Source: Paenacidovorax monticola (GTDB taxonomy: Bacteria; Pseudomonadota; Gammaproteobacteria; Burkholderiales; Burkholderiaceae_C). From it: 64,000 nucleotides of DNA. The position numbers were made by a program, and so were the translations under genes. The notes beneath the pieces are model-generated. The model was not told the origin of the DNA, did no database searches, and saw only the letters and a list, made by a program, of their open reading frames with translations. This document shows, piece after piece, positions 1 through 64,000 of the stretch; position 1 is the first letter of the stretch; the number at the start of each line of letters is the position of its first letter. The stretch is taken from NCBI RefSeq assembly GCF_014489595.1, contig NZ_CP060790.1, forward strand, positions 4,092,001 through 4,156,000. Direction: 5' to 3'.

Positions 1-127
1 TGTTCGAGCAATGCATGCCTCCGCTGTGCGCGGCGCCGTACCGCACGGTGCGCAGTCTCGTGCGCCGACGGGCTCTGGTATTGGAAAAAACGGCCAGGCG
101 CGTGCAGGCGTTGGGGAGAGCGCCCGC

Positions 128-951
128 TCAGCAGGGGGCGGCCGTGCGCCGGTACACCCCGGGGGTGGCCGCCACGCGCTGCTTGAATGCGTGCTGGAAA
201 TGGCTCTGGTCGTAGAAGCCCAGCGCCTGCGCCACATCCGCCGGGGCACCGCCCGCGCCCAGCAGGCCGCGCGCGGCGTTGATGCGCAGGTCGAGCTGGT
301 AGGCGTGGGGGTGAGCCCCGTGGCTGCACGAAAGGCGCGCGCCAGCGTGCGTGGCGCCATGCCGGCGGCCTGGGCCAGCATGGACAGGGGAAGCCGATCG
401 GCATGGTGCCGGTGCAGCAGGGCGAGCACCCGGCCCAGGGGCGGTGAAGCCGTATCGGGGGCGAGCACGAGGGGCTGCCCATCGCGCCAGAGCCCTTCGG
501 TGATGAAGCGCTCGATGGCCTGAACCTTGTCCGGTGAGGCGGCTTCGGAAAACAGCCGCTGGTTCAGCGCGCAGAACGCCGCGTAGGCCGGCGCATGGTG
601 CACGACCCAGGCGTGGCGCAAAGGCGCGGCGCACCTGTCGGCGCGGGCCATTACGCCAGCGACCCAGTCCGGGTCGAGGTGCAGCATCTGGTAGCTCCAG
701 CGCATGCCGGGCGCCGGGTTGCAGGCATGCACGCAGCCCGCCGGCACGATCACGAGGCTGCCGGGACCGATGCGTGCGCTGTGCCCGCGCGATGTGAAGA
801 CGCTGGCACCTTCGTCCACCGCACCGATGGACAGCGTGGCATGCGTATGGGGCCGATAGCAGGCGCGGCTGCCCACGGAGCGCCTGCTTTCCGCGAAGGG
901 CAGTGCGGGGTCGCGCCAGAACCGTGGCGCAGCGCGCGGGGGCGTTGCCAC
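128..951 (-). CDS. AraC family transcriptional regulator (one frameshift)
   Basis: A cytoplasmic activator-type regulator of unknown target, about 274 residues once one base is restored. The N-terminal half reads as a cupin-like effector domain (RPHTHATLSIG, then GSLVIVPAGCVHAC). The C-terminal half is a double helix-turn-helix, with the first helix pair at LSMLAQAAGMAPRTLARAF and the second around DVAQALGFYDQSHFQHAFK. The reading frame breaks in the run of five G at 308-312, between the two helix-turn-helix units, where one base is missing. The start is a GTG preceded by AGGAGG seven bases upstream. It lies 20 bp downstream of metK on the same strand. The effector cannot be told from sequence. 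Confidence 0.8.
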
Positions 952-971
952 GGGCAGGCCTCCTGGCCAGC

Positions 972-2153
972 TTACCGGCCGGCCGCAGCGCGCAGTGCCT
1001 GGGCCTTGTCGGTCTTCTCCCAGGTGAACTCGGGTTCCTCGCGGCCGAAGTGGCCGTAGGCGGCGGTCTTGCTGTAGATGGGGCGCAGCAGGTCGAGCAT
1101 CTGGATGATGCCCTTGGGACGCAGGTCGAAGTGCTCCAGCACCAGCTTGGCGATCTGGTCGTCGGGGATCACGCCCGTGCCCTCGGTGTACACCGTGACG
1201 TTCATCGGGCGGGCCACGCCGATGGCGTAGGCCACCTGGATCTGGCACTGGCGCGCCAGGCCCGCGGCCACGATGTTCTTGGCCACGTAGCGCGCGGCGT
1301 AGGCGGCGCTGCGGTCCACCTTCGTCGGGTCCTTGCCCGAGAACGCGCCGCCGCCGTGCGGGCAGGCGCCGCCGTAGGTGTCCACGATGATCTTGCGGCC
1401 CGTGAGGCCGCAGTCGCCCTGCGGGCCGCCGATGACGAAGCGCCCCGTGGGGTTGATCAGGTACTTGGTGTCCTTCAGCCATTCCGACGGCAGCACGGGC
1501 TTGATGATCTCCTCGATGATGGCCTCGGTGAAGCTGGCCTTCATCTTGGTGGGGGTCTCGCTCTGGTCGGGGCTGTGCTGGGTGGAAAGCACCACGGTGT
1601 CGATGCTGTGGGGCTTGCCGTCCACATAGCGCATCGTCACCTGGCTCTTGGCGTCGGGGCGCAGGAAGGGCAGGCGGCCGTCCTTGCGCAGCTGCGCCTG
1701 GCGTTCCACGAGGCGGTGCGCGTAGTAGATGGGCGCGGGCATCAGCTCGGGCGTCTCGTCGCAGGCGTAGCCGAACATCAGGCCCTGGTCGCCGGCGCCG
1801 GTGTTCAGGTGGTCGTCGCTGGCATGGTCCACGCCCTGGGCGATGTCGTTGGACTGCTTGTCGTAGGCCACCAGCACGGCGCAGCCCTTGTAGTCGATGC
1901 CGTAGTCGGTGTTGTCGTAGCCGATGCGCTTGATGGTGTCGCGCGCCACCTGGATGTAGTCCACATGGGCGTTGGTGGTGATCTCGCCGGCCAGCACGAC
2001 CAGGCCGGTGTTGGTCAGCGTTTCGGCGGCCACGCGCGAGCGGGGGTCCTGCGTGAAGATGGCGTCCAGGATCGCGTCGGAGATCTGGTCGGCCACCTTG
2101 TCGGGATGGCCTTCCGAGACGGATTCGGAGGTAAAGAGAAAGTCGTTCGCCAT
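972..2153 (-). CDS. metK: S-adenosylmethionine synthetase
   Basis: Makes S-adenosylmethionine from methionine and ATP, in the cytoplasm. The 393-residue length is normal for the family. Visible landmarks are [20 protein letters not shown] at the N-terminus, the [12 protein letters not shown] motif near residue 118 and the [19 protein letters not shown] phosphate-binding stretch near residue 265. The start has an AGGAG ribosome binding site. A leader of about 130 bp separates it from the divergent acyltransferase gene. The leader has a small GGGC/GCCC hairpin, but I see no match to a known SAM riboswitch class. Confidence 0.97.
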
Positions 2154-2284
2154 TTGAATAAACTCCTGTGTTCTGGCATTTAGGGCGTTGCCCTCAGCCT
2201 TGGGAGCTTTGGCGAACGCTTTAGCAGAATTTTTTTACGTCGCCCTGCAAGTTGCTCATTTAACTCAGCGACTCCGCCATTTTA

Positions 2285-3133
2285 ATGCCAACGCTGTTCC
2301 GTTTCGTCTCCCTGCTGCCCCTGGGGTTGCTCCATGTCATGGGGGCGGCCATGGGGTGGCTGGTGTTCTGGGCGTCGCCCACCTACCGCCGCCGCTTTCT
2401 CGACAACGCTGCTGCCGCGGGCTACGCGTTCGCCCAGGTGCGTGCTGCCGTGGGCCATGCGGGGCGCATGGTGGCCGAGCTGCCGCGCCTGTGGCTGGGT
2501 GATCTGCCCGCGTGCCGCATCGAGAACGCCGAGTGCGTGGAGCGCGCCTGGGCCGCCGGCAAGGGCATCGTGTTCCTCACGCCGCACATCGGCTGCTTCG
2601 AGCTGTCCGTGCAGGCGGCGGCCAGCCGTTGGGGCCCCGAGCACGGGCCCATCACCATCCTGTACCGCCCCGCGCGCCAGCGCTGGCTGGCCGAGGTGAT
2701 GCGCACGGCACGCAACCGCCCGGGCGTGCAGGCCGTGCCCACGGCGCTCAACGGCGTGCGCCAGATGATCAAAGCCCTGCGCCGCGGCGAGGCCGTGGGT
2801 CTGTTGCCCGACCAGGTTCCGCCCGAGGGCCAGGGGCAGTGGGCTCCTTTTTTCGGCCGCGAGGCCTACACCATGACCCTGGCGGCGCGCCTGGCCCAGC
2901 AGACCGGCGCGGCCGTGGTGCTGGCGCGCTGCGAGCGCCTGCCCTGGGGACGGGGCTACGTGCTGTATCTGGAGGATTTGTCCATGCCCTTGTCCGACTC
3001 CCTTGACGCCGCCGTGCGGCAGATCAACCAGGCCATGGAGCACACCATCCGCCAATGCCCCGGCCAGTACCTGTGGGGCTATGCCCGCTACAAGCAGCCG
3101 CGCGTGGAGCAGTCCGCCGAGGTGGCCGCATGA
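2285..3133 (+). CDS. LpxL/HtrB-type lipid A acyltransferase
   Basis: A membrane-associated acyltransferase of the LpxL/LpxM family, expected to add a secondary acyl chain to lipid A. It has 282 residues. The N-terminus is hydrophobic (FVSLLPLGLLHVMGAAMGW), and the catalytic HX4D/E motif is seen at TPHIGCFE near residue 100. The LLPDQVPPEGQG stretch and the C-terminal PGQYLWGYARYK block are typical of the family. Its stop overlaps the start of a second family member (ATGATG), so the two form an operon. Which acyl position each protein modifies cannot be assigned from sequence. Confidence 0.88.
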   Translation: MPTLFRFVSLLPLGLLHVMGAAMGWLVFWASPTYRRRFLDNAAAAGYAFAQVRAAVGHAGRMVAELPRLWLGDLPACRIENAECVERAWAAGKGIVFLTPHIGCFELSVQAAASRWGPEHGPITILYRPARQRWLAEVMRTARNRPGVQAVPTALNGVRQMIKALRRGEAVGLLPDQVPPEGQGQWAPFFGREAYTMTLAARLAQQTGAAVVLARCERLPWGRGYVLYLEDLSMPLSDSLDAAVRQINQAMEHTIRQCPGQYLWGYARYKQPRVEQSAEVAA

Positions 3134-3994
3134 TGTCGCGCCTGGGGGTCTGGTTCATGGGCGTGCTCGCGCACCTGCCGCTGCCCGCATTGCGCGCGTT
3201 CGGCTGGGTGCTGGGGCAGGTGCTGTTCGTGCTGGCGGTGCCGCGCCGCCGCGTGGCGCTGCGCAACCTGGCGCTGTGTTTTCCCGAGGCGAGCGAGGCG
3301 CAGCGCCGGGCCTGGGCGCGCGAGACCTTCGTGCGCTTCTGCCAGGCCTGGCTGGACCGCAGCTGGCTGTGGTCCGCGCCGCGCGAGGTGGTGCAAAAGC
3401 GTGTGACGTTAAAAGGGGCGCTCGAGGAGCTGGACGGTGACACGCCCACCATCCTCTTCGCCCCCATTTCTACGGCATGGACGCGGGCGGCCTCGCACTG
3501 CCGCTGCGCACCGGGCGGCCGTTCACGTCGATCTTCTCCACCCACCCCGATCCGGCGGTGGATGCCTGGTTCATGGCGGGCCGCCAGCGCTTTGGCGACG
3601 TGCGCATGCTCAATCGGGCGGACGGGGTCAAGCCGATCATTTCCAACCTGCGCAAGGGGGGCTGCTGTACCTGCTGCCCGACATGGATTTCGGGCGCAAC
3701 GAATCGATCTTCGTGCCGCTCTACGGCGTACAGGCGGCCACGGTGCCTTCGCTTTCGCGCTTTGCGCGCCTGGGGCGCGCCAAGGTGCTGGGCATGTACA
3801 CGCGCATGACGCCCACGGGCTACGTTGCGCAGATCACGCCTGCCTGGCGGGACTTTCCCACCGACGACGTGGAGGCCGACACGGCGCGCATGAACCGCGA
3901 GCTGCAGGCCGCGATCGACACCATGCCGGGCCAGTACTACTGGGTGCACAAGCGCTTCAAGACGCGGCCCGACGACGAGCCTTCGGTGTACTGA
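3130..3994 (+). CDS. Second LpxL-type lipid A acyltransferase (two frameshifts)
   Basis: A paralogue of the preceding gene, about 288 residues after correction. The pieces read MSRLGVWFMGVLAHLP, then the FAPHFYGMD catalytic block, then LLYLLPDMDFGRNES and finally PGQYYWVHKRFKTRPDDE. The frame breaks twice, at the five-C run 3461-3465 and at the six-G run 3656-3661, each by loss of one base. The first break falls inside the HX4D catalytic motif. Translational coupling to the upstream gene is likely from the overlapping ATGATG. If the breaks were real the protein would be inactive; undercalled homopolymers are the more likely explanation. Confidence 0.82.
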
Positions 3995-4022
3995 CCGAGC
4001 AGCGGCCCGGCGGGCCGTGGCG

Positions 4023-4927
4023 CTATGTGCCCGGCTGCAGGAAGGCCTCGAGCTCGCGGGCCACGCGCTCGGGCTGCTCGTGCACGATCCAGTGCGATGC
4101 CCCTTCCACGCGCCGCAGCTGCAACTGCGCGATCCAGCCGGGCAGGCCGTCGAGCAGACCGGGCAGCAGGCTGGGTCGTCCATGCCCCACAGCACGAGCG
4201 TGGGCACCGACACGGTGAACATGGCGGGCGGCAGGCTGAGCGACTGCACTGCGTCGTCGCCGGCCCGCGGCGGGCGCAGGGGGCTGGCGCGGTAGTAGTT
4301 GCAGGGCCGGTCAAGCCCTGCTGCCACAGCGCGCGGTACTGCGCTCGCCGCGCGTCGGTGAGCCAAGCCGGTGCCTGGCCCGCGCGGGTGTCGAAGAAAC
4401 CGAACAGGCGGCGGAAGTCGTGCTCCCCCAGCAGCACCTCGGCGTCCGGGCGGCAGAGGAAGTGCATGTACTGGCTGGCGGCCTGCTGCGCGGGGTTGTG
4501 CTGCAGCTCGCGCAGGAAAGCGCCCGGGTGCGGCGAGTTCAGGATGGCCAGGCGCTGCATCAGCTGCGGGTGCTGGTTGGCCAGGTTCCACGCCACGGCG
4601 CCGCCCCAGTCGTGCGCCACCAGGGCTGCGAGCGGGGCCTGGGGCTTTCCAGCGCGATCAGTGCGCGCAGGTCCTGCACCAGGTGCTTGGCCCGGTAGGC
4701 CTCCACCTCGGTGGGCGCGCTAGAGGCGCCGAAACCCCGCAGGAACGGCGCCACGCAGCGGTAGCCGCCGTGCTCCGGCCGCGCGAAATGCGCAAGCAGG
4801 CCGTCCCAGATGAAGGCCCCTTCGGGAAAACCGTGCAGGAACAGCAACACGGGCCGGCCCGGGAGCCGCTCACACGGCAGCGCAGGGTGATGCCGTGAGA
4901 CAGGTGGTGGTCGGTGCTCTCGATCAT
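4023..4927 (-). CDS. Alpha/beta hydrolase, epoxide hydrolase-like (four frameshifts)
   Basis: A soluble alpha/beta-hydrolase-fold enzyme, about 302 residues when four missing bases are restored. Blocks in order: VLLFLHGFPEGAFIWDGL (oxyanion HGFP motif), APFLRGFGAS, AHDWGGAVAWNLA (nucleophile elbow with Asp as nucleophile), AILNSPHPGAF, PTLVLWGMDDP and GASHWIVHEQPERVARELEAF with the catalytic His. An Asp nucleophile in DWGG points to an epoxide hydrolase or haloalkane dehalogenase type. Breaks lie at about 4851-4863, 4634-4644, 4316-4318 and 4173-4175. Four breaks make a true pseudogene possible, but all four are one-base losses in G/C runs, as elsewhere in this window. Confidence 0.72.
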
Positions 4928-4971
4928 GGCGCTATGCTTTCAGGAGCTGACAGCGCACATGGGGTGCGCGC

Positions 4972-5706
4972 CTAGGGTTGCGGGGGCTCGGGCTCTTCAG
5001 GCGCAGGCGCGTTGGCCGCAGCGCCTGCGGGCGCCGTGGCGGGGTGCGACCATTGCCACAGCAGCTGCGCGACCTCGTCCACACCCTGCTTCTTCAGGGC
5101 CGAGAACATCTTCACCTCGCCGCCGCCGGCCTGCAGTCGCGTAATCGACAGCACCTTGGCCTGTTCGGAGCGCGTGAGCTTGTCGGCCTTGGTGAGCAAC
5201 ACGAGGAACTTGAGCCCTTGCTCGACGCGCGGGCGGACCACTTCCAGCAGCGCTTCGTCGAGCTCTGTCATGCCCAGGCGCGGGTCGCACAGCAGCACGA
5301 TGCCCGTGAGGCCCTGGCGGCTCACGAGGTAGTTCGCCATCACCGCCTGCCAGCGCTGTTTGTCGGAGCGCGAAACGGCGGCATAGCCGTAGCCCGGCAG
5401 GTCGGCCAACACGGCGTCCGTCACGCCCTGCTTGCCCAGGGCGAAGAGGTTGATGTGCTGGGTGCGCCCCGGCTTCTTCGAGGCGAAGGCGAGCTGCTTC
5501 TGCTGCGTGAGCGTGTTGATGCAGGTGGACTTGCCCGCGTTCGAGCGGCCCACGAAGGCGATCTCGGGCACCGTGATGTCGGGCAGGTGGTGCAACTGGG
5601 CTGCCGTGGTCAGGAAGCGGGCCGTATGCATCCAACCCATGGCGAGTTTGGCGTCGATGGCGGGCGGGAGCGTGCCCGTTGCAGGCGCGGGGGAGAGGTT
5701 CGTCAT
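4972..5706 (-). CDS. engB: Ribosome biogenesis GTP-binding protein EngB (YsxC/YihA)
   Basis: A small Ras-like GTPase needed for large ribosomal subunit assembly. Its 244 residues include the P-loop GRSNAGKST near residue 53, the G3 motif DLPGYGYA and the G4 motif TKADK. The last 30 residues are a low-complexity Ala/Pro/Glu tail (PAPEEPEPPQP) not needed for the fold. It is divergent from the cytochrome c4 gene across a 70 bp gap, a common arrangement in Burkholderiales. Confidence 0.95.
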   Translation of the reverse strand: MTNLSPAPATGTLPPAIDAKLAMGWMHTARFLTTAAQLHHLPDITVPEIAFVGRSNAGKSTCINTLTQQKQLAFASKKPGRTQHINLFALGKQGVTDAVLADLPGYGYAAVSRSDKQRWQAVMANYLVSRQGLTGIVLLCDPRLGMTELDEALLEVVRPRVEQGLKFLVLLTKADKLTRSEQAKVLSITRLQAGGGEVKMFSALKKQGVDEVAQLLWQWSHPATAPAGAAANAPAPEEPEPPQP

Positions 5707-5712
5707 GGAGGG

Positions 5713-5742
5713 TTGGGGTGCGATGGAGCCTCATTGTAGAAT
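5713..5742 (+). promoter_or_regulatory. Candidate promoter of the cytochrome c4 gene
   Basis: A TAGAAT hexamer (5737-5742) lies about 35 bp before the cytochrome c4 start. A weak TTGGGG stands 18 bp upstream of it. The -10 is a good match and the -35 is poor, so this is a tentative sigma-70 promoter. Confidence 0.35.
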
Positions 5743-5776
5743 CGCGTGGATTTGCTTACATAACCAGACCCTCGAT

Positions 5777-6418
5777 ATGAAGTTGCTTGCCTCCTTGCTG
5801 ACGGCTGCCGTGCTGGTAGCTCCCGCTTTCCCGGCCTTCTCTGCGGGTGACACGCCTGCGGCATCGCAAAAGGCGGCCAAGCCCGACCTGGTCAAGGGCG
5901 AAGCAAGCTACACGGCCGTGTGCGCGGCCTGCCATGGCGCGGACGGCAACTCCACGGTGGCCGCGCAGCCCAAGCTGGCGCAGCAGCACCCCGAGTACCT
6001 GGTCAAGCAGCTCGAGGAGTTCAAGTCGGGCAAGCGCAACGACCCCGTGATGAAGGGCTTCGCGTCCATGCTGTCCGACGCCGACATGAAGAACATCGCC
6101 TACTGGGCTGCCTCCAAGCCCGCCAAGGCCGGCTTCGCCAAGGACAAGGACCTCGTGGCCCTGGGCGAGCGCATCTACCGCGGCGGCATCCAGGATCGCA
6201 ACATCGCTGCCTGCGCGGGCTGCCACAGCCCCAACGGCTCGGGCATTCCGGCCCAGTACCCGCGCCTGTCGGGCCAGCACGCCGACTACACGGTGACCCA
6301 GCTCGTGGCCTTCCGCGATGGCAAGCGCGGCAACAGCGCGCAGATGGCCGGTGTGGCAGCAAAGATGAATGACCGCGAGATCAAGGCCGTCGCCGACTAT
6401 ATTGCCGGCCTTCGTTGA
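5777..6418 (+). CDS. Cytochrome c4 (dihaem, periplasmic)
   Basis: A periplasmic dihaem electron carrier between quinol-oxidising complexes and terminal oxidases. The 213-residue precursor has a signal peptide (MKLLASLLTAAVLVAPAFPAFSA) and two c-type haem sites, CAACH and CAGCH, in two tandem cytochrome domains. The second domain begins near LGERIYRGG. The ATG chosen is the only start that leaves a clean signal peptide. The two genes that follow, after a terminator, encode the haem-attachment machinery it would need (ResB/CcsB). Confidence 0.92.
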   Translation: MKLLASLLTAAVLVAPAFPAFSAGDTPAASQKAAKPDLVKGEASYTAVCAACHGADGNSTVAAQPKLAQQHPEYLVKQLEEFKSGKRNDPVMKGFASMLSDADMKNIAYWAASKPAKAGFAKDKDLVALGERIYRGGIQDRNIAACAGCHSPNGSGIPAQYPRLSGQHADYTVTQLVAFRDGKRGNSAQMAGVAAKMNDREIKAVADYIAGLR

Positions 6419-6490
6419 TCTAGCACAAATATCCGCACCGCCGCGCCAGGCGGCCGCGGGAACCAACCGCCAATAACAAACCCCAATACG

Positions 6491-6527
6491 GGCGGGCCCA
6501 TCGATTCAGATGGTCCCGCCTTTTTTT
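6491..6527 (+). terminator. Rho-independent terminator after cytochrome c4
   Basis: GGCGGG and CCATC arms pair with GATGG and CCCGCC around a GATTCA loop. Seven T follow at once. It separates cytochrome c4 from resB, which begins 26 bp later. Confidence 0.85.
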
Positions 6528-6553
6528 CATTCCGGCCCGCGTTTTCTTCTTCC

Positions 6554-8689
6554 ATGACAGACACCACCCACGGCGTTCGTATCCGGTCCCGCTCGCCAGC
6601 CCTGCGCGCGGCCGTGGAGCTGCTGTCCTCGATGCGCTTCGCGATCTCGCTGCTCACGGTGATCTGCATCGCCTCGGTGATCGGCACGGTGCTCAAGCAG
6701 CACGAGCCCGCGGCCAACTACGTGAACCAGTTCGGGCCGTTCTGGGCCGAGTTGTTCCTCGCGATCAAGCTCAATGCGGTGTACAGCGCCTGGTGGTTCC
6801 TGCTGATCCTGGCCTTCCTCGTGACGAGCACCTCGCTGTGCATCGCGCGCCACACGCCCAAGTACCTGGCCGACCTGCGCAGCTACAAGGAGAACGTCCG
6901 CGAGCAGAGCCTCAAGGCCTTCCACCACAAGGCCCAGGCCGCGCTGGAGGGCGCGCCCGAGGCCGAGGCGCGGCGCGTCGGAACGCTGCTGGCGAGCGGC
7001 GGCTGGAAGGTGCGGCTGCAGCAGCGCCAGACCGCGCAGGGCGAGGGCTGGATGGTGGCGGCCAAGGCCGGCGCGGCCCACAAGATCGGCTACATCGCCG
7101 CGCACAGCGCCATCGTGCTGGTGTGCCTGGGCGGTCTGCTCGATGGCGACCTCATCGTGCGCGCGCAGATGTGGCTGGGCGGCAAGACGCCCTACCAGGG
7201 CGGCGGGCTGATCGCCGACGTGAAGCCCGAGCACCGTCTTTCCGAGCGCAACCCCACGTTCCGCGGCAACCTGCTCGTGGCCGAGGGCACGCAGTCGAGC
7301 ACGGCCATCCTGAGCCAGTCCGACGGCGTGCTGCTGCAGGACCTGCCGTTCGCGATCGAGCTCAAGAAGTTCATCGTCGAGCACTACTCCACCGGCATGC
7401 CCAAGCTCTTTGCGAGCGAGGTGGTGATCCACGACAAGGCCACGGGGGAGAAGACGCCCGCGCGCATCGAGGTGAACCACCCGGCCAGCTACCGGGGCAT
7501 CGAGATCTACCAGTCCAGCTTCGACGACGGGGGCTCGCGCGTGAAGCTGCGCGCCGTGCCCCTGGCGGCGGGGGTGAAGCCCTTCGACATCGAAGGCGTG
7601 ATCGGCGGCGCCACCCAGCTCTCCAACGGCGTGGCGGGCGAGGCCCTCACGCTCGAATACACGACCCTGCGCACCATCAACGTGGAGAACCTGGGCGATG
7701 CGGGCGCCTCGTCCGGCGCCGATGTGCGCAAGGTGGACCTGCGCCAGTCGATCGATGCGCGCCTGGGTGCGGGCAACAAGACCGTGACCAAGAAGGAGCT
7801 GCGCAACGTGGGCCCCAGCGTGGGCTACAAGCTGCGGGACGCGGCGGGCCAGGCGCGCGAGTACCACAACTACATGCTGCCCGTGGACACGGGCGACGGC
7901 CAGCCCGTGTTCCTGCTCGGCGTGCGCGAGACGCCGGCCGACCCGTTCCGCTACCTGCGCGTGCCGGTGGACGACCAGGGCAGCATGGAGGGCTTTCTGC
8001 GCCTGCGCGCGGGGCTGAACGACCCGGCCACGCGCGAGGCGGCCGTGCGCCGCTACGTGGCCCATGCCGTCGATGCCGAGCGCAAGGACCTGGCCGAGCA
8101 ACTGGCCCAGTCCGCACTGCGTGCGCTCACGCTGTTCGCGGGCGGCAAGGGCGACGATGGCAAGCACCACGGCGGCCTGCAGGCCATCTCCGATTTCATG
8201 GAGGCCAATGTGCCCGAGGCCGAGCGGGCCCGCGCGGGCGAGGTGCTGGTGCGCATCCTCAACGGCACGCTGTTCGAGCTGGCCCAGCTCACGCGTGAGC
8301 GCGCGGGCCTGGCGCCGCTGGCGCAGAGCGGGCAGACCCAGGCCTTCATGACGCAGGCCGTGCTGTCGCTGAGCGACGTGCAGATCTACCCCGCGCCCAT
8401 GGCCTTCGAGCTCAAGGACTTCACGCAGGTGCAGGCCAGCGTATTCCAGGTGGCGCGCGCACCGGGCAAGAACATCGTCTACCTGGGCTGCGCCTTGCTG
8501 ATCCTGGGGGTTTTTGCCATGCTCTACGTGCGCGACCGCCGCATCTGGGTCTGGATCACGCCGCAGGATGGGCGCACCCAGGCCACGATGGCGCTGTCCA
8601 CCAACCGCAAGACGCTGGACGGCGACCGCGAATTCGCGCAACTCAGTCAGAAACTCATAGGCGTGCAGCCGCACGGAGACACCGCATGA
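6554..8689 (+). CDS. resB: Cytochrome c biogenesis protein ResB (Ccs1)
   Basis: The membrane partner of CcsB in system II cytochrome c assembly, which delivers reduced haem to apocytochromes in the periplasm. The 711 residues show N-terminal membrane segments (ISLLTVICIASVIGTVL; AWWFLLILAFLVTSTSLC) and a third around IGYIAAHSAIVLVCLGGLL. A large periplasmic domain follows, then a last segment at NIVYLGCALLILGVFAMLYV. The end overlaps the ccsB start by four bases (ATGA), so the two are translationally coupled. Confidence 0.93.
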   Translation: MTDTTHGVRIRSRSPALRAAVELLSSMRFAISLLTVICIASVIGTVLKQHEPAANYVNQFGPFWAELFLAIKLNAVYSAWWFLLILAFLVTSTSLCIARHTPKYLADLRSYKENVREQSLKAFHHKAQAALEGAPEAEARRVGTLLASGGWKVRLQQRQTAQGEGWMVAAKAGAAHKIGYIAAHSAIVLVCLGGLLDGDLIVRAQMWLGGKTPYQGGGLIADVKPEHRLSERNPTFRGNLLVAEGTQSSTAILSQSDGVLLQDLPFAIELKKFIVEHYSTGMPKLFASEVVIHDKATGEKTPARIEVNHPASYRGIEIYQSSFDDGGSRVKLRAVPLAAGVKPFDIEGVIGGATQLSNGVAGEALTLEYTTLRTINVENLGDAGASSGADVRKVDLRQSIDARLGAGNKTVTKKELRNVGPSVGYKLRDAAGQAREYHNYMLPVDTGDGQPVFLLGVRETPADPFRYLRVPVDDQGSMEGFLRLRAGLNDPATREAAVRRYVAHAVDAERKDLAEQLAQSALRALTLFAGGKGDDGKHHGGLQAISDFMEANVPEAERARAGEVLVRILNGTLFELAQLTRERAGLAPLAQSGQTQAFMTQAVLSLSDVQIYPAPMAFELKDFTQVQASVFQVARAPGKNIVYLGCALLILGVFAMLYVRDRRIWVWITPQDGRTQATMALSTNRKTLDGDREFAQLSQKLIGVQPHGDTA

Positions 8690-10027
8690 ACACCACCACG
8701 CTGACCCTGCATGAGGGCTATTTCGCCCGCCGCAACTGGTTCGACTGGCTGTTCGCCGCGATCGTGGTTGCGGGGGGCTGTTCGCGCTGCAGCGCTATGG
8801 TGCCTACATGGACGTGTACGAGAAGGGCATCCTGCTCGGCTCCATGCCCTGCGCGATCTGGCTGGGCTGGTTCTGGCGGCCGCTGCGCACGCTGATGCTC
8901 GCGGTGGCCGCGTTGTCGCTGGTGGCCATCGGGCTGTACCAGCACGATGGTGCCGGCAGCCTGGCGCGTGCCGACACGGTGTTCGGGCTCAAGTATTTCC
9001 TGTCGAGCCAGTCGGCCATCCTCTGGATGAGCATGATCTTCTTCATGAGCACGCTGTTCTACTGGATCGGCATGTTCGCGCGCGGCAAGGATGGCGGCAC
9101 GGGCGACGTGATGTCGCTGATCGGCTCGCGCCTGGCCTGGGTGGCCGTGGGCATGGCGCTCATCGGCACCATGGTGCGCTGGTACGAGAGCTACCTGATC
9201 GGTCCCGACATCGGGCACATCCCCGTGAGCAACCTCTACGAGGTGTTCGTGATGTTCTGCTGGATGACGGCCGCGTTCTACCTCTACTACGAGCAGCAGT
9301 ACGGCACGCGCGCGCTGGGCGGCTTCGTCATGCTCGTGGTGAGCGCCGCCGTGGGCTTCCTGCTCTGGTACACCGTGGTGCGCGAGGCGCACGAGATCCA
9401 GCCCTGGTACCCGCGCTCAAGAGCTGGTGGATGAAGCTGCATGTGCCCGCCAACTTCATCGGCTACGGCACCTTCGCGCTCTCGGCCATGGTGGCCTTTG
9501 CCTACCTCATCAAGCAGCAGGCCGGCGAGACGCGCTGGTACAAGCTCGCGCCGCTGTGGCTGCTGGGCGTGGTGCTGTGCTTCGAGCCCATCGTGTTCCG
9601 CCAGGGCGCTGCGGCAGAGAATGGCGGCAGCTACTGGATGGTGTACTTCGGCGTGTCGGCCCTGATCGTGGGCGGCATCCTGCTGGCGCGCAAGCGCATC
9701 GCTGCGCAGCTGCCCTCGTTCGAGATCCTCGACGACGTGATGTACAAGGCCATTGCCGTAGGCTTCGCGTTCTTCACGATCGCCACGGTGCTCGGCGCGC
9801 TCTGGGCCGCCGAGGCCTGGGGCGGCTACTGGAGCTGGGACCCGAAGGAGACCTGGGCCCTGATCGTCTGGCTCAACTATGCAGCCTGGCTGCACATGCG
9901 CCTCGTCAAGGGGCTGCGCGGCACGGTGTCGGCCTGGTGGGCGCTCGTGGGCCTGGCGGTGACGACCTTCGCCTTCCTGGGCGTGAACATGTTCCTCTCG
10001 GGGCTGCACAGCTACGGCACGCTGTAA
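8686..10027 (+). CDS. ccsB: Cytochrome c biogenesis protein CcsB/CcsA (two frameshifts)
   Basis: A polytopic membrane haem handler with the tryptophan-rich WWD motif (WGGYWSWDPKETW) that presents haem for ligation. About 447 residues after correction: N-terminal NWFDWLFAAIVVAGGL, a middle part with several membrane helices, and the C-terminal HVPANFIGYGTFALSAMVAF through GVNMFLSGLHSYGTL. One base is missing in the six-G run 8772-8777 and one in the CCC at 9402-9404, where the conserved PLVPALKSWW stretch is restored. With resB it forms the complete system II pair. System II cannot work without it, so the breaks are probably sequence errors. Confidence 0.88.
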
Positions 10028-10042
10028 GCCGGAGGCCTTACA

Positions 10043-12568
10043 TCAGGGGGCCGGCATGGTGTCCATCGACGGACGAGCGGGCAGGATGATGTGGAAGGCC
10101 GCACCGCCGCCGCTGCGGTTGCGCGCGAAGATGCGCCCGCCGAACGCCTCGATGATCTTCTGGCAGATGGCCAGGCCCAGCCCGTGCCGCCCGAGCCGTC
10201 CTTGGTCTTGCTGGACTGGATGAAGGCCTCGAAGATGCTCTGCAGCTCTCCCTCGGGGATGCCCACGCCCTGATCGCGGACGCTGATCTCGATTTCGCCG
10301 TCGACGCTGGCGCTGCCGTGGATGTCGATACGCCCACCATCCGGCGAGAAGCGGATGGCGTTCGCGAGGATGTTGCGGATCACCTGCTGGAACCGCACCG
10401 GATCGGCCTTGGCGACCAGCGGCAGCTCACCCAGGTGCAGCTGCAGGTCAAGCTGGCGCTGCATCAGCAGCGGCTCCAGCTCGCGTGCGATAGGTCGGAT
10501 CAGTCCGCGCAGATCGACCTTTTCCAGGTGGATGGTGCCCACCGTGCTCTCGATCTTCGCGACGTCCAGCAGGTCGTTCACCAGCGCCAGCATGCGCTGG
10601 CCGGCCGCATGGATGTCGCCGAACATGCCCGCCAGGCGCGGTTGTTCCTTGCCGCGCAGCATGCCCAGCTCGGCGAAGCCGATGATGGACTGCAGCGGGG
10701 TGCGCAATTCGTGGCTCATGTTGGCGACGAATTCCGATTTGGCGCGGAAGGCCTCCTCCATGGCGTCGCGCGCTTCCTGCGTGGCGCGTTCGGCCTCGCG
10801 GAACTCGCTGATGTCCATGAGGATGCTCAGCACGCCCGAAGCGGCGCCGCTGCTGTCCGGCACCACGGTCTTCACGACCCGGGTGTCGCGGTAGGAGCCG
10901 TCGCCGTGCAGCACCTTGAGCTCCAGGTGGGTGCTGCCGCCCCAGTGCAGCAGCTGCCGGTGGTGTGACAGGTGGACCTGGGCCTCGCGTTCGGGCAGGA
11001 ACCGGTCCAGCGCGACGCCCATGACGTCTTCCCGCCGGAGCCCCTTGTAGCTCTCCCAGGCACGGTTCACGAGTACCACCCGGCCCTGGGTGTCGGCGAG
11101 CTCCATCGGCAGGGGCGAGGTCTCCAGCAGCAGGTGCTGGAACGCGAGCTGTGCCTGTAACTGCTGCTGGGCCGTCCAGCGCTCGGTGACGTCCACGGCG
11201 CTGCCCGCGAAACCCGTGATGCGCTGGTCCACGGTCAGCGGAACCACCGCGATGTCGAACAGCATGTCTTTGCCGCCCTGGCTGCGGATCTGGGCCTGGC
11301 AGGTGCGCAGCCCCGCGGAGGATGCAGGGTCGAGCAGCGCGCGGATGGCCGGCCGGCAGGAAGGATCGGCGATGTCGATCAGGCGCTTGCCCAGTGCGTG
11401 GCCATCGCCCTGGCCGCTCACCATGTCCAGCGCGCGTTCACGAACGTGAGCACGCCATGCTCGTCGGTGCGGAAGATCAGCTCCTGCACGCTGCGCATCA
11501 GCACCGACATGTCGCGTTCGCTCTGGGCGATGCGCTGCTGCGCGGCCTCCATGGCCTGGCGCGACGCCTCGCGTGCCTTGCGCCCCTTCCAGATCGACAG
11601 CGACAGTCCCAGCACGACCAGCACCAGGGCGGCCCCGATGGCGATGAAGTGCCGCGAGCTGCCCAGCCAGCGCAACTGGGCGGCGTCATAGGGCTCCTCG
11701 ACGATCACCAGCACGGGCTGGGTGCGGGATACCCGGAATGCCACGATGCTGTGCTGGTTCAGCGCGCCCGCGCCCACGTAGCTCGCATGCTCCTGCCGCG
11801 GCAGGTAGCGGCTGAAGATGGGCAGGCCCTTGACGGTCTGGCCGACGAGCGCCATCGACGTGCTGGCGGTGTCCGAGGTGGCGAGCACCTGGCCGTCGTA
11901 GCTGGTGATGACAGCCTCGTAGCTCGACGATTCCAGCGCGACGTACTGAAAGTTGGACAGCGTGTCGGGGTTGAGCATGCCGACCAGCGCGAGGGCTTCG
12001 CCATGGTCGCCCTGGTAGCGGTGGATCAGGGGGATGAAGGTCAGGCCCCGGGGCGTGGGAGGGGACTGGGGGCCCGGCTCGAGGCTGCGCAAGCTGCGCC
12101 CGGGCGTCAGCACGCCGACCTGGGTCTGGCCTTGGCCCAGTTGCACGCCGCCCGCCAGGCGCTCAAGCGGTACCGTGGCGCCCAGGTCCGCGGGGCTGGT
12201 CGCCGCGACGACGCGCCCGGCCGCATCCACGAGCGCGAGCCCGCGCAGAAAGGGCAGGCCTGCCAGCACGGGTTGCATGGCTTCGGCCATGGCCGCGGGG
12301 TCGCCCTGGCCGCTGCGCAGCGCGGGCAGGTGTGCGAGCGTGGACAGCGCCAGATGGCCCGAGTCGAAGGTGCGGGTTGCCTGGTCCTCCAGCACCGTGG
12401 CGAGCGTGCGCGCCTGCTCCTGGCTCGATGCCACGGTCGCACGCAGGTCGTTCAGCAGCACGAAGGTGACGGCCGCCAAGGCGCTGAACGCGACGACCAG
12501 TCCCGCCGCCAGGACGACAACGCTGGAATGCCAGAGTGATGGATGCGAGGCCTTGGGGGGCGGGGCAT
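10043..12568 (-). CDS. Membrane PAS sensor histidine kinase (three frameshifts)
   Basis: A sensor kinase of about 842 residues after correction. Order: membrane helix (VVVLAAGLVVAFSALAAVTF), an extracytoplasmic Cache-like sensor region of roughly 280 residues, a second helix (AIGAALVLVVLGLSLSIW), two PAS domains, the phosphoacceptor H-box SHELRTPLQSI and an ATPase domain with N-box NILANAIRFSPDGG, G1 DQGVGIPEG and G2 GGTGLGLA. There is no attached receiver, so its phosphate must go to one of the separate receivers nearby. One base is missing at 12555-12560 just after the ATG, one near 11425 and one near 10180-10183 in the G2 box. The ATG has AAAGGAA in front and lies 9 bp after the binding-protein gene. 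Confidence 0.8.
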
Positions 12569-12577
12569 GCCGTTCCT

Positions 12578-13378
12578 TTACCTGACGACGATGGGGCCCA
12601 GTCCGTAGTTGCGGGCGGCCTTCTCCAGGCGGCCGTCGCGCTTGATCTGTGCGACGAACTGGTCCATGTAGGCCAGCCATTCTGCATCGCCCGGCCGCAC
12701 GGCGTAAGCGTAGGGCAGCACATGGAATGGCGCATCAGGCTCGATGAGGCGAGCCCAGTCCGCGTTGTCGAGCAGGCGGCGGCTGTAGGGGTAGTCCGTC
12801 ATGAAGACGTCCACGCGGCCCGCCATCAGTTCCTTCTCGCGGGTCTGCGGCGGCTTGATGGCGACGACGGTGGCCTGTTTCACGCGCTCGGTCATGACGG
12901 GCTCCATGAACGTGCCCTTCTGTACCGCAATCAGCACGCCGGGTTTGTCGATGTCTGCCCACTGGCGCACCACCGCGTTGCTCTTGGTGGTGATGGCGTA
13001 GATGTCACTGTGCAGGTAGGGCTGCGTGAAGCGCAGCTTTTCCTGGCGCTGGGGCAGCACGCCGATGGCGAACATGCCCACGTCGCACTTTTCGCCCAGC
13101 AGGTCCGGGATCAGTGCCGTGAAGGAGGATTCGACATACTCCAGCCGCACGCTGAGTTCCTTGCTCAGCTCCCGCGACAGCTCGATGTCGATGCCGTTGA
13201 GCTGGTGGGTGCGGGGGCTGCGGTAGGTGATGCCGTAGTAGTCGGGCCAGATGCAGACCTTCAGCACGCCCTGCGCCTTGATGCGGTCGAGTACCTCCGC
13301 CGCGATGGCGGACGAACCCTGGCCGCCCCAGGCCAGGGAGGCGAGGAGCAGGGCCGTGGCGCGCTGGGTCATCTTCAT
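12578..13378 (-). CDS. Secreted amino-acid-type solute-binding protein (SBP_bac_3)
   Basis: A periplasmic two-lobed binding protein of 266 residues. It has a signal peptide (MKMTQRATALLLASLAWGGQ) ending near AIAA. The binding fold runs from RIKAQGVLKVCIWPDYYG, with the family block NGIDIELSRELSKEL and the hinge-region stretch CDVGMFAIGVLPQRQEKLRF. No ABC permease or ATPase is nearby. Its start overlaps the HD-GYP stop (ATGA) and the histidine kinase follows at once. It is therefore more likely a ligand-sensing partner of that kinase than a transporter component. That role is an inference from context. Confidence 0.85.
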   Translation of the reverse strand: MKMTQRATALLLASLAWGGQGSSAIAAEVLDRIKAQGVLKVCIWPDYYGITYRSPRTHQLNGIDIELSRELSKELSVRLEYVESSFTALIPDLLGEKCDVGMFAIGVLPQRQEKLRFTQPYLHSDIYAITTKSNAVVRQWADIDKPGVLIAVQKGTFMEPVMTERVKQATVVAIKPPQTREKELMAGRVDVFMTDYPYSRRLLDNADWARLIEPDAPFHVLPYAYAVRPGDAEWLAYMDQFVAQIKRDGRLEKAARNYGLGPIVVR

Positions 13379-14111
13379 GGCGGGCTCCGGAAGTCGGGGG
13401 TGTCGATCAGCGCCGCAAAGCTGGGGCACTCGTTCGTGATTCTGCGCCGCAGCGCGTCCAGTTCGTCGGCATGGGCGATGAAAGTATCCACGACCAGCGG
13501 GTCCAGGGCCTTGCCGCGCTCGGCGGCGATCATGCGCAGCGCGTCGTTGACCGGGAATGCCGGGCGGTACACGCGGTCCATGGTCAGGGCGTCGAAGATG
13601 TCGACAAGGCTCGTGATGCGCCCGCTCAAGGGGATTTCCTCGCCCGCAGGCCGCGCGGGTAGCCGGTGCCGTCGTACCTTTCGTGGTGGGTCAGGGCAAT
13701 CTCCGCGGCCATGGCGAACACCGGCAGGTGGGACTTGCCGAGGATCTCGGCCCCGACCTCGGGGTGGCGGGTCATGATGTTGCGCTCCTGCTCGCTGAGC
13801 GGGCCTGCCTTGCGCAGCACGTGGTCGGGCGTGCCGATCTTGCCGACATCGTGCATCGGCGCGGTCTTGCGCAGCAGGCCGGCGTACCCGGGGGGCTGGC
13901 CGAGGTACAGCGCCAGCGCCTCGGCCAGGTAGCCGATGCGCACGATGTGCACGCCAGTGTCGTCGTCCTTGAAGTCTGCGGCCACCGACAGGTGCAGCAG
14001 GGTTTCGTGGTGGGCGCGCGCCAGTTGCTGCAGCTGTTCCCCGCAATCCCGGTACAGCTGGCCGAAGTCCTGGGTGCCGCGCGGGCCTTGCTCCTGTGCG
14101 GCTGCGGTCAT
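13375..14111 (-). CDS. HD-GYP domain protein, probable cyclic-di-GMP phosphodiesterase (one frameshift)
   Basis: About 245 residues after one base is restored near 13642-13649. Motifs in order: the HD signature MHDVGKIGTPDHVL, then RHPEVGAEIL, LTHHERYDGTGYP (HD-GYP box) and PRGLAGEEIPLSGRI. HD-GYP enzymes hydrolyse cyclic-di-GMP to pGpG or GMP. It lacks the receiver domain usually fused to this enzyme in RpfG-type regulators. A free receiver is encoded immediately upstream with a four-base overlap, so the pair looks like a split RpfG-type protein. The frame break lies just after the GYP motif, and the alternative frame supplies the expected C-terminus. Confidence 0.82.
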
Positions 14112-14479
14112 GCCGGGGCCTCCATCTGGTGGATGGAGTCCAGGATCTGCCGCGTGCTGAAGGGCTTGGACAGGTAGTCGTCGGCTCCGCTGCGGCGCCC
14201 CCGTGCCATGTCCACCGCGCGGCCGCAGGCGGTCAGCATCACCACCCTTGTGTGCGTCAGCGTGGGCGCCCGCTTGATGCGGCGGCAGACCTCCAGGCCG
14301 TCGTGCGTGCCCGGCATCATCACGTCGAGCAGCACGATGTCCGGCTGCGCTTGGTGGGCCACCTCCAGGCCTTCGTCCCCCGTGGCGGCTTCGAGGACCT
14401 CGAAGTCCTCGAACTCCAGCGTCATGCGGATCAGTTTGCGAATGTCGGCGTGGTCTTCAACGATCAGGATCTTCTTCAT
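14108..14479 (-). CDS. Single-domain response regulator (CheY-like receiver)
   Basis: A 123-residue free receiver. It begins KKILIVEDHADIRKLI with the acidic pocket, has the phosphoacceptor Asp in DIVLLDVMMPGTHDG, and ends with the conserved Lys in DDYLSKPF. First gene of the operon with the HD-GYP protein, binding protein and histidine kinase. It is the most direct phosphate acceptor of that kinase and probably signals to the HD-GYP enzyme. It has no output domain of its own. Confidence 0.9.
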   Translation of the reverse strand: MKKILIVEDHADIRKLIRMTLEFEDFEVLEAATGDEGLEVAHQAQPDIVLLDVMMPGTHDGLEVCRRIKRAPTLTHTRVVMLTACGRAVDMARGRRSGADDYLSKPFSTRQILDSIHQMEAPA

Positions 14480-14619
14480 GGCAGCCTCGCTTGGTTGCTC
14501 CGAGTTCCCCCTCGGAAGGGGACGAATCGTCCATCTTTGTTACGGTCAGAATCATATAAATCATTTTTATCAAAGTCAAGGTGATTTTCTCGACTAAAAA
14601 AGGTGCACAATTGCGATCT
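14480..14619. promoter_or_regulatory. AT-rich divergent control region of the signalling island
   Basis: A 140 bp gap between the divergent CheY-like and HTH-receiver genes. It is clearly richer in A+T than its surroundings (for example CATATAAATCATTTTTATC near 14552-14570), as expected for two back-to-back promoters. The HTH-receiver protein encoded next to it is a natural candidate to bind here. I could not pick out a confident operator. Confidence 0.5.
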
Positions 14620-15291
14620 ATGAGCACGCCCGATTCCGCTGGCCTCAGCATGCCGGCGCACTACACCACCGTTGAGGTCGCCAAGCTGCTGGGCATGGCC
14701 GTGCGCTCCATCCAGCTGATGGTGGACCGCGGCGAACTGCAGGCATGGAAGACGCCGGGGGGGCATCGGCGCATATCCCGTGAGTCCGTCGAGCGCTGGC
14801 AGCGCGTGCATGCCATGGCCGGTGGCGGGGGGGCGCCCGCCGTGCCGGCGGCTGCTGCGCCGCTTCCCGTTGCAGGGCATGCGCCGTTGGCATCTGCGGG
14901 GGGCGGCCATCGGCCCCGGGTGCTGCTGATCGAGGATTCGGTGCATTTCCAGAACCTGGTCCGGCTGCTGGTGCAGCAGCAGTTCCCGCAGGTGGAGCTG
15001 CACATTGCCAACGATGGCATCACGGGCCTCGCCCTCTATGGGCAGATCCAGCCCGACATCCTCATCGTGGACATCCTGCTGCCCGACCTGGACGGCGCCA
15101 CCCTGATCACGACCCTGCGGTCCCGCCCTCCGTTCGCGCGCAGCAAGCTGGTGGTGATCACGTCGCTGGACGTGCACCAGCGCGACCCGTATGCGTTCGC
15201 ACTCGATGGCGTCACCGTCATTCACAAGCCGCGCCTCGTACACGAGTTGCCGGACGCCCTGCGCGCCTGCCTGCTGGAGGAGCATGCATGA
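14620..15291 (+). CDS. HTH (excisionase/MerR-type) - receiver fusion response regulator
   Basis: A 223-residue protein with its DNA-binding domain first: HYTTVEVAKLLGMAVRSIQ followed by MVDRGELQAWKTPGGHRRIS, a winged helix of the excisionase/MerR type. An Ala/Pro linker follows, then a receiver domain (VLLIEDSVHFQNLVRLL, phosphoacceptor Asp in DILIVDILLPDLDG, Lys in HKPRLVHELPDAL). This order is the reverse of most response regulators. The ATG at 14620 was preferred over an in-frame GTG 39 bp upstream because it leaves a short natural N-terminus. It overlaps the next gene by four bases. Confidence 0.83.
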   Translation: MSTPDSAGLSMPAHYTTVEVAKLLGMAVRSIQLMVDRGELQAWKTPGGHRRISRESVERWQRVHAMAGGGGAPAVPAAAAPLPVAGHAPLASAGGGHRPRVLLIEDSVHFQNLVRLLVQQQFPQVELHIANDGITGLALYGQIQPDILIVDILLPDLDGATLITTLRSRPPFARSKLVVITSLDVHQRDPYAFALDGVTVIHKPRLVHELPDALRACLLEEHA

Positions 15292-16010
15292 CGCGTCCGC
15301 TGGTGCTGCTGGTGGAGGACGACCCTTCCATCGCCCGGTTCGTGGCCGTGGCGCTGGAGGAGTTGCCCATCGGGCTCCTGGTGTGCGGCAGCGTGGAGGA
15401 TGCGTGGCCCGTGCTGCAGGCGCATGCCGTGGCCATGGTCATCACCGACCTCATGCTGCCCGGGGCCTCCGGCCTGGACTTGCTGCGCCAGCTGCGCGAA
15501 TCCTCTCGGGCCGACGCCCGGGCCCTGCCGGTGGCCGTTTTCAGCGCGGGCCTGAGTGCGGATGTGCTGCAGGAGTTGCAGGCCGCACGGGTGTTCCGCG
15601 TGCTGTCCAAGCCCGTGTCCGTCGTCGACCTGGAGTCTTGCGTGCGCGAGGCCGTGGGCCTGGCGGCGGGGGAGGCGCAGGTGCCCGCGAATGCGGCGGG
15701 CGCCGTGTCCCTGGCGGTGGAGCGCCACGCGATCGAGGCTTACTTCGCCGGTGACGAAGCGCTCTTCACCGCGTACAAGGCCAGTTGCCTGGCGCAGTTC
15801 TCCAACGACATCGCGCAGGCCGACGCCGCCGTGCAGGGCAAGGACGCTCCCGCCCTGCGGCGCGTGGCGCACAGCCTCAAGAGCGTGCTGCTGACCCTGG
15901 GGCGCGATGCCGACAGTGCCACGGCCCGAGCCCTGGAGGCCGCGGCTGCCTCGGGCGACATGACCACGGCCGTGTCGCACTGGAGCGGCCTGCGCCAGCG
16001 CCTCGGTTGA
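15288..16010 (+). CDS. Receiver - HPt phosphotransfer protein
   Basis: A 240-residue phosphorelay protein. Residues 1-120 form a receiver (LVLLVEDDPSIARFVAV; phosphoacceptor Asp in MVITDLMLPGASGLDLL; Lys in VLSKPVSVVDLE). The C-terminal part is an HPt domain with its phosphorylatable His in RRVAHSLKSVLLTLG. It starts inside the stop of the HTH-receiver gene (ATGA), so the two are made together. A receiver joined to an HPt can take phosphate from the nearby kinase and pass it on, or drain it. Confidence 0.85.
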   Translation: MTRPLVLLVEDDPSIARFVAVALEELPIGLLVCGSVEDAWPVLQAHAVAMVITDLMLPGASGLDLLRQLRESSRADARALPVAVFSAGLSADVLQELQAARVFRVLSKPVSVVDLESCVREAVGLAAGEAQVPANAAGAVSLAVERHAIEAYFAGDEALFTAYKASCLAQFSNDIAQADAAVQGKDAPALRRVAHSLKSVLLTLGRDADSATARALEAAAASGDMTTAVSHWSGLRQRLG

Positions 16011-16034
16011 GCCTTGCCGCGTGCGCGGCTGCGA

Positions 16035-17381
16035 TCATGGGGCCGGTGGCCCTGAAGCTTCCATCAGCGCGGGCGTCCACAAGGTGGTCCGGTTGCGCCC
16101 GGCATGCTTGGACGCATACAGCGCCGCGTCGGCGCGGGCCAGGAACTGCGTGGCCGTGGCGCCCTCCGGCGGGGCTTCGTAAAGGCCGATGCTCACGGTG
16201 TAGTGGATGGCAGGCCGGGGCGCGATGGCGACGCTCTCGCCCGCGATGGCCTGGCGGATCTGCTCGGCCAGTTCATAGGCGCCGTCGGCCCGCCGGCGGC
16301 GCAGCAGGATCGCGAACTCCTCGCCGCCCAGGCGGCCGAACACGTCGTCGGGGGCCAGGAAGCGCTTGACGGTGTTCGCCAGGTGCTGGAGCACCACGTC
16401 CCCGGTGGGGTGGCCATAGCTGTCGTTCACGGTCTTGAAGAAGTCCACGTCGAGGATCATCAGGGTGCAGGCCCATGGGCCCGGCGCCGTGGACATGTCC
16501 AGCTCCCGGTCCAGGATTTCCAGGAAGGCATGGCGGTTGAGGATCCCCGTGAGCGCGTCCGTTGTCGCAAGCTTCTCGAGCCGCCGCTCGCGCTGCCACT
16601 GGGCCGACACGTCGCGGAAGATCCAGAAGCCCCCGTGAAGGTCGGGCCCATCGTGCAGCGGAATGCCCTCCACGTCGATGAATCGGCCATCGAGCCACTC
16701 GTACACGCCCCGATAGGGCGCGATGGGCTGGGCGAACGCGATCGGAAAGCGCGGCAGGGGCGCGTAGATCTGGTGGAGGATGTGCGCGGGCAGGTAGGGC
16801 GACAGGGCGGTCACGCCCGCGCCGACCAGCCGGGTGGATGGGGGAATGTGCAGCACCCGGTACATGGCCTCGTTTGCCGTCACGATGGTCTGCTCGCCGG
16901 CCTCGGTGATCAGTGCGCCGGCGGGGAACTTCTCGACGATCAGGGCCAGGCGGTGCTCGGCCTGCATGAGGGCGGTGTCGAGCCGGTGGTGATCGTCGGT
17001 GTCGAAGAGGGTCCAGACGATCCCGGAGCCCGGATGGCCGGGGCGCAGGAACGCCCCCTGGATGTCGAACCAATGCAGGGTGCCGTCCGGGAGCCGCAAG
17101 GCCCATTCGGTGCGCACCTTCTGCTGCTGCGGCAGAAGTCTGCTGAAGGTCTCGAAGTCGGCGAAGCTGTCCTCGCTGCCGTGCAGGGCCCGCAGCGGGG
17201 TGCCGACCAGGCTGCCCTGGCCGCTGCGGGCGAAGGTGGAAGTGGCTTTCTGGTTGGCGTAGAGGATCCTTCGCCCCTGGCTGGTCACGAGAATCAGGGC
17301 GTCGCTGCGGTCCAGCAGGGCCCAGCTTCCGTCGGTCCATTCGTTTCTGCGCCAAGGTGTGCGCTGGTGGCGGGCACGCAT
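16035..17381 (-). CDS. PAS-PAS-GGDEF diguanylate cyclase
   Basis: Expected to make cyclic-di-GMP from two GTP. 448 residues: two PAS-like sensor regions (WALLDRSDALILVTSQGRR and RLALIVEKFPAGALITE), then a GGDEF domain starting at TDALTGILNRHAFLEIL. The metal Asp is in ILDVDFFKTVND and the active-site motif is intact GGEEF. The inhibitory I-site RxxD is degenerate, with Ala in place of Arg (APDD at the equivalent position), so product inhibition through it is unlikely. No membrane segment is seen. A longer in-frame reading upstream exists, but its residues are not domain-like. The gene is convergent with the receiver-HPt gene 24 bp away. Confidence 0.88.
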   Translation of the reverse strand: MRARHQRTPWRRNEWTDGSWALLDRSDALILVTSQGRRILYANQKATSTFARSGQGSLVGTPLRALHGSEDSFADFETFSRLLPQQQKVRTEWALRLPDGTLHWFDIQGAFLRPGHPGSGIVWTLFDTDDHHRLDTALMQAEHRLALIVEKFPAGALITEAGEQTIVTANEAMYRVLHIPPSTRLVGAGVTALSPYLPAHILHQIYAPLPRFPIAFAQPIAPYRGVYEWLDGRFIDVEGIPLHDGPDLHGGFWIFRDVSAQWQRERRLEKLATTDALTGILNRHAFLEILDRELDMSTAPGPWACTLMILDVDFFKTVNDSYGHPTGDVVLQHLANTVKRFLAPDDVFGRLGGEEFAILLRRRRADGAYELAEQIRQAIAGESVAIAPRPAIHYTVSIGLYEAPPEGATATQFLARADAALYASKHAGRNRTTLWTPALMEASGPPAP

Positions 17382-17718
17382 GGTGGAGCCTGATAGAGGC
17401 GGTGCTGCGTGGCCCGCTAGCCGCGCGGGAGCGGATGGGGCGCGCCTTGTGGGGCTGGGGAGGGCATGCGGGCGGGCGGGGCCTGGATTGGCATGGCGGT
17501 CCTTCCGGCGATGGTGACAACGCTGGGCCGTGGCCTGGCCCTGGCTCTGGTGCTGCGGATGATGTTGTGATTTGATAAATTTGTCAATCGCTATCACTTT
17601 GGGGCAAGATCCATCGATTGCCACCACGCGCATGTAACCTGTGGCGTGCACGGAACGAAATAGCATCCAGCGGGCTCTCTTCACACAGCCGCACCCCCAA
17701 GCCATTCGAGGCCACACC
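17382..17718. other. Divergent intergenic region, diguanylate cyclase / msrP
   Basis: A 337 bp gap with no convincing gene. It holds an imperfect palindrome, TTGATAAATTTGTCAA, at about 17572-17587 in an AT-rich patch. This patch probably carries the promoters for the msrPQ pair and the diguanylate cyclase. Nothing else was recognised. Confidence 0.5.
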
Positions 17719-18717
<999 letters not shown>

Positions 18718-18732
18718 GCCCCGGAACCTGCC

Positions 18733-19386
18733 ATGCGCGTGCGATCCCTGCTCATGCACCGGGCCGCCAAGCCGGTGGTCTTCGTGCTGTGCCTGCTGCC
18801 CTTCGCGTGGCTGTTCTATGCGGCCGCCGCGAACCAGTTGGGCGCGAACCCGGCCGAGGCGCTGGAGCGCGCGCTCGGCGACTGGACACTGCGCTTTCTG
18901 TGCCTGGTGCTGGCCGTCACGCCGCTGCGCGTGATCACGGCCACGCCACAGCTCGCGCGCTTTCGGCGCATGCTGGGGTTGTTCGTGTACTTCTACGGCG
19001 TGCTGCACCTGCTGGCCTACGCATGGTTCGACATGGGGCTGGACCTGGGCGACATCCTGCGCGACATCCCCAAGCGCCCGTTCATCCTGGTGGGCACGCT
19101 CGCGCTCGTGCTGCTGACGCTGCTGGCGGCCACGTCGTTCAACCGCGCCATCCGCTGGCTCGGCGCCGCACGCTGGCGGGCGCTGCACCGCTGCGTGTAC
19201 GCGGTGGCGGGGCTGGCCATCCTGCATTTCTTCTGGATGCGGGCGGGCAAGAACAACTTCGCCGAGGTCGCGGTCTATGCCGCGATCCTGGCGTTGCTGC
19301 TGGGCTGGCGCGTGTGGCACCGCTGGCGGCGGTCTTCTCCATCCGCCGTGGCGGCTGCGGCCGTTGCGCGCCGGATGGCCCCTTGA
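18733..19386 (+). CDS. msrQ: Haem-binding membrane subunit MsrQ
   Basis: Passes electrons from the respiratory chain to MsrP. 217 residues of a ferric-reductase-like membrane protein, with about six hydrophobic segments (for example VVFVLCLLPFAWLFYAAA and FILVGTLALVLLTLLAAT). Haem-ligand histidines are visible in YGVLHLLAYAW, ALHRCVYAVAG and AILHFFWMRAG. Forms an operon with msrP. Confidence 0.93.
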   Translation: MRVRSLLMHRAAKPVVFVLCLLPFAWLFYAAAANQLGANPAEALERALGDWTLRFLCLVLAVTPLRVITATPQLARFRRMLGLFVYFYGVLHLLAYAWFDMGLDLGDILRDIPKRPFILVGTLALVLLTLLAATSFNRAIRWLGAARWRALHRCVYAVAGLAILHFFWMRAGKNNFAEVAVYAAILALLLGWRVWHRWRRSSPSAVAAAAVARRMAP

Positions 19387-19433
19387 TTGCTATGAAAAAA
19401 GAAGCTATTGGCGCTTGATGGACGTGCGGAAGA
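19386..19433. repeat. Probable remnant of a dispersed Comamonadaceae repeat
   Basis: The stretch TTGCTATGAAAAAAGAAGCT followed by ATTGGCGCTTGATGGAC resembles a short repeat (AGCTGCTAGCGCTTNATGGA-like) that I recall as common between genes in Acidovorax and relatives. Partial look-alikes occur near 4929 and 52933 in this window. The identification is from memory, so it is tentative. Confidence 0.35.
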
Positions 19434-19505
19434 GCCCTTTTTCTCTCAGAAGGGAGGCGCAGGCGTTAGAGTGGCGGGCCATGCCACTTGGGAGTGAATG
19501 ACACG

Positions 19506-20285
19506 ATGCCGCTGCAGTTCCAGCCCGTTGCCTCCGGCGCCCGCCTGGCCGATCAGGTCGCCGACGCGCTCGCCACCGAAATCCGCAGCGGCCGGCTGGA
19601 GCCGGGCGCACGCCTGCCCACCGAGGCCGTGCTGGCCTCCCAGTTCGCCGTCAGCCGCACCGTGGTGCGCGAAGCCGTGTCGCGGCTCAAATCGCTGGAG
19701 CTGGTCGATTCGCGGCAGGGCAGCGGCGTGTACGTGCGCGCGGCGGGGGCCGAGCCGCTGCGCTTTGAGGGCGCACACCTGGAGTCGCGTGAGGCCGTGA
19801 TCCACATGGCCGAGCTGCGCCGCCCGCTGGAATCCGAGGCCGCGGGCCTGGCCGCCGAGCGCCGCACCGATGCCGACGTGGCGCGCATCCGCGCCGCCAT
19901 CGGCGCCCTGGAGCAGGCCGTGGCCAGCGGCCACAGCGGCGCGGAGCAGGATGTGGCCTTCCACCTGGCGATCGCCAGGGCCGCGCACAACCCGTTCCTC
20001 ATGGGCACGCTGCAGTACCTGCACAGCTTTCTGCAGGGCGCCATCCGCGTCACGCGTGCCAACGAGGCGCGCCGCGACGACTTCGCCCGTGAGGTGGCCG
20101 ATGAGCATGCCCGCATCGCCGATGCCATCGAGGCCGGCGATCCGCTGGCCGCGCGCGAGGCCGCCAAACGGCACATGGACAACGCGATCCGCCGCATCGG
20201 GACGGCCGATTCGGCGTTCTGGCAGCAGGAGGGTGCGCGCCTGGCGCGTCCGCTCGTGGAGGGATATCCGCCGCGCTCTCACTGA
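19506..20285 (+). CDS. GntR family (FCD/FadR subfamily) transcriptional regulator
   Basis: A 259-residue repressor-type regulator. The winged helix is at LEPGARLPTEAVLASQFAVS and RTVVREAVSRLKSLELV, and the effector-binding FCD domain starts around MAELRRPLESEAAGLAAERR. FCD metal/ligand His residues lie in AFHLAIARAAHNPF and AKRHMDNAI. It sits directly in front of the tetronate operon in the same direction. A palindrome in the gap (20342-20366) is its likely operator. A clear paralogue lies 15 kb away (35111-35929) next to the same motif. The natural effector is probably one of the pathway acids, an inference from context. Confidence 0.88.
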   Translation: MPLQFQPVASGARLADQVADALATEIRSGRLEPGARLPTEAVLASQFAVSRTVVREAVSRLKSLELVDSRQGSGVYVRAAGAEPLRFEGAHLESREAVIHMAELRRPLESEAAGLAAERRTDADVARIRAAIGALEQAVASGHSGAEQDVAFHLAIARAAHNPFLMGTLQYLHSFLQGAIRVTRANEARRDDFAREVADEHARIADAIEAGDPLAAREAAKRHMDNAIRRIGTADSAFWQQEGARLARPLVEGYPPRSH

Positions 20286-20341
20286 CGCGATCGCGGGAAA
20301 CGGGGGCGTCAGGGTTAGTCCGCATCGGTGAAATGCGCTCA

Positions 20342-20366
20342 AATTTGTATGATGACATGACAAATT
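20342..20366. promoter_or_regulatory. FCD-type operator before ltnD
   Basis: Perfect seven-base arms AATTTGT and ACAAATT flank an 11 bp centre (ATGATGACATG). It stands about 110 bp before ltnD, in the gap after the GntR gene. The ten-mer ATTTGTATGA within it recurs at 35034 and 35987, both beside genes of the same functional block. Confidence 0.65.
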
Positions 20367-20475
20367 AATCGTCTGACAGATGGCATCCCTGGGCCGCTCG
20401 CCGGTGCTGGGCACCGCAGGGGCATGGCTCATGCCCAGGACGCTCGTCAACCGCTGAACCCGAAAGGAGCACCGC

Positions 20476-21369
20476 ATGGGCAACCCACCGCGTCCCCGCG
20501 TCGGCCTCGTGGGCCTGGGTGCAATGGGCCTGGGCATGGCACAGTCGCTGCGCCGCGCCGGCCATGCACCCCATGTGTTCGATGTGCGCCGCGATGCTGC
20601 GCAGGCCTTCGCCCAGGAGGGCGGTACCGCCTGCGAGACGCTGGCCGAATTGGGCGCGCGCTGCGACGTGGTGGTCTCGGTGGTCGTCAATGCGGCGCAG
20701 ACGGACGCCGTGCTGTTCGGCGAGGACAGCCTGGCCGCCCACATGCGGCCCGGCAGCCTGTTCGTGATGTGCTCCACCGTTGACCCCCACTGGTCCGTGG
20801 CGCTGGAGGCGCGCCTCGCGCAGCGGGGCATCCTGTACCTGGACGCACCGATCTCCGGCGGCGCCGCCAAGGCTGCCAGTGGCCAGATGACCATGATGAC
20901 CGCCGGCACACCCGCAGCCTATGCCCGCGCGGGCGGCGTGCTCGACGCCATGGCGGCCAAGGTGTACCGCCTGGGCGACAAGGCGGGGGCTGGCAGCAAG
21001 GTGAAGGTCATCAACCAACTGCTGGCCGGCGTGCACATCGCCGCCGCGGCCGAGGCCATGGCGCTGGGCCTGCGCGAGGGCGTGGACCCCGCGGCGCTCT
21101 ACGACGTGATCACCCACAGCGCGGGCAACAGCTGGATGTTCGAAAACCGCATGGCCCACGTGCTGGCGGGGGACTACACGCCGCTGTCGGCCGTGGACAT
21201 CTTCGTGAAGGACCTGGGGCTGGTGCTCGACGTGGCGCGCACCAGCAAGTTCCCGCTGCCGCTCTCGTCCACCGCGCACCAGATGTTCATGCAGGCCTCC
21301 ACCGCCGGCTTCGCGCGCGAGGACGACAGCGCGGTCATCAAGATCTTCCCGGGCATCACGCTGCCCTGA
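20476..21369 (+). CDS. ltnD: L-threonate 2-dehydrogenase LtnD
   Basis: NAD-dependent beta-hydroxyacid-dehydrogenase-family enzyme that oxidises L-threonate to 2-oxo-tetronate. 297 residues with the Rossmann motif GLVGLGAMGLGMAQSL, the substrate-binding DAPISGGAAKAASGQM block and the catalytic Lys in GSKVKVINQLLAGVH. The start follows AAAGGAG. First gene of a run with DenD, OtnK, OtnC and OtnI, which is what separates it from other family members such as GarR or GlxR. Confidence 0.88.
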   Translation: MGNPPRPRVGLVGLGAMGLGMAQSLRRAGHAPHVFDVRRDAAQAFAQEGGTACETLAELGARCDVVVSVVVNAAQTDAVLFGEDSLAAHMRPGSLFVMCSTVDPHWSVALEARLAQRGILYLDAPISGGAAKAASGQMTMMTAGTPAAYARAGGVLDAMAAKVYRLGDKAGAGSKVKVINQLLAGVHIAAAAEAMALGLREGVDPAALYDVITHSAGNSWMFENRMAHVLAGDYTPLSAVDIFVKDLGLVLDVARTSKFPLPLSSTAHQMFMQASTAGFAREDDSAVIKIFPGITLP

Positions 21370-21388
21370 ACCCCCAAAGGACCTTTCC

Positions 21389-22402
21389 ATGCACATCCTC
21401 ATCACCGGCGGCTGCGGCTTTCTGGGCGCGCGCCTGGCGCGCACCCTGCTTGCCCAGGGCAGCCTCGCCCTGGCAGGCGCGCCCGCGCAGCCCCTTGCGC
21501 GCGTGGTGCTGGCCGACCGCGTGGCCCCGCCCGCCGACCTGCAGGCCGATGCGCGCGTGCAGTCCATCCAGGGTGACCTGGGCGAGCAGCTTGCCGGCGG
21601 CGCGCTGCCGCTGGCCGAGGTGCAGGCCGTGTTCCACTTGGCGGCGGCCGTGAGCGGCGAGTGCGAGGCCGATTTCGATCTGGGCATGCGCAGCAACCTC
21701 GACGCCACGCGGCAACTGCTGGAAGGCTGCCGCCGCGCGGGCCACGCGCCGGTGTTCGTGTTCTCCAGTTCGGTCGCGGTGTTCGGCGATTCGCCCGAGC
21801 AGCGCCTGCCCGCCGTGATCGAGGACACCTCGCTGCCCACGCCGCAAAACAGCTACGGCATCCAGAAGTTCATCGGCGAACAGCTCGTGGCCGACTACAC
21901 GCGCAAGGGCTTCGTGCAGGGCCGCAACGTGCGCCTGATGACGGTGAGCGTGCGCCCGGGCCGTCCGAACGGCGCGGCCTCCAGCTTCCTCTCGGGCATG
22001 CTGCGCGAGCCGCTGGCCGGCGAACGCGCGCGCTGCCCCGTGGCGCCAGAGACGGCCGTAGCGCTCTCGTCGCCCGGCAACACGGTGCGCGGCATTCTCC
22101 GCGCGGCCACGGCCAGCAGCGCCGAATGGGGCGCGCGCACCGCCGTGAACCTGCCCGCGCTCACCACCACCGTGGGCGAAATGGCCCAGGCGCTGGAGCG
22201 CGTGGCGGGCAAGGAGGCCACCGCACTCATCGACTGGGAGCCCGATGCGCAGGTCGCCAAGATCATCACGGGCTGGCCCAGCCGTTTTGCGCCGAAGCGC
22301 GCCCTGGCCCTGGGCCTGGCGGCCGACGAGAGCTTCGAGGCCATCCTGCGCGACTACGTGCGCGAGAACCCGCAGGCCGTGAGGCTTGCGGTGAAGGGTT
22401 GA
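21389..22402 (+). CDS. denD: D-erythronate 2-dehydrogenase DenD
   Basis: An extended-SDR, NAD-dependent-epimerase-like enzyme of 337 residues, expected to oxidise D-erythronate to 2-oxo-tetronate. The nucleotide-binding motif is ITGGCGFLGARLARTLL. The catalytic Ser-Tyr-Lys set is visible as VFSSSVAVFG and NSYGIQKFIGE. Its pairing with ltnD and otnKCI matches the tetronate clusters described with the DUF1537 kinases, which supports the specific name. On sequence alone, only an SDR dehydrogenase or epimerase could be stated. Confidence 0.85.
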   Translation: MHILITGGCGFLGARLARTLLAQGSLALAGAPAQPLARVVLADRVAPPADLQADARVQSIQGDLGEQLAGGALPLAEVQAVFHLAAAVSGECEADFDLGMRSNLDATRQLLEGCRRAGHAPVFVFSSSVAVFGDSPEQRLPAVIEDTSLPTPQNSYGIQKFIGEQLVADYTRKGFVQGRNVRLMTVSVRPGRPNGAASSFLSGMLREPLAGERARCPVAPETAVALSSPGNTVRGILRAATASSAEWGARTAVNLPALTTTVGEMAQALERVAGKEATALIDWEPDAQVAKIITGWPSRFAPKRALALGLAADESFEAILRDYVRENPQAVRLAVKG

Positions 22403-22414
22403 AGGGAGATGGCT

Positions 22415-23677
22415 ATGGGCCAACTGCGGCTGGGCTGCATCGCCGACGACTTCACGGGTGCCACCGACCTCGCCAATAACCTCGTGCGCGCGGGCATGCG
22501 CGTGGTGCAGGCCATCGGCGTGCCTGCCGGGCCGCTGGCGGCCGACGTGGACGCCGTGGTGGTCGCACTCAAGTCGCGCACCATTCCCCCTGCCGAAGCC
22601 ATCGAGCAATCGCTGGAAGCGTTGTGCTGGCTGCAGGCACAGGGGGCACGCCAGATTTACTTCAAATACTGCTCCACCTTCGACAGCACCCCGGCGGGCA
22701 ACATCGGCCCCGTGACCGAGGCGCTGATGGATGCGTTGGGCTGCGACTTCACCATCGCTACCCCTGCCTTCCCGGACAACAAGCGCACCGTGTTCAAGGG
22801 CTACCTGTTCGTGGGCGACGTGCTGCTCAACGAGAGCGGCATGCAGAGCCACCCGCTTACGCCCATGGCCGACCCCAACCTCGTGCGCGTGATGCAGGCG
22901 CAGTGCCGGCGCAAGGTGGGCTTGATCGACCACGCCGTGGTGGCGCGCGGCGCGGCGGCCGTCACCGAGCGCATCGCGCAGCTCCAGGCCGAAGGCGTGT
23001 CCATCGCCATCGTCGATGCCGTCTCCAACGACGACCTGCTGCGCATGGGGCCCGCGCTCGCGGCGCTGCCGCTGGTCACGGCGGGCTCGGGCGTGGCGAT
23101 CGCGCTGCCAGCCAACTTTGGCCTGGCGCCGTCACCGGCTGCGAGCGGGCTGCCCCCCAAGGGCGGCCTGCGCGCCGTGGTGTCGGGCAGTTGTTCGCTG
23201 GCGACCCACCGGCAGGTGCGCGACTTCATCGCGCGCGGCGGCGCGGCGCTGGCCATCGACCCGCTGCGCATTGCCGAAGGCGCCGATGTGGCGGCCGAGG
23301 CGCTCGCCTGGGCCTTGCCGCTGCTGGAGCGCGGCCCCGTGCTGGTCTATTCCACGGCCGATAGCAGCGCGGTGAAGTCCGTGCAGTCGCGCCTGGGCGT
23401 GGAAGAGGCCGGCGCGATGGTGGAGCGCACCATCGCAGCCATCGCGCGCGGCCTCGTGGAGCGCGGCGTGCGCCAGCTCGTGGTGGCGGGCGGCGAGACC
23501 TCGGGCGCCTGTGTGCAGGCCCTCGCCATCACGCAGATGCAGATCGGCCCGCAGATCGACCCCGGCGTGCCGTGGTGCCATGCGCAGGCGCTCGGCCAGG
23601 GCCTGCACATCACACTCAAATCCGGCAACTTCGGCGGCGACGACTTCTTCACGCGCGCCTTCGAGGTGCTCGCATGA
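22415..23677 (+). CDS. otnK: 3-oxo-tetronate kinase OtnK (DUF1537 family)
   Basis: Phosphorylates 3-oxo-tetronate at C4 with ATP. 420 residues. The N-terminal substrate domain has the IADDFTGATDLANNL and FKYCSTFDSTPAGNIGP motifs, and the C-terminal nucleotide domain has VVAGGETSGACVQAL and KSGNFGGDDFF. Two in-frame ATGs lie six bases apart. The second is chosen because GGGAG abuts the first but stands six bases before the second. The end overlaps otnC by four bases. A second, divergent DUF1537 kinase occurs at 31790. Confidence 0.9.
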   Translation: MGQLRLGCIADDFTGATDLANNLVRAGMRVVQAIGVPAGPLAADVDAVVVALKSRTIPPAEAIEQSLEALCWLQAQGARQIYFKYCSTFDSTPAGNIGPVTEALMDALGCDFTIATPAFPDNKRTVFKGYLFVGDVLLNESGMQSHPLTPMADPNLVRVMQAQCRRKVGLIDHAVVARGAAAVTERIAQLQAEGVSIAIVDAVSNDDLLRMGPALAALPLVTAGSGVAIALPANFGLAPSPAASGLPPKGGLRAVVSGSCSLATHRQVRDFIARGGAALAIDPLRIAEGADVAAEALAWALPLLERGPVLVYSTADSSAVKSVQSRLGVEEAGAMVERTIAAIARGLVERGVRQLVVAGGETSGACVQALAITQMQIGPQIDPGVPWCHAQALGQGLHITLKSGNFGGDDFFTRAFEVLA

Positions 23678-24335
23678 ACGAGACCCTGGCGCGCGAAGAG
23701 ATCTGCCGCGTTGGCCGCAGCCTGTTCGAGCGCGGCTACGCGCACGCCACGGCGGGCAACATCAGCGTGCGGCTCGACGATGGCTTCCTTATCACGCCCA
23801 CCGATGCCTGCCTGGGCTTTCTCGACCCGGCGCGCCTGGCGCGCCTGGACGCGCAGGGCCGGCAGTTGAGCGGCGACCGCGCGAGCAAGACGATCGCGCT
23901 GCACACGCGCATCTACGCCGCCGCGCGCACCTTTGACGCGCAGACCGCCTGCGTGATCCATACGCACAGCACGCACTGCGTGGCCCTCACATTGCGGCCC
24001 ACGGGGGCGAGCTGCTGCAGCCCCTCACGCCGTACTTCGTGATGAAAGTGGGCCATGTGCCCGTGGTCCCCTACCACCGCCCCGGCGCGCCCGAGGCCGC
24101 CGAGGCCGTGGCCCAGGCCATCGCGCGCTATGGTGAACAAGGCACACCGCTGCGCGCCGTGGTGCTGGAGCGCCTGGGGCCCAATGTGTGGCACGACAGT
24201 CCTGCCGCCGCCATGGCCACGCTGGAGGAACTGGAGGAGACCGCCAGGCTGTGGCTGTTGTCCTCGCCGCCGCCCGCCGCACTGGATGCGGCGCAGATCG
24301 ATGAACTGCGCGGCGCCTTCGGCGCACGCTGGTAA
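23674..24335 (+). CDS. otnC: 3-oxo-tetronate 4-phosphate decarboxylase OtnC (one frameshift)
   Basis: A class II aldolase/adducin-family metal enzyme that decarboxylates 3-oxo-tetronate 4-phosphate to dihydroxyacetone phosphate. About 220 residues after one base is restored in the CCC at 23998-24000. Blocks: [19 protein letters not shown], the metal-binding [13 protein letters not shown], then in the next frame [16 protein letters not shown] and [10 protein letters not shown]. The break falls between the zinc-site HTH and the next helix, so an uncorrected protein would be dead. The rest of the pathway is intact, which argues for a sequence error. Confidence 0.87.
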
Positions 24336-24349
24336 GGGAGAGTGAGAAC

Positions 24350-25207
24350 ATGCCCCGCTTCGCCGCCAACCTGTCCATGCTCTACGGCGAGCATGCCTTC
24401 CTCGACCGCTTCGCCGCCGCCGCCGCGGACGGCTTCAAGGGCGTCGAATACCTGTTCCCCTACGAATTCCCCGCTGCCGAAATCGCCAAGCGCCTGCAGG
24501 ACAACGGCCTGGAGCAGGTGCTGTTCAATGCTCCGCCCGGCGATTGGGGCGCGGGCGAGCGCGGCCTGGCCTGCCTGCCCGGGCGCGAGGCCGAGTTCCG
24601 CGACGGCTTTGCGCGCGCGCTGGACTACGCCGCCACGCTCGACTGCCCGCGCATCCATGTGATGGCCGGCCTCGTGCCCGCAGGCCAGACGCGCGAGGCG
24701 CTGCGACCTGTCTACGTGGGGAACCTGCGCTGGGCCGCCGAGCAGGCCGCGCGCGCGGGGCGCAACGTGCTGATCGAGCCGATCAACACGCGCAACATCC
24801 CCGGTTTCTTCCTGAACCGCCAGGACGACGCGCACGCCATCGTCCAGGCCGTGGGCGCACCCAATCTGCAGGTGCAGTTCGACCTGTACCACTGCCAGAT
24901 CGTCGAGGGCGATGTGGCGATGAAGATCCGCCAGTACCTGCCTACGGGCCGCGTCGGCCACTTCCAGATCGCGGGCGTGCCCGAGCGGCACGAGCCCGAC
25001 ATCGGCGAGCTGAATCACCCTTACCTGTTTTCGGTCATCGACGAGGTGGCCGCGCAGTGCGGCTGGCAGGGCTGGGTGGGTTGCGAGTACCTGCCGCGCC
25101 GTGGCGCGGAGCCCGGCGGCACCAGTGCGGGCCTGGGCTGGCTGCGCACGAGGATGCAAGCGGCGGAAAGCCCCTTTCCCCCAGCCCGGGAAAACCCCGG
25201 AATCTAA
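24350..25207 (+). CDS. otnI: 2-oxo-tetronate isomerase OtnI
   Basis: A TIM-barrel enzyme of the hydroxypyruvate isomerase/AP-endonuclease 2 superfamily that converts 2-oxo-tetronate to 3-oxo-tetronate. 285 residues. The visible blocks are [45 protein letters not shown] and [13 protein letters not shown], with the metal-binding Glu, Asp and His residues. The last 20 or so residues (after GWLRTRMQA) extend past the usual end and are low in structure. It closes the tetronate operon; the next gene has its own operator. Confidence 0.88.
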
Positions 25208-25242
25208 AGTGATGTACTCATCATACCATTACACCATCACTT
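25207..25242. promoter_or_regulatory. Inverted repeat before the apionate oxidoisomerase gene
   Basis: Eight-base arms AAGTGATG and CATCACTT are separated by 20 bp. Nested inside is TGATG-TACT-CATCA, and the bottom strand carries GTATGATG as in the other FCD-type sites of the cluster. It lies 17 bp before the coding start and has no T-run, so an operator is more likely than a terminator. Confidence 0.55.
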
Positions 25243-25258
25243 AACTGGAGTAGACACG

Positions 25259-26086
25259 ATGACGAGCATTGCCCTGTTCGGTGCGGGTGGCAAGATGGGT
25301 GTGCGGCTGGCGAAGAACCTGCAAGGTTCCCGCTTCGAGGTGCGGCATGTCGAGGTGGGAGAGGTGGGCCGCAAGCGCCTGCAGGACGAACTGGGCATCC
25401 GCTGCGTGGACGAGGCCACGGCCCTCCTCGGGGCCGATGTGGTGATCCTGGCCGTGCCCGACACGCTGATCGGCAAGATCGCCGCCGCCATTGCGCCGCA
25501 GCTGGCGGCGGGGACCATGGTGATGCTGCTGGACGCCGCCGCGCCGTTCGCCGGCCACCTGCCTGACCGGCCGGACCTGACCTACTTCGTGGCCCACCCC
25601 TGCCACCCGCCGATCTTCAGCGCCGACCTGCGCAAGAACGGCGTGCCCGACTTCTTCGGCGGCGGTCATGCGCCCCAGTCCGTCGTCAGCGCGCTGATGC
25701 AGGGGCCGCAAGAGGCATTCGCGCTGGGCGAGGAAGTCGCCCAGGCCATCTATGCGCCCATCCTGCGCTCGTACCGCGTGACGGTGGAGCAGATGGCGTT
25801 GCTGGAACCCGGCCTGTCGGAAACCGTCTGCGCCACGCTGCTCGACGTGATGCGCGAGGCGATGGACGAGGTGGTAAGCCGCGGCGTGCCGCACGAGGCC
25901 GCGCGCGACTTCCTGCTGGGCCACATGACCATCTTGAGCGCAGTGATCTTCAAGGAGATCCCGGGCCAGTTCTCCGACGCATGCAACAAGGCCATCACCT
26001 TCGGCAAGCCACGGCTGATGAAGGAGGACTGGCTCAAGGTGTTCGACCGCGAAGAGATCGCCGAGAGCATCCAGCGCATCACCTGA
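25259..26086 (+). CDS. apnO: D-apionate oxidoisomerase-like dehydrogenase (ApnO family)
   Basis: A 275-residue NAD-dependent enzyme. The N-terminal Rossmann domain (SIALFGAGGKMGVRLAKNL; ADVVILAVPDTLIGKI) is followed by a phosphogluconate-dehydrogenase-C-like domain (FVAHPCHPPIFSAD; EQMALLEPGLSETVCATL; FLLGHMTILSAVIFKE). In described apiose pathways this family oxidises and isomerises D-apionate to 3-oxo-isoapionate. The same cluster contains a RuBisCO-like protein and a second DUF1537 kinase, which are the next two steps of that route. The name rests on family plus context. Confidence 0.75.
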   Translation: MTSIALFGAGGKMGVRLAKNLQGSRFEVRHVEVGEVGRKRLQDELGIRCVDEATALLGADVVILAVPDTLIGKIAAAIAPQLAAGTMVMLLDAAAPFAGHLPDRPDLTYFVAHPCHPPIFSADLRKNGVPDFFGGGHAPQSVVSALMQGPQEAFALGEEVAQAIYAPILRSYRVTVEQMALLEPGLSETVCATLLDVMREAMDEVVSRGVPHEAARDFLLGHMTILSAVIFKEIPGQFSDACNKAITFGKPRLMKEDWLKVFDREEIAESIQRIT

Positions 26087-26188
26087 GGCCTGGCCTCGCC
26101 GCCTTTCCAGCCGCCGCGCGATGCACCGGCACAGGTGCACGCAAGACGCCTTTCACCGCGCCCCTCGTCAACCACAAGGAGACATACC

Positions 26189-27169
26189 ATGACGATCCGC
26201 TCCACCCTGCGCACGGCCCTGGCCGGCGCTCTGCTTTCCGCCCTGGCGGGCGGCGCCTTCGCCCAGACCGTGATCAAGATCGGCTACACGCCTCCCCTGA
26301 ACTCGCACTACGGGGCGGGGGCGGTCACGTTCTGCGGTGAGGTCGAGAAGGGCACCCAGGGCCGCTACAAGTGCCAGCAGTTCCCCAGCTCCGCGCTGGG
26401 CGGTGAGCGCGAGCAGATCGAGGCGGTGCAGATCGGCACGCAGGACGCGGTGATCACATCGACCGGCCCCGTGGGCAACTTCGTGCCCGAAATCAAGATC
26501 GTCGACATTCCCTTCCTGTTCCGCGACTACGACCACGCGCGCAAGGTGTTCGACGGTCCGATCGGCCAGGACCTGCTGACCAAGTTCCCGAGCAAGGGCC
26601 TGATCGCCCTGGCGTGGACGGAGAACGGCTTTCGCCACATCACGAACAGCAAGCGCCCCATCCTCAAGCCCGAGGATGCCAAGGGCCTGAAGGTGCGCAC
26701 CATGGAGAACAAGGTGCACATGGACGGCTACCGCACCTTCGGACTGCTGCCCACGCCGATGTCGTTCCCCGAAGTGTTCGGCGCCCTGCAGCAAGGCACG
26801 GTGGACGGGCAGGAGAACCCGATCCCGATCATCACCTCGTCCAAGTTCTCGCAGGTGCAGAAGTACCTGTCGCTGACGGGCCATGTCTATTCGCCGGCGC
26901 TGCTGCTACTGTCACCCCGGATCTGGAACAAGCTGTCGGATGCCGACAAGAAGGTGTTCACCGAGGCCGCCAAGGCCAGCGTGGTGGCGCAGCGCAAGAA
27001 GGTGGACGAAGACGACGCCAGCGGCGTCGCCCAGCTCGAGAAGGAAGGCATGCAGGTCGTGCGCAATGTCGACAAGAAGGCCTTCCAGGATGCCTTGAAG
27101 CCGGCCTACGTGGCGTACGCCAAGGAATTCGGCGAAGCCAACATCAAGAAGATCCAGGACGTGAAGTAA
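26189..27169 (+). CDS. TRAP transporter substrate-binding protein DctP-type
   Basis: The periplasmic binding component of a tripartite ATP-independent uptake system. 326 residues with a signal peptide (LRTALAGALLSALAGGAFAQ) and the DctP fold. The conserved Arg that pairs with a carboxylate is in GLKVRTMENKVHMD, and FPEVFGALQQGTVDGQENP is the family signature. A stem with TGCACC/GGTGCA arms lies at 26122-26139 in the preceding gap. It probably binds an acid sugar such as apionate or a tetronate, given its neighbours. Confidence 0.92.
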   Translation: MTIRSTLRTALAGALLSALAGGAFAQTVIKIGYTPPLNSHYGAGAVTFCGEVEKGTQGRYKCQQFPSSALGGEREQIEAVQIGTQDAVITSTGPVGNFVPEIKIVDIPFLFRDYDHARKVFDGPIGQDLLTKFPSKGLIALAWTENGFRHITNSKRPILKPEDAKGLKVRTMENKVHMDGYRTFGLLPTPMSFPEVFGALQQGTVDGQENPIPIITSSKFSQVQKYLSLTGHVYSPALLLLSPRIWNKLSDADKKVFTEAAKASVVAQRKKVDEDDASGVAQLEKEGMQVVRNVDKKAFQDALKPAYVAYAKEFGEANIKKIQDVK

Positions 27170-27185
27170 GCACGCAGCAGCCCCG

Positions 27186-27215
27186 CCGGGCGGGCGCAGC
27201 CGTGCGCCGTCCGGC
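27186..27215 (+). repeat. Stem-loop between TRAP binding-protein and membrane genes
   Basis: CCGGGCGGGCGC can fold back on GCGCCGTCCGG around a short loop, with only a weak T stretch after it. Such hairpins often lower expression of membrane genes relative to the abundant binding protein. Confidence 0.4.
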
Positions 27216-27242
27216 CCTTTCCCCTCCGTCCGAGCACACTCC

Positions 27243-27755
27243 ATGCAGACCTTCGAACGCTACCTGCTCGCCGCGAACCGCTGGGCCCTGATCCTGCTGC
27301 TGGCGGCCATGTCGGTGATCATCTTCACCAACGTCGTGATGCGCTACGTCACGCACGACTCGCTCGAATGGGCCGAGGAAGTGGCGCGCCACATGATGAT
27401 CTGGCTCACCTTCCTGGGCGCCGGCCCCGTGCTGCGCTACGGCGGCCACATCGCCGTGGAGAACCTCCAGGACGCCCTGCCGCGCGCCGGCGGCATCGCG
27501 TTGCGCGTGGTGGTGGCCGGCCTGCTGTTCTCCTTCTTCGGCTTCATGGTCTGGTACGGGTGGCTCTACATGCAGCGCACCCTGTTCCAACTGACCCCGG
27601 TCACCCAGATCCCGTTCGCCTACATCTACAGTGCCATGGCCATCGGCGGCCTGCTGCTGATCGTCCATTTCCTGCTGATGGTGCGCGGCTATGTGCTGCA
27701 CCGCGAGTTCGCGGCCGACGACCATTTCGACGCCAACGCGAGTGCCTCCCTATGA
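27243..27755 (+). CDS. TRAP transporter small membrane protein DctQ-type
   Basis: The four-helix subunit of the TRAP transporter, 170 residues. Helices are seen at ALILLLAAMSVIIFTNVVMR, the EEVARHMMIWLTFLGAGPV region, RVVVAGLLFSFFGFMVWYG and YIYSAMAIGGLLLIVHFLL. Ends within the start of the large subunit gene (ATGA overlap), so the two are coupled. Confidence 0.9.
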   Translation: MQTFERYLLAANRWALILLLAAMSVIIFTNVVMRYVTHDSLEWAEEVARHMMIWLTFLGAGPVLRYGGHIAVENLQDALPRAGGIALRVVVAGLLFSFFGFMVWYGWLYMQRTLFQLTPVTQIPFAYIYSAMAIGGLLLIVHFLLMVRGYVLHREFAADDHFDANASASL

Positions 27756-29047
27756 GCGTTTCCTTCATCCTCATCTTCTCGGCCTGCCTTTACCTGGCGA
27801 TCGGCGTGCCGGTGGCCTTTGCCCTGGGGCTGGCCACGGCCACCACGCTGATCCTGGCGGAAAACTACCCGCTGATGGTGCTGCTCAAGGAGACCTTCAC
27901 GGGCATCGACTCCTTCCCGCTGATGGCCGTGCCGTTCTTCATCCTGGCCGCCGAACTCATGAGCGGTGGCTCGCTGACCGAGGTGCTGCTGCGCTTCGCC
28001 GGCCAGTTCGTCGGGCACAAGCGCGGCGGCCTGGGCTACACGAACGTGGTGTCGCTGACCTTCTTCTCGGGCATCTCGGGATCGGCGCTGGCCGATGCGG
28101 CGGGGCCGGGGTCGATGCTGATCCGCATGATGGACAAGGCGGGGTACGACCGCTCGTACGCGGCGGCGCTGACGGCATCCACCGCCATCGTCGGACCCAT
28201 CATTCCGCCCTCCATCATCATGATCATCTATGCGCTGCAGGATGAGTCGGTGTCGGTGGGCGCGCTGTTCGTGGCGGGCGTGCTGCCGGGCATCCTGATC
28301 GCCGTGGCGATGTGCCTGGTCAACTTCCACATATCGAAGCAGCGCAACTACCGGGGCGAGGGGCGGATGCCGCCGCTCTCGGAGATCCTGCGCACGACCT
28401 GGAAGGCACTGCCGGCCATCATGCTGCCGGTGGTGATCCTCGGCGGCATGCGCGCGGGCTGGTTCACGCCGACCGAGGCTTCTGTGGTGGCGGTGTTCTA
28501 TGCGCTGGTGTGCGGAAAGTTCGTCTACCGCACGCTGCAGTGGCAGGCGCTGCCGGAAATCCTCTCCAAGTCGGCGCTGCTGTCCGCCTCGGTGCTGATC
28601 ATCATCGGCCTGTCGGCCTCCTTTGCCTGGGTGCTGACGATCGAAGGGATCCCCCAGCAGATGGCCGAGTGGCTGATCTCGATGGATCTCTCGCCCTGGA
28701 TGTTCCTGGTGCTGGTGAACATCTTCCTGCTGCTGTTCGGCATCTTCATCGAGCCGCTGCCCGGCGTGATGGTGCTCGCGCCGATCCTGGCGCCGGTGGC
28801 TGCGAAGCTGGGCGTCGATCCCGTGCACTTCGCGATGATCGTGATCTACAACCTCACGCTGGGCATGATCACGCCGCCTGTCGGCGGCCTGCTGTTCGTG
28901 ACCTGCAACGTCTCGCGCGTGCCCATGACGCAGCTGGTCCGGGAGCTGATGCCCTTCCTCTGGGCGCACGGTGTCGTTCTCGTGCTGCTGACTTTCGTGC
29001 CTGCCTTCTCCACCTGGCTTCCCAAAGTCTGGGGCTTCATCAAGTAG
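27752..29047 (+). CDS. TRAP transporter large membrane protein DctM-type
   Basis: The sodium-coupled transport subunit of the TRAP system. 431 residues with about a dozen hydrophobic helices. Family blocks are FFILAAELMSGGSLTEVLL, GISGSALADAAGPGSMLIR, GPIIPPSIIMIIYAL and LTLGMITPPVGGLLFVTCN. It works with the DctP and DctQ proteins encoded just upstream. Confidence 0.94.
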   Translation: MSVSFILIFSACLYLAIGVPVAFALGLATATTLILAENYPLMVLLKETFTGIDSFPLMAVPFFILAAELMSGGSLTEVLLRFAGQFVGHKRGGLGYTNVVSLTFFSGISGSALADAAGPGSMLIRMMDKAGYDRSYAAALTASTAIVGPIIPPSIIMIIYALQDESVSVGALFVAGVLPGILIAVAMCLVNFHISKQRNYRGEGRMPPLSEILRTTWKALPAIMLPVVILGGMRAGWFTPTEASVVAVFYALVCGKFVYRTLQWQALPEILSKSALLSASVLIIIGLSASFAWVLTIEGIPQQMAEWLISMDLSPWMFLVLVNIFLLLFGIFIEPLPGVMVLAPILAPVAAKLGVDPVHFAMIVIYNLTLGMITPPVGGLLFVTCNVSRVPMTQLVRELMPFLWAHGVVLVLLTFVPAFSTWLPKVWGFIK

Positions 29048-29086
29048 CCCCCGGCTCCCGCAACCTCTTCCAAGGACCGACCTTCC

Positions 29087-30535
29087 ATGAGCATCGCGCG
29101 CCACCACTTGAACTTCATCGACGGTGAGCACCGCCCGGCCCGATCGGGACAGACCCTCGACGTGATCGACCCGGCCGACGGCCAGGTGTTCACCGACATC
29201 CCGCGCAGTGCGGCCGACGACGTGGACGACGCCGTGCGCGCCGCCAAGGCCGCGTTCCATGGCGCATGGGGCCGGCAGACGGCCACCGAGCGCGGCCGCG
29301 TCCTGATGAAGCTGTCGCAGGCCATCCTCGCCCACCAGGAGGCGCTGGCCGAACTGGAGTGCCGCGACACCGGCAAACCGCTGACGCAGGCCCGCGCAGA
29401 CATCGCGGCCTGCGCGCGCTACTTCGAGTACTACGCGGGTGCCGCCGACAAGCTGCACGGCGAGACCATTCCCTACACCGCGGGGACCACGGTGATGGCG
29501 ATCCGCGTGCCGCACGGCGTCACGGGCCACATCATTCCGTGGAACTATCCCGCGCAGATTTTCGGCCGTTCGGTCGGTGCGGCACTGGCTGCTGGCAACG
29601 CCTGCGTGGTCAAGCCTGCGGAGGATGCCTGCCTCACGCCGCTGCGCGTCGCGGCGCTGGCCCTCGAATGCGGCCTGCCGCGCGGTGCGCTCAACGTGGT
29701 CTGCGGCCTGGGCAGCGAAGCCGGCGCGGCCCTGGCGGCCCACCCGGGCATTGCCCACATCTCCTTCACCGGATCGACCCAGACCGGCGCCGCAGTGGCC
29801 GAGGCGGCCGCGCGCCGCCACATCCCAGTGACGTTGGAGCTGGGCGGCAAGTCGCCCCAGATCGTCTTCGCCGACGCCGATCTGGAGCAGGCCATTCCCG
29901 TGGTGGTCAACGCCATCATCCAGAGCGCAGGCCAGACCTGCACGGCCGGAAGCCGCGTGCTGATCGAGCGGCCGGTCTACGGCGAGGTGGTGGCGGCCAT
30001 TGCCAAGCGCTTTCAAGCGCTGCGTGTCGGCCCGGGCATGCAGGACCTGGAGGTCGGCCCGCTGGTCAACCGCAAGCAGCAGCAGAAGGTGAAGGCCATG
30101 GTGGACGCGGCCGAGGCCGACGGCATCCGCGTCGCCGCGCGCGCGCAGCTTGCCGAAGGCGCGCCCGCGGAGGGCTGCTACGTGCTGCCCACCCTGCTGG
30201 CCGAGGTGCCCGCCAGCCACTCCATTGCCCAGGACGAGATCTTCGGCCCCGTGCTCTGCGCCATCGCATTCGACACCGAGGCCGAGGCCATCGAGATCGC
30301 CAATGGCACCGACTATGGCCTTACGGCCGGTGTCTGGACGCGCGACGGCGCTCGCCAGATGCGCCTGGCCCACGCCATCGAGGCCGGGCAGATCTTCATC
30401 AACAACTACGGCGCGGGCGGGGGCATCGAGCTGCCGTTCGGCGGCATGAAGCATTCGGGCTACGGGCGCGAGAAGGCGTTCGAAGGCCTGCGCGGTTTCA
30501 CCACCATCAAGACGATTGCGATCAAACATGGCTGA
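29087..30535 (+). CDS. NAD(P)-dependent aldehyde dehydrogenase
   Basis: A 482-residue enzyme of the general aldehyde dehydrogenase superfamily. Catalytic Cys285 is in GQTCTAGSR and the general base Glu251 in LELGGKSPQ. The cofactor block is IIPWNYPAQIFGRSVGAALA. The C-terminal EIFGPVLCAIAF and PFGGMKHSGYGREK blocks are complete. It overlaps the RuBisCO-like gene by eight bases, so it belongs to the same transcript. The substrate is unknown. Candidates from context are D-apiose, a route to apionate, or a small aldehyde such as glycolaldehyde. Confidence 0.88.
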   Translation: MSIARHHLNFIDGEHRPARSGQTLDVIDPADGQVFTDIPRSAADDVDDAVRAAKAAFHGAWGRQTATERGRVLMKLSQAILAHQEALAELECRDTGKPLTQARADIAACARYFEYYAGAADKLHGETIPYTAGTTVMAIRVPHGVTGHIIPWNYPAQIFGRSVGAALAAGNACVVKPAEDACLTPLRVAALALECGLPRGALNVVCGLGSEAGAALAAHPGIAHISFTGSTQTGAAVAEAAARRHIPVTLELGGKSPQIVFADADLEQAIPVVVNAIIQSAGQTCTAGSRVLIERPVYGEVVAAIAKRFQALRVGPGMQDLEVGPLVNRKQQQKVKAMVDAAEADGIRVAARAQLAEGAPAEGCYVLPTLLAEVPASHSIAQDEIFGPVLCAIAFDTEAEAIEIANGTDYGLTAGVWTRDGARQMRLAHAIEAGQIFINNYGAGGGIELPFGGMKHSGYGREKAFEGLRGFTTIKTIAIKHG

Positions 30536-31796
30536 CCACGCCAGCTTCGATTCGCCCGACGACCGTATCCACGCCTGGTACTGGCTCGAAACCGGCGATG
30601 ACCCGCAACGCGCCGCCGAGGTGATCGCGGGCGAGCAGTCCAGCGGCACGTTCACCGCCGTGCCGGGCGAGACGCCCGCGCTCAAGGAGCGTTCGGGCGC
30701 GCGCGTCGAAGGCCTGGAGATCCTCGGTGTGGCCGACCAGCCGAGCCTTCCCGGCGGCATGGCCGGTGCGCGCTACAAACACTGCCGACTGCACCTGTCG
30801 TGGCCGCTCGCCAACCTGGGGCCATCGCTGCCCAACCTGATGGCCACGGTGGCCGGCAATCTGTTCGAGCTGCGGCAGGTCTCGGGCCTGCGGCTGCTGG
30901 AGCTGCGGCTGCCCCCGGCCTTCGCCGAGCACTGCCCCGGCCCGGCCTTCGGCATCGAGGGCACGCGGCGCCTGTCGGGCGTGCACGGCCGGCCGTTGAT
31001 CGGCACCATCATCAAGCCCAGCGTGGGCCTGTCGCCGCAGGAAACGGCCGCCACGGTGCGGCTGCTGGTCGATGGCGGCATCGACTTCATCAAGGACGAC
31101 GAGCTGCAGGCCGACGGGCCGCACTGTCCCTTCGACGAGCGGGCGCGCGCCGTGATGGCTGTGGTTCATGACGCCGCGCAACGCACGGGGCGCCAGGCCA
31201 TGGTGGCCTTCAACATCACCGGCGACCTCGACGAGATGCGCCGCCGCCACGACCTCGTGCAGGCGCTGGGCGGCACCTGCGTGATGGTGACGCTCAACGC
31301 CATCGGCCTCGCCGGGCTGCTGGCCCTGCGCAAGCATGCGCAGTTGCCCATCCACGCGCACCGCGCCGGCTGGGGCTACCTGAGCCGCAGCCCCGCGCTG
31401 GGCTGGGACTACGCACCCTGGCACCTGTTCTGGCGCTTGGCGGGGGCGGATCATCTGCACGTCAACGGCCTGGCCAACAAGTTCAGCGAGAGCGACGCCA
31501 GCGTGGCCGAAGCCGCGCGCGCGGTGCTGCGGCCCGTGTTTGCTGCCCAACCGATGGCTGCGATGCCGGTGTTCAGCTCCGGCCAGACCGGCCTGCAGGC
31601 CGCGCCCACCTATGCGGCCGTGGGCAGCACCGATCTCATCCATGCCGCCGGCGGCGGCATCCTGGGCCACCCGGGCGGCATCCCGGCCGGCGTGGCGGCG
31701 ATGCGGCAGGCCTGGGACGCCGCCATCGCAGGCATTCCCATCGGGCAGCATGCACAGGCCCACCCGGAGCTGCGCGCCGCGCTGGGCGTATGGTGA
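30528..31796 (+). CDS. oiaX: RuBisCO-like protein, probable 3-oxo-isoapionate-4-phosphate transcarboxylase/hydrolase (OiaX)
   Basis: A form IV RuBisCO-like protein of 422 residues. The active-site features include Lys163 in GTIIKPSVGLS (RuBisCO Lys175), the carbamate-type Lys189 with Asp191 and Glu192 in GGIDFIKDDE (Lys201/Asp203/Glu204), and H276-A-H278-R in PIHAHRAGWGY. Also present are H309/H311 and Lys318 in DHLHVNGLANKF (loop 6 Lys334), and GGGILGHPGGIPAG. RuBisCO Lys177 is replaced by Ser165, and the SGG phosphate loop reads SSGQ, so it is not a CO2-fixing enzyme. The known family member OiaX splits 3-oxo-isoapionate 4-phosphate into 3-phosphoglycerate and glycolate. The adjacent kinase and ApnO-type gene support this. 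Confidence 0.8.
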   Translation: MADHASFDSPDDRIHAWYWLETGDDPQRAAEVIAGEQSSGTFTAVPGETPALKERSGARVEGLEILGVADQPSLPGGMAGARYKHCRLHLSWPLANLGPSLPNLMATVAGNLFELRQVSGLRLLELRLPPAFAEHCPGPAFGIEGTRRLSGVHGRPLIGTIIKPSVGLSPQETAATVRLLVDGGIDFIKDDELQADGPHCPFDERARAVMAVVHDAAQRTGRQAMVAFNITGDLDEMRRRHDLVQALGGTCVMVTLNAIGLAGLLALRKHAQLPIHAHRAGWGYLSRSPALGWDYAPWHLFWRLAGADHLHVNGLANKFSESDASVAEAARAVLRPVFAAQPMAAMPVFSSGQTGLQAAPTYAAVGSTDLIHAAGGGILGHPGGIPAGVAAMRQAWDAAIAGIPIGQHAQAHPELRAALGVW

Positions 31797-33201
31797 GCGA
31801 AGCCCCCTCTGCGCGCCCTGGCTGGCCGCCAGGCCTGCTGCTGGCCTACTACGGCGACGACTTCACGGGGTCGACCGACGTGCTCGAGGCCTTCACTGCC
31901 GCTGGCGTGTCCACGGTGCTGTTCCTCAAGGCACCCGACGCAGCAGCCCTGGAGCGCTTTCCCGGCGTGCGCTGCGTCGGCCTGGCGGGCCAGTCGCGAG
32001 GGCGCTCGCCACAGTGGATGCGCGAGCACCTCGCTTCGGACCTGCAGGCGCTGGCGCGGCTTGGCGCGCCGCTGCTGCAGTACAAGGTCTGCTCCACGTT
32101 CGACTCGTCTCCCGCCGTCGGATCGATCGGCTGTGCGCTCGATCTGGGTGTGCCGCTGATGGCCGGCGCCTGGTCGCCCATGATCGTCGGTGCGCCGCGG
32201 CTGGGGCGCTACCAGGCTTTCGGCAACCTGTTTGCCGTGGCGAGTGGAGAAGGCTGGCGGCTTGACCGCCACCCCACCATGTCGCGCCATCCAGTCACGC
32301 CGATGCACGAGGCCGACCTGCGCCACCATCTCGGTGCGCAGACCTCGCGGCCCCGGCACCTCGTGGATTTCACGCAGCTCAAGGCCGGCCAGGGGCCGGC
32401 CGCGCTGGAGCGGCTGACGCGGAATGCTCCGCAAACGCCCGTCGTGCTCATCGATGTGCTGGACGAGGACACCCTGCGCGAAGCCGGGCGCCTGGTGTGG
32501 GAGCAGCGTGGGGCGGGCCTGTTCTGCGCGTCATCGTCGGGCCTGCAGTACGCGTTGGCTGCGCACTGGCGCGCGGCGGGCCTGCTGCCGCCCGCAGCCG
32601 TGCTGTCCGCGATGGGGCCCGCCTCCGGCCCATCGCGGCGGTGAGCGGCAGTTGTTCGCCCGTCACCGCCCGCCAGATCGCGCGCGCCGAGGCCGCTGGC
32701 TTCGCCACGGTGCGGCTGCAGTTGGCGGCCTTGTTTGCCGACGCTGAGGCAGAGATCCGCCGCGCCGTGGCGGCCGCCGGCCAGGCCCTTGCCGATGGGG
32801 TCAGCCCGCTGGTCTACACCGCATCGGGCCCCGATGACCCGGCCGTGCGCGCTTTCGACGCTACCGCGGCCGAGGCCGGCCTTGCGCGCGGCGAGGCCGC
32901 CCGGCGCACGGGGGAGGCCCTGGCGCAGGTGATGCGCCGGTTGCTCGACCAGACGCCGGGCTTGCGACGCATCGCCGTGGCGGGGGGGGACAGTTCGGGC
33001 GAGGTCGCGGCCTCGCTCGGCATCGAAGCCCTGACCGTGACCGCGGCGCTGGCGCCTGGCGCGCCACTGTGCCGTGCCTGGTCGTCCGATGCACGGCGCG
33101 ATGGGCTGGAGATCGTCCTCAAGGGCGGGCAGATGGGCGGTGAGGACTTTTTTCCCGTGGTGCGGGATGGCGTGCTTTCCCCCGTCCCGCGGTTCGGATA
33201 A
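31790..33201 (+). CDS. oiaK: DUF1537 acid-sugar kinase, probable 3-oxo-isoapionate kinase (OiaK; one frameshift)
   Basis: About 470 residues after one base is restored in CCC 32629-32631. N-terminal substrate domain: AYYGDDFTGSTDVLEAF and YKVCSTFDSSPAVGSIG. C-terminal nucleotide domain in the second frame: AAVSGSCSPVTARQIARAEA, IAVAGGDSSGEVAASLG and KGGQMGGEDFFPVV. It overlaps the RuBisCO-like gene by seven bases. It is clearly diverged from OtnK in the substrate pocket region, where OtnK has PAFPDNKRTVFKGYLF and this protein has MIVGAPRLGRYQAFGNLF. Expected to phosphorylate 3-oxo-isoapionate for the RuBisCO-like protein. Confidence 0.78.
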
Positions 33202-33209
33202 TGTGAGGT

Positions 33210-33932
33210 ATGCAATCCACAGGCCCCATCCAGAAACGCAAGCTGTACCAGGACGTGGTGGACCGCCTCATGCAGCGCATCCAGAGCGGCGAAATCCAGC
33301 CTGGCGATCAGTTGCCGCCCGAGCGCGAACTGATGGACCAGTTCGGCGTCGGCCGGCCCGCTGTCCGCGAAGCGCTCCAGTCCATGGAGCGCTCCGGCAT
33401 CCTGGAAATTTCGCACGGCGAGCGTGCGCGCGTGGTCGTGCCCACGGCGGACGGGCTGATCCGGCAAATGGCCAGCGGCGCGCGGCACCTGCTCAACACC
33501 CAGCCCGACACGCTGGAGCATTTGAAACAGGCGCGCATTTTCCTCGAAGCCGGCATGGCCCGGCTGGCGGCGCAGAACGCCACGCAGCAGGACGTGGGCC
33601 TGCTGCGCCAGCGCATCGAGGAGCAGCGTGCCTCGCTCTCGACGCTGGAGCAGTTCCTGGTGTGCGACATGGCATTCCACCGGGAGGTTGCACGCATCAG
33701 CGGCAACCCGATCTTCCCGGCCATCGTCGAAGCCATCTTCCGTTGGAGCAGCGATTACTACGAGCCGCTGGTGCGTGCGCCCGGCGCGGAGCGGGTCACG
33801 CTGGTCGAGCACGCGCTGCTGGTCGATGCGATCGAGGCGCACGACGGCGACGCGGCCGAGGCCGCGCTGCGCGCCCACTTGACGCGTTCTAACGAGCTGT
33901 ACACGCGCATCGAGCAGGAGCGCAAGGCTTAG
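33210..33932 (+). CDS. GntR family (FCD/FadR subfamily) transcriptional regulator
   Basis: A 240-residue regulator that ends the apionate-type operon, nine bases after the kinase. Winged helix: QPGDQLPPERELMDQFGVG followed by RPAVREALQSMERSGILE. The FCD domain includes HLKQARIFLEAGMARLAA and the His residues in DMAFHREVARISGN. It differs from the other two FCD regulators here in the recognition helix (GVGRPAVREAL versus VSRTVVREAV), so it may read a different operator. Its 3' end overlaps the convergent dehydrogenase by four bases. Confidence 0.87.
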   Translation: MQSTGPIQKRKLYQDVVDRLMQRIQSGEIQPGDQLPPERELMDQFGVGRPAVREALQSMERSGILEISHGERARVVVPTADGLIRQMASGARHLLNTQPDTLEHLKQARIFLEAGMARLAAQNATQQDVGLLRQRIEEQRASLSTLEQFLVCDMAFHREVARISGNPIFPAIVEAIFRWSSDYYEPLVRAPGAERVTLVEHALLVDAIEAHDGDAAEAALRAHLTRSNELYTRIEQERKA

Positions 33933-35014
33933 AGCCTGGCGCAAATCGCGGCTGTCATCTCCGTGCAGGTGGCTTGGCCTCCGAGGTCGCGCGGGATCAC
34001 CTTGCCCTCGGCAAGCACTGCTTCGGTGGCCGCCTCGATGCGCCCTGCAGCCTCGGTGAGGCGTTTGTCGCCGTGCCGGTCGCCCAGCCAGCGCAGCATG
34101 AGCGCGCCCGACAGGATGGTCGCTACCGGGCTGGCCAGGTTCTGTCCCGCGATGTCGGGAGCCGATCCATGTGCGCCCTGGAACAGGCCGTGGTGCTCGC
34201 CCACCTCAGCCGATGCGGCGATGCCCAGGCCGCCCACGGTGCCCGCGCCCAGGTCGGAGATGATGTCTCCAAACATGTTCTCGGCCACGATCACGTCGTA
34301 AAAGTCGGGCTTCTTGAGCATGTGCACCGTGATCGCATCGGCGTAGGCGTAGTCGATCTCGACGTCCGGGTAGTCGGCCTTGACCTCGTCGCACACTGCG
34401 CGGAAGAACGCATAGGTGCGCAGGATGTTGGCCTTGTCGCATACCGTTACGCGGCGCTTGCCATCGCGCGGTGCGCCGCTCCGCTTGCGTGCCAGGTCGA
34501 ACGCGAAGCGGGCCACGCGCTCGGTGCCCTTGCGGGTGACCACCAGCGAGTCGGTGACGACTTCGCCGCGCAGGTTCACGCCCGCGCCCCGGCTGGCATA
34601 CAGGCCCTCGGTGTTCTCCCGGATGATCACGTAGTCGATACGGCCGGGCGGAAACCCGCGCAGCGGCGACTGTGCGCCTGCATACAACCGGATCGGCCGC
34701 ACGTTGGCGAACAGGTCGAGCTTGAAGCGCAGCTGCAGATGCAGGTCGTTGCCCACCTCGGTACCGTCGGGGTAGGTCACACCCGGCAGGCCCGCTGCAC
34801 CGTGCAGGATGGCGTGTGCCGAGCGGCAGGCTTCGTAGGTGTCCTGCGGCAGCACTTGTCCGGTCTTCACGTAATGGCTGGCGCCGCCGTCGCGCGGATC
34901 GAATCGCAGCAGGTCCTTGCCGCAGGCCCGGGCGAGCACCTCGACCGCTGCCTGGCAGACCTCGGGGCCGATGCCGTCGCCGTCGATCGTGACGATGTGA
35001 TAAGGGGTAGTCAT
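33929..35014 (-). CDS. Isocitrate/isopropylmalate-family dehydrogenase (tartrate dehydrogenase-like)
   Basis: A metal- and NAD-dependent decarboxylating dehydrogenase of 361 residues. Blocks: [20 protein letters not shown] at the N-terminus, [15 protein letters not shown] (substrate Arg/Glu loop), [14 protein letters not shown] and [15 protein letters not shown], with [12 protein letters not shown] near the end. The family covers isocitrate, 3-isopropylmalate, homoisocitrate and tartrate/D-malate dehydrogenases. Outside a leucine operon and among hydroxyacid genes, a tartrate/D-malate-type substrate is the best guess. The ATG gives the natural [14 protein letters not shown] start. An FCD-type operator lies 20-50 bp upstream. 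Confidence 0.8.
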
Positions 35015-35032
35015 GCAAAACGCTTTCGATTG

Positions 35033-35062
35033 AATTTGTATGACAAATATATAGGACAAATT
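35033..35062. promoter_or_regulatory. FCD-type operator before the tartrate dehydrogenase-like gene
   Basis: ATTTGT-ATG-ACAAAT is a perfect short palindrome at 35034-35048. A further ACAAATT (35056-35062) also pairs with the left arm AATTTGT. It lies in the gap between the regulator gene and the dehydrogenase it precedes, and shares the ten-mer ATTTGTATGA with the sites at 20343 and 35987. Confidence 0.65.
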
Positions 35063-35110
35063 TTCAGACTTCACCTCGGGTTGTCCCCGATTTGCCAACG
35101 GTTCCCGGCA

Positions 35111-35929
35111 TCAATTCTTGGTGCGCAGAACCGTGCCCAGCTTGGCATTGGCCAGGCGCTGCGCCGCCTCGCGCAGGCTTCCGGTCCAGAAGCCGCGGCC
35201 GGCCTTGCGCAGCCGGGCGGCCGTGTTCCCCATGTGGCCATGGGCCGCTTCCCGTGCGGCCTGTGGGTCGCGCGCGCGAATGGCGTCGCACAGCATCTGG
35301 TGCTCGGCGCGCACCTGTTGCGCCAGGCCCTCGCGCCGCGCTTCGTTGCTGCGCGTCACGTGGATCGCGTCCTGGAGCGCCCGGGTGAGCATGCCCAGCA
35401 GATCGGTGTAGTGGCTGTTGTGTGCGGCCCGGGAGATGGCGAGATGGAAAGCCAGGTCTTCGGCCACGCCGTCGCCGCCCGCGGCCACGGCGGTGTCGAT
35501 GGCCTCCAGCGCGGCCTGGATCTGCTTCATCTCAGCCGCGCTGCGCCGTTCGGCAGCCAGTGCCGCCATCTCGGCTTCGATGCCACGGCGCAGCTCCAGA
35601 ATCTGCAGCACTCCCTGTGCGGGGTTGTGGTCCGGCGCGGGCGCCAGACGGAAGGCGTCGGATGCGCGGGGATCGCACACTACGGTGCCGCTGCCTTGGC
35701 GCGTCTCCACCAATCCATCCGAGCGCAGGCGCGAAACGGCCTCGCGCACCACGGTGCGGCTCACGCCGTACTGTTCGCTCATGGCGCTTTCCGTGGGCAG
35801 GCGCGCATTCACGGGGTAGGTGCCGGTGCGGATCTGCTGGGCGAGCAGATGGGCCACGCGTTCTGCCAGTGTGGTGCCCGCAGCGCCGGCCTTGCCGGAG
35901 GAGGGCGATTGGGAGGGGGATGAAGCCAT
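35111..35929 (-). CDS. GntR family (FCD/FadR subfamily) transcriptional regulator
   Basis: A 272-residue regulator closely resembling the one at 19506. The winged helix reads RLPTESAMSEQYGVSRTVV and REAVSRLRSDGLVETRQGSG, and the FCD domain starts at LQILELRRGIEAEMAALAAE with His residues in LAFHLAISRAAHNS and AAHGHMGNTAARL. It is flanked on both sides by copies of the motif ATTTGTATGA. It therefore probably regulates itself, the tartrate dehydrogenase-like gene downstream and the divergent hydroxyacid dehydrogenase operon. Confidence 0.88.
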   Translation of the reverse strand: MASSPSQSPSSGKAGAAGTTLAERVAHLLAQQIRTGTYPVNARLPTESAMSEQYGVSRTVVREAVSRLRSDGLVETRQGSGTVVCDPRASDAFRLAPAPDHNPAQGVLQILELRRGIEAEMAALAAERRSAAEMKQIQAALEAIDTAVAAGGDGVAEDLAFHLAISRAAHNSHYTDLLGMLTRALQDAIHVTRSNEARREGLAQQVRAEHQMLCDAIRARDPQAAREAAHGHMGNTAARLRKAGRGFWTGSLREAAQRLANAKLGTVLRTKN

Positions 35930-35986
35930 GGAGACTTTTCTGGAGGATGAGACCCTAGGCTATCACCTCTTGTGAAGCGCATCAAT

Positions 35987-36009
35987 ATTTGTATGATGTA
36001 TTTGTCATA
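35987..36009. promoter_or_regulatory. FCD-type operator between divergent regulator and hydroxyacid dehydrogenase
   Basis: ATTTGTATGATG is followed by a TCATA that pairs with the TATGA inside it across eight bases. The site lies 28 bp before the hydroxyacid dehydrogenase start and 58 bp before the regulator start, in an AT-rich gap, so it can control both directions. Confidence 0.6.
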
Positions 36010-36036
36010 TGAATTAACTTGGCATTTGCCAGCGCC

Positions 36037-37002
36037 ATGTCCCGACCATTGCCCCGCGCCTACCTGTGTCGACGTTTCACGCCCACGATCGAGGCGGCGC
36101 TGCGCGAGCGGTTCGAGCTTGCCGTCAACGAGGACGACAGCATCCTCGCGCCCGACGCCATGGCCCGTGCCGCGCGCGACGCCGAGGTGTTGCTCCTCAC
36201 CGCCACCGAGACCTTGCGTGCCCCCACCCTGGCGCAGTTGCCAGCGCTGCGCGTGGCAGCCACGCTTTCGGTGGGTTATGACCACATCGATCTTGATGCC
36301 GCCACGGCTGCTGGTGTCCGGGTGCTCAACACCCCGGATGTGTTGAGCGAGGCCTGCGCTGAGGTCGCCATGATGCTGCTGCTCAATGCCTGCCGGCGTG
36401 GCCACGAGGCGGACCAACTGGTGCGCAGTGGTGCGTGGCGCGGCTGGGCGCCCACGCAGCTGCTGGGCATGGGCCTGCCTGGCCGTACCTTGGGGGTCTT
36501 CGGCATGGGGCGCATCGGCCGCGAGATTGCCCAGCGCGCACGCGGCTTCGGATTGCGCATCGCGTACCACAACCGCAATCGGCTCGCTCCAGAACTGGAA
36601 CTGGGCGCTGACTTCGAGCCCACGCTGGAAGGCCTGCTGCGCAGGTGCGACATCCTGATGATCGCCGCCCCGGGCGCACCCGCGCTGCGCGGTGTGTTCG
36701 ATGCACACCGATTCGCGCTGATGCGTCCAGGCTCGGTGGTGGTGAATATCTCGCGTGGGGATCTGGTGAACGACGAGGCGTTGATCGCCGCGTTGCGCGG
36801 CGGGCACCTGCGGGCCGCGGGGCTGGATGTGTTTGCCAACGAGCCGCATGTCCATCCCGGCTACCGTACGCTGGACAACGTATTTCTCTCGCCGCACCTG
36901 GGCAGCGCCACGGTGGAAACCCGCGATGCCATGGGCTGGCTGCTCATCGAGGGCATCGAAGCCCTGGCGCGCGGCGAGACACCCGCCAACCTGCTGCGCT
37001 GA
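36037..37002 (+). CDS. D-isomer-specific 2-hydroxyacid dehydrogenase
   Basis: A 321-residue NAD(P)-dependent dehydrogenase of the glyoxylate/hydroxypyruvate reductase type. The dinucleotide motif is LGVFGMGRIGREIAQRA. The catalytic Arg is in VVNISRGDLVNDEAL, the Glu in LDVFANEPHVHP, and the His in VFLSPHLGSAT. It lies next to a control region shared with the FCD regulator. Reducing hydroxypyruvate or glyoxylate would fit glycolate release by the RuBisCO-like route, but that is a guess. Confidence 0.87.
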   Translation: MSRPLPRAYLCRRFTPTIEAALRERFELAVNEDDSILAPDAMARAARDAEVLLLTATETLRAPTLAQLPALRVAATLSVGYDHIDLDAATAAGVRVLNTPDVLSEACAEVAMMLLLNACRRGHEADQLVRSGAWRGWAPTQLLGMGLPGRTLGVFGMGRIGREIAQRARGFGLRIAYHNRNRLAPELELGADFEPTLEGLLRRCDILMIAAPGAPALRGVFDAHRFALMRPGSVVVNISRGDLVNDEALIAALRGGHLRAAGLDVFANEPHVHPGYRTLDNVFLSPHLGSATVETRDAMGWLLIEGIEALARGETPANLLR

Positions 37003-37050
37003 CCATGGCGCATGGTTGCCTGCCACCCTGAACATCACAAGGAGCATCGA

Positions 37051-37944
37051 ATGGACAAGAACAGCACGATCGGCATGATTGGCATTGGTCTCATGGGCCA
37101 TGGCATCGCACGCAACGTGGCAAAGCACTACCCGCTGGTCGTGCTCGATCACCCGGGCAACCAGCCGCTGGACGAACTCCAGGCCGCTGGCGCGCGGGTC
37201 ATGGCCCGTGCCAGGGACGTGGCCGCCGCGGCCGATGTGGTCATCCTCTGCGTGACCGGCACGCCGCAGGTGGAGGCCGTGCTGCTGGGCGAAGGCGGCG
37301 TGCTCGAAGGATTGAAGCCCGGCGCCGTGGTGGTCGACTGCTCCACGGCTGTGCCCTCGTCGACCGATAAGGTGGCGCAGGCCGTGCAGGCCGCGGGCGG
37401 CCGTTTTCTCGACGCGCCCATGACGCGCACCCCGAAGGAGGCGCACGAAGGGCGGCTCAATTTGCTGGTGGGGGGCGACAAGGCGTTGTTCGACGAATGC
37501 CGGCCGTTGCTGGCCACGTTTGCCGAGAACATCACGCACTGCGGCCCGGTGGGTGCGGGCCACCGCATGAAGCTGCTGCACAACTATGTGTCGCTGGGTT
37601 CCATCACGCTGTTGGCGGAGGCCGCGGCCTGCGCCGAGCGGTCGGGCGTGGCCCCCGATGTCTTCCTCGATGTACTCACCAAGGGCGGGGGCGGTGGTGC
37701 CGCGCTGGAGCGTCTGCGGCCCTACATCACGGCACGAGATACCTCGGGCATCCGATTCTCGATCTCCAACGCGCACAAGGATCTGGGCTACTACACCGCC
37801 ATGGCCGAGGAGGCCGGGGCGGCCCATCTGGTGGCTACGGCCATGCTGGCCACGTTGGCCCAGGGCCTGGCTGCCAGCACACCCCAGACCCTGCTGCCGG
37901 AGATGGTGTCGCTGCTGGCGGGCGCCCAGGTGGCCAAGCACTGA
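37051..37944 (+). CDS. NAD(P)-dependent beta-hydroxyacid dehydrogenase
   Basis: 297 residues, of the tartronate-semialdehyde-reductase/3-hydroxyisobutyrate-dehydrogenase family. Rossmann motif GMIGIGLMGHGIARNVAKH, substrate block FLDAPMTRTPKEAHEGRLN, catalytic Lys in AGHRMKLLHNYVSLG. The substrate block (APMTRTP in place of APISGG) differs from LtnD, so another hydroxyacid is likely. A strong AAGGAG stands before the start. Co-directional with the 2-hydroxyacid dehydrogenase upstream and the Bug protein downstream. Confidence 0.85.
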   Translation: MDKNSTIGMIGIGLMGHGIARNVAKHYPLVVLDHPGNQPLDELQAAGARVMARARDVAAAADVVILCVTGTPQVEAVLLGEGGVLEGLKPGAVVVDCSTAVPSSTDKVAQAVQAAGGRFLDAPMTRTPKEAHEGRLNLLVGGDKALFDECRPLLATFAENITHCGPVGAGHRMKLLHNYVSLGSITLLAEAAACAERSGVAPDVFLDVLTKGGGGGAALERLRPYITARDTSGIRFSISNAHKDLGYYTAMAEEAGAAHLVATAMLATLAQGLAASTPQTLLPEMVSLLAGAQVAKH

Positions 37945-37978
37945 CGCGCCTTCAGCGCACCCATACAAGGAGACAAGC

Positions 37979-38950
37979 GTGCTCAAGCTCGTTGCCACGG
38001 CAGTCCTCATGTGCATGCCCGCGTTTGCCGCGCAGGCGCAAGCCATCGGAACTGGCCGCCCCATCACCCTGATCGTCAACGTTCCGCCCGGTGGTTCCTC
38101 CGACGCGCTGGCCCGGCTGACCGCCAATGCCCTGGGGGCCAAGCTCAATCAGTCGGTGATCGTGGAGAACGTCACAGGCGCCGGCGGACTTGTGGGCGCG
38201 CAGAAGTTCCTGCGCGCTGCGCCGGACGGCAGCACCCTGCTGTTCATCAACCAGTCACTGGTCATCCTCCCCCACCTCCACAAGAAGTCGGCTTACTCGC
38301 CGACCAACGACGTGGAGCCGATCGGTGTGGTGGCCAAGGTTCCCATGGTCCTTTCCGTGAGCAACCCAAGTGGCATCAAGGACCTGCCGTCCTTCATCGC
38401 CAGGATGAAGGCCTATCCGGGCAAGGTGAACTTCGGTTCGGGCGGTCCCGGCACCACGGCCCACTTTGCGGAGGCCTTGTTCCTGAAGCAGGCGGGCGTG
38501 CGGGCGCAGATGATTCAGTACCGTGGCTCTGGCCCTGCGCTGAGCGATCTGATGGCGGGCACCATCGATGCCGTCATCGACCAGACGGTGACCATGCTGC
38601 CGATGCACGCCGGCAAGCGCGTTGCGGCGATCGCTGTTTCTGGCAGCGAACGCAATGCGCAGGCCAGTGACATTCCAACCTTTGCCGAAGGCGGCTTGCC
38701 ACAATTCGACCTGGCCATCTGGAACGGCGTGGTGGCGCCCAAGGGAACACCGAAGGCGGTGTTGGAAAAGCTCCAGTCGTCCTTGGCCGAGGCCACGGCG
38801 GAGCCCGCATTCCAGGCCAAGCTGCAGGATATGGGTGCGCAGGGCACCAAGGCGTCCGAACAAGGGGCCGCGCACTTTCGCCAACTGATTGCGCAGGACG
38901 CTGAGCGTGTCGAGTCACTGGCGAAGGATGGTGTGTTCGCGGCCGAGTAA
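37979..38950 (+). CDS. Tripartite tricarboxylate transporter binding protein (Bug family)
   Basis: A periplasmic binding protein of 323 residues with a signal peptide (MLKLVATAVLMCMPAFAAQA). The Bug fold follows, with NVPPGGSSDALARLTANALG near the N-terminus and NFGSGGPGTTAHFAEALF in the middle. The start is GTG with AAGGAGA seven bases before it. No TctA/TctB membrane genes accompany it here. It must therefore use membrane components encoded elsewhere, a common situation for this large family in Burkholderiales. Probably binds a hydroxycarboxylate. Confidence 0.9.
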   Translation: MLKLVATAVLMCMPAFAAQAQAIGTGRPITLIVNVPPGGSSDALARLTANALGAKLNQSVIVENVTGAGGLVGAQKFLRAAPDGSTLLFINQSLVILPHLHKKSAYSPTNDVEPIGVVAKVPMVLSVSNPSGIKDLPSFIARMKAYPGKVNFGSGGPGTTAHFAEALFLKQAGVRAQMIQYRGSGPALSDLMAGTIDAVIDQTVTMLPMHAGKRVAAIAVSGSERNAQASDIPTFAEGGLPQFDLAIWNGVVAPKGTPKAVLEKLQSSLAEATAEPAFQAKLQDMGAQGTKASEQGAAHFRQLIAQDAERVESLAKDGVFAAE

Positions 38951-39047
38951 CGGCTGCCCACCAAGCGCTGAGGTGCCAACCCAACGGCCTGCACTCGTTT
39001 TGCACGAGCGGAGCTGCTGGGCCAGGCAGCCCCCGAGCGGAGTGATC

Positions 39048-39877
39048 TCAGCCGTTCACTGCGCGCAGAGGCGGCCGCAGCTGGCGCGTGACCGGATCGA
39101 TGTGCGCCGTGGGGATCTGGTAGGCGCGGTCGTCGAACAGGTCGATGCCGCACTGCAGGTTCTCGATCCAGTCGAAGAAGTCGTTGATGGCCGGCTGGCC
39201 CATGATGGGTGCGCCGTGCTGGGGCACGAGCATGGCGATGTCGAGCTGGCGCGCCATGCGCACCCACAGGCGCAGGATCTTGTTGGACACCATGTAGCGC
39301 CGGTGGAACCCTTCCATGCGCGGGATGTGCGGCCCCAGGTCGGTCACCGGCACGCGCGCCTCGGCGCCTGTCATGAGCGACACGCCCAGGTCCCCCGTGA
39401 ACAGAATGCGGCTCACTGGGTCGTAGAAGTGGAAATTGCCTTCGGAGTGCATGAAATGCGCGGGCAGCAACACGAGCTCGTGGCGGCCCAGCGGGAGGTG
39501 GCCGCCGCTGTCGGGCACGCCGATCACGCGGTTCTCGGTCTTGCCCACCTTGGTGAAGTGGGGGCGAAGCGTTCCCAGATGCGCGAGATCACCAGCGTGG
39601 CGCGCGTGCTGGTCATCCAGCGGTCCAGCGAGGCAATGATGTCCGGGTCGGCGTGCGAGGCGATCAGGTACGAGAGTTTCTGCGGCGCGAAATGCCGCGT
39701 CATGCCCATGAACAGCTCATTGAATGCTAGGTTGCCACCCGGATCGATGATGGCGCCGGTGTCGTCGTCGACGATCAGGAACTGGTTGGCCTGCACCGCT
39801 TGTCCGTCCTCTTCGATGAGGTCGGAGAACATGAGGCAGGCGTGGTTTTTGTCACGATAGAGTTCGATGGGTGCCAT
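39048..39877 (-). CDS. Metallo-beta-lactamase-fold protein, ODP (diiron oxygen-binding)-like (one frameshift)
   Basis: About 276 residues after one base is restored in the five-G run 39560-39564. Visible: FLIVDDDTGAIIDPGGNLAF, the metal-site segment YLIASHADPDIIASLDRW, LLPAHFMHSEGNFHFYD, ILFTGDLGVSLM and the last ligand block LVPQHGAPIMG. This pattern resembles the flavodiiron-like ODP subgroup, which binds oxygen at a diiron centre, not the hydrolases. An FNR-type box in its promoter fits a role under low oxygen. The ATG at 39877 (MAPIELYRDKNHAC) suits the predicted transcript start. Confidence 0.78.
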
Positions 39878-39898
39878 ATCGCTGCTGCGGTGCAATAA

Positions 39899-39947
39899 AG
39901 CGCCCACTGTATGACGGACCTCAAGACGGACGCTTGATTAATGTCAA
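39899..39947 (-). promoter_or_regulatory. FNR-type box and class II promoter of the ODP-like gene
   Basis: TTGAT-TAAT-GTCAA at 39934-39947 matches the FNR/ANR consensus TTGAT-N4-ATCAA at all but one base. A TACAGT -10 (39906-39911, minus strand) predicts a start at about 39899. This puts the box centre at -41.5, the standard position for FNR activation. Confidence 0.65.
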
Positions 39948-39978
39948 GCGGTCCGTCACCGCGGCGTCACGAAGGGCG

Positions 39979-41259
39979 TCAGGGCAGTAGCTTTTCGGTG
40001 CGGAAGGTGTCGGCGGCGCCTTCGCGCTCCCGGACCAGCCGGGCCTGGTCTCCATCCACCAGCACCTCGGCCGCCCGGCCGCGCGTGTTGTAGTTGCTGG
40101 CCATGGAGGCGCAGTAGGCTCCGGCCGACAGCACGGCCAGGTACTGGCCCTGTTGCACGGCCAGGCTGCGGTCGCGGCCGATCCAGTCGCCGCTCTCGCA
40201 GACGGGGCCGACCACGTCGTAGGTCGTGGCCGATGCGGCGGCGGGGCCGCGCACCGGCACGATGCCGTGGAAGGCCTGGTACATCGCGGGGCGCGGCAGG
40301 TCGTTCATGGCCGCATCGACGATGCAGAAGTTTTTCTGCTCGCCGGGCTTGAGGTAGAGCACCTCGGTCAGGCACACGCCGGCGTTGCCCACGAGCGAGC
40401 GGCCGGGCTCGATCATGAACTGGCGGTCGCCGTAGCCGCGTGCGTCGAGCTTGGCGAACAGCTGGGCCCACAGGGCATCGGCGGCGGGGGGCGTGTCGCC
40501 GTTGTAGTTGATGCCCAGGCCACCACCGAAATCGATGTGGTGGATGGGGATGCCCGCGGCCTCGATCTCCTGCACAAGGTCGAGCACGCGGTCCACGGCG
40601 TCGAGGTACGGGGCCACCTCGGTGATCTGGGAGCCGATGTGGCAGTCGATTCCCGCCACGCGCAGGCCCGGCAGCGCGGCGGCGCGCTGGTAGGTGGCCA
40701 GAGTGCGTTCATGCGCCACGCCGAACTTGTTGCCCTTGAGGCCCGTGGAAATATAGGGGTGGGTCTTGGGGTCCACGTTGGGGTTCACGCGGATGCTGAC
40801 GGGGGCCGTCTTGCCGGTCTGCGATGCCACGGCGCTGAGAACCTCCAGTTCGGCTTCGCTTTCCACGTTGAAGCAGCCGATGCCGGCATCCAGCGCCTGG
40901 CGCATCTCGGCGCGGGTCTTGCCTACACCGGAGAAGATCACCTTGGCCGGGTCGCCGCCGGCTGCCAGCACGCGGGCGAGCTCACCGCCCGACACGATGT
41001 CGAAGCCGCAACCCGCACGCGCGAACAGCTGCAGCACGGCCAGCGAGGAGTTGGCCTTCATGGCGTAGCAGATCTGTACCTTGCGGCCCGCGAAGCCGCG
41101 CTGGTAGGCCGCGAGCGCATCGAGCATGGACGCCTTGGAGTACACGTACAGCGGCGTGCCATGGGCCTGGGCCAGGTCGGAGAGGCGCTGCCCTTCGATG
41201 TACAGGTCTTCGCCCCGGTAGGCGATGTGGGGGTGGCCGGGCAGGACGGAGTCGGTCAT
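39979..41259 (-). CDS. lysA: Diaminopimelate decarboxylase
   Basis: Pyridoxal-phosphate enzyme that makes L-lysine from meso-diaminopimelate. 426 residues. The cofactor Lys68 is in ICYAMKANSSLAVL. Other family blocks are SGGELARVLAAGG, GGGLGINYNGDTPP, EPGRSLVGNAG and GPVCESGDWIGRDR with the catalytic Cys. Translationally coupled to the small lipoprotein gene upstream (ATGA overlap). Confidence 0.97.
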   Translation of the reverse strand: MTDSVLPGHPHIAYRGEDLYIEGQRLSDLAQAHGTPLYVYSKASMLDALAAYQRGFAGRKVQICYAMKANSSLAVLQLFARAGCGFDIVSGGELARVLAAGGDPAKVIFSGVGKTRAEMRQALDAGIGCFNVESEAELEVLSAVASQTGKTAPVSIRVNPNVDPKTHPYISTGLKGNKFGVAHERTLATYQRAAALPGLRVAGIDCHIGSQITEVAPYLDAVDRVLDLVQEIEAAGIPIHHIDFGGGLGINYNGDTPPAADALWAQLFAKLDARGYGDRQFMIEPGRSLVGNAGVCLTEVLYLKPGEQKNFCIVDAAMNDLPRPAMYQAFHGIVPVRGPAAASATTYDVVGPVCESGDWIGRDRSLAVQQGQYLAVLSAGAYCASMASNYNTRGRAAEVLVDGDQARLVREREGAADTFRTEKLLP

Positions 41260-41455
41260 TGGGTATCAGGTTCGATGAAGGTGCCGGCGGGGCCGGAGAG
41301 GAGCCGGGCTTGAGCGTCTGGGGCAGGGTGGCGCGTTCGCTGGCCGCCGGGGTGGTGGGCAGGTACAGCGGGCCGCGCTGCCCGCAGGCCGCGAGGGCCG
41401 CCGCACTCGCAGCAAGGGCAATGGTCCTGACTAGAATTTGGGAGGCTCTCAACAT
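41256..41455 (-). CDS. lptM: Small LptM-like lipoprotein (one frameshift)
   Basis: About 66 residues. The signal runs [20 protein letters not shown] to the lipobox LAAC, with [10 protein letters not shown] directly after it, the hallmark of LptM/YifL. LptM assists assembly of the LptD-LptE lipopolysaccharide translocon. Without correction the frame runs deep into lysA. A one-base loss in the G/C-rich stretch 41282-41310 gives a normal end (FIEPDTQ) that overlaps lysA by four bases. The gene is divergent from cyaY, as usual in this order. Confidence 0.72.
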
Positions 41456-41466
41456 GCGCAAATTGT

Positions 41467-41796
41467 ATGACCGACCTTGAATTCATGGACCGTGCCGAGA
41501 AACTGCTGTTGGCGGTGGAGCAGGGCTGCGACCGCCTCAACGAAGATACCGACGCGGATCTGGATGCTCAACGCTCGGGGGGCATGGTGACGCTCACTTT
41601 CCGCAACCACAGCCAGATCGTCATCAATCTGCAGAAGCCGCTGCACGAGGTCTGGATGGCCGCCCGGGCGGGCGGCTTCCACTACCGCTTTGATGGCGCG
41701 CAGTGGATGGACACCAAGGGGGCGGGAGAGTTCTTCGCGCACCTGAGCCGCTATGCGAGCGAGCAGGCAGGGCTGCCGCTGGCATTCTCCGCCTAG
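41467..41796 (+). CDS. cyaY: Iron-sulfur assembly protein CyaY (frataxin)
   Basis: Bacterial frataxin, an iron-binding modulator of iron-sulfur cluster assembly. 109 residues, close to the family norm. An acidic first helix ([18 protein letters not shown]) is followed by the beta-sheet signature [18 protein letters not shown], then [19 protein letters not shown]. Confidence 0.93.
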
Positions 41797-41848
41797 GCCT
41801 GCCTGGGCCCGGTAGAGGCCCGGCCCAGGTAGATTCCATCCAAACGCG

Positions 41849-44241
41849 CTAGTGGCGGAACAGGTCGAGGATGCGGTTGCGCTCCTCGGCTGCCGGCGGG
41901 GCGGCCGGTGAGGCCGCCGGCCCTCCTGCGGGAGCGGGGGCGGCCTGCAGGCCCACGCTGGTCACACCCGCATTGCGCGCATATTCGTCGTAGAACCATT
42001 CTCCGCCCACGTTGACCACCCCGGGGGGACGGGCATTTCCGCCACGGGCACGCCCTTGAGCGCGCGTTCCATGAAGCTGATCCACACGGGCAGGCTCAGG
42101 CCGCCACCCGTCTCGCGGCTGCCTAGGTTGCGTGGCGTGTCGTAGCCGATCCAGGTCACCGCCGTGATGGTGGGCTGGAAGCCGGCGAACCAGGCATCCA
42201 CCGAATCGTTGGTGGTGCCGGTCTTGCCGTACAGGTCGGGCCGCTTGAGGGTCGCCTGCGCGCGCGCGGCCGTGCCGCTGCGCGCAACCTCCTGCAGCAG
42301 GCTGTCCATCACGAACGCATTGCGCGCATCGATCACGCGGGGCTGGTCCTGCAGAGCGGGTGGGGTGAATTCCGACAGGATGCGGCCCTTGTGGTCCGTC
42401 ACGCGGGCGATCAGCCAGGGGTTGACGCGGTAGCCGCCATTGGCAAACACCGAATAGGCCGTAGCCATCTGCATGGGCGTGACGGAGCCCGCGCCCAATG
42501 CCATCGTGAGGTAGGCCGGGTGCTTGTCGGCGTCGAAGCCGAAGCGGGTGACCCATTCCTGGGCGTTCTTGGCCCCCACGGCCTGCAGCACGCGGATGGA
42601 GATCATGTTCTTGGACTTGGCCAGGCCCGTGCGCAGTGTCATGGGGCCGTCGTACTTGCCGTCGTAGTTCTTGGGCTCCCAGGGCTGGCCTCCGGTGGTG
42701 CCGGCATCGAAGAACAGCGGTGCGTCATTGACCACGGTGGCCGGGGTGAAGCCCTTTTCAAGCGCTGCCGAGTAGATGAAGGGCTTGAAGCTGGAGCCGG
42801 GCTGGCGCCAGGCCTGCGTGACGTGGTTGAACTTGTTCTTGTCGAAATCGAAGCCGCCCACCAGGGCGCGGATGGACCCGTTGCGCGGGTCGATGGCCAC
42901 GAAGGCCCCATCGACGACGGGCAACTGGGTGATCTCCCAGGTGTTCTTGGGCGTCTTGACGACGCGGATCACCGCGCCGCGGCGGATCTTGATGTTGGGC
43001 GGCGCCTTGTCGCTCAGGCCGGACTGGGCGGGCTTGAGGCCGTCGCCCGTGATCTCCACCGTGTCGCCGTCGGCGCGCGCGGCCACGATCTTGCGTGGAT
43101 TGGCCTCCAGCACCACGGCCGAGAGCACGTCGCCGTTGTCCGGGTGGTTGGCCAGCGCATCGTCGATGGCGTCCTCGACCTCGTCGGGGTTGGCCGGCAG
43201 CGTGACGAACTTCTCCGGGCCGCGGTATTGCTGCCGGCGCTCGTAGTCCATGATGCCGCGCCGCAGCGAGGTATAGGCCGCCTCCTGCTCGCCCGCGTTG
43301 AGCGAGGTGTAAACGTTCAGGCCCCGGGTGTAGGCCTCGTTGCCATACTGGGCGAAGACCAGCTGGCGGGCCATTTCCGCCACGTATTCGGCGTGCACAC
43401 GGGTGTTGTTCGAGCCGGTGCGGATCTTCAGGTCCTCCTGCTTGGCGGCGGCAGCCTCCTGGGCGGTGATGAAGCCGTTCTCCTCCATGCGCTCGATGAT
43501 GTAGAGCTGGCGTGCGCGGGCGCGCTTGGGGTTGCTGATGGGGTTGTAGGCCGAGGGGCCTTGGGCAGGCCGGCCAGCATGGCCGCTTCGGCCACGGAAA
43601 TCGATTTCAGGGGTTTACCGAAATATGCCTCGGATGCGGCGGCAAAACCATAGGCCCGGTTGCCCAGGTAAATCTGGTTCATGTAAATCTCGAGAATCTG
43701 ATCCTTTGTCAAGAGATGCTCGAGTTTGAAAGTTAGTAATATTTCGTAAATTTTTCGCGTAAATGTTTTCTCTGACGAGAGATAAACATTGCGTGCCACC
43801 TGCATCGTGATAGTGGACGCCCCCTGGCTCTTGACCCGACCCAGGTTGGCCAGGCCGGCACGCAGCATGCCCTTGTAGTCGACGCCACCATGCTGAAAGA
43901 AGCGGGTGTCCTCGATTGCGAGCACCGCATCCTTCATGACCTTGGGATCTCCGCGATGGGCGTGAGGTTGCGCCGTTCCTCTCCAAACTCACCGAGAAGG
44001 GCACCCTCGGTCGAGTACACCCGCAGCGGCAGCTTGGGCCGGTAGTCCGCAAGGTCGGAGACGTCGGGCAAATTGGGGTAGGCCATGGCCAGCGCGACGG
44101 CGATGGTGAGCACCAGTGCCAGGGCGCCCGCCAGGGCCAGACCGCCCGTCCACAGGAGGCCTTTCAGGAGCCAGCGCAGCCACGTGGGGCGGGGTGCCGC
44201 ACGCGATGCTGATGGTTTCTCGGTGGGATGGGGGAGGGCAT
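41849..44241 (-). CDS. mrcA: Penicillin-binding protein 1A (four frameshifts)
   Basis: Bifunctional peptidoglycan glycosyltransferase/transpeptidase, about 798 residues when corrected. Order: membrane anchor (LALAGALALVLTIAVALAMA), glycosyltransferase domain (AIEDTRFFQHGGVDYKG; GASTITMQVARN; LEIYMNQIYLGNRAYG), then the transpeptidase with SSFK (PGSSFKPF), SKN (KSKNMIS) and KTG (YGKTGTTND). Bases are missing at 43944-43946, 43555-43558 and within 42019-42028. A fourth loss at 44230-44234 is inferred because an ATG at 44241 with GGAG four bases upstream then opens the gene. The in-frame ATG at 44269 overlaps the -10 box and cannot be used from that promoter. Confidence 0.85.
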
Positions 44242-44267
44242 AACGCTCCAGAGGGAAGGGGAGAGGC

Positions 44268-44273
44268 ATTATA
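44268..44273 (-). promoter_or_regulatory. -10 box of the penicillin-binding protein 1A promoter
   Basis: A perfect TATAAT on the minus strand, about 26 bp before the preferred start codon. No good -35 is seen 17 bp upstream. It overlaps an in-frame ATG at 44269, which decides against that start. Confidence 0.5.
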
Positions 44274-44509
44274 GAAATGCCGCTTCCGACCCTCTTGGTG
44301 CGGTGCGGGCAGAGCGGGGCCCGCGGCCTGTTACTTCATTGCTTCACGCCGATCAGGGGGCTCCGGGGTGAAAAAATCGTCTGCTTTTGACAACGCCGAG
44401 TACCGCGCCGCAGGCCGAAAATCTTTGCTGGAGAACTATCTTACTGATAGCATTCATGTGAAGTGTTAAGTATTGTTGCGTCATTTACGTAAGTTTCGGA
44501 GGGCCAATC

Positions 44510-45589
44510 TTGATCTCAGTGGGGTCTTTGTTCAGTCGCCAGTCCGCGCCGCTGCTGGGTATCGACATCAGCTCCTCAAGCGTCAAGCTGGTCGAGCTGG
44601 GGCGCGACAAGGCCGGTGGATTGGTGCTGGAGCGTTGCGCCATCGAGCCACTGGAGCGAGGCTGGATCACGGACGGCAACATCGAGAAATTCGACGAAGT
44701 GGCCGAGGCGTTGCGCCGTCTGGTCAAGAAGAGCGGCACACGGACCAAGAACGTGGCGCTGGCCCTGCCGCCGTCGGCGGTCATCACCAAGAAGATTTCC
44801 CTGCCAGGCGGGATGACCGAGCAGGAACTCGAGGTGCAGGTGGAATCCGAGGCCAACCAGTACATTCCGTTCTCCCTGGACGAGGTGAGCCTGGACTTCT
44901 GCATCATTGGCCCCAGCAAGAATGCCCCGGGGGATGTGGATGTGCTGATCGCTGCCTCTCGCCGCGAGAAGGTGCAGGATCGGCAGGGGCTGGCCGAGGC
45001 CGCAGGGCTCAAGCCGGTGATCGTGGACATCGAGTCCAATGCTGCGCGCCTGGCTGCAGGCCGACTGATCGAGGCGTTGCCCAACCGTGGTGTTGATGCG
45101 ATGGTGGCTCTGTTCGAGGTGGGCGCGCTCACCACCAGCATGCAGGTGATCCGCAACGAAGAAGTCGTGTACGACCGAGACCAGGCCTTTGGCGGAGCCC
45201 AGCTCACGCAGCTGATCGTGCGCCAATATGGCTTTTCTTCGGAAGAGGCTGAGGCCAAGAAGCGCAATGGCGATCTGCCCGAAGACTACCAATCCGCCGT
45301 GCTGCGCCCTTTTGTGGACAGCATGGCGCAGGAGATTGGCCGGGCACTGCAATTCTTCTTCACGAGCACGCCCCACAACCGCGTGGACCACATCATGCTT
45401 GCCGGTGGATCTGCCCCCTTGCCTGGATTGACTGAAGCAGTCACGCAGCACACGGGGTTCGCGTGCAGCGCCATCAACCCATTCGATGGCATGGAGATCG
45501 GCAGTGCGGTCCGCCTCAAGAAGATGGTCCGTGAAGCACCGTCCTACCTGACATCGTGTGGCTTGGCCATGCGGAGGTTCCTGCAGTGA
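44510..45589 (+). CDS. pilM: Type IV pilus assembly protein PilM
   Basis: The actin-like cytoplasmic protein of the pilus alignment subcomplex; binds the N-terminus of PilN. 359 residues beginning with TTG, with GGAGGG six bases upstream. ATPase-fold landmarks: LLGIDISSSSVKLVELGR, LPPSAVITKKISLPGG, YDRDQAFGGAQLTQLI and IMLAGGSAPLPGLTEAV. First gene of pilMNOPQ; ends in a four-base overlap with pilN (GTGA). Confidence 0.95.
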   Translation: MISVGSLFSRQSAPLLGIDISSSSVKLVELGRDKAGGLVLERCAIEPLERGWITDGNIEKFDEVAEALRRLVKKSGTRTKNVALALPPSAVITKKISLPGGMTEQELEVQVESEANQYIPFSLDEVSLDFCIIGPSKNAPGDVDVLIAASRREKVQDRQGLAEAAGLKPVIVDIESNAARLAAGRLIEALPNRGVDAMVALFEVGALTTSMQVIRNEEVVYDRDQAFGGAQLTQLIVRQYGFSSEEAEAKKRNGDLPEDYQSAVLRPFVDSMAQEIGRALQFFFTSTPHNRVDHIMLAGGSAPLPGLTEAVTQHTGFACSAINPFDGMEIGSAVRLKKMVREAPSYLTSCGLAMRRFLQ

Positions 45590-46203
45590 TTTTGATCAAT
45601 CTTTTGCCGCACCGGGAGGCGGCCCGCAAGCGCCGCAAGGAAGCGTTTCAGGCGACGATGTTCGCCTCTTTTTTGCTGGGGCTTCTCATTGCCGGCGCGA
45701 TCTACTGGTGGTTCCAGATGATGATCGAGGAGCAGCAGGGGAAGAATACGTTCCTGCAAAGCGAAATCAAGGTGCTCGAGGGGCAGATCAAGGAAATCGC
45801 CTCCATCGAGGAAGAAATCGCCGCCCTGCGTGCGCGGCAGAAGGCCGTGGAGGATCTGCAGTCGGACCGGAATCTTCCTGTGCACCTGCTGAATGAACTC
45901 GTGAAGCAACTGCCTGACGGGGTGTACATCACCAGCTTGAAGCAAGCCGACCAGGTGATCACCATGCAGGGAATGGCGCAGTCGAATGAGCGTGTCTCCG
46001 AGATGCTGCGCAACCTGGCAAACAATACACCCTGGTTCTCCAAGCCCGAGCTGGTCGAGATCGTTGCCGCGAATGTGGCGCTGACTCCGCGTGACCAGCG
46101 CCGAGTGGCTTCGTTCAATTTGCGCTTCCGTCTGATGCGGACCAGTGAGGCCCAGAAGGCAATGGACGGAGCCAGTGCTGCAGCCTCGACGGCAGGGAAG
46201 TAG
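45586..46203 (+). CDS. pilN: Type IV pilus assembly protein PilN
   Basis: Inner-membrane bitopic protein of the pilus alignment complex. 205 residues. The short cytoplasmic PilM-binding tail ILINLLPHREAARKRRK is followed by one membrane helix (ASFLLGLLIAGAIYWWFQ). Then come a coiled coil (LQSEIKVLEGQIKEIASIEE) and a ferredoxin-like periplasmic domain. The start is GTG with GGAGG upstream, inside the end of pilM. Confidence 0.94.
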   Translation: MILINLLPHREAARKRRKEAFQATMFASFLLGLLIAGAIYWWFQMMIEEQQGKNTFLQSEIKVLEGQIKEIASIEEEIAALRARQKAVEDLQSDRNLPVHLLNELVKQLPDGVYITSLKQADQVITMQGMAQSNERVSEMLRNLANNTPWFSKPELVEIVAANVALTPRDQRRVASFNLRFRLMRTSEAQKAMDGASAAASTAGK

Positions 46204-46206
46204 CAG

Positions 46207-46881
46207 ATGGCCAAGAAAAACAAATCTCCCAAGGTGGACTTTGCAGCCCTGCAGGGGCAGCTTCAGCGGCAGTTCAGGAACCTGGATACCAAGGATCCGT
46301 CCTTGTGGCCAGTGCTGCCACGCATCATTCTGTGTGTGTTGATCGCGGTGGGCGTTGCTGTATTCCTCTGGTTTTTCAAGCTGACAGACTACGAGGCTGA
46401 GTTGGAATCCGAGCGAGCGAAGGAAGTAGCGCTGCGTGAGGATTATCAAAAGAAGCTGGTCAAGGCGGTAAGCCTAGACGCGCTCAAGAAGCAGCGCGAG
46501 CAGATCCAACAGTATGTGATTCAGTTGGAAAAGCAACTGCCCAGCAAAGCTGAAATGGCAGCCCTGCTGTCTGATATCAATCAGGCAGGTTTGGGGCGCA
46601 GCCTGCAGTTCGAGCTTTTTCGTCCTGGCCAGGTGGTTGTCCGCGAGTATTATGCGGAGCTACCCATTTCGGTACGAGTGACGGGTAAGTATCATGATAT
46701 AGGTGCCTTTGCGTCGGATGTCGCTCATTTGTCGCGTATCGTTACCTTGAACAATATGGCGATCACGCCGACCACAAAGGATGCCAGCACCCTGTCCATG
46801 GATGCCACTGCACGAACCTTCAGGTATCTGGATCCCGAGGAGATCCAGGCACAGCGCAAGGCCGCTGGAGGGAAGAAATGA
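46207..46881 (+). CDS. pilO: Type IV pilus assembly protein PilO
   Basis: Partner of PilN in the inner membrane. 224 residues: a basic cytoplasmic start (MAKKNKSPKVDFAALQGQLQ), one helix (IILCVLIAVGVAVFLWFF), a coiled coil (VSLDALKKQREQIQQYVIQ) and a periplasmic domain with LPSKAEMAALLSDINQAGLG. Overlaps pilP by four bases. Confidence 0.94.
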   Translation: MAKKNKSPKVDFAALQGQLQRQFRNLDTKDPSLWPVLPRIILCVLIAVGVAVFLWFFKLTDYEAELESERAKEVALREDYQKKLVKAVSLDALKKQREQIQQYVIQLEKQLPSKAEMAALLSDINQAGLGRSLQFELFRPGQVVVREYYAELPISVRVTGKYHDIGAFASDVAHLSRIVTLNNMAITPTTKDASTLSMDATARTFRYLDPEEIQAQRKAAGGKK

Positions 46882-47423
46882 GTCGCCTTATCGCTATTCC
46901 CTTCGTGGCGCTGAGCGCCATGCTGCTTGTGGCATGCGGGTCTTCGGGGGAGGATGAAATCCGGCAATGGATGGCTGAGCAGAGAGCCACCACGAAGCCT
47001 CGCGTGACTCCCTTGACAGAGCCGAAGGAGTTTCAGCCTCAGGGGTATTCGGCAGATACTGTTCTGGATCCTTTCAGTTCCGCAAAGCTGACTCAGGCGC
47101 TGCGGAGGGATTCCGCGCAGATCGCATCGAATGCGGCCTTGATTGCACCTGAAATGGCTCGGCGTAAGGAGCCCCTCGAGGCGTTCCCGTTGGATTCCAT
47201 GTCCATGGTCGGTAGCCTGAACAAAGTGGGCGTGCCGACGGCTTTGCTGAGAGTGGACAATCTTCTTTATCAGGTAAAGGTGGGGAATTACCTTGGGCAG
47301 AATTATGGGAAGATTGTGAAGATTACCGAAACTGCCATTCAGTTGCGTGAAATTGTGCAGGATTCGACCGGGGACTGGATAGAGCGTATTGCGACGCTTG
47401 ACCTGCAAGAGGGGAAAAAATGA
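46878..47423 (+). CDS. pilP: Type IV pilus lipoprotein PilP
   Basis: Inner-membrane lipoprotein linking PilNO to the PilQ secretin. 181 residues with a lipobox (LLVACGSSGEDEIRQW), a flexible Pro-rich part and a C-terminal beta domain (MVGSLNKVGVPTALLRVD; VKVGNYLGQNYGKIVKITE). Its end overlaps the pilQ start. Confidence 0.94.
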   Translation: MSRLIAIPFVALSAMLLVACGSSGEDEIRQWMAEQRATTKPRVTPLTEPKEFQPQGYSADTVLDPFSSAKLTQALRRDSAQIASNAALIAPEMARRKEPLEAFPLDSMSMVGSLNKVGVPTALLRVDNLLYQVKVGNYLGQNYGKIVKITETAIQLREIVQDSTGDWIERIATLDLQEGKK

Positions 47424-49555
47424 TGAATAGAAATAGCCGGCCATTTAAGCGTTGCGTGGTGGCGTTGGGGGTGGTTGTCGCGAGCCTTTCTCCTGTTTTT
47501 GCGTTCGCGCAGAATGCCATTGAGGCCGTAACGGGCTCTCTGCAGGGTGGGGGAGAAGTGCTGAGGGTCGAACTCTCGAAGCCTCTGGTGGCTGTACCCG
47601 CAGGGTTCGCCATCCAGGCACCGGCTCGCATTGCTTTGGATCTGCCTGGTGCCACCAATGCCTTGGGGCGCTCTTTGGTGGAGGTGAACCAGGGCAACCT
47701 GAAGTCCGTGAACGTGGTGGAGGCCGGTGAGCGTTCCAGACTGGTGCTGAACCTCAAGCAACCAACGTCCTACAAGGCGGAAGTACAGGGGCGCCTTCTT
47801 TTGATCATGCTGGATCCGGTGGCTTCCGCCTCGGCTGCGGCACAATCGGCAGCCCCTCTTTTTGCCGAGAATGCCAACAGCGAAACGCTGGCATTGCGCG
47901 ATGTGGATTTCCGGCGCGGGCCTGATGGTGCGGGTCGCATTGTGGTCAGCCTGGCCAACAGCCAGGTGGGTGTTGACTTGCGCCCGCAAGGCAAGGGGCT
48001 GGTTGTCGATTTCTTACGTACCTCCCTGCCCGAGGGGCTGAGAAGAAAGCTCGATGTGGCGGATTTTGGTACACCAGTCCAGACGGTGACCACTTCCCAG
48101 CAGGGAGAACGTGTCCGCATGCACATCGACGCTGTGGGCGAATGGGAGCATAACGCTTACCAGAGCGACAGCCAGTTTGTCGTGGAAGTGCGGCAGAAAA
48201 AAATCGATCTGAACAAGCTAACGCAAGGGCCTGGTTTCAGTGGCGAGAAGCTCTCATTGAATTTCCAGAATATTGAAGTTCGTTCGCTGTTGCAAGTGAT
48301 TGCTGATTTCACGAATTTCAATATTGTCACCTCTGATACTGTCACAGGGTCTTTGACGCTGCGGCTCAAAGATGTGCCTTGGGATCAAGCACTACAGATT
48401 GTGATGGATGCCAAGGGACTTGGCATGCGCAAGTCTGGGACTGTGCTCTGGATTGCTCCGAAAGATGAAATTGATGCCAGGACCAAGAAAGATTATGAGG
48501 CGGCTCTGGCAATTCAGAAGCTTGAACCTCTGAAAACACAGGCATATCAATTGAATTACGCTAAGGCGGCGGATATGGTGACGCAGCTGACCACCTCCAG
48601 TGGAAGTGGTGGTGGATCTGCTACACGTTTTTTGTCTGAGCGAGGTTCTGCGATCTCTGAGCCACGTACTAATCAGCTTTTTGTAACGGACACACCAACG
48701 AAACTGGAAGAGGTGAAGCAATTGTTGGCGTCACTGGATGTTCCTGTTCGGCAGGTACTGATTGAAGCGCGTATTGTTGAAGCGCGTGACACCTTTGGGC
48801 GCTCACTGGGCGTTCGGCTGGGGGCCGCAGATTTGCGTGCCAATCGAGGAGGGGATGGCGGATATGGTATCGGTGGTAATAATCGAGTGGCTTTTGGTAC
48901 CAGTTATGGTAATGCCGTAGCATCTAGTGGTGCTGGCGGGACGACAAATGCCCAAGGGAACTTTGTCAACTTGCCTGCGGGGCTCTCTAATACTCCGAGT
49001 TTCGGTAATTTTGCACTATCCATTTTTAATTCGGCGGCCAATCGATTCTTGACGCTGGAGTTGTCGGCTATGGAGGCTGATGGAAAAGGTCGTGTGGTTT
49101 CTAGTCCGCGACTGATTACTGCGGATCAGACGAAGGCGGTGATTGAGCAAGGTACAGAGTATCCATATGCAGTTACGGCCCCGAACGGAGCTACGACCAT
49201 TGCCTTCAAAAAAGCAGTGCTCAAGCTGGAGGTTACGCCGCAGATTACGCCCGAGGGTAATATTATCTTGGATCTGGATGTAAACAAGGATAGTCGTGGG
49301 GAAACCACGGTCCAGGGGGTGGCAATTGATACCAAGCACATCAAGACACAGGTGCTGGTTGAAAATGGTGGTACGGTAGTGATTGGTGGAATTTTTGAGA
49401 TGGAGGAAACCAATCAGGAGAATAAAATCCCCTTTCTTGGTGATGTGCCTGTAATGGGTAATCTGTTTAAGAATAGAACCAAGGAATCCAGCAAGCGGGA
49501 AATGTTGGTTTTTATAACGCCAAAAATGATTGCGGATCGCAGTGCAATGCGTTGA
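47420..49555 (+). CDS. pilQ: Type IV pilus secretin PilQ
   Basis: The outer-membrane pore for the pilus. 711 residues: signal peptide, two AMIN domains that bind peptidoglycan (start near GGGEVLRVELSKPL; the second near RRGPDGAGRIVVSL), an STN/N0 domain (LSLNFQNIEVRSLLQVIADF), a secretin N1 domain and the secretin core (VPVRQVLIEARIVEARDTF through FLGDVPVMGNLFKNRT). The latter half of the gene uses noticeably more A/T-ending codons than most of the window. Confidence 0.95.
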   Translation: MMNRNSRPFKRCVVALGVVVASLSPVFAFAQNAIEAVTGSLQGGGEVLRVELSKPLVAVPAGFAIQAPARIALDLPGATNALGRSLVEVNQGNLKSVNVVEAGERSRLVLNLKQPTSYKAEVQGRLLLIMLDPVASASAAAQSAAPLFAENANSETLALRDVDFRRGPDGAGRIVVSLANSQVGVDLRPQGKGLVVDFLRTSLPEGLRRKLDVADFGTPVQTVTTSQQGERVRMHIDAVGEWEHNAYQSDSQFVVEVRQKKIDLNKLTQGPGFSGEKLSLNFQNIEVRSLLQVIADFTNFNIVTSDTVTGSLTLRLKDVPWDQALQIVMDAKGLGMRKSGTVLWIAPKDEIDARTKKDYEAALAIQKLEPLKTQAYQLNYAKAADMVTQLTTSSGSGGGSATRFLSERGSAISEPRTNQLFVTDTPTKLEEVKQLLASLDVPVRQVLIEARIVEARDTFGRSLGVRLGAADLRANRGGDGGYGIGGNNRVAFGTSYGNAVASSGAGGTTNAQGNFVNLPAGLSNTPSFGNFALSIFNSAANRFLTLELSAMEADGKGRVVSSPRLITADQTKAVIEQGTEYPYAVTAPNGATTIAFKKAVLKLEVTPQITPEGNIILDLDVNKDSRGETTVQGVAIDTKHIKTQVLVENGGTVVIGGIFEMEETNQENKIPFLGDVPVMGNLFKNRTKESSKREMLVFITPKMIADRSAMR

Positions 49556-49576
49556 GTTTTTAACTGGAATGATGAA

Positions 49577-51142
49577 ATGAAAAGACTAGCAAAAATTCTG
49601 GTGCCGACATGCATGTCGGTGCTGCTGGCTGCATGTGGTGGTGGTGGGGGCAGTCCTGGAACCACTCAGGAAAGCTATAGCATCACTCTTCGGGCGGAAA
49701 AAACCCAATTGCCGCTCAACATTCAGAATGTGCGTGCTGGTCAAGGAGCTTATGCTCCCTTCACGACGACGCTGTATGTTGAGGCGCGCAAAGGTAGCCT
49801 GCCTATCCCGGGGGGGGATGATATTTTTGGGTGCAACGTTGCTGGCGGATTGAGCTCGGGTGCACTGTATTATTTGGATGGCAAGTCAGAGCACGAGGTA
49901 GAAGTTGATGATGGAAATGGCGGGAAGATCAAAGTGCCTGGTGCCTACCGTAGCATTACGCTGGGCTCCAATTCCGGTGGAAATTCTTTCCATTTCCATG
50001 CGGCAGATCAGGCTGGCACGGCGCGTATTACTTGCTCGGTGACGGATCCGCGCGATAGCCGGATTTACAGTGCCAGTGTGGATATTGTAGTGGGCGGTGC
50101 TACCCAGAAGGCGGCCAGCGTGAGGGCGATTACGCAGGCGCCTGGGTATCTTGGATCGCGGGATAATTTGGCTGGATTGCGCAACAGCGTGGCCATGCAG
50201 GCGTTCGTTATGGATGATGCCAATCAGCCTGTACCTAATTCGGGTGCGCCCAATCTGCAGGTCAGCATTCGCTCTTCCTTGGGGGCGGCCTCGGGCGCAC
50301 GCTTGGTTGCTGGAAGCCAGTCTGGCAGCGTATTGCAATTAAGTACGTCGGGTGGTGTGGGGCTGTTCTCGCTGTCCAGTGGGGTGGAAACCGGCCCCAT
50401 CGTGCTGGAATTCACGACGGATCGGTATGACAATAACGTGGCCAACGGTATCCAGGACCCTGTTTCTGCCCTGGATCAAGTGTATGTGGTCAGCGAGGTC
50501 GCTACTTCGCCATTGAGTTTGACTCAGGCCGATTTGGGAGAGCTGACGAATGGGTTGCCATTCACGTATGCGCTGGAGGCGAAGGGTGGTGTGGCTCCTT
50601 ATACCTGGACGGTCACTGGTTTGCCGGCAGGGCTCGTTGCAAGCAGTTCGGGGATTATCAGTGGTACGCCGAAGGCGCCGCAGGGCACCTACACTCTGCG
50701 GGTCACCGTGGTAGATGCAGCGGGCGCCAAGGTGACGACCAATATGACCCTGAAGCTGGTGGGCGAACACTTGCCGCTCAATCCCGAAGACTTCACCGTG
50801 AACGGCTGCAGCGGCGGCGTCAATGTGCCTTGCCCGCTGCCCAATGCCACCGTCGGCGAGCTGTATGTGTACGCATTCTCTGCGTCGGTGAGCGGAGTGA
50901 CCTGGGAGTTCTCGGGCTTGCCTGACTGGCTGAAGGGCGGTACGACCGGTAGCGGCTCCACCAGCACGAACGGCTTCATCAGCGGAACGCCGAAGCGGCC
51001 GGACATGACTGCCACGCCACCGGATCTGGGTAACTGCGGCACGCACAAGTTCCTGGTGACGGCCAAGCGCGGTGTCATGTCGGTCACGCGCCAGGTGTCG
51101 ATCACAGTCACCGGGGGGATGGCTCCCAACGTCTGCCCCTGA
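49577..51142 (+). CDS. Ig-like domain lipoprotein inserted between pilQ and aroK
   Basis: A 521-residue outer-membrane-type lipoprotein of unknown function. The lipobox LLAACGGGGGS is followed by a Gly linker. The N-terminal ~300 residues are beta-rich (FHFHAADQAGTARITCSVTD looks Ig-like). Two putative-Ig (He_PIG-like) repeats follow: TYALEAKGGVAPYTWTVTGL with GIISGTPKAPQGTY, and a second around VTWEFSGLPDWLKGG with GFISGTPKRPD. Only 21 bp separate it from pilQ, so it is probably in the pilus operon. It may help pilus function or adhesion. The gene shares the lower G+C codon use of pilQ in its first half. Confidence 0.8.
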   Translation: MKRLAKILVPTCMSVLLAACGGGGGSPGTTQESYSITLRAEKTQLPLNIQNVRAGQGAYAPFTTTLYVEARKGSLPIPGGDDIFGCNVAGGLSSGALYYLDGKSEHEVEVDDGNGGKIKVPGAYRSITLGSNSGGNSFHFHAADQAGTARITCSVTDPRDSRIYSASVDIVVGGATQKAASVRAITQAPGYLGSRDNLAGLRNSVAMQAFVMDDANQPVPNSGAPNLQVSIRSSLGAASGARLVAGSQSGSVLQLSTSGGVGLFSLSSGVETGPIVLEFTTDRYDNNVANGIQDPVSALDQVYVVSEVATSPLSLTQADLGELTNGLPFTYALEAKGGVAPYTWTVTGLPAGLVASSSGIISGTPKAPQGTYTLRVTVVDAAGAKVTTNMTLKLVGEHLPLNPEDFTVNGCSGGVNVPCPLPNATVGELYVYAFSASVSGVTWEFSGLPDWLKGGTTGSGSTSTNGFISGTPKRPDMTATPPDLGNCGTHKFLVTAKRGVMSVTRQVSITVTGGMAPNVCP

Positions 51143-51227
51143 CGTCTGGTGCATGGCCTGGGGATCAAGGAGTGGTACCCAGGCCATGTGATAGCCTCCA
51201 AGGCCTTGATTTGTTTTGATTGAAACC

Positions 51228-51254
51228 ATCCCCAGCTTGTCTGGGGATTTTTTT
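51228..51254 (+). terminator. Hairpin with T-run directly before aroK
   Basis: ATCCCCAG pairs with CTGGGGAT around CTTGT, and seven T run right up to the aroK ATG. It looks like a rho-independent terminator for the pilus-lipoprotein unit. The same GGGGA in the 3' arm is also the only Shine-Dalgarno-like sequence for aroK, at the correct spacing, so the hairpin may control aroK translation too. Confidence 0.75.
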
Positions 51255-51812
51255 ATGATCGTTCTCGTCGGCATGCCCGGCTGCGGCAAGTCCACGATTG
51301 GCCGGTTGCTGGCCCGTAGGCTGCATGTGGATTTTGGCGATTCGGATCAGGTGATCGAGCAGCACCTGGGCTGCAGCATTCGCAGCTACTTTGATAGCCA
51401 TGGCGAAGCTGCCTTCAGGGACGTCGAAGAAGAAATCCTGGCGCAGCTGCTGCGCCAGGAGCAGGCGGCGGGGGTTCTGGCGACGGGCGGCGGGGCGGTT
51501 TTGCGCTCGGCCAACCGTGCCGCCATGCGGGCTGCGGCGCATGTGGTGTACCTCAAGGTCACACCCGAGGAGATCGTGCGGCGGGTCAAGAATGACACCA
51601 AGCGTCCCCTGCTGCAGGTTGCGAACCCGCTGCAGCGTCTGAGAACCCTGCTGGCAGAAAGGGATGCCCTCTATCGCGAGGTGGCCCATACGGTCGTGGA
51701 TGCGGGGCACGGCTCGGCGTCGACGGTGGTCAACCTGATTGCCATGCAGCTCGAGCAGGCACAATGGGCGGAGGGAGGTGCTGGCCATGGCTCCTCCGTC
51801 GACCCACAATGA
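51255..51812 (+). CDS. aroK: Shikimate kinase AroK
   Basis: Phosphorylates shikimate in the aromatic amino-acid pathway. 185 residues. The start gives [20 protein letters not shown] with the Walker A motif at once, as usual. Substrate residues are in [10 protein letters not shown], the Arg of the shikimate site in [20 protein letters not shown], and the lid [10 protein letters not shown] longer reading upstream would translate through the hairpin and is rejected. Four-base overlap with aroB. Confidence 0.94.
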
Positions 51813-52929
51813 ACCAGCAGTCCATGTCTTCCACCACAGAGCGTGTCCGTATCCACCTGGGCGAGCGAAGCTACGAGATCGTCATCGGAGCGGGCTTGAT
51901 CGAGAACGCTTCCCTCTACGAGGCGCTGCCGTCCGCCAGTGCGGCCCTGGTCGTTTCCAACACCACGGTGGCCCCGTTGTATGTGCAGGGGCTGCGGTCT
52001 GCGCTGCAAGAGCGCTTTGCGCAAATCCACGAGGTGCGGCTTCCGGATGGTGAAGAGCACAAGAACTGGCAGACGCTGCAGACCATCTTCGATGCCTTGC
52101 TGTCCCACGGCTGCGACCGCAAGACGGTCGTGTTTGCGCTGGGCGGCGGCGTCGTCGGTGATATGACCGGGTTTGCCGCGGCGAGCTACATGCGGGGCGT
52201 GCCCTTCGTGCAGGTACCCACCACCTTGCTCGCGCAGGTCGATTCGTCGGTGGGGGGCAAGACAGCCATCAACCACCCTTTGGGCAAGAACATGATCGGG
52301 GCGTTCTACCAGCCGCAACTGGTGGTGTGCGATCTGGCCGTGCTCGACACCCTGCCGCCGCGCGAATTCAGTGCCGGCCTGGCAGAGGTCATCAAGTACG
52401 GGCCCATCGCCGACATGGCCTTCTTCGATTGGCTGGAGCAGAACATCGATGCTCTGATGGCACGCGACCGTGCCGCGCTCGCGCATGCGGTGCGCCGCAG
52501 TTGTGAGATCAAGGCCTGGGTCGTGGGGCAGGACGAGCGTGAATCGGGCCTGCGTGCGGTCCTGAATTTCGGCCACACCTTTGGCCATGCTATCGAGGCC
52601 GGCATGGGCTACGGCGCCTGGCTGCATGGCGAGGGCGTGGGGCGGGCATGGTGATGGCGGCGGAACTGTCGCGGCGCCTGGGGCTGGTGGATGCGGACTT
52701 CGTGCAGCGGCTCGTGGCGTTGATCCAGCGCGCTGGCCTGCCCGTGCGCGGAGCCGTGCTGGATGCGGAGGACAACGCGGGCCGTTATCTGCAGCTCATG
52801 CGCATCGACAAGAAGGCCGAAGGGGGCGAGATCCGCTTCGTCGTCATCGACGGGCCGGGCAAGGCGGCGGTGCGTCCGGCACCCGATGCGCTGGTGCGCG
52901 AAGTGATCGACGCCTGCTGCGCACCGTGA
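51809..52929 (+). CDS. aroB: 3-dehydroquinate synthase AroB (one frameshift)
   Basis: Second step of the shikimate pathway, NAD- and zinc-dependent. About 373 residues after one base is restored in the G run 52639-52642. Blocks: [52 protein letters not shown] and the zinc-site [13 protein letters not shown]. The LHGEGV zinc motif ends exactly at the break, and [16 protein letters not shown] continues in the new frame. A real loss here would be expected to make the cell need aromatic amino acids, so a sequence error is much more likely. Confidence 0.9.
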
Positions 52930-52981
52930 TGCATAGCTGTTGGTGCCTATGGAACAAGCGCTTGACCCTGTTCTGAGCACC

Positions 52982-54151
52982 ATGCACGCCCCCTTGGCTC
53001 CCTATGCCTGCGATCCGGCGCGGTCGCGTGGGCGCCGCCATCCCGAGCCGCCCGCGCCCACGCGCACCGAGTACCAGCGCGACCGGGATCGCATCGTGCA
53101 CTCCACCGCGTTCCGCCGCCTGGTCTACAAGACCCAGGTGTTCCTCAACCATGAGGGGGATCTGTTCCGCACCCGCCTCACGCATTCGCTGGAGGTGGCG
53201 CAGCTGGGGCGCTCGATCGCGCGCTCTCTGCGGATCAATGAAGACCTGGTCGAGGCGATATCGCTGGCGCACGACCTGGGCCACACGCCGTTCGGCCATG
53301 CGGGTCAGGATGCATTGCACGATTGCATGGCCGGATATGGTGGCTTCGAGCACAACCTGCAGAGCCTGCGCGTGGTGGACCGGCTGGAAGAGCGCTACCC
53401 CGCGTTCAACGGGTTGAACCTCAGTTTCGAGACGCGCGAGGGTATTCTCAAGCACTGCTCGCAGGCCCATGCCCGCGAGCTGGAGGCGCAGGAGCCCGGT
53501 GGCGTGGGCCGGCGCTTCCTGCTACGCCAGCAGCCCAGCCTGGAGGCGCAGCTGTGCAATCTGGCCGACGAGATCGCCTACAACGCGCACGACATCGACG
53601 ATGGCGTGCGCTCGGGCTTGCTGACCCTGGATCAGCTGCGCGAGGTGCCGCTGTTCGATCGCTACCGTGCCGAGGCGCAGGCTGAGCACGCGCTGCTGCG
53701 CGAGGACGGCGCGCAGCGCCGGCTGCTGAACGAGGCCATCCGCCGCATGCTGAGCGCGCAGGTGTACGACGTGATCGATGCCACCCAGCAGGCGTTGGCG
53801 CAGGCATGTCCGACGGATGTGGAGGCCGTGCGCAGCGCGCCCGCGCTCGTGGGGTTCAGTGCGCCCATGCGGGTGCTGTCGCAGGAGCTCAAGCGCTTCC
53901 TATTCCGCAACCTGTACCGCCATCCCCAGGTGATGGAGACCACCGGCCGCGCCAAGCAGGTCGTGCGGGATCTGTTCGCGGCATATCTGGACGAGCCGGC
54001 CGAAATGAAACCCCGTTTTGCGGCCAGGGCGCAAGCGGCCGACGGCGTGGCTTCCCGTGCGCGTGTGGTGGCGGACTTCATCGCCGGCATGACGGACCGC
54101 TATGCGGGCCGCGAGCATGAGCGGCTCACGGGGCAGGGCCTGCTGGGCTGA
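52982..54151 (+). CDS. dgt: Deoxyguanosinetriphosphate triphosphohydrolase-like HD protein
   Basis: HD-superfamily dNTP triphosphohydrolase that hydrolyses dGTP to deoxyguanosine and triphosphate. 389 residues from this ATG. Metal-site motifs: RLTHSLEVAQLGRSIA, the HD pair in SLAHDLGHTPFGHAG, and NLADEIAYNAHDIDDG. An in-frame ATG 33 bp upstream (52949) lies within a sequence resembling a dispersed Comamonadaceae repeat. The start here gives the more typical MHAPLAPYACDPARSRGRR. Follows aroB closely. Confidence 0.9.
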   Translation: MHAPLAPYACDPARSRGRRHPEPPAPTRTEYQRDRDRIVHSTAFRRLVYKTQVFLNHEGDLFRTRLTHSLEVAQLGRSIARSLRINEDLVEAISLAHDLGHTPFGHAGQDALHDCMAGYGGFEHNLQSLRVVDRLEERYPAFNGLNLSFETREGILKHCSQAHARELEAQEPGGVGRRFLLRQQPSLEAQLCNLADEIAYNAHDIDDGVRSGLLTLDQLREVPLFDRYRAEAQAEHALLREDGAQRRLLNEAIRRMLSAQVYDVIDATQQALAQACPTDVEAVRSAPALVGFSAPMRVLSQELKRFLFRNLYRHPQVMETTGRAKQVVRDLFAAYLDEPAEMKPRFAARAQAADGVASRARVVADFIAGMTDRYAGREHERLTGQGLLG

Positions 54152-54224
54152 CGCAAAGCCGAGAAGGGCCGCGCGGGGGAGGGGCGCCGGTAAAATCCTC
54201 CCTTTGATCCAGTACCGGCGCACC

Positions 54225-54821
54225 ATGTCTTCCTCTCCTGTCTTTCCTCCTGATGCCGTGATCGCGGACACCGTGCGCTGGCTGGAGCGTGCCGTCATCG
54301 GACTCAACCTGTGCCCTTTCGCCAAAGGGGTGCATACCAAGGGCCAGATCCACTACGTGGTGAGCGAGGCCACCGATGCACGGGGCCTGCTCGAAGACCT
54401 GCAGCGCGAGCTGGAGGCGCTGGCCGAGATTTCGGCCGAGAAGCGGGACACGACCTTGCTCATGGCGCCGCAATGCCTGGAAGACTTCCTGGATTTCAAC
54501 GATTTCCTGGAACTGGCCGATGAACTGATCGATGCCATGGATCTGGGAGGCATCCTGCAGGTGGCCTCTTTCCATCCACAGTTCCAGTTCGACGGCACCG
54601 AGGTGGACGACGTCACCAACTGCACCAACCGCGCTCCCTATCCCACGCTGCACCTGCTGCGTGAAGACAGCATCGACCGCGCGGTGGAGGTCTTTCCGGA
54701 GGCCGAATCCATCTACGAGCGCAACATGCAGGTGCTGGAGGAGCTGGGCGCCGAGGGCTGGGCCAAGCTGGATGTCGGCCCCCGTTGCCCCATCGCGTTC
54801 GCGCAGGGGCAGGCTTCGTGA
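54225..54821 (+). CDS. DUF1415 family protein
   Basis: A 198-residue conserved protein of unknown function, found widely in beta- and gammaproteobacteria. It has the family-typical block GLNLCPFAKGVHTKGQIHY with a conserved Cys-Pro-Phe, then LEDFLDFNDFLELADELID, ASFHPQFQFDG and APYPTLHLLRED. No membrane segment or signal peptide is seen. Its stop overlaps the GTG of the methyltransferase gene, suggesting joint expression. Confidence 0.88.
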   Translation: MSSSPVFPPDAVIADTVRWLERAVIGLNLCPFAKGVHTKGQIHYVVSEATDARGLLEDLQRELEALAEISAEKRDTTLLMAPQCLEDFLDFNDFLELADELIDAMDLGGILQVASFHPQFQFDGTEVDDVTNCTNRAPYPTLHLLREDSIDRAVEVFPEAESIYERNMQVLEELGAEGWAKLDVGPRCPIAFAQGQAS

Positions 54822-55684
54822 AGCAAGGCAAGTCCGTGCCCTCGGTTTCGGAGCAGCTGGACCTGCGTCCGGGCCAGTCGCTTGAACTGCTCCAGGAGCT
54901 GCACATCCTCACGCGCGAAGGGCGCATCAACCAGGATTCGCGGCGCAAGCTCAAACAGGTCTACCACCTGTTCCAATTCATCGAGCCGCTGCTGCAGGAG
55001 CTGTCCCGGGACGGGCATGCGCCCACGCTGGCCGACCATGGCGCCGGCAAGTCCTATCTGGGCTTCATCCTTTACGACCTGTTCTTCAAGGCCCTGGGCC
55101 GGGGGCAGATCTACGGCATCGAGTGGCGTGCCGAACTGGTCGACAAGTCCCGCGCACTGGCGGCTCGGCTGGGCTTCGATCGCATGGCGTTCCTGAACCT
55201 GTCCGTGGCGGCCTCCGCCGAAGCGGTCGAACTGCCGGCCCAGATCGACGTGGTGACGGCCCTGCACGCATGCGATACGGCCACCGACGACGCGATTGCC
55301 TTCGGGCTGCAGAAGCGGGCCCGGGCCCTGGTGCTCGTGCCCTGCTGCCAGGCCGAGGTGGCGGCTTGCCTGCGCCAGGGCAAGGCGCTGCAGCTGGCGC
55401 GCACGCCGCTGGCGGAGTTGTGGCGCCATCCGCTGCACACCCGCGAATTGGGCAGCCAGATCACCAATGTGCTGCGTTGCCTGCACCTGGAGGCCAGCGG
55501 CTACCAGGTCACGGTGACCGAACTCGTCGGCTGGGAGCACAGCATGAAGAACGAGCTCATCATCGCGCGCTACACGGGGCAGAAGAAGCGCAGCGCCGCC
55601 GAGCGGCTGCGCGCCATCCTGGCCGAATTCGGGCTGGAGCAAGCACTGGCCCCGCGCTTCGGGCTGGAGTTCGTGCCGGACTAG
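54818..55684 (+). CDS. SAM-dependent methyltransferase (Methyltransf_32-like)
   Basis: A 288-residue class I methyltransferase-fold protein. The AdoMet motif I region is ADHGAGKSYLGFILYDLFFK, followed by IYGIEWRAELVDKSRALA, then VVTALHACDTATDDAIAFGL and LVLVPCCQAEVA. The HACD and PCC motifs resemble the GSTCD/Trm13-related methyltransferase group, so an RNA substrate is possible but unproven. GTG start inside the stop of the DUF1415 gene. Confidence 0.8.
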   Translation: MKQGKSVPSVSEQLDLRPGQSLELLQELHILTREGRINQDSRRKLKQVYHLFQFIEPLLQELSRDGHAPTLADHGAGKSYLGFILYDLFFKALGRGQIYGIEWRAELVDKSRALAARLGFDRMAFLNLSVAASAEAVELPAQIDVVTALHACDTATDDAIAFGLQKRARALVLVPCCQAEVAACLRQGKALQLARTPLAELWRHPLHTRELGSQITNVLRCLHLEASGYQVTVTELVGWEHSMKNELIIARYTGQKKRSAAERLRAILAEFGLEQALAPRFGLEFVPD

Positions 55685-55754
55685 TACGGTGCACGGCGGG
55701 CCGCCATGGGCGATCCGCCATTACCATGGCTGCTGCTTCGTCCCCGCGCATGCC

Positions 55755-56456
55755 ATGGCCCGCCTTTCCCGACTGACCCTTCCCGGACTCCCCCACCACG
55801 TCGTCCAGCGCGGCAACAACCGCCAGGCGATCTTCGTGGACGCGGTGGACTACGAGACCATGCTGACGCTGCTCATGGAGCAGTCGCAGAAGTTCCGGGT
55901 GGCCGTGCACGCCTACGTGCTCATGGGCAACCACCTGCACCTGCTGGCCACGCCGCAGACGGCGGATGGTCTGCCGCTCATGATGCAGGCCGTGGGACGC
56001 AGCTATGTGCGCTGCTTCAACAACCGCCACGGGCGCTCGGGCACGCTCTGGGAGGGGCGCTACCGCTCGACCGTGCTGCAGCCCGAACGCCACCTGCTGG
56101 CCTGCATGGTCTACATCGACCTCAATCCCGTGCGCGGAGGGCTCGTTGCCCAGCCCGCGGACTATCCCTGGTCCAGCCATGCAGCCTGCCTGGGGCTGCG
56201 TGCCGACCGGCTGGTGACCCCGCATGCCTTGTTCTGGGCCTTGGGCAATACGCCCTTCGCCCGCGAAGCCGCCTATGCGGCCCTGGTGCAGGCCGGCATC
56301 GGAGGGCAGGAGCAGGCGGCCTTGACGCAGTCCGTGCTGACAGGCTGGGCACTCGGAGACCCGGAGTTCATTGGCGCCTTGCAGGCGCGCACCGAGCGCA
56401 GGGTGGTGAAGGCGCGCGCCGGGCGGCCTCCTTCGGCAAACCGAAAAGCAGAGTAG
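55755..56456 (+). CDS. REP-associated tyrosine transposase (RAYT, Y1/HUH type)
   Basis: A 233-residue single-copy transposase-like protein of the TnpA_REP group. It has the N-terminal RLSRLTLPGLPHHVVQRGN, the metal-binding HUH motif in VLMGNHLHLLATP, and the helix with the candidate catalytic Tyr (VGRSYVRCFNNRHGRSGTLW), then YIDLNPVRGGLV. RAYT proteins nick and mobilise short REP palindromes and are usually not flanked by inverted repeats. AT-rich sequence with CCCCA motifs follows it and may hold its REP sites. Confidence 0.88.
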   Translation: MARLSRLTLPGLPHHVVQRGNNRQAIFVDAVDYETMLTLLMEQSQKFRVAVHAYVLMGNHLHLLATPQTADGLPLMMQAVGRSYVRCFNNRHGRSGTLWEGRYRSTVLQPERHLLACMVYIDLNPVRGGLVAQPADYPWSSHAACLGLRADRLVTPHALFWALGNTPFAREAAYAALVQAGIGGQEQAALTQSVLTGWALGDPEFIGALQARTERRVVKARAGRPPSANRKAE

Positions 56457-56634
56457 GGCTTTCGCACGTGCGCTCCATATTGGTGCGGTGCTATCTATTT
56501 TGATATGTCCCCAAATAAATGCGGTGCAAAATTTTGAATCTTTATTTATGTATCTGACCCCATTTATTCTGCTTGCGATGGATGTTGCAATGCACTAATC
56601 TTCCACTCCCCGCGAAAATATTGAGGAATGCGCC
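56457..56634. repeat. AT-rich spacer with REP-like elements downstream of the RAYT gene
   Basis: A 178 bp gap before gltB with markedly low G+C. It holds TGTCCCCAAATAAAT at about 56506-56520 and the related CTGACCCCATTTATT at about 56557-56571. An AAATAAA/TTTATTT pair of arms lies between them. GGGGTCAGA-type sequences are often seen next to RAYT genes. The gltB promoter must also lie here. Element borders are uncertain. Confidence 0.4.
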
Positions 56635-61365
<4,731 letters not shown>

Positions 61366-61416
61366 GGCGGCGTTGCAACCCTTCGCACACCATTCATAGA
61401 CAAGGACACCGACATC

Positions 61417-62895
61417 ATGGGAAAGACCACCGGCTTCATGGAATACGAGCGCATCGAGGAGGGCTACAAGCCCGTCGCGGAGCGCCTGAAGCACTACAAG
61501 GAATTCGTCATCGGGCTTGATGAGAGCCAGGCCAAGGTGCAGGGCGCGCGCTGCATGGACTGCGGCACGCCGTTCTGCAACAACGGCTGCCCGGTGAACA
61601 ACATCATTCCGGACTTCAACGATCTGGTGTACCACCAGGACTGGAAGAGCGCGATCGCGGTGCTGCACAGCACCAACAACTTCCCCGAGTTCACGGGTCG
61701 CATCTGCCCCGCGCCCTGCGAGGCCGCCTGCGTGCTCAACGTGAACGACGACGCCGTGGGCATCAAGTCCATCGAGCACGCGATCATCGATCGAGCCTGG
61801 GAAGAGGGCTGGGTCAAGCCGCTGGTGGCCAAGCACAAGACCGGCAAGAAGGTTGCCGTCGTGGGTTCCGGCCCCGCCGGCCTGGCCGCCGCGCAGCAGC
61901 TCGCGCGTGCCGGCCACGACGTGACGGTGTTCGAGAAGAACGACCGCGTGGGCGGCCTGCTGCGCTACGGCATTCCCGACTTCAAGATGGAGAAGTCGCA
62001 CATCGATCAGCGCGTCAAGCAGATGGAGGCCGAGGGCGTGGTGTTCCGCACCAGCGTGTTCGTGGGCGCGGCCAAGGACGGGCTGGGCAAGGGCTCCAAG
62101 GTGACCAATTGGGCCAAGGAAACCGTCACGCCCGAGCAACTGCACAAGGAGTTCGACGCCGTGCTGCTCACGGGCGGCGCCGAGCAGTCGCGCGACCTGC
62201 CCGTGCCGGGCCGCGATCTCGACGGCATCCATTTCGCCATGGAATTCCTGCCGCAGCAGAACAAGGTCAACGCGGGCGACAAGCTCAAGGGCCAGCTGCG
62301 CGCCGACGGCAAGCACGTCATCGTGATCGGCGGCGGCGATACGGGCTCCGACTGCGTGGGCACCAGCAACCGCCACGGCGCCGTGAGCGTGACGCAGTTC
62401 GAGCTCATGCCCCAGCCGCCCGAGCAGGAGAACCGCCCGCTGACCTGGCCCTACTGGCCGATCAAGCTGCGCACCAGCTCCAGCCATGAGGAAGGCTGCG
62501 AGCGCGAGTTCGCCATCTCCACCAAGGAGTTCATTGGCGAGAAGGGCAAGGTCACGGGCCTCAAGACCGTGCGCGTCGAGTGGAAGGACGGCAAGATGGT
62601 CGAGGTCGCGGGCTCCGAGCAGGTGCTCAAGGCCGACCTCGTGCTGCTCGCCATGGGCTTCGTGAGCCCCGTGGCCGCCGTGCTCGAAGCCTTCGGCGTG
62701 GACAAGGACGCCCGCGGCAACGCGCGCGCCACGACGGACTTCGATGGCGGCTATGCCACCAACGTGCCCAAGGTGTTCGCTGCCGGCGACATGCGCCGCG
62801 GCCAATCTCTGGTCGTGTGGGCCATCCGCGAGGGCCGCCAGGCCGCGCGCGCGGTGGACGAGTTCCTGATGGGCTACTCGGACCTGCCGCGCTGA
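61417..62895 (+). CDS. gltD: Glutamate synthase (NADPH) small subunit GltD
   Basis: Feeds NADPH electrons to GltB. 492 residues: 4Fe-4S cluster ligands in [18 protein letters not shown] and [15 protein letters not shown], the FAD motif [20 protein letters not shown], the NADPH motif [16 protein letters not shown] and the C-terminal [20 protein letters not shown]. Follows gltB after 51 bp and is closed by a hairpin. Confidence 0.97.
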
Positions 62896-62925
62896 GTCGC
62901 CCACGCTGGCTTTCCCCACCCTGCA

Positions 62926-62949
62926 ACGGGCCGCGCGAGCGGCCCGTTT
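62926..62949 (+). terminator. Hairpin terminator after gltD
   Basis: ACGGGCCGC pairs with GCGGCCCGT around GCGA. Only three T follow, so it may be a weak intrinsic terminator. Confidence 0.6.
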
Positions 62950-63081
62950 GCATTCCCGCTGCCGAGGGTTTTCCCGAATCTGGGAGAATGAAGGGCTTTG
63001 GGCCCGTTTCTGGTGCAGACCGCCCTACCCGGCGCATCAGGAAGGGGCCCGCGTCCTTTTCCAACCATTGATCACACGCCC

Positions 63082-63882
63082 ATGAAAAAGTTAGCCGCGG
63101 TATTGCTCATGTCCCTCGGGGCCGTTCTGGCCGGATGCAGCAAGGAAGACAGCGCCGCCACCCAGGCTGCCGCCACGCCCGCGCCGCAGGCCGCTGCCCG
63201 CATCGTCATCGGCCTGGACGACAACTTCCCGCCCATGGGCTTCCGTGACGAGAAGAACGAGATCGTGGGCTTTGACATCGACATGGCGCGCGAAGCCGCC
63301 AAGCGCCTGGGCGCCGAGGTCCAGTTCAAGCCCATCGACTGGAGCGCCAAGGAGGCCGAGCTGTCCGGCAAGCGCGTGGATGCGCTGTGGAACGGCCTGA
63401 CCATCACCGAAGAGCGCAAGCAGAACATCGGCTTCACCGCACCCTACATGGAGAACCACCAGATCATCGTGGTGGCTGCCAATTCCGGCATCAAGACCAA
63501 GGCCGATCTGGCCGGCAAGGTGGTCGGTGCGCAGGAGGGCAGCAGTGCCGTGGACGCCGTGAAGAAGGATGACGCGGTGTTCAAGGGCTTCAAGGAGTTC
63601 AAGACCTTCGGCGACAACGTCGCCGCCCTCATGGACCTGTCCGCGGGCCGCCTGAACGCCGTGGTGGTCGATGAAGTGGTGGGCCGCTACCTCGTTTCCA
63701 AGAAGGCCGACCAGTACGCGGTGCTCGAAGAGAACTTCGGTACCGAAGACTACGGCGTGGGCGTGCGCAAGGACGACACCGAACTGCAGGCCAAGCTCGA
63801 CAAGGCCCTGTCCGAGATGAAGCAGGACGGCACGGCGGGCCAGATCGCCGCCAAGTGGTTCGGCAAGAACATCATCAAGTAA
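63082..63882 (+). CDS. Polar amino-acid ABC transporter binding lipoprotein
   Basis: A 266-residue SBP_bac_3 protein with a lipoprotein signal (MKKLAAVLLMSLGAVLAGCS, lipobox LAGC). Binding-fold blocks: GLDDNFPPMGFRDEKNEIVG, FDIDMAREAAKRLGAEVQF, GKRVDALWNGLTITEERKQN and YGVGVRKDDTELQAKLDKAL. A permease start lies about 95 bp downstream after a hairpin, so it is the binding part of an amino-acid importer. The exact ligand is unknown. Confidence 0.9.
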   Translation: MKKLAAVLLMSLGAVLAGCSKEDSAATQAAATPAPQAAARIVIGLDDNFPPMGFRDEKNEIVGFDIDMAREAAKRLGAEVQFKPIDWSAKEAELSGKRVDALWNGLTITEERKQNIGFTAPYMENHQIIVVAANSGIKTKADLAGKVVGAQEGSSAVDAVKKDDAVFKGFKEFKTFGDNVAALMDLSAGRLNAVVVDEVVGRYLVSKKADQYAVLEENFGTEDYGVGVRKDDTELQAKLDKALSEMKQDGTAGQIAAKWFGKNIIK

Positions 63883-63909
63883 GCTTTCCGCCACGCGACC
63901 TGTGGCTCG

Positions 63910-63945
63910 CACCGGCAGCGCCTTCCACGGCCTGCCGGTGTTTTT
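63910..63945 (+). terminator. Hairpin with T-run between binding protein and permease genes
   Basis: CACCGGCAG pairs perfectly with CTGCCGGTG across a 13-base loop, followed by five T. It probably ends most transcripts after the abundant binding protein and lets some read on into the permease. Confidence 0.75.
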
Positions 63946-63977
63946 GCGTTCTGCATTGCACGCACTGAGGTCATTGC

Positions 63978-64000
63978 ATGGACTACATCCTTTCGATCCT
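63978..64000 (+). CDS. Start of an amino-acid ABC transporter permease (partial)
   Basis: Only the first seven codons (MDYILSI) are inside the window. The opening fits HisM/GlnP-type permeases, and position after the binding-lipoprotein gene supports this. Confidence 0.5.

Follow-up and report, generated by a model that had tools for sequence, protein, structure and literature searches.

Why do the genes of two sugar-acid pathways stand end to end in Paenacidovorax monticola (GCF_014489595.1, NZ_CP060790.1; genome 4.68 Mb), and what links them? The window, i.e. the whole 64,000-nt stretch of DNA that we analysed, carries a tetronate operon (19506-25207) and then an apionate-type operon (25259-33932), as delimited by Pfam and NCBIfam profile searches (Table 1). 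The second operon holds an ApnO-like gene, a TRAP transporter, an aldehyde dehydrogenase, a RuBisCO-like protein (RLP), an OiaK-type kinase and a NanR-like regulator. These matches bear out the gene families and gene order proposed in an earlier, sequence-only reading of this DNA. There are just two PF07005 (DUF1537) genes in the whole genome and both lie inside the cluster. The block extends to the right past 33932, with TDH, a second R1-type regulator, HADH, HIBADH and a solute-binding protein that we take to be of the Bug/TctC type. No Rfam family matched within the window at the gathering threshold, and a tRNA search found none. The block is a variant of known pathways and not a new pathway. 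We consider it fairly probable that two known sugar-acid pathways lie end to end here, in separately controlled operons, probably with a common uptake.

Table 1. Features of the joined block and of the genes to its right, in window coordinates.
Feature	Position	Strand	Evidence
R1, GntR/FCD regulator, start of tetronate operon	19506..20285	+	Pfam FCD, GntR; 50% identical to R3
Predicted inverted-repeat operator ATTTGTATGAT...ACAAAT, before ltnD	20343..20365	+	half-site search
LtnD, L-threonate dehydrogenase	20476..21369	+	NF043037 472.2 bits, cut-off 350
DenD, D-erythronate dehydrogenase	21389..22402	+	NF043036 385.5 bits, cut-off 325
OtnK, 3-oxo-tetronate kinase (DUF1537)	22409..23677	+	NF043035 630.4 bits, cut-off 350
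OtnC, 3-oxo-tetronate 4-phosphate decarboxylase, frameshifted in assembly	23674..24335	+	NF043034 pieces 136.9 + 64.9 bits, cut-off 250
OtnI, 2-oxo-tetronate isomerase	24350..25207	+	NF043033 381.5 bits, cut-off 325
Operator-like site of apionate operon, TCATCATACCATTACACCA	25218..25236	+	genome count and clade loci
ApnO-type D-apionate oxidoisomerase	25259..26086	+	PF16896 233.7 bits, cut-off 25
DctP, TRAP solute-binding protein	26189..27169	+	TIGR00787 250 bits, cut-off 175.05
DctQ, TRAP small permease	27243..27755	+	PF04290 109.6 bits
DctM, TRAP large permease	27752..29047	+	TIGR00786 426.8 bits, cut-off 268.45
Aldehyde dehydrogenase	29087..30535	+	PF00171 533.4 bits; no cut-off reached among the best 25 of 44 NCBIfam matches
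RLP, probably 3-oxo-isoapionate-4-phosphate transcarboxylase/hydrolase	30528..31796	+	PF00016 219.6 bits; tree
OiaK-type 3-oxo-isoapionate kinase (DUF1537), frameshifted in assembly	31790..33201	+	NF042436 pieces 474.0 + 253.6 bits, cut-off 700
R2, NanR-like FCD regulator	33210..33932	+	NF003011 (subfamily) 310.6 bits, cut-off 260
TDH, isopropylmalate/tartrate-type dehydrogenase	33932..35014	-	no NCBIfam cut-off reached among the matches listed
Predicted second copy of ltnD-type operator, between TDH and R3	35034..35061	+	pattern search
R3, FCD regulator, R1 paralogue	35111..35929	-	50.4% identity to R1 over 234 columns
Third half-site ATTTGTATGAT, before HADH	35987..35997	+	half-site search
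HADH, 2-hydroxyacid dehydrogenase	36037..37002	+	PF02826/PF00389; best NCBIfam glyoxylate reductase, 260.3 bits, below cut-off 455
HIBADH-like beta-hydroxyacid dehydrogenase	37051..37944	+	best NCBIfam 187.8 bits, below cut-off 340.75
Solute-binding protein	37979..38950	+	open frame; no NCBIfam family matched

In the left half, L-threonate and D-erythronate would be oxidized by LtnD and DenD, isomerized by OtnI, phosphorylated by OtnK and decarboxylated by OtnC to dihydroxyacetone phosphate. The earlier claim of a full route to this product stands for LtnD, DenD, OtnK and OtnI, which pass their NCBIfam equivalog cut-offs, but OtnC is not open in the assembly. Nor is the block unbroken as a whole, as both OtnC and the second kinase are frameshifted, with the breaks near 24003-24024 and 32581-32683, respectively; we count these two broken pathway genes against our preferred explanation. 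Is the cluster decaying, with OtnC and OiaK as true pseudogenes and both routes dead? Their frames would fit such a process, yet aroB and a metallo-beta-lactamase-fold gene of the window are likewise split and, by our reading, two of the seven GlcD-type genes and one of the four Gcl-type genes of the genome each show up as neighbouring matches whose frames differ. In addition, an intact 220-aa OtnC is on record (P0242) that is identical on either side of the break. Full-length relatives of the second kinase exist as well, and those of about 80% identity carry the NCBI name OiaK. Because aroB and other genes are also split, we have set true pseudogenes aside: the frameshifts are most likely assembly indels, and decay is very improbable.

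The right half would act on an imported acid, most likely D-apionate, that ApnO would convert to 3-oxo-isoapionate, which would be phosphorylated by OiaK and then cleaved by the RLP. ApnO is present in 32 of the 33 loci of the RLP clade, and no NCBIfam model of that name is among the matches listed. The suggestion that D-apiose is a substrate found no support. The genome has no ApnL match at E<=1e-30 (one of the 45 RLP genomes carries an ApnL), and its best match to ApsD, from one Microvirga query, has only 25% identity and spans residues 2-85 of 342. Since neither enzyme was found, D-apionate or an acid like it is the probable substrate. Paraburkholderia sprentiae and Microvirga ossetica have the RLP/OiaK/ApnO set with a ribose-type ABC transporter, a Gfo/Idh/MocA dehydrogenase and an ApnL-type protein; that of Microvirga passes the ApnL model. 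The right half could also serve a non-apionate acid, with TDH, HIBADH and the aldehyde dehydrogenase, which travel with TRAP-type loci, yielding 3-oxo-isoapionate from another precursor. In keeping with this, 11 of the 80 loci with ApnO and the kinase have TDH along with HIBADH, and one has HIBADH alone; none of these carries ApnL or ApsD, and both dehydrogenases are retained in Jiella (L098, L112) at 52-73% identity. However, other loci (L020-L024, L028, L032, L034) have the TRAP transporter and ApnO but neither TDH nor HIBADH within the stretch examined, and the site next to TDH and HADH in our genome is the tetronate-type one rather than that of ApnO. We regard this alternative as unlikely.

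What does the RLP do? PMC6302742 describes two RLPs, one decarboxylating and one transcarboxylating/hydrolysing 3-oxo-isoapionate 4-phosphate. The best NCBIfam model for our RLP is that of the decarboxylase, OiaX (NF042437, 440.4 bits), and the kinase and oxidoisomerase context is as in OiaX loci; an OiaX-type enzyme would need its product, erythrulose phosphate, to be consumed by isomerases encoded elsewhere. The score is, however, far below the 700-bit cut-off, on which ground we rejected an OiaX assignment, and the OiaX rows (L146 and L147) are placed apart from the window RLP on the tree. At the positions equivalent to N123 and H327 of RuBisCO, the window RLP retains N and H, but these two rows carry G and Q. 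Furthermore, no LerI/DerI-type isomerase was found in the flanks searched; among 129 loci they occur in one, namely the OiaX locus that supplied them. A decarboxylase is thus distinctly unlikely, and because the OiaX cut-off failed, a transcarboxylase/hydrolase is the likelier activity, by exclusion and context. Such an enzyme would yield glycolate and 3-phosphoglycerate. The genome has a Gcl (1173.8 bits), which counts for our preferred explanation; against it we count a GlcD below its cut-off (503.3 of 567.9 bits), the N and H equivalents retained in other RLP clades too, and the OiaX locus L147, which is also without LerI/DerI nearby. The characterized transcarboxylase/hydrolase is that of Xanthobacter autotrophicus; other Xanthobacteraceae RLPs (L068-L075) fall in the wider 108-row clade. 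RLPs of 47-57% identity, with a VOC protein or LysR and SDR genes nearby, were set aside as belonging to another context; the kinase of one such locus (L042) reaches 293 of 700 bits for OiaK.

The two operons carry distinct control sites. The half-site ATTTGTATGAY occurs three times in the genome, all here (before ltnD, in the gap between TDH and R3, and before HADH), its reversed control not at all, and the fuller ltnD-type operator pattern occurs twice. This half-site is found in 11 of 18 tetronate loci of relatives, in ten of them 6-249 bases before the first recognised operon gene, and also 67 bases before HADH in locus L016. The site of the apionate operon, TCATCATACCATNANNCCA, differs from it and is found once in the genome with at most one mismatch; with at most two, it precedes ApnO in 17 of the 32 loci of the clade, while the reversed sequence, as a control, does so in 0 of 32. 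The proposed sharing of control motifs is therefore real for ltnD and the genes to the right of the block, but the apionate operon has a site of its own, and one operator for both halves was rejected. The ATTTGTATGAY site is probably the target of R1 and R3, and the ApnO site probably that of R2.

Are the halves, then, simply neighbouring catabolic operons without a functional link? Each has its own site and regulator. We sampled 25 genomes of the family (this one included) that have an RLP of at least 60% identity; 18 are not joined. Yet the join that the sequence-only reading had pointed out is found in the other seven, from four genera, with OtnK within 12.3 kb of the RLP, and in three alphaproteobacterial loci (L106, L117, L124); along the RLP tree the trait changes five times. 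In addition, genome G043 has a tetronate-type half-site at its apionate locus although its tetronate and apionate operons are on separate contigs. Because the layout recurs, chance adjacency as the sole account is disfavoured, and we find the absence of any link rather unlikely. A mixed sugar-acid diet is plausible. The joined layout did not turn up in the open-access literature on apionate and apiose catabolism.

Our preferred explanation, in which each branch is specific for its acid and uptake is the probable link, draws on the transporter. The sole TRAP transporter found in the block is of a family used by relatives in both tetronate and apionate loci, and is a probable common uptake system. 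On the DctP tree the TRAP proteins of both kinds of locus form one mixed family; the window DctP itself groups solely with apionate-side proteins (support 95), which counts against our explanation. Its nearest solved chain is 4pdd (516.1 bits); we take the ligand of the TRAP solute-binding structures 4pdd, 4pdh, 4nq8 and 4p9k/4pak to be erythronate or pantoate. The predicted structure of DctP (mean pLDDT 58.2, from 5 sequences) was too weak for a binding site and served only for listing solved relatives. ApnL or ApsD occurs in none of 19 loci with a TRAP transporter of this type and in 34 of 61 without (Fisher p 5.8e-6). A tree-aware comparison left three independent pairs on supported branches and was not significant; we do not rely on this association, as a sign test on three pairs cannot reach significance. 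Pantoate and erythronate are named as TRAP ligands in PMC5812351. Nothing in our data suggests the intermediates shared between branches that were proposed earlier, and common uptake is better supported as the link.

A broader idea is possible, and we hold it loosely: the tetronates and the branched tetronate apionate may form one nutrient class, imported by one TRAP family that is exchanged between operons. What the halves have in common would be uptake and not an intermediate, and this would be the reason for their repeated joining; the aldehyde dehydrogenase may supply both branches with acids by oxidizing C4 and C5 aldoses. If our reading is right, the block points to a likely uptake route for apionate, tied to that of threonate and erythronate. 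PMC12540250 gives threonate as a major breakdown product of ascorbate. The RLP group is widespread, and the sole apionate-type NCBIfam model that it matches is one whose cut-off it misses; as a result, databases name these proteins ribulose-bisphosphate carboxylase large chains.

How does the block compare with known systems? It has all five genes of the known L-threonate/D-erythronate pathway, the four unbroken ones above their equivalog cut-offs, but the operon is without an internal transporter and directly precedes the apionate operon. With the Rhizobium-type OiaX loci it shares a homologous RLP next to a DUF1537 kinase and an ApnO-like gene, whereas the window RLP scores 440 of 700 bits, stands apart on the tree and has no LerI/DerI beside it. 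The D-apiose catabolic loci (ApsD-ApnL-ApnO-OiaK-RLP), reportedly described by Carter et al. in 2018 (cited in PMC6302742), have in common with it the ApnO-like gene and the OiaK-type kinase, and the window RLP is a relative of the RLPs in the Paraburkholderia and Microvirga apiose-type loci. In contrast to them, ApnL and ApsD were not found here, the TRAP transporter replaces the ribose-type ABC transporter, and there is an extra aldehyde dehydrogenase and a tetronate operon joined in front.

The joining of two known pathways in this cluster is real and recurrent; the corrections made here concern the substrate, the reaction of the RuBisCO-like protein (RLP), two genes that are broken in the assembly, and regulation. 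The gene families and open frames named in the sequence-only reading were borne out: LtnD, DenD, OtnK and OtnI all score above their NCBIfam equivalog cut-offs, and the two DUF1537 kinases it listed, both within the cluster, are the only two in the genome. The tetronate and apionate genes it listed stand at the level of families, but two of them, OtnC and OiaK, are interrupted in the assembly. Against the OiaK model, the second DUF1537 gene scores as separate fragments of 474.0 and 253.6 bits, where the cut-off of 700 is for the whole protein.

Features of the cluster and its surroundings (window positions)
Feature	Position	Strand	Remarks
Joined cluster	19506-33932
Continuation of the block	to 38950		TDH, R3 (second R1-type regulator), HADH, HIBADH, solute-binding protein
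ATTTGTATGAY	before ltnD
ATTTGTATGAY	between TDH and R3
ATTTGTATGAY	before HADH
Metallo-beta-lactamase-fold gene (ODP family)	39048-39877	-	frame change near 39524-39548; family match from second piece
Low-G+C stretch	46001-52000		G+C 50-62%, against 64-71% elsewhere outside 42-46 kb; covers PilO/PilP/PilQ-type genes, then a 521-aa protein with a putative Ig domain
aroB (3-dehydroquinate synthase)	51764-52929		split by frameshift

We take the OtnC and OiaK breaks to be assembly indels, and infer that both genes are unbroken in this strain, because other genes are split likewise. The C-terminal domain of aroB follows one frame up to model position 88 and the next from 92 to 144, where its 27.1 bits fall just short of the 27.6 cut-off. 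The metallo-beta-lactamase-fold gene also changes frame and, elsewhere in the genome, two of seven GlcD-like and one of four Gcl-like genes are adjacent matches in different frames, by our own grouping into genes. These splits suggest uncorrected indels in the assembly. Unbroken copies of both OtnC and OiaK exist. An intact OtnC protein on record (P0242, 220 residues) matches the window as far as the break and is 100% identical across the 110 residues past it; its source may be the same or a near-identical strain. Among the OiaK relatives listed, 116 of 120 have at least 440 residues.

The sequence-only reading had proposed a neighbourhood survey, and the joined arrangement does recur, in 7 of 25 family genomes and three alphaproteobacterial loci. 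Our sample of 399 family genomes holds 45 with an RLP at E ≤ 1e-60, of which 25 (own genome included) reach at least 60% identity. OtnK is found in 35 of the 45, and lies at most 12.3 kb from the RLP in the seven, which span four genera (G000, our own, and G061, G076, G173, G181, G188 and G251); 12 kb separates the two operons in G188. The remaining 18 have the operons apart or split between contigs, or gave no OtnK match. The alphaproteobacterial joins, among 80 named loci, are L106 (Oceanicola), L117 (Roseicyclus) and L124 (unclassified). In each, OtnK, OtnC and OtnI stand just ahead of the RLP, and a regulator like R2 stands between tetronate genes and RLP in L106 and in L117, a stretch that stops at the RLP. 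The joined trait takes at least five changes on the RLP tree (ApnO-bearing rows), with L027 scored joined by hand from the OtnK-RLP distance survey.

Pantoate and apionate are both branched at C3. This likeness, together with the pantoate and erythronate ligands of TRAP proteins, the DctP genes in tetronate loci and a mixed DctP tree, suggests that, of the possible links between the halves, shared uptake is the best supported at present. DctP proteins 67-76% identical to the window's occur in 4 of 12 separate tetronate loci fetched (L155, L156, L157 and L160), and the tree does not split tetronate-side and apionate-side proteins into two groups. The L157 protein groups with L032, from the same genome, and L027; those of L155 and L160 group with L019 and L028 from the same two genomes. 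L156 and L034, from one genome, have DctM proteins that pair and DctP proteins that do not. The window DctP clusters with apionate-side proteins alone (support 95), which slightly lowers our confidence in the overall reading, in our view still a reasonably likely one, of two sugar-acid operons end to end, probably linked by uptake. The solved chain closest to the window DctP is 4pdd, at 516.1 bits. Excerpts from a structural survey place pantoate/erythronate among TRAP ligands (PMC5812351), and those from a second source describe TRAP proteins that carry bound pantoate or erythronate, ligands that may be co-purified (PMC11668362). The joined loci L020-L024 each carry two DctP genes, seemingly beside one DctQ/DctM pair, as if one permease served two binding proteins.

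Shared control motifs had been claimed for the whole block. Site counts and positions uphold a common site in the flanks, whereas the middle, the apionate operon, has its own. ATTTGTATGAY occurs exactly three times in 4.68 Mb, always in the cluster (reversed control, 0). Eighteen tetronate loci were fetched from relatives: 11 carry it, and L063, L064, L150-L152, L154 and L156 do not. In ten of the 11 it lies 6-249 bases ahead of the operon's first recognised gene (1455 bases in L158), often an R1/R3-type regulator. Only one of 41 apionate-side or RLP loci scanned has it: L016, in the TDH-HADH gap, from a genome (G043) with its two operons on separate contigs. The ApnO site occurs once in our genome with up to 1 mismatch. 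With up to 2 it precedes ApnO in 17 of 32 clade loci (reversed pattern, 0 of 32), none of them from Paraburkholderia. R1 and R3 are 50% identical, and R2 is 26-30% identical to either; the pairing of regulators with sites is inferred here.

D-apiose as a substrate was not supported: its known entry, the lactonase ApnL and dehydrogenase ApsD, was not found in the genome, which points to the right-half substrate probably being an acid. In our genome nothing matches, at E ≤ 1e-30, a Microvirga protein that itself clears the ApnL model (899.2 bits, cut-off 750); of the 45 RLP-bearing family genomes, one has matches. The Microvirga ApsD candidate finds at best 25% identity over residues 2-85 in our genome. 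Of 80 loci with ApnO and a kinase, 11 have both TDH and HIBADH and one has HIBADH alone; ApnL/ApsD is in none of these 12. The aldehyde dehydrogenase (at least 55% identity) is in 10 of the 80, six of them among the eight with tetronate genes, as raw counts that ignore kinship.

Other RLP loci were seen alongside. The RLPs of L042-L052 (47-51% identity) make up a clade of their own and are accompanied by a VOC-family protein and a DUF1537 kinase; in L042 an amino-acid-type ABC transporter is present as well, and the kinase reaches 293 against the OiaK cut-off of 700. These loci are candidates for an as yet unassigned RLP pathway. L148, L149 and L057 hold an RLP, a DUF1537 kinase, a LysR regulator and an SDR dehydrogenase, with no ApnO seen, and could represent a further, distinct RLP pathway.

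Measured against OiaX, the 3-oxo-isoapionate-4-phosphate decarboxylase, the window RLP falls short, at 440 bits against a cut-off of 700. In a quick tree of 128 rows, with SH-aLRT support and without bootstrap, it falls within a 33-row Burkholderiales clade (SH-aLRT 99), from which the two OiaX rows stand apart; ApnO is in 32 of the clade's 33 loci (exception L145). Isomerases of the LerI/DerI type, searched with queries from the Rhizobium OiaX locus L146, occur among 129 loci in L146 only, but their absence is weak evidence because L147, likewise OiaX, also lacks them. The genome encodes a glyoxylate carboligase (1173.8 bits, cut-off 711.2), and GlcD is under its cut-off (503.3 of 567.9). In a seven-row alignment, an asparagine and a histidine, which correspond to RuBisCO N123 and H327, are kept in the window RLP and the other four rows and lost in both OiaX rows. 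In the excerpted account of two RLPs that act on 3-oxo-isoapionate 4-phosphate, one decarboxylates and the other transcarboxylates/hydrolyses (PMC6302742), and for the window RLP we favour the predicted transcarboxylase/hydrolase reaction over the decarboxylase.
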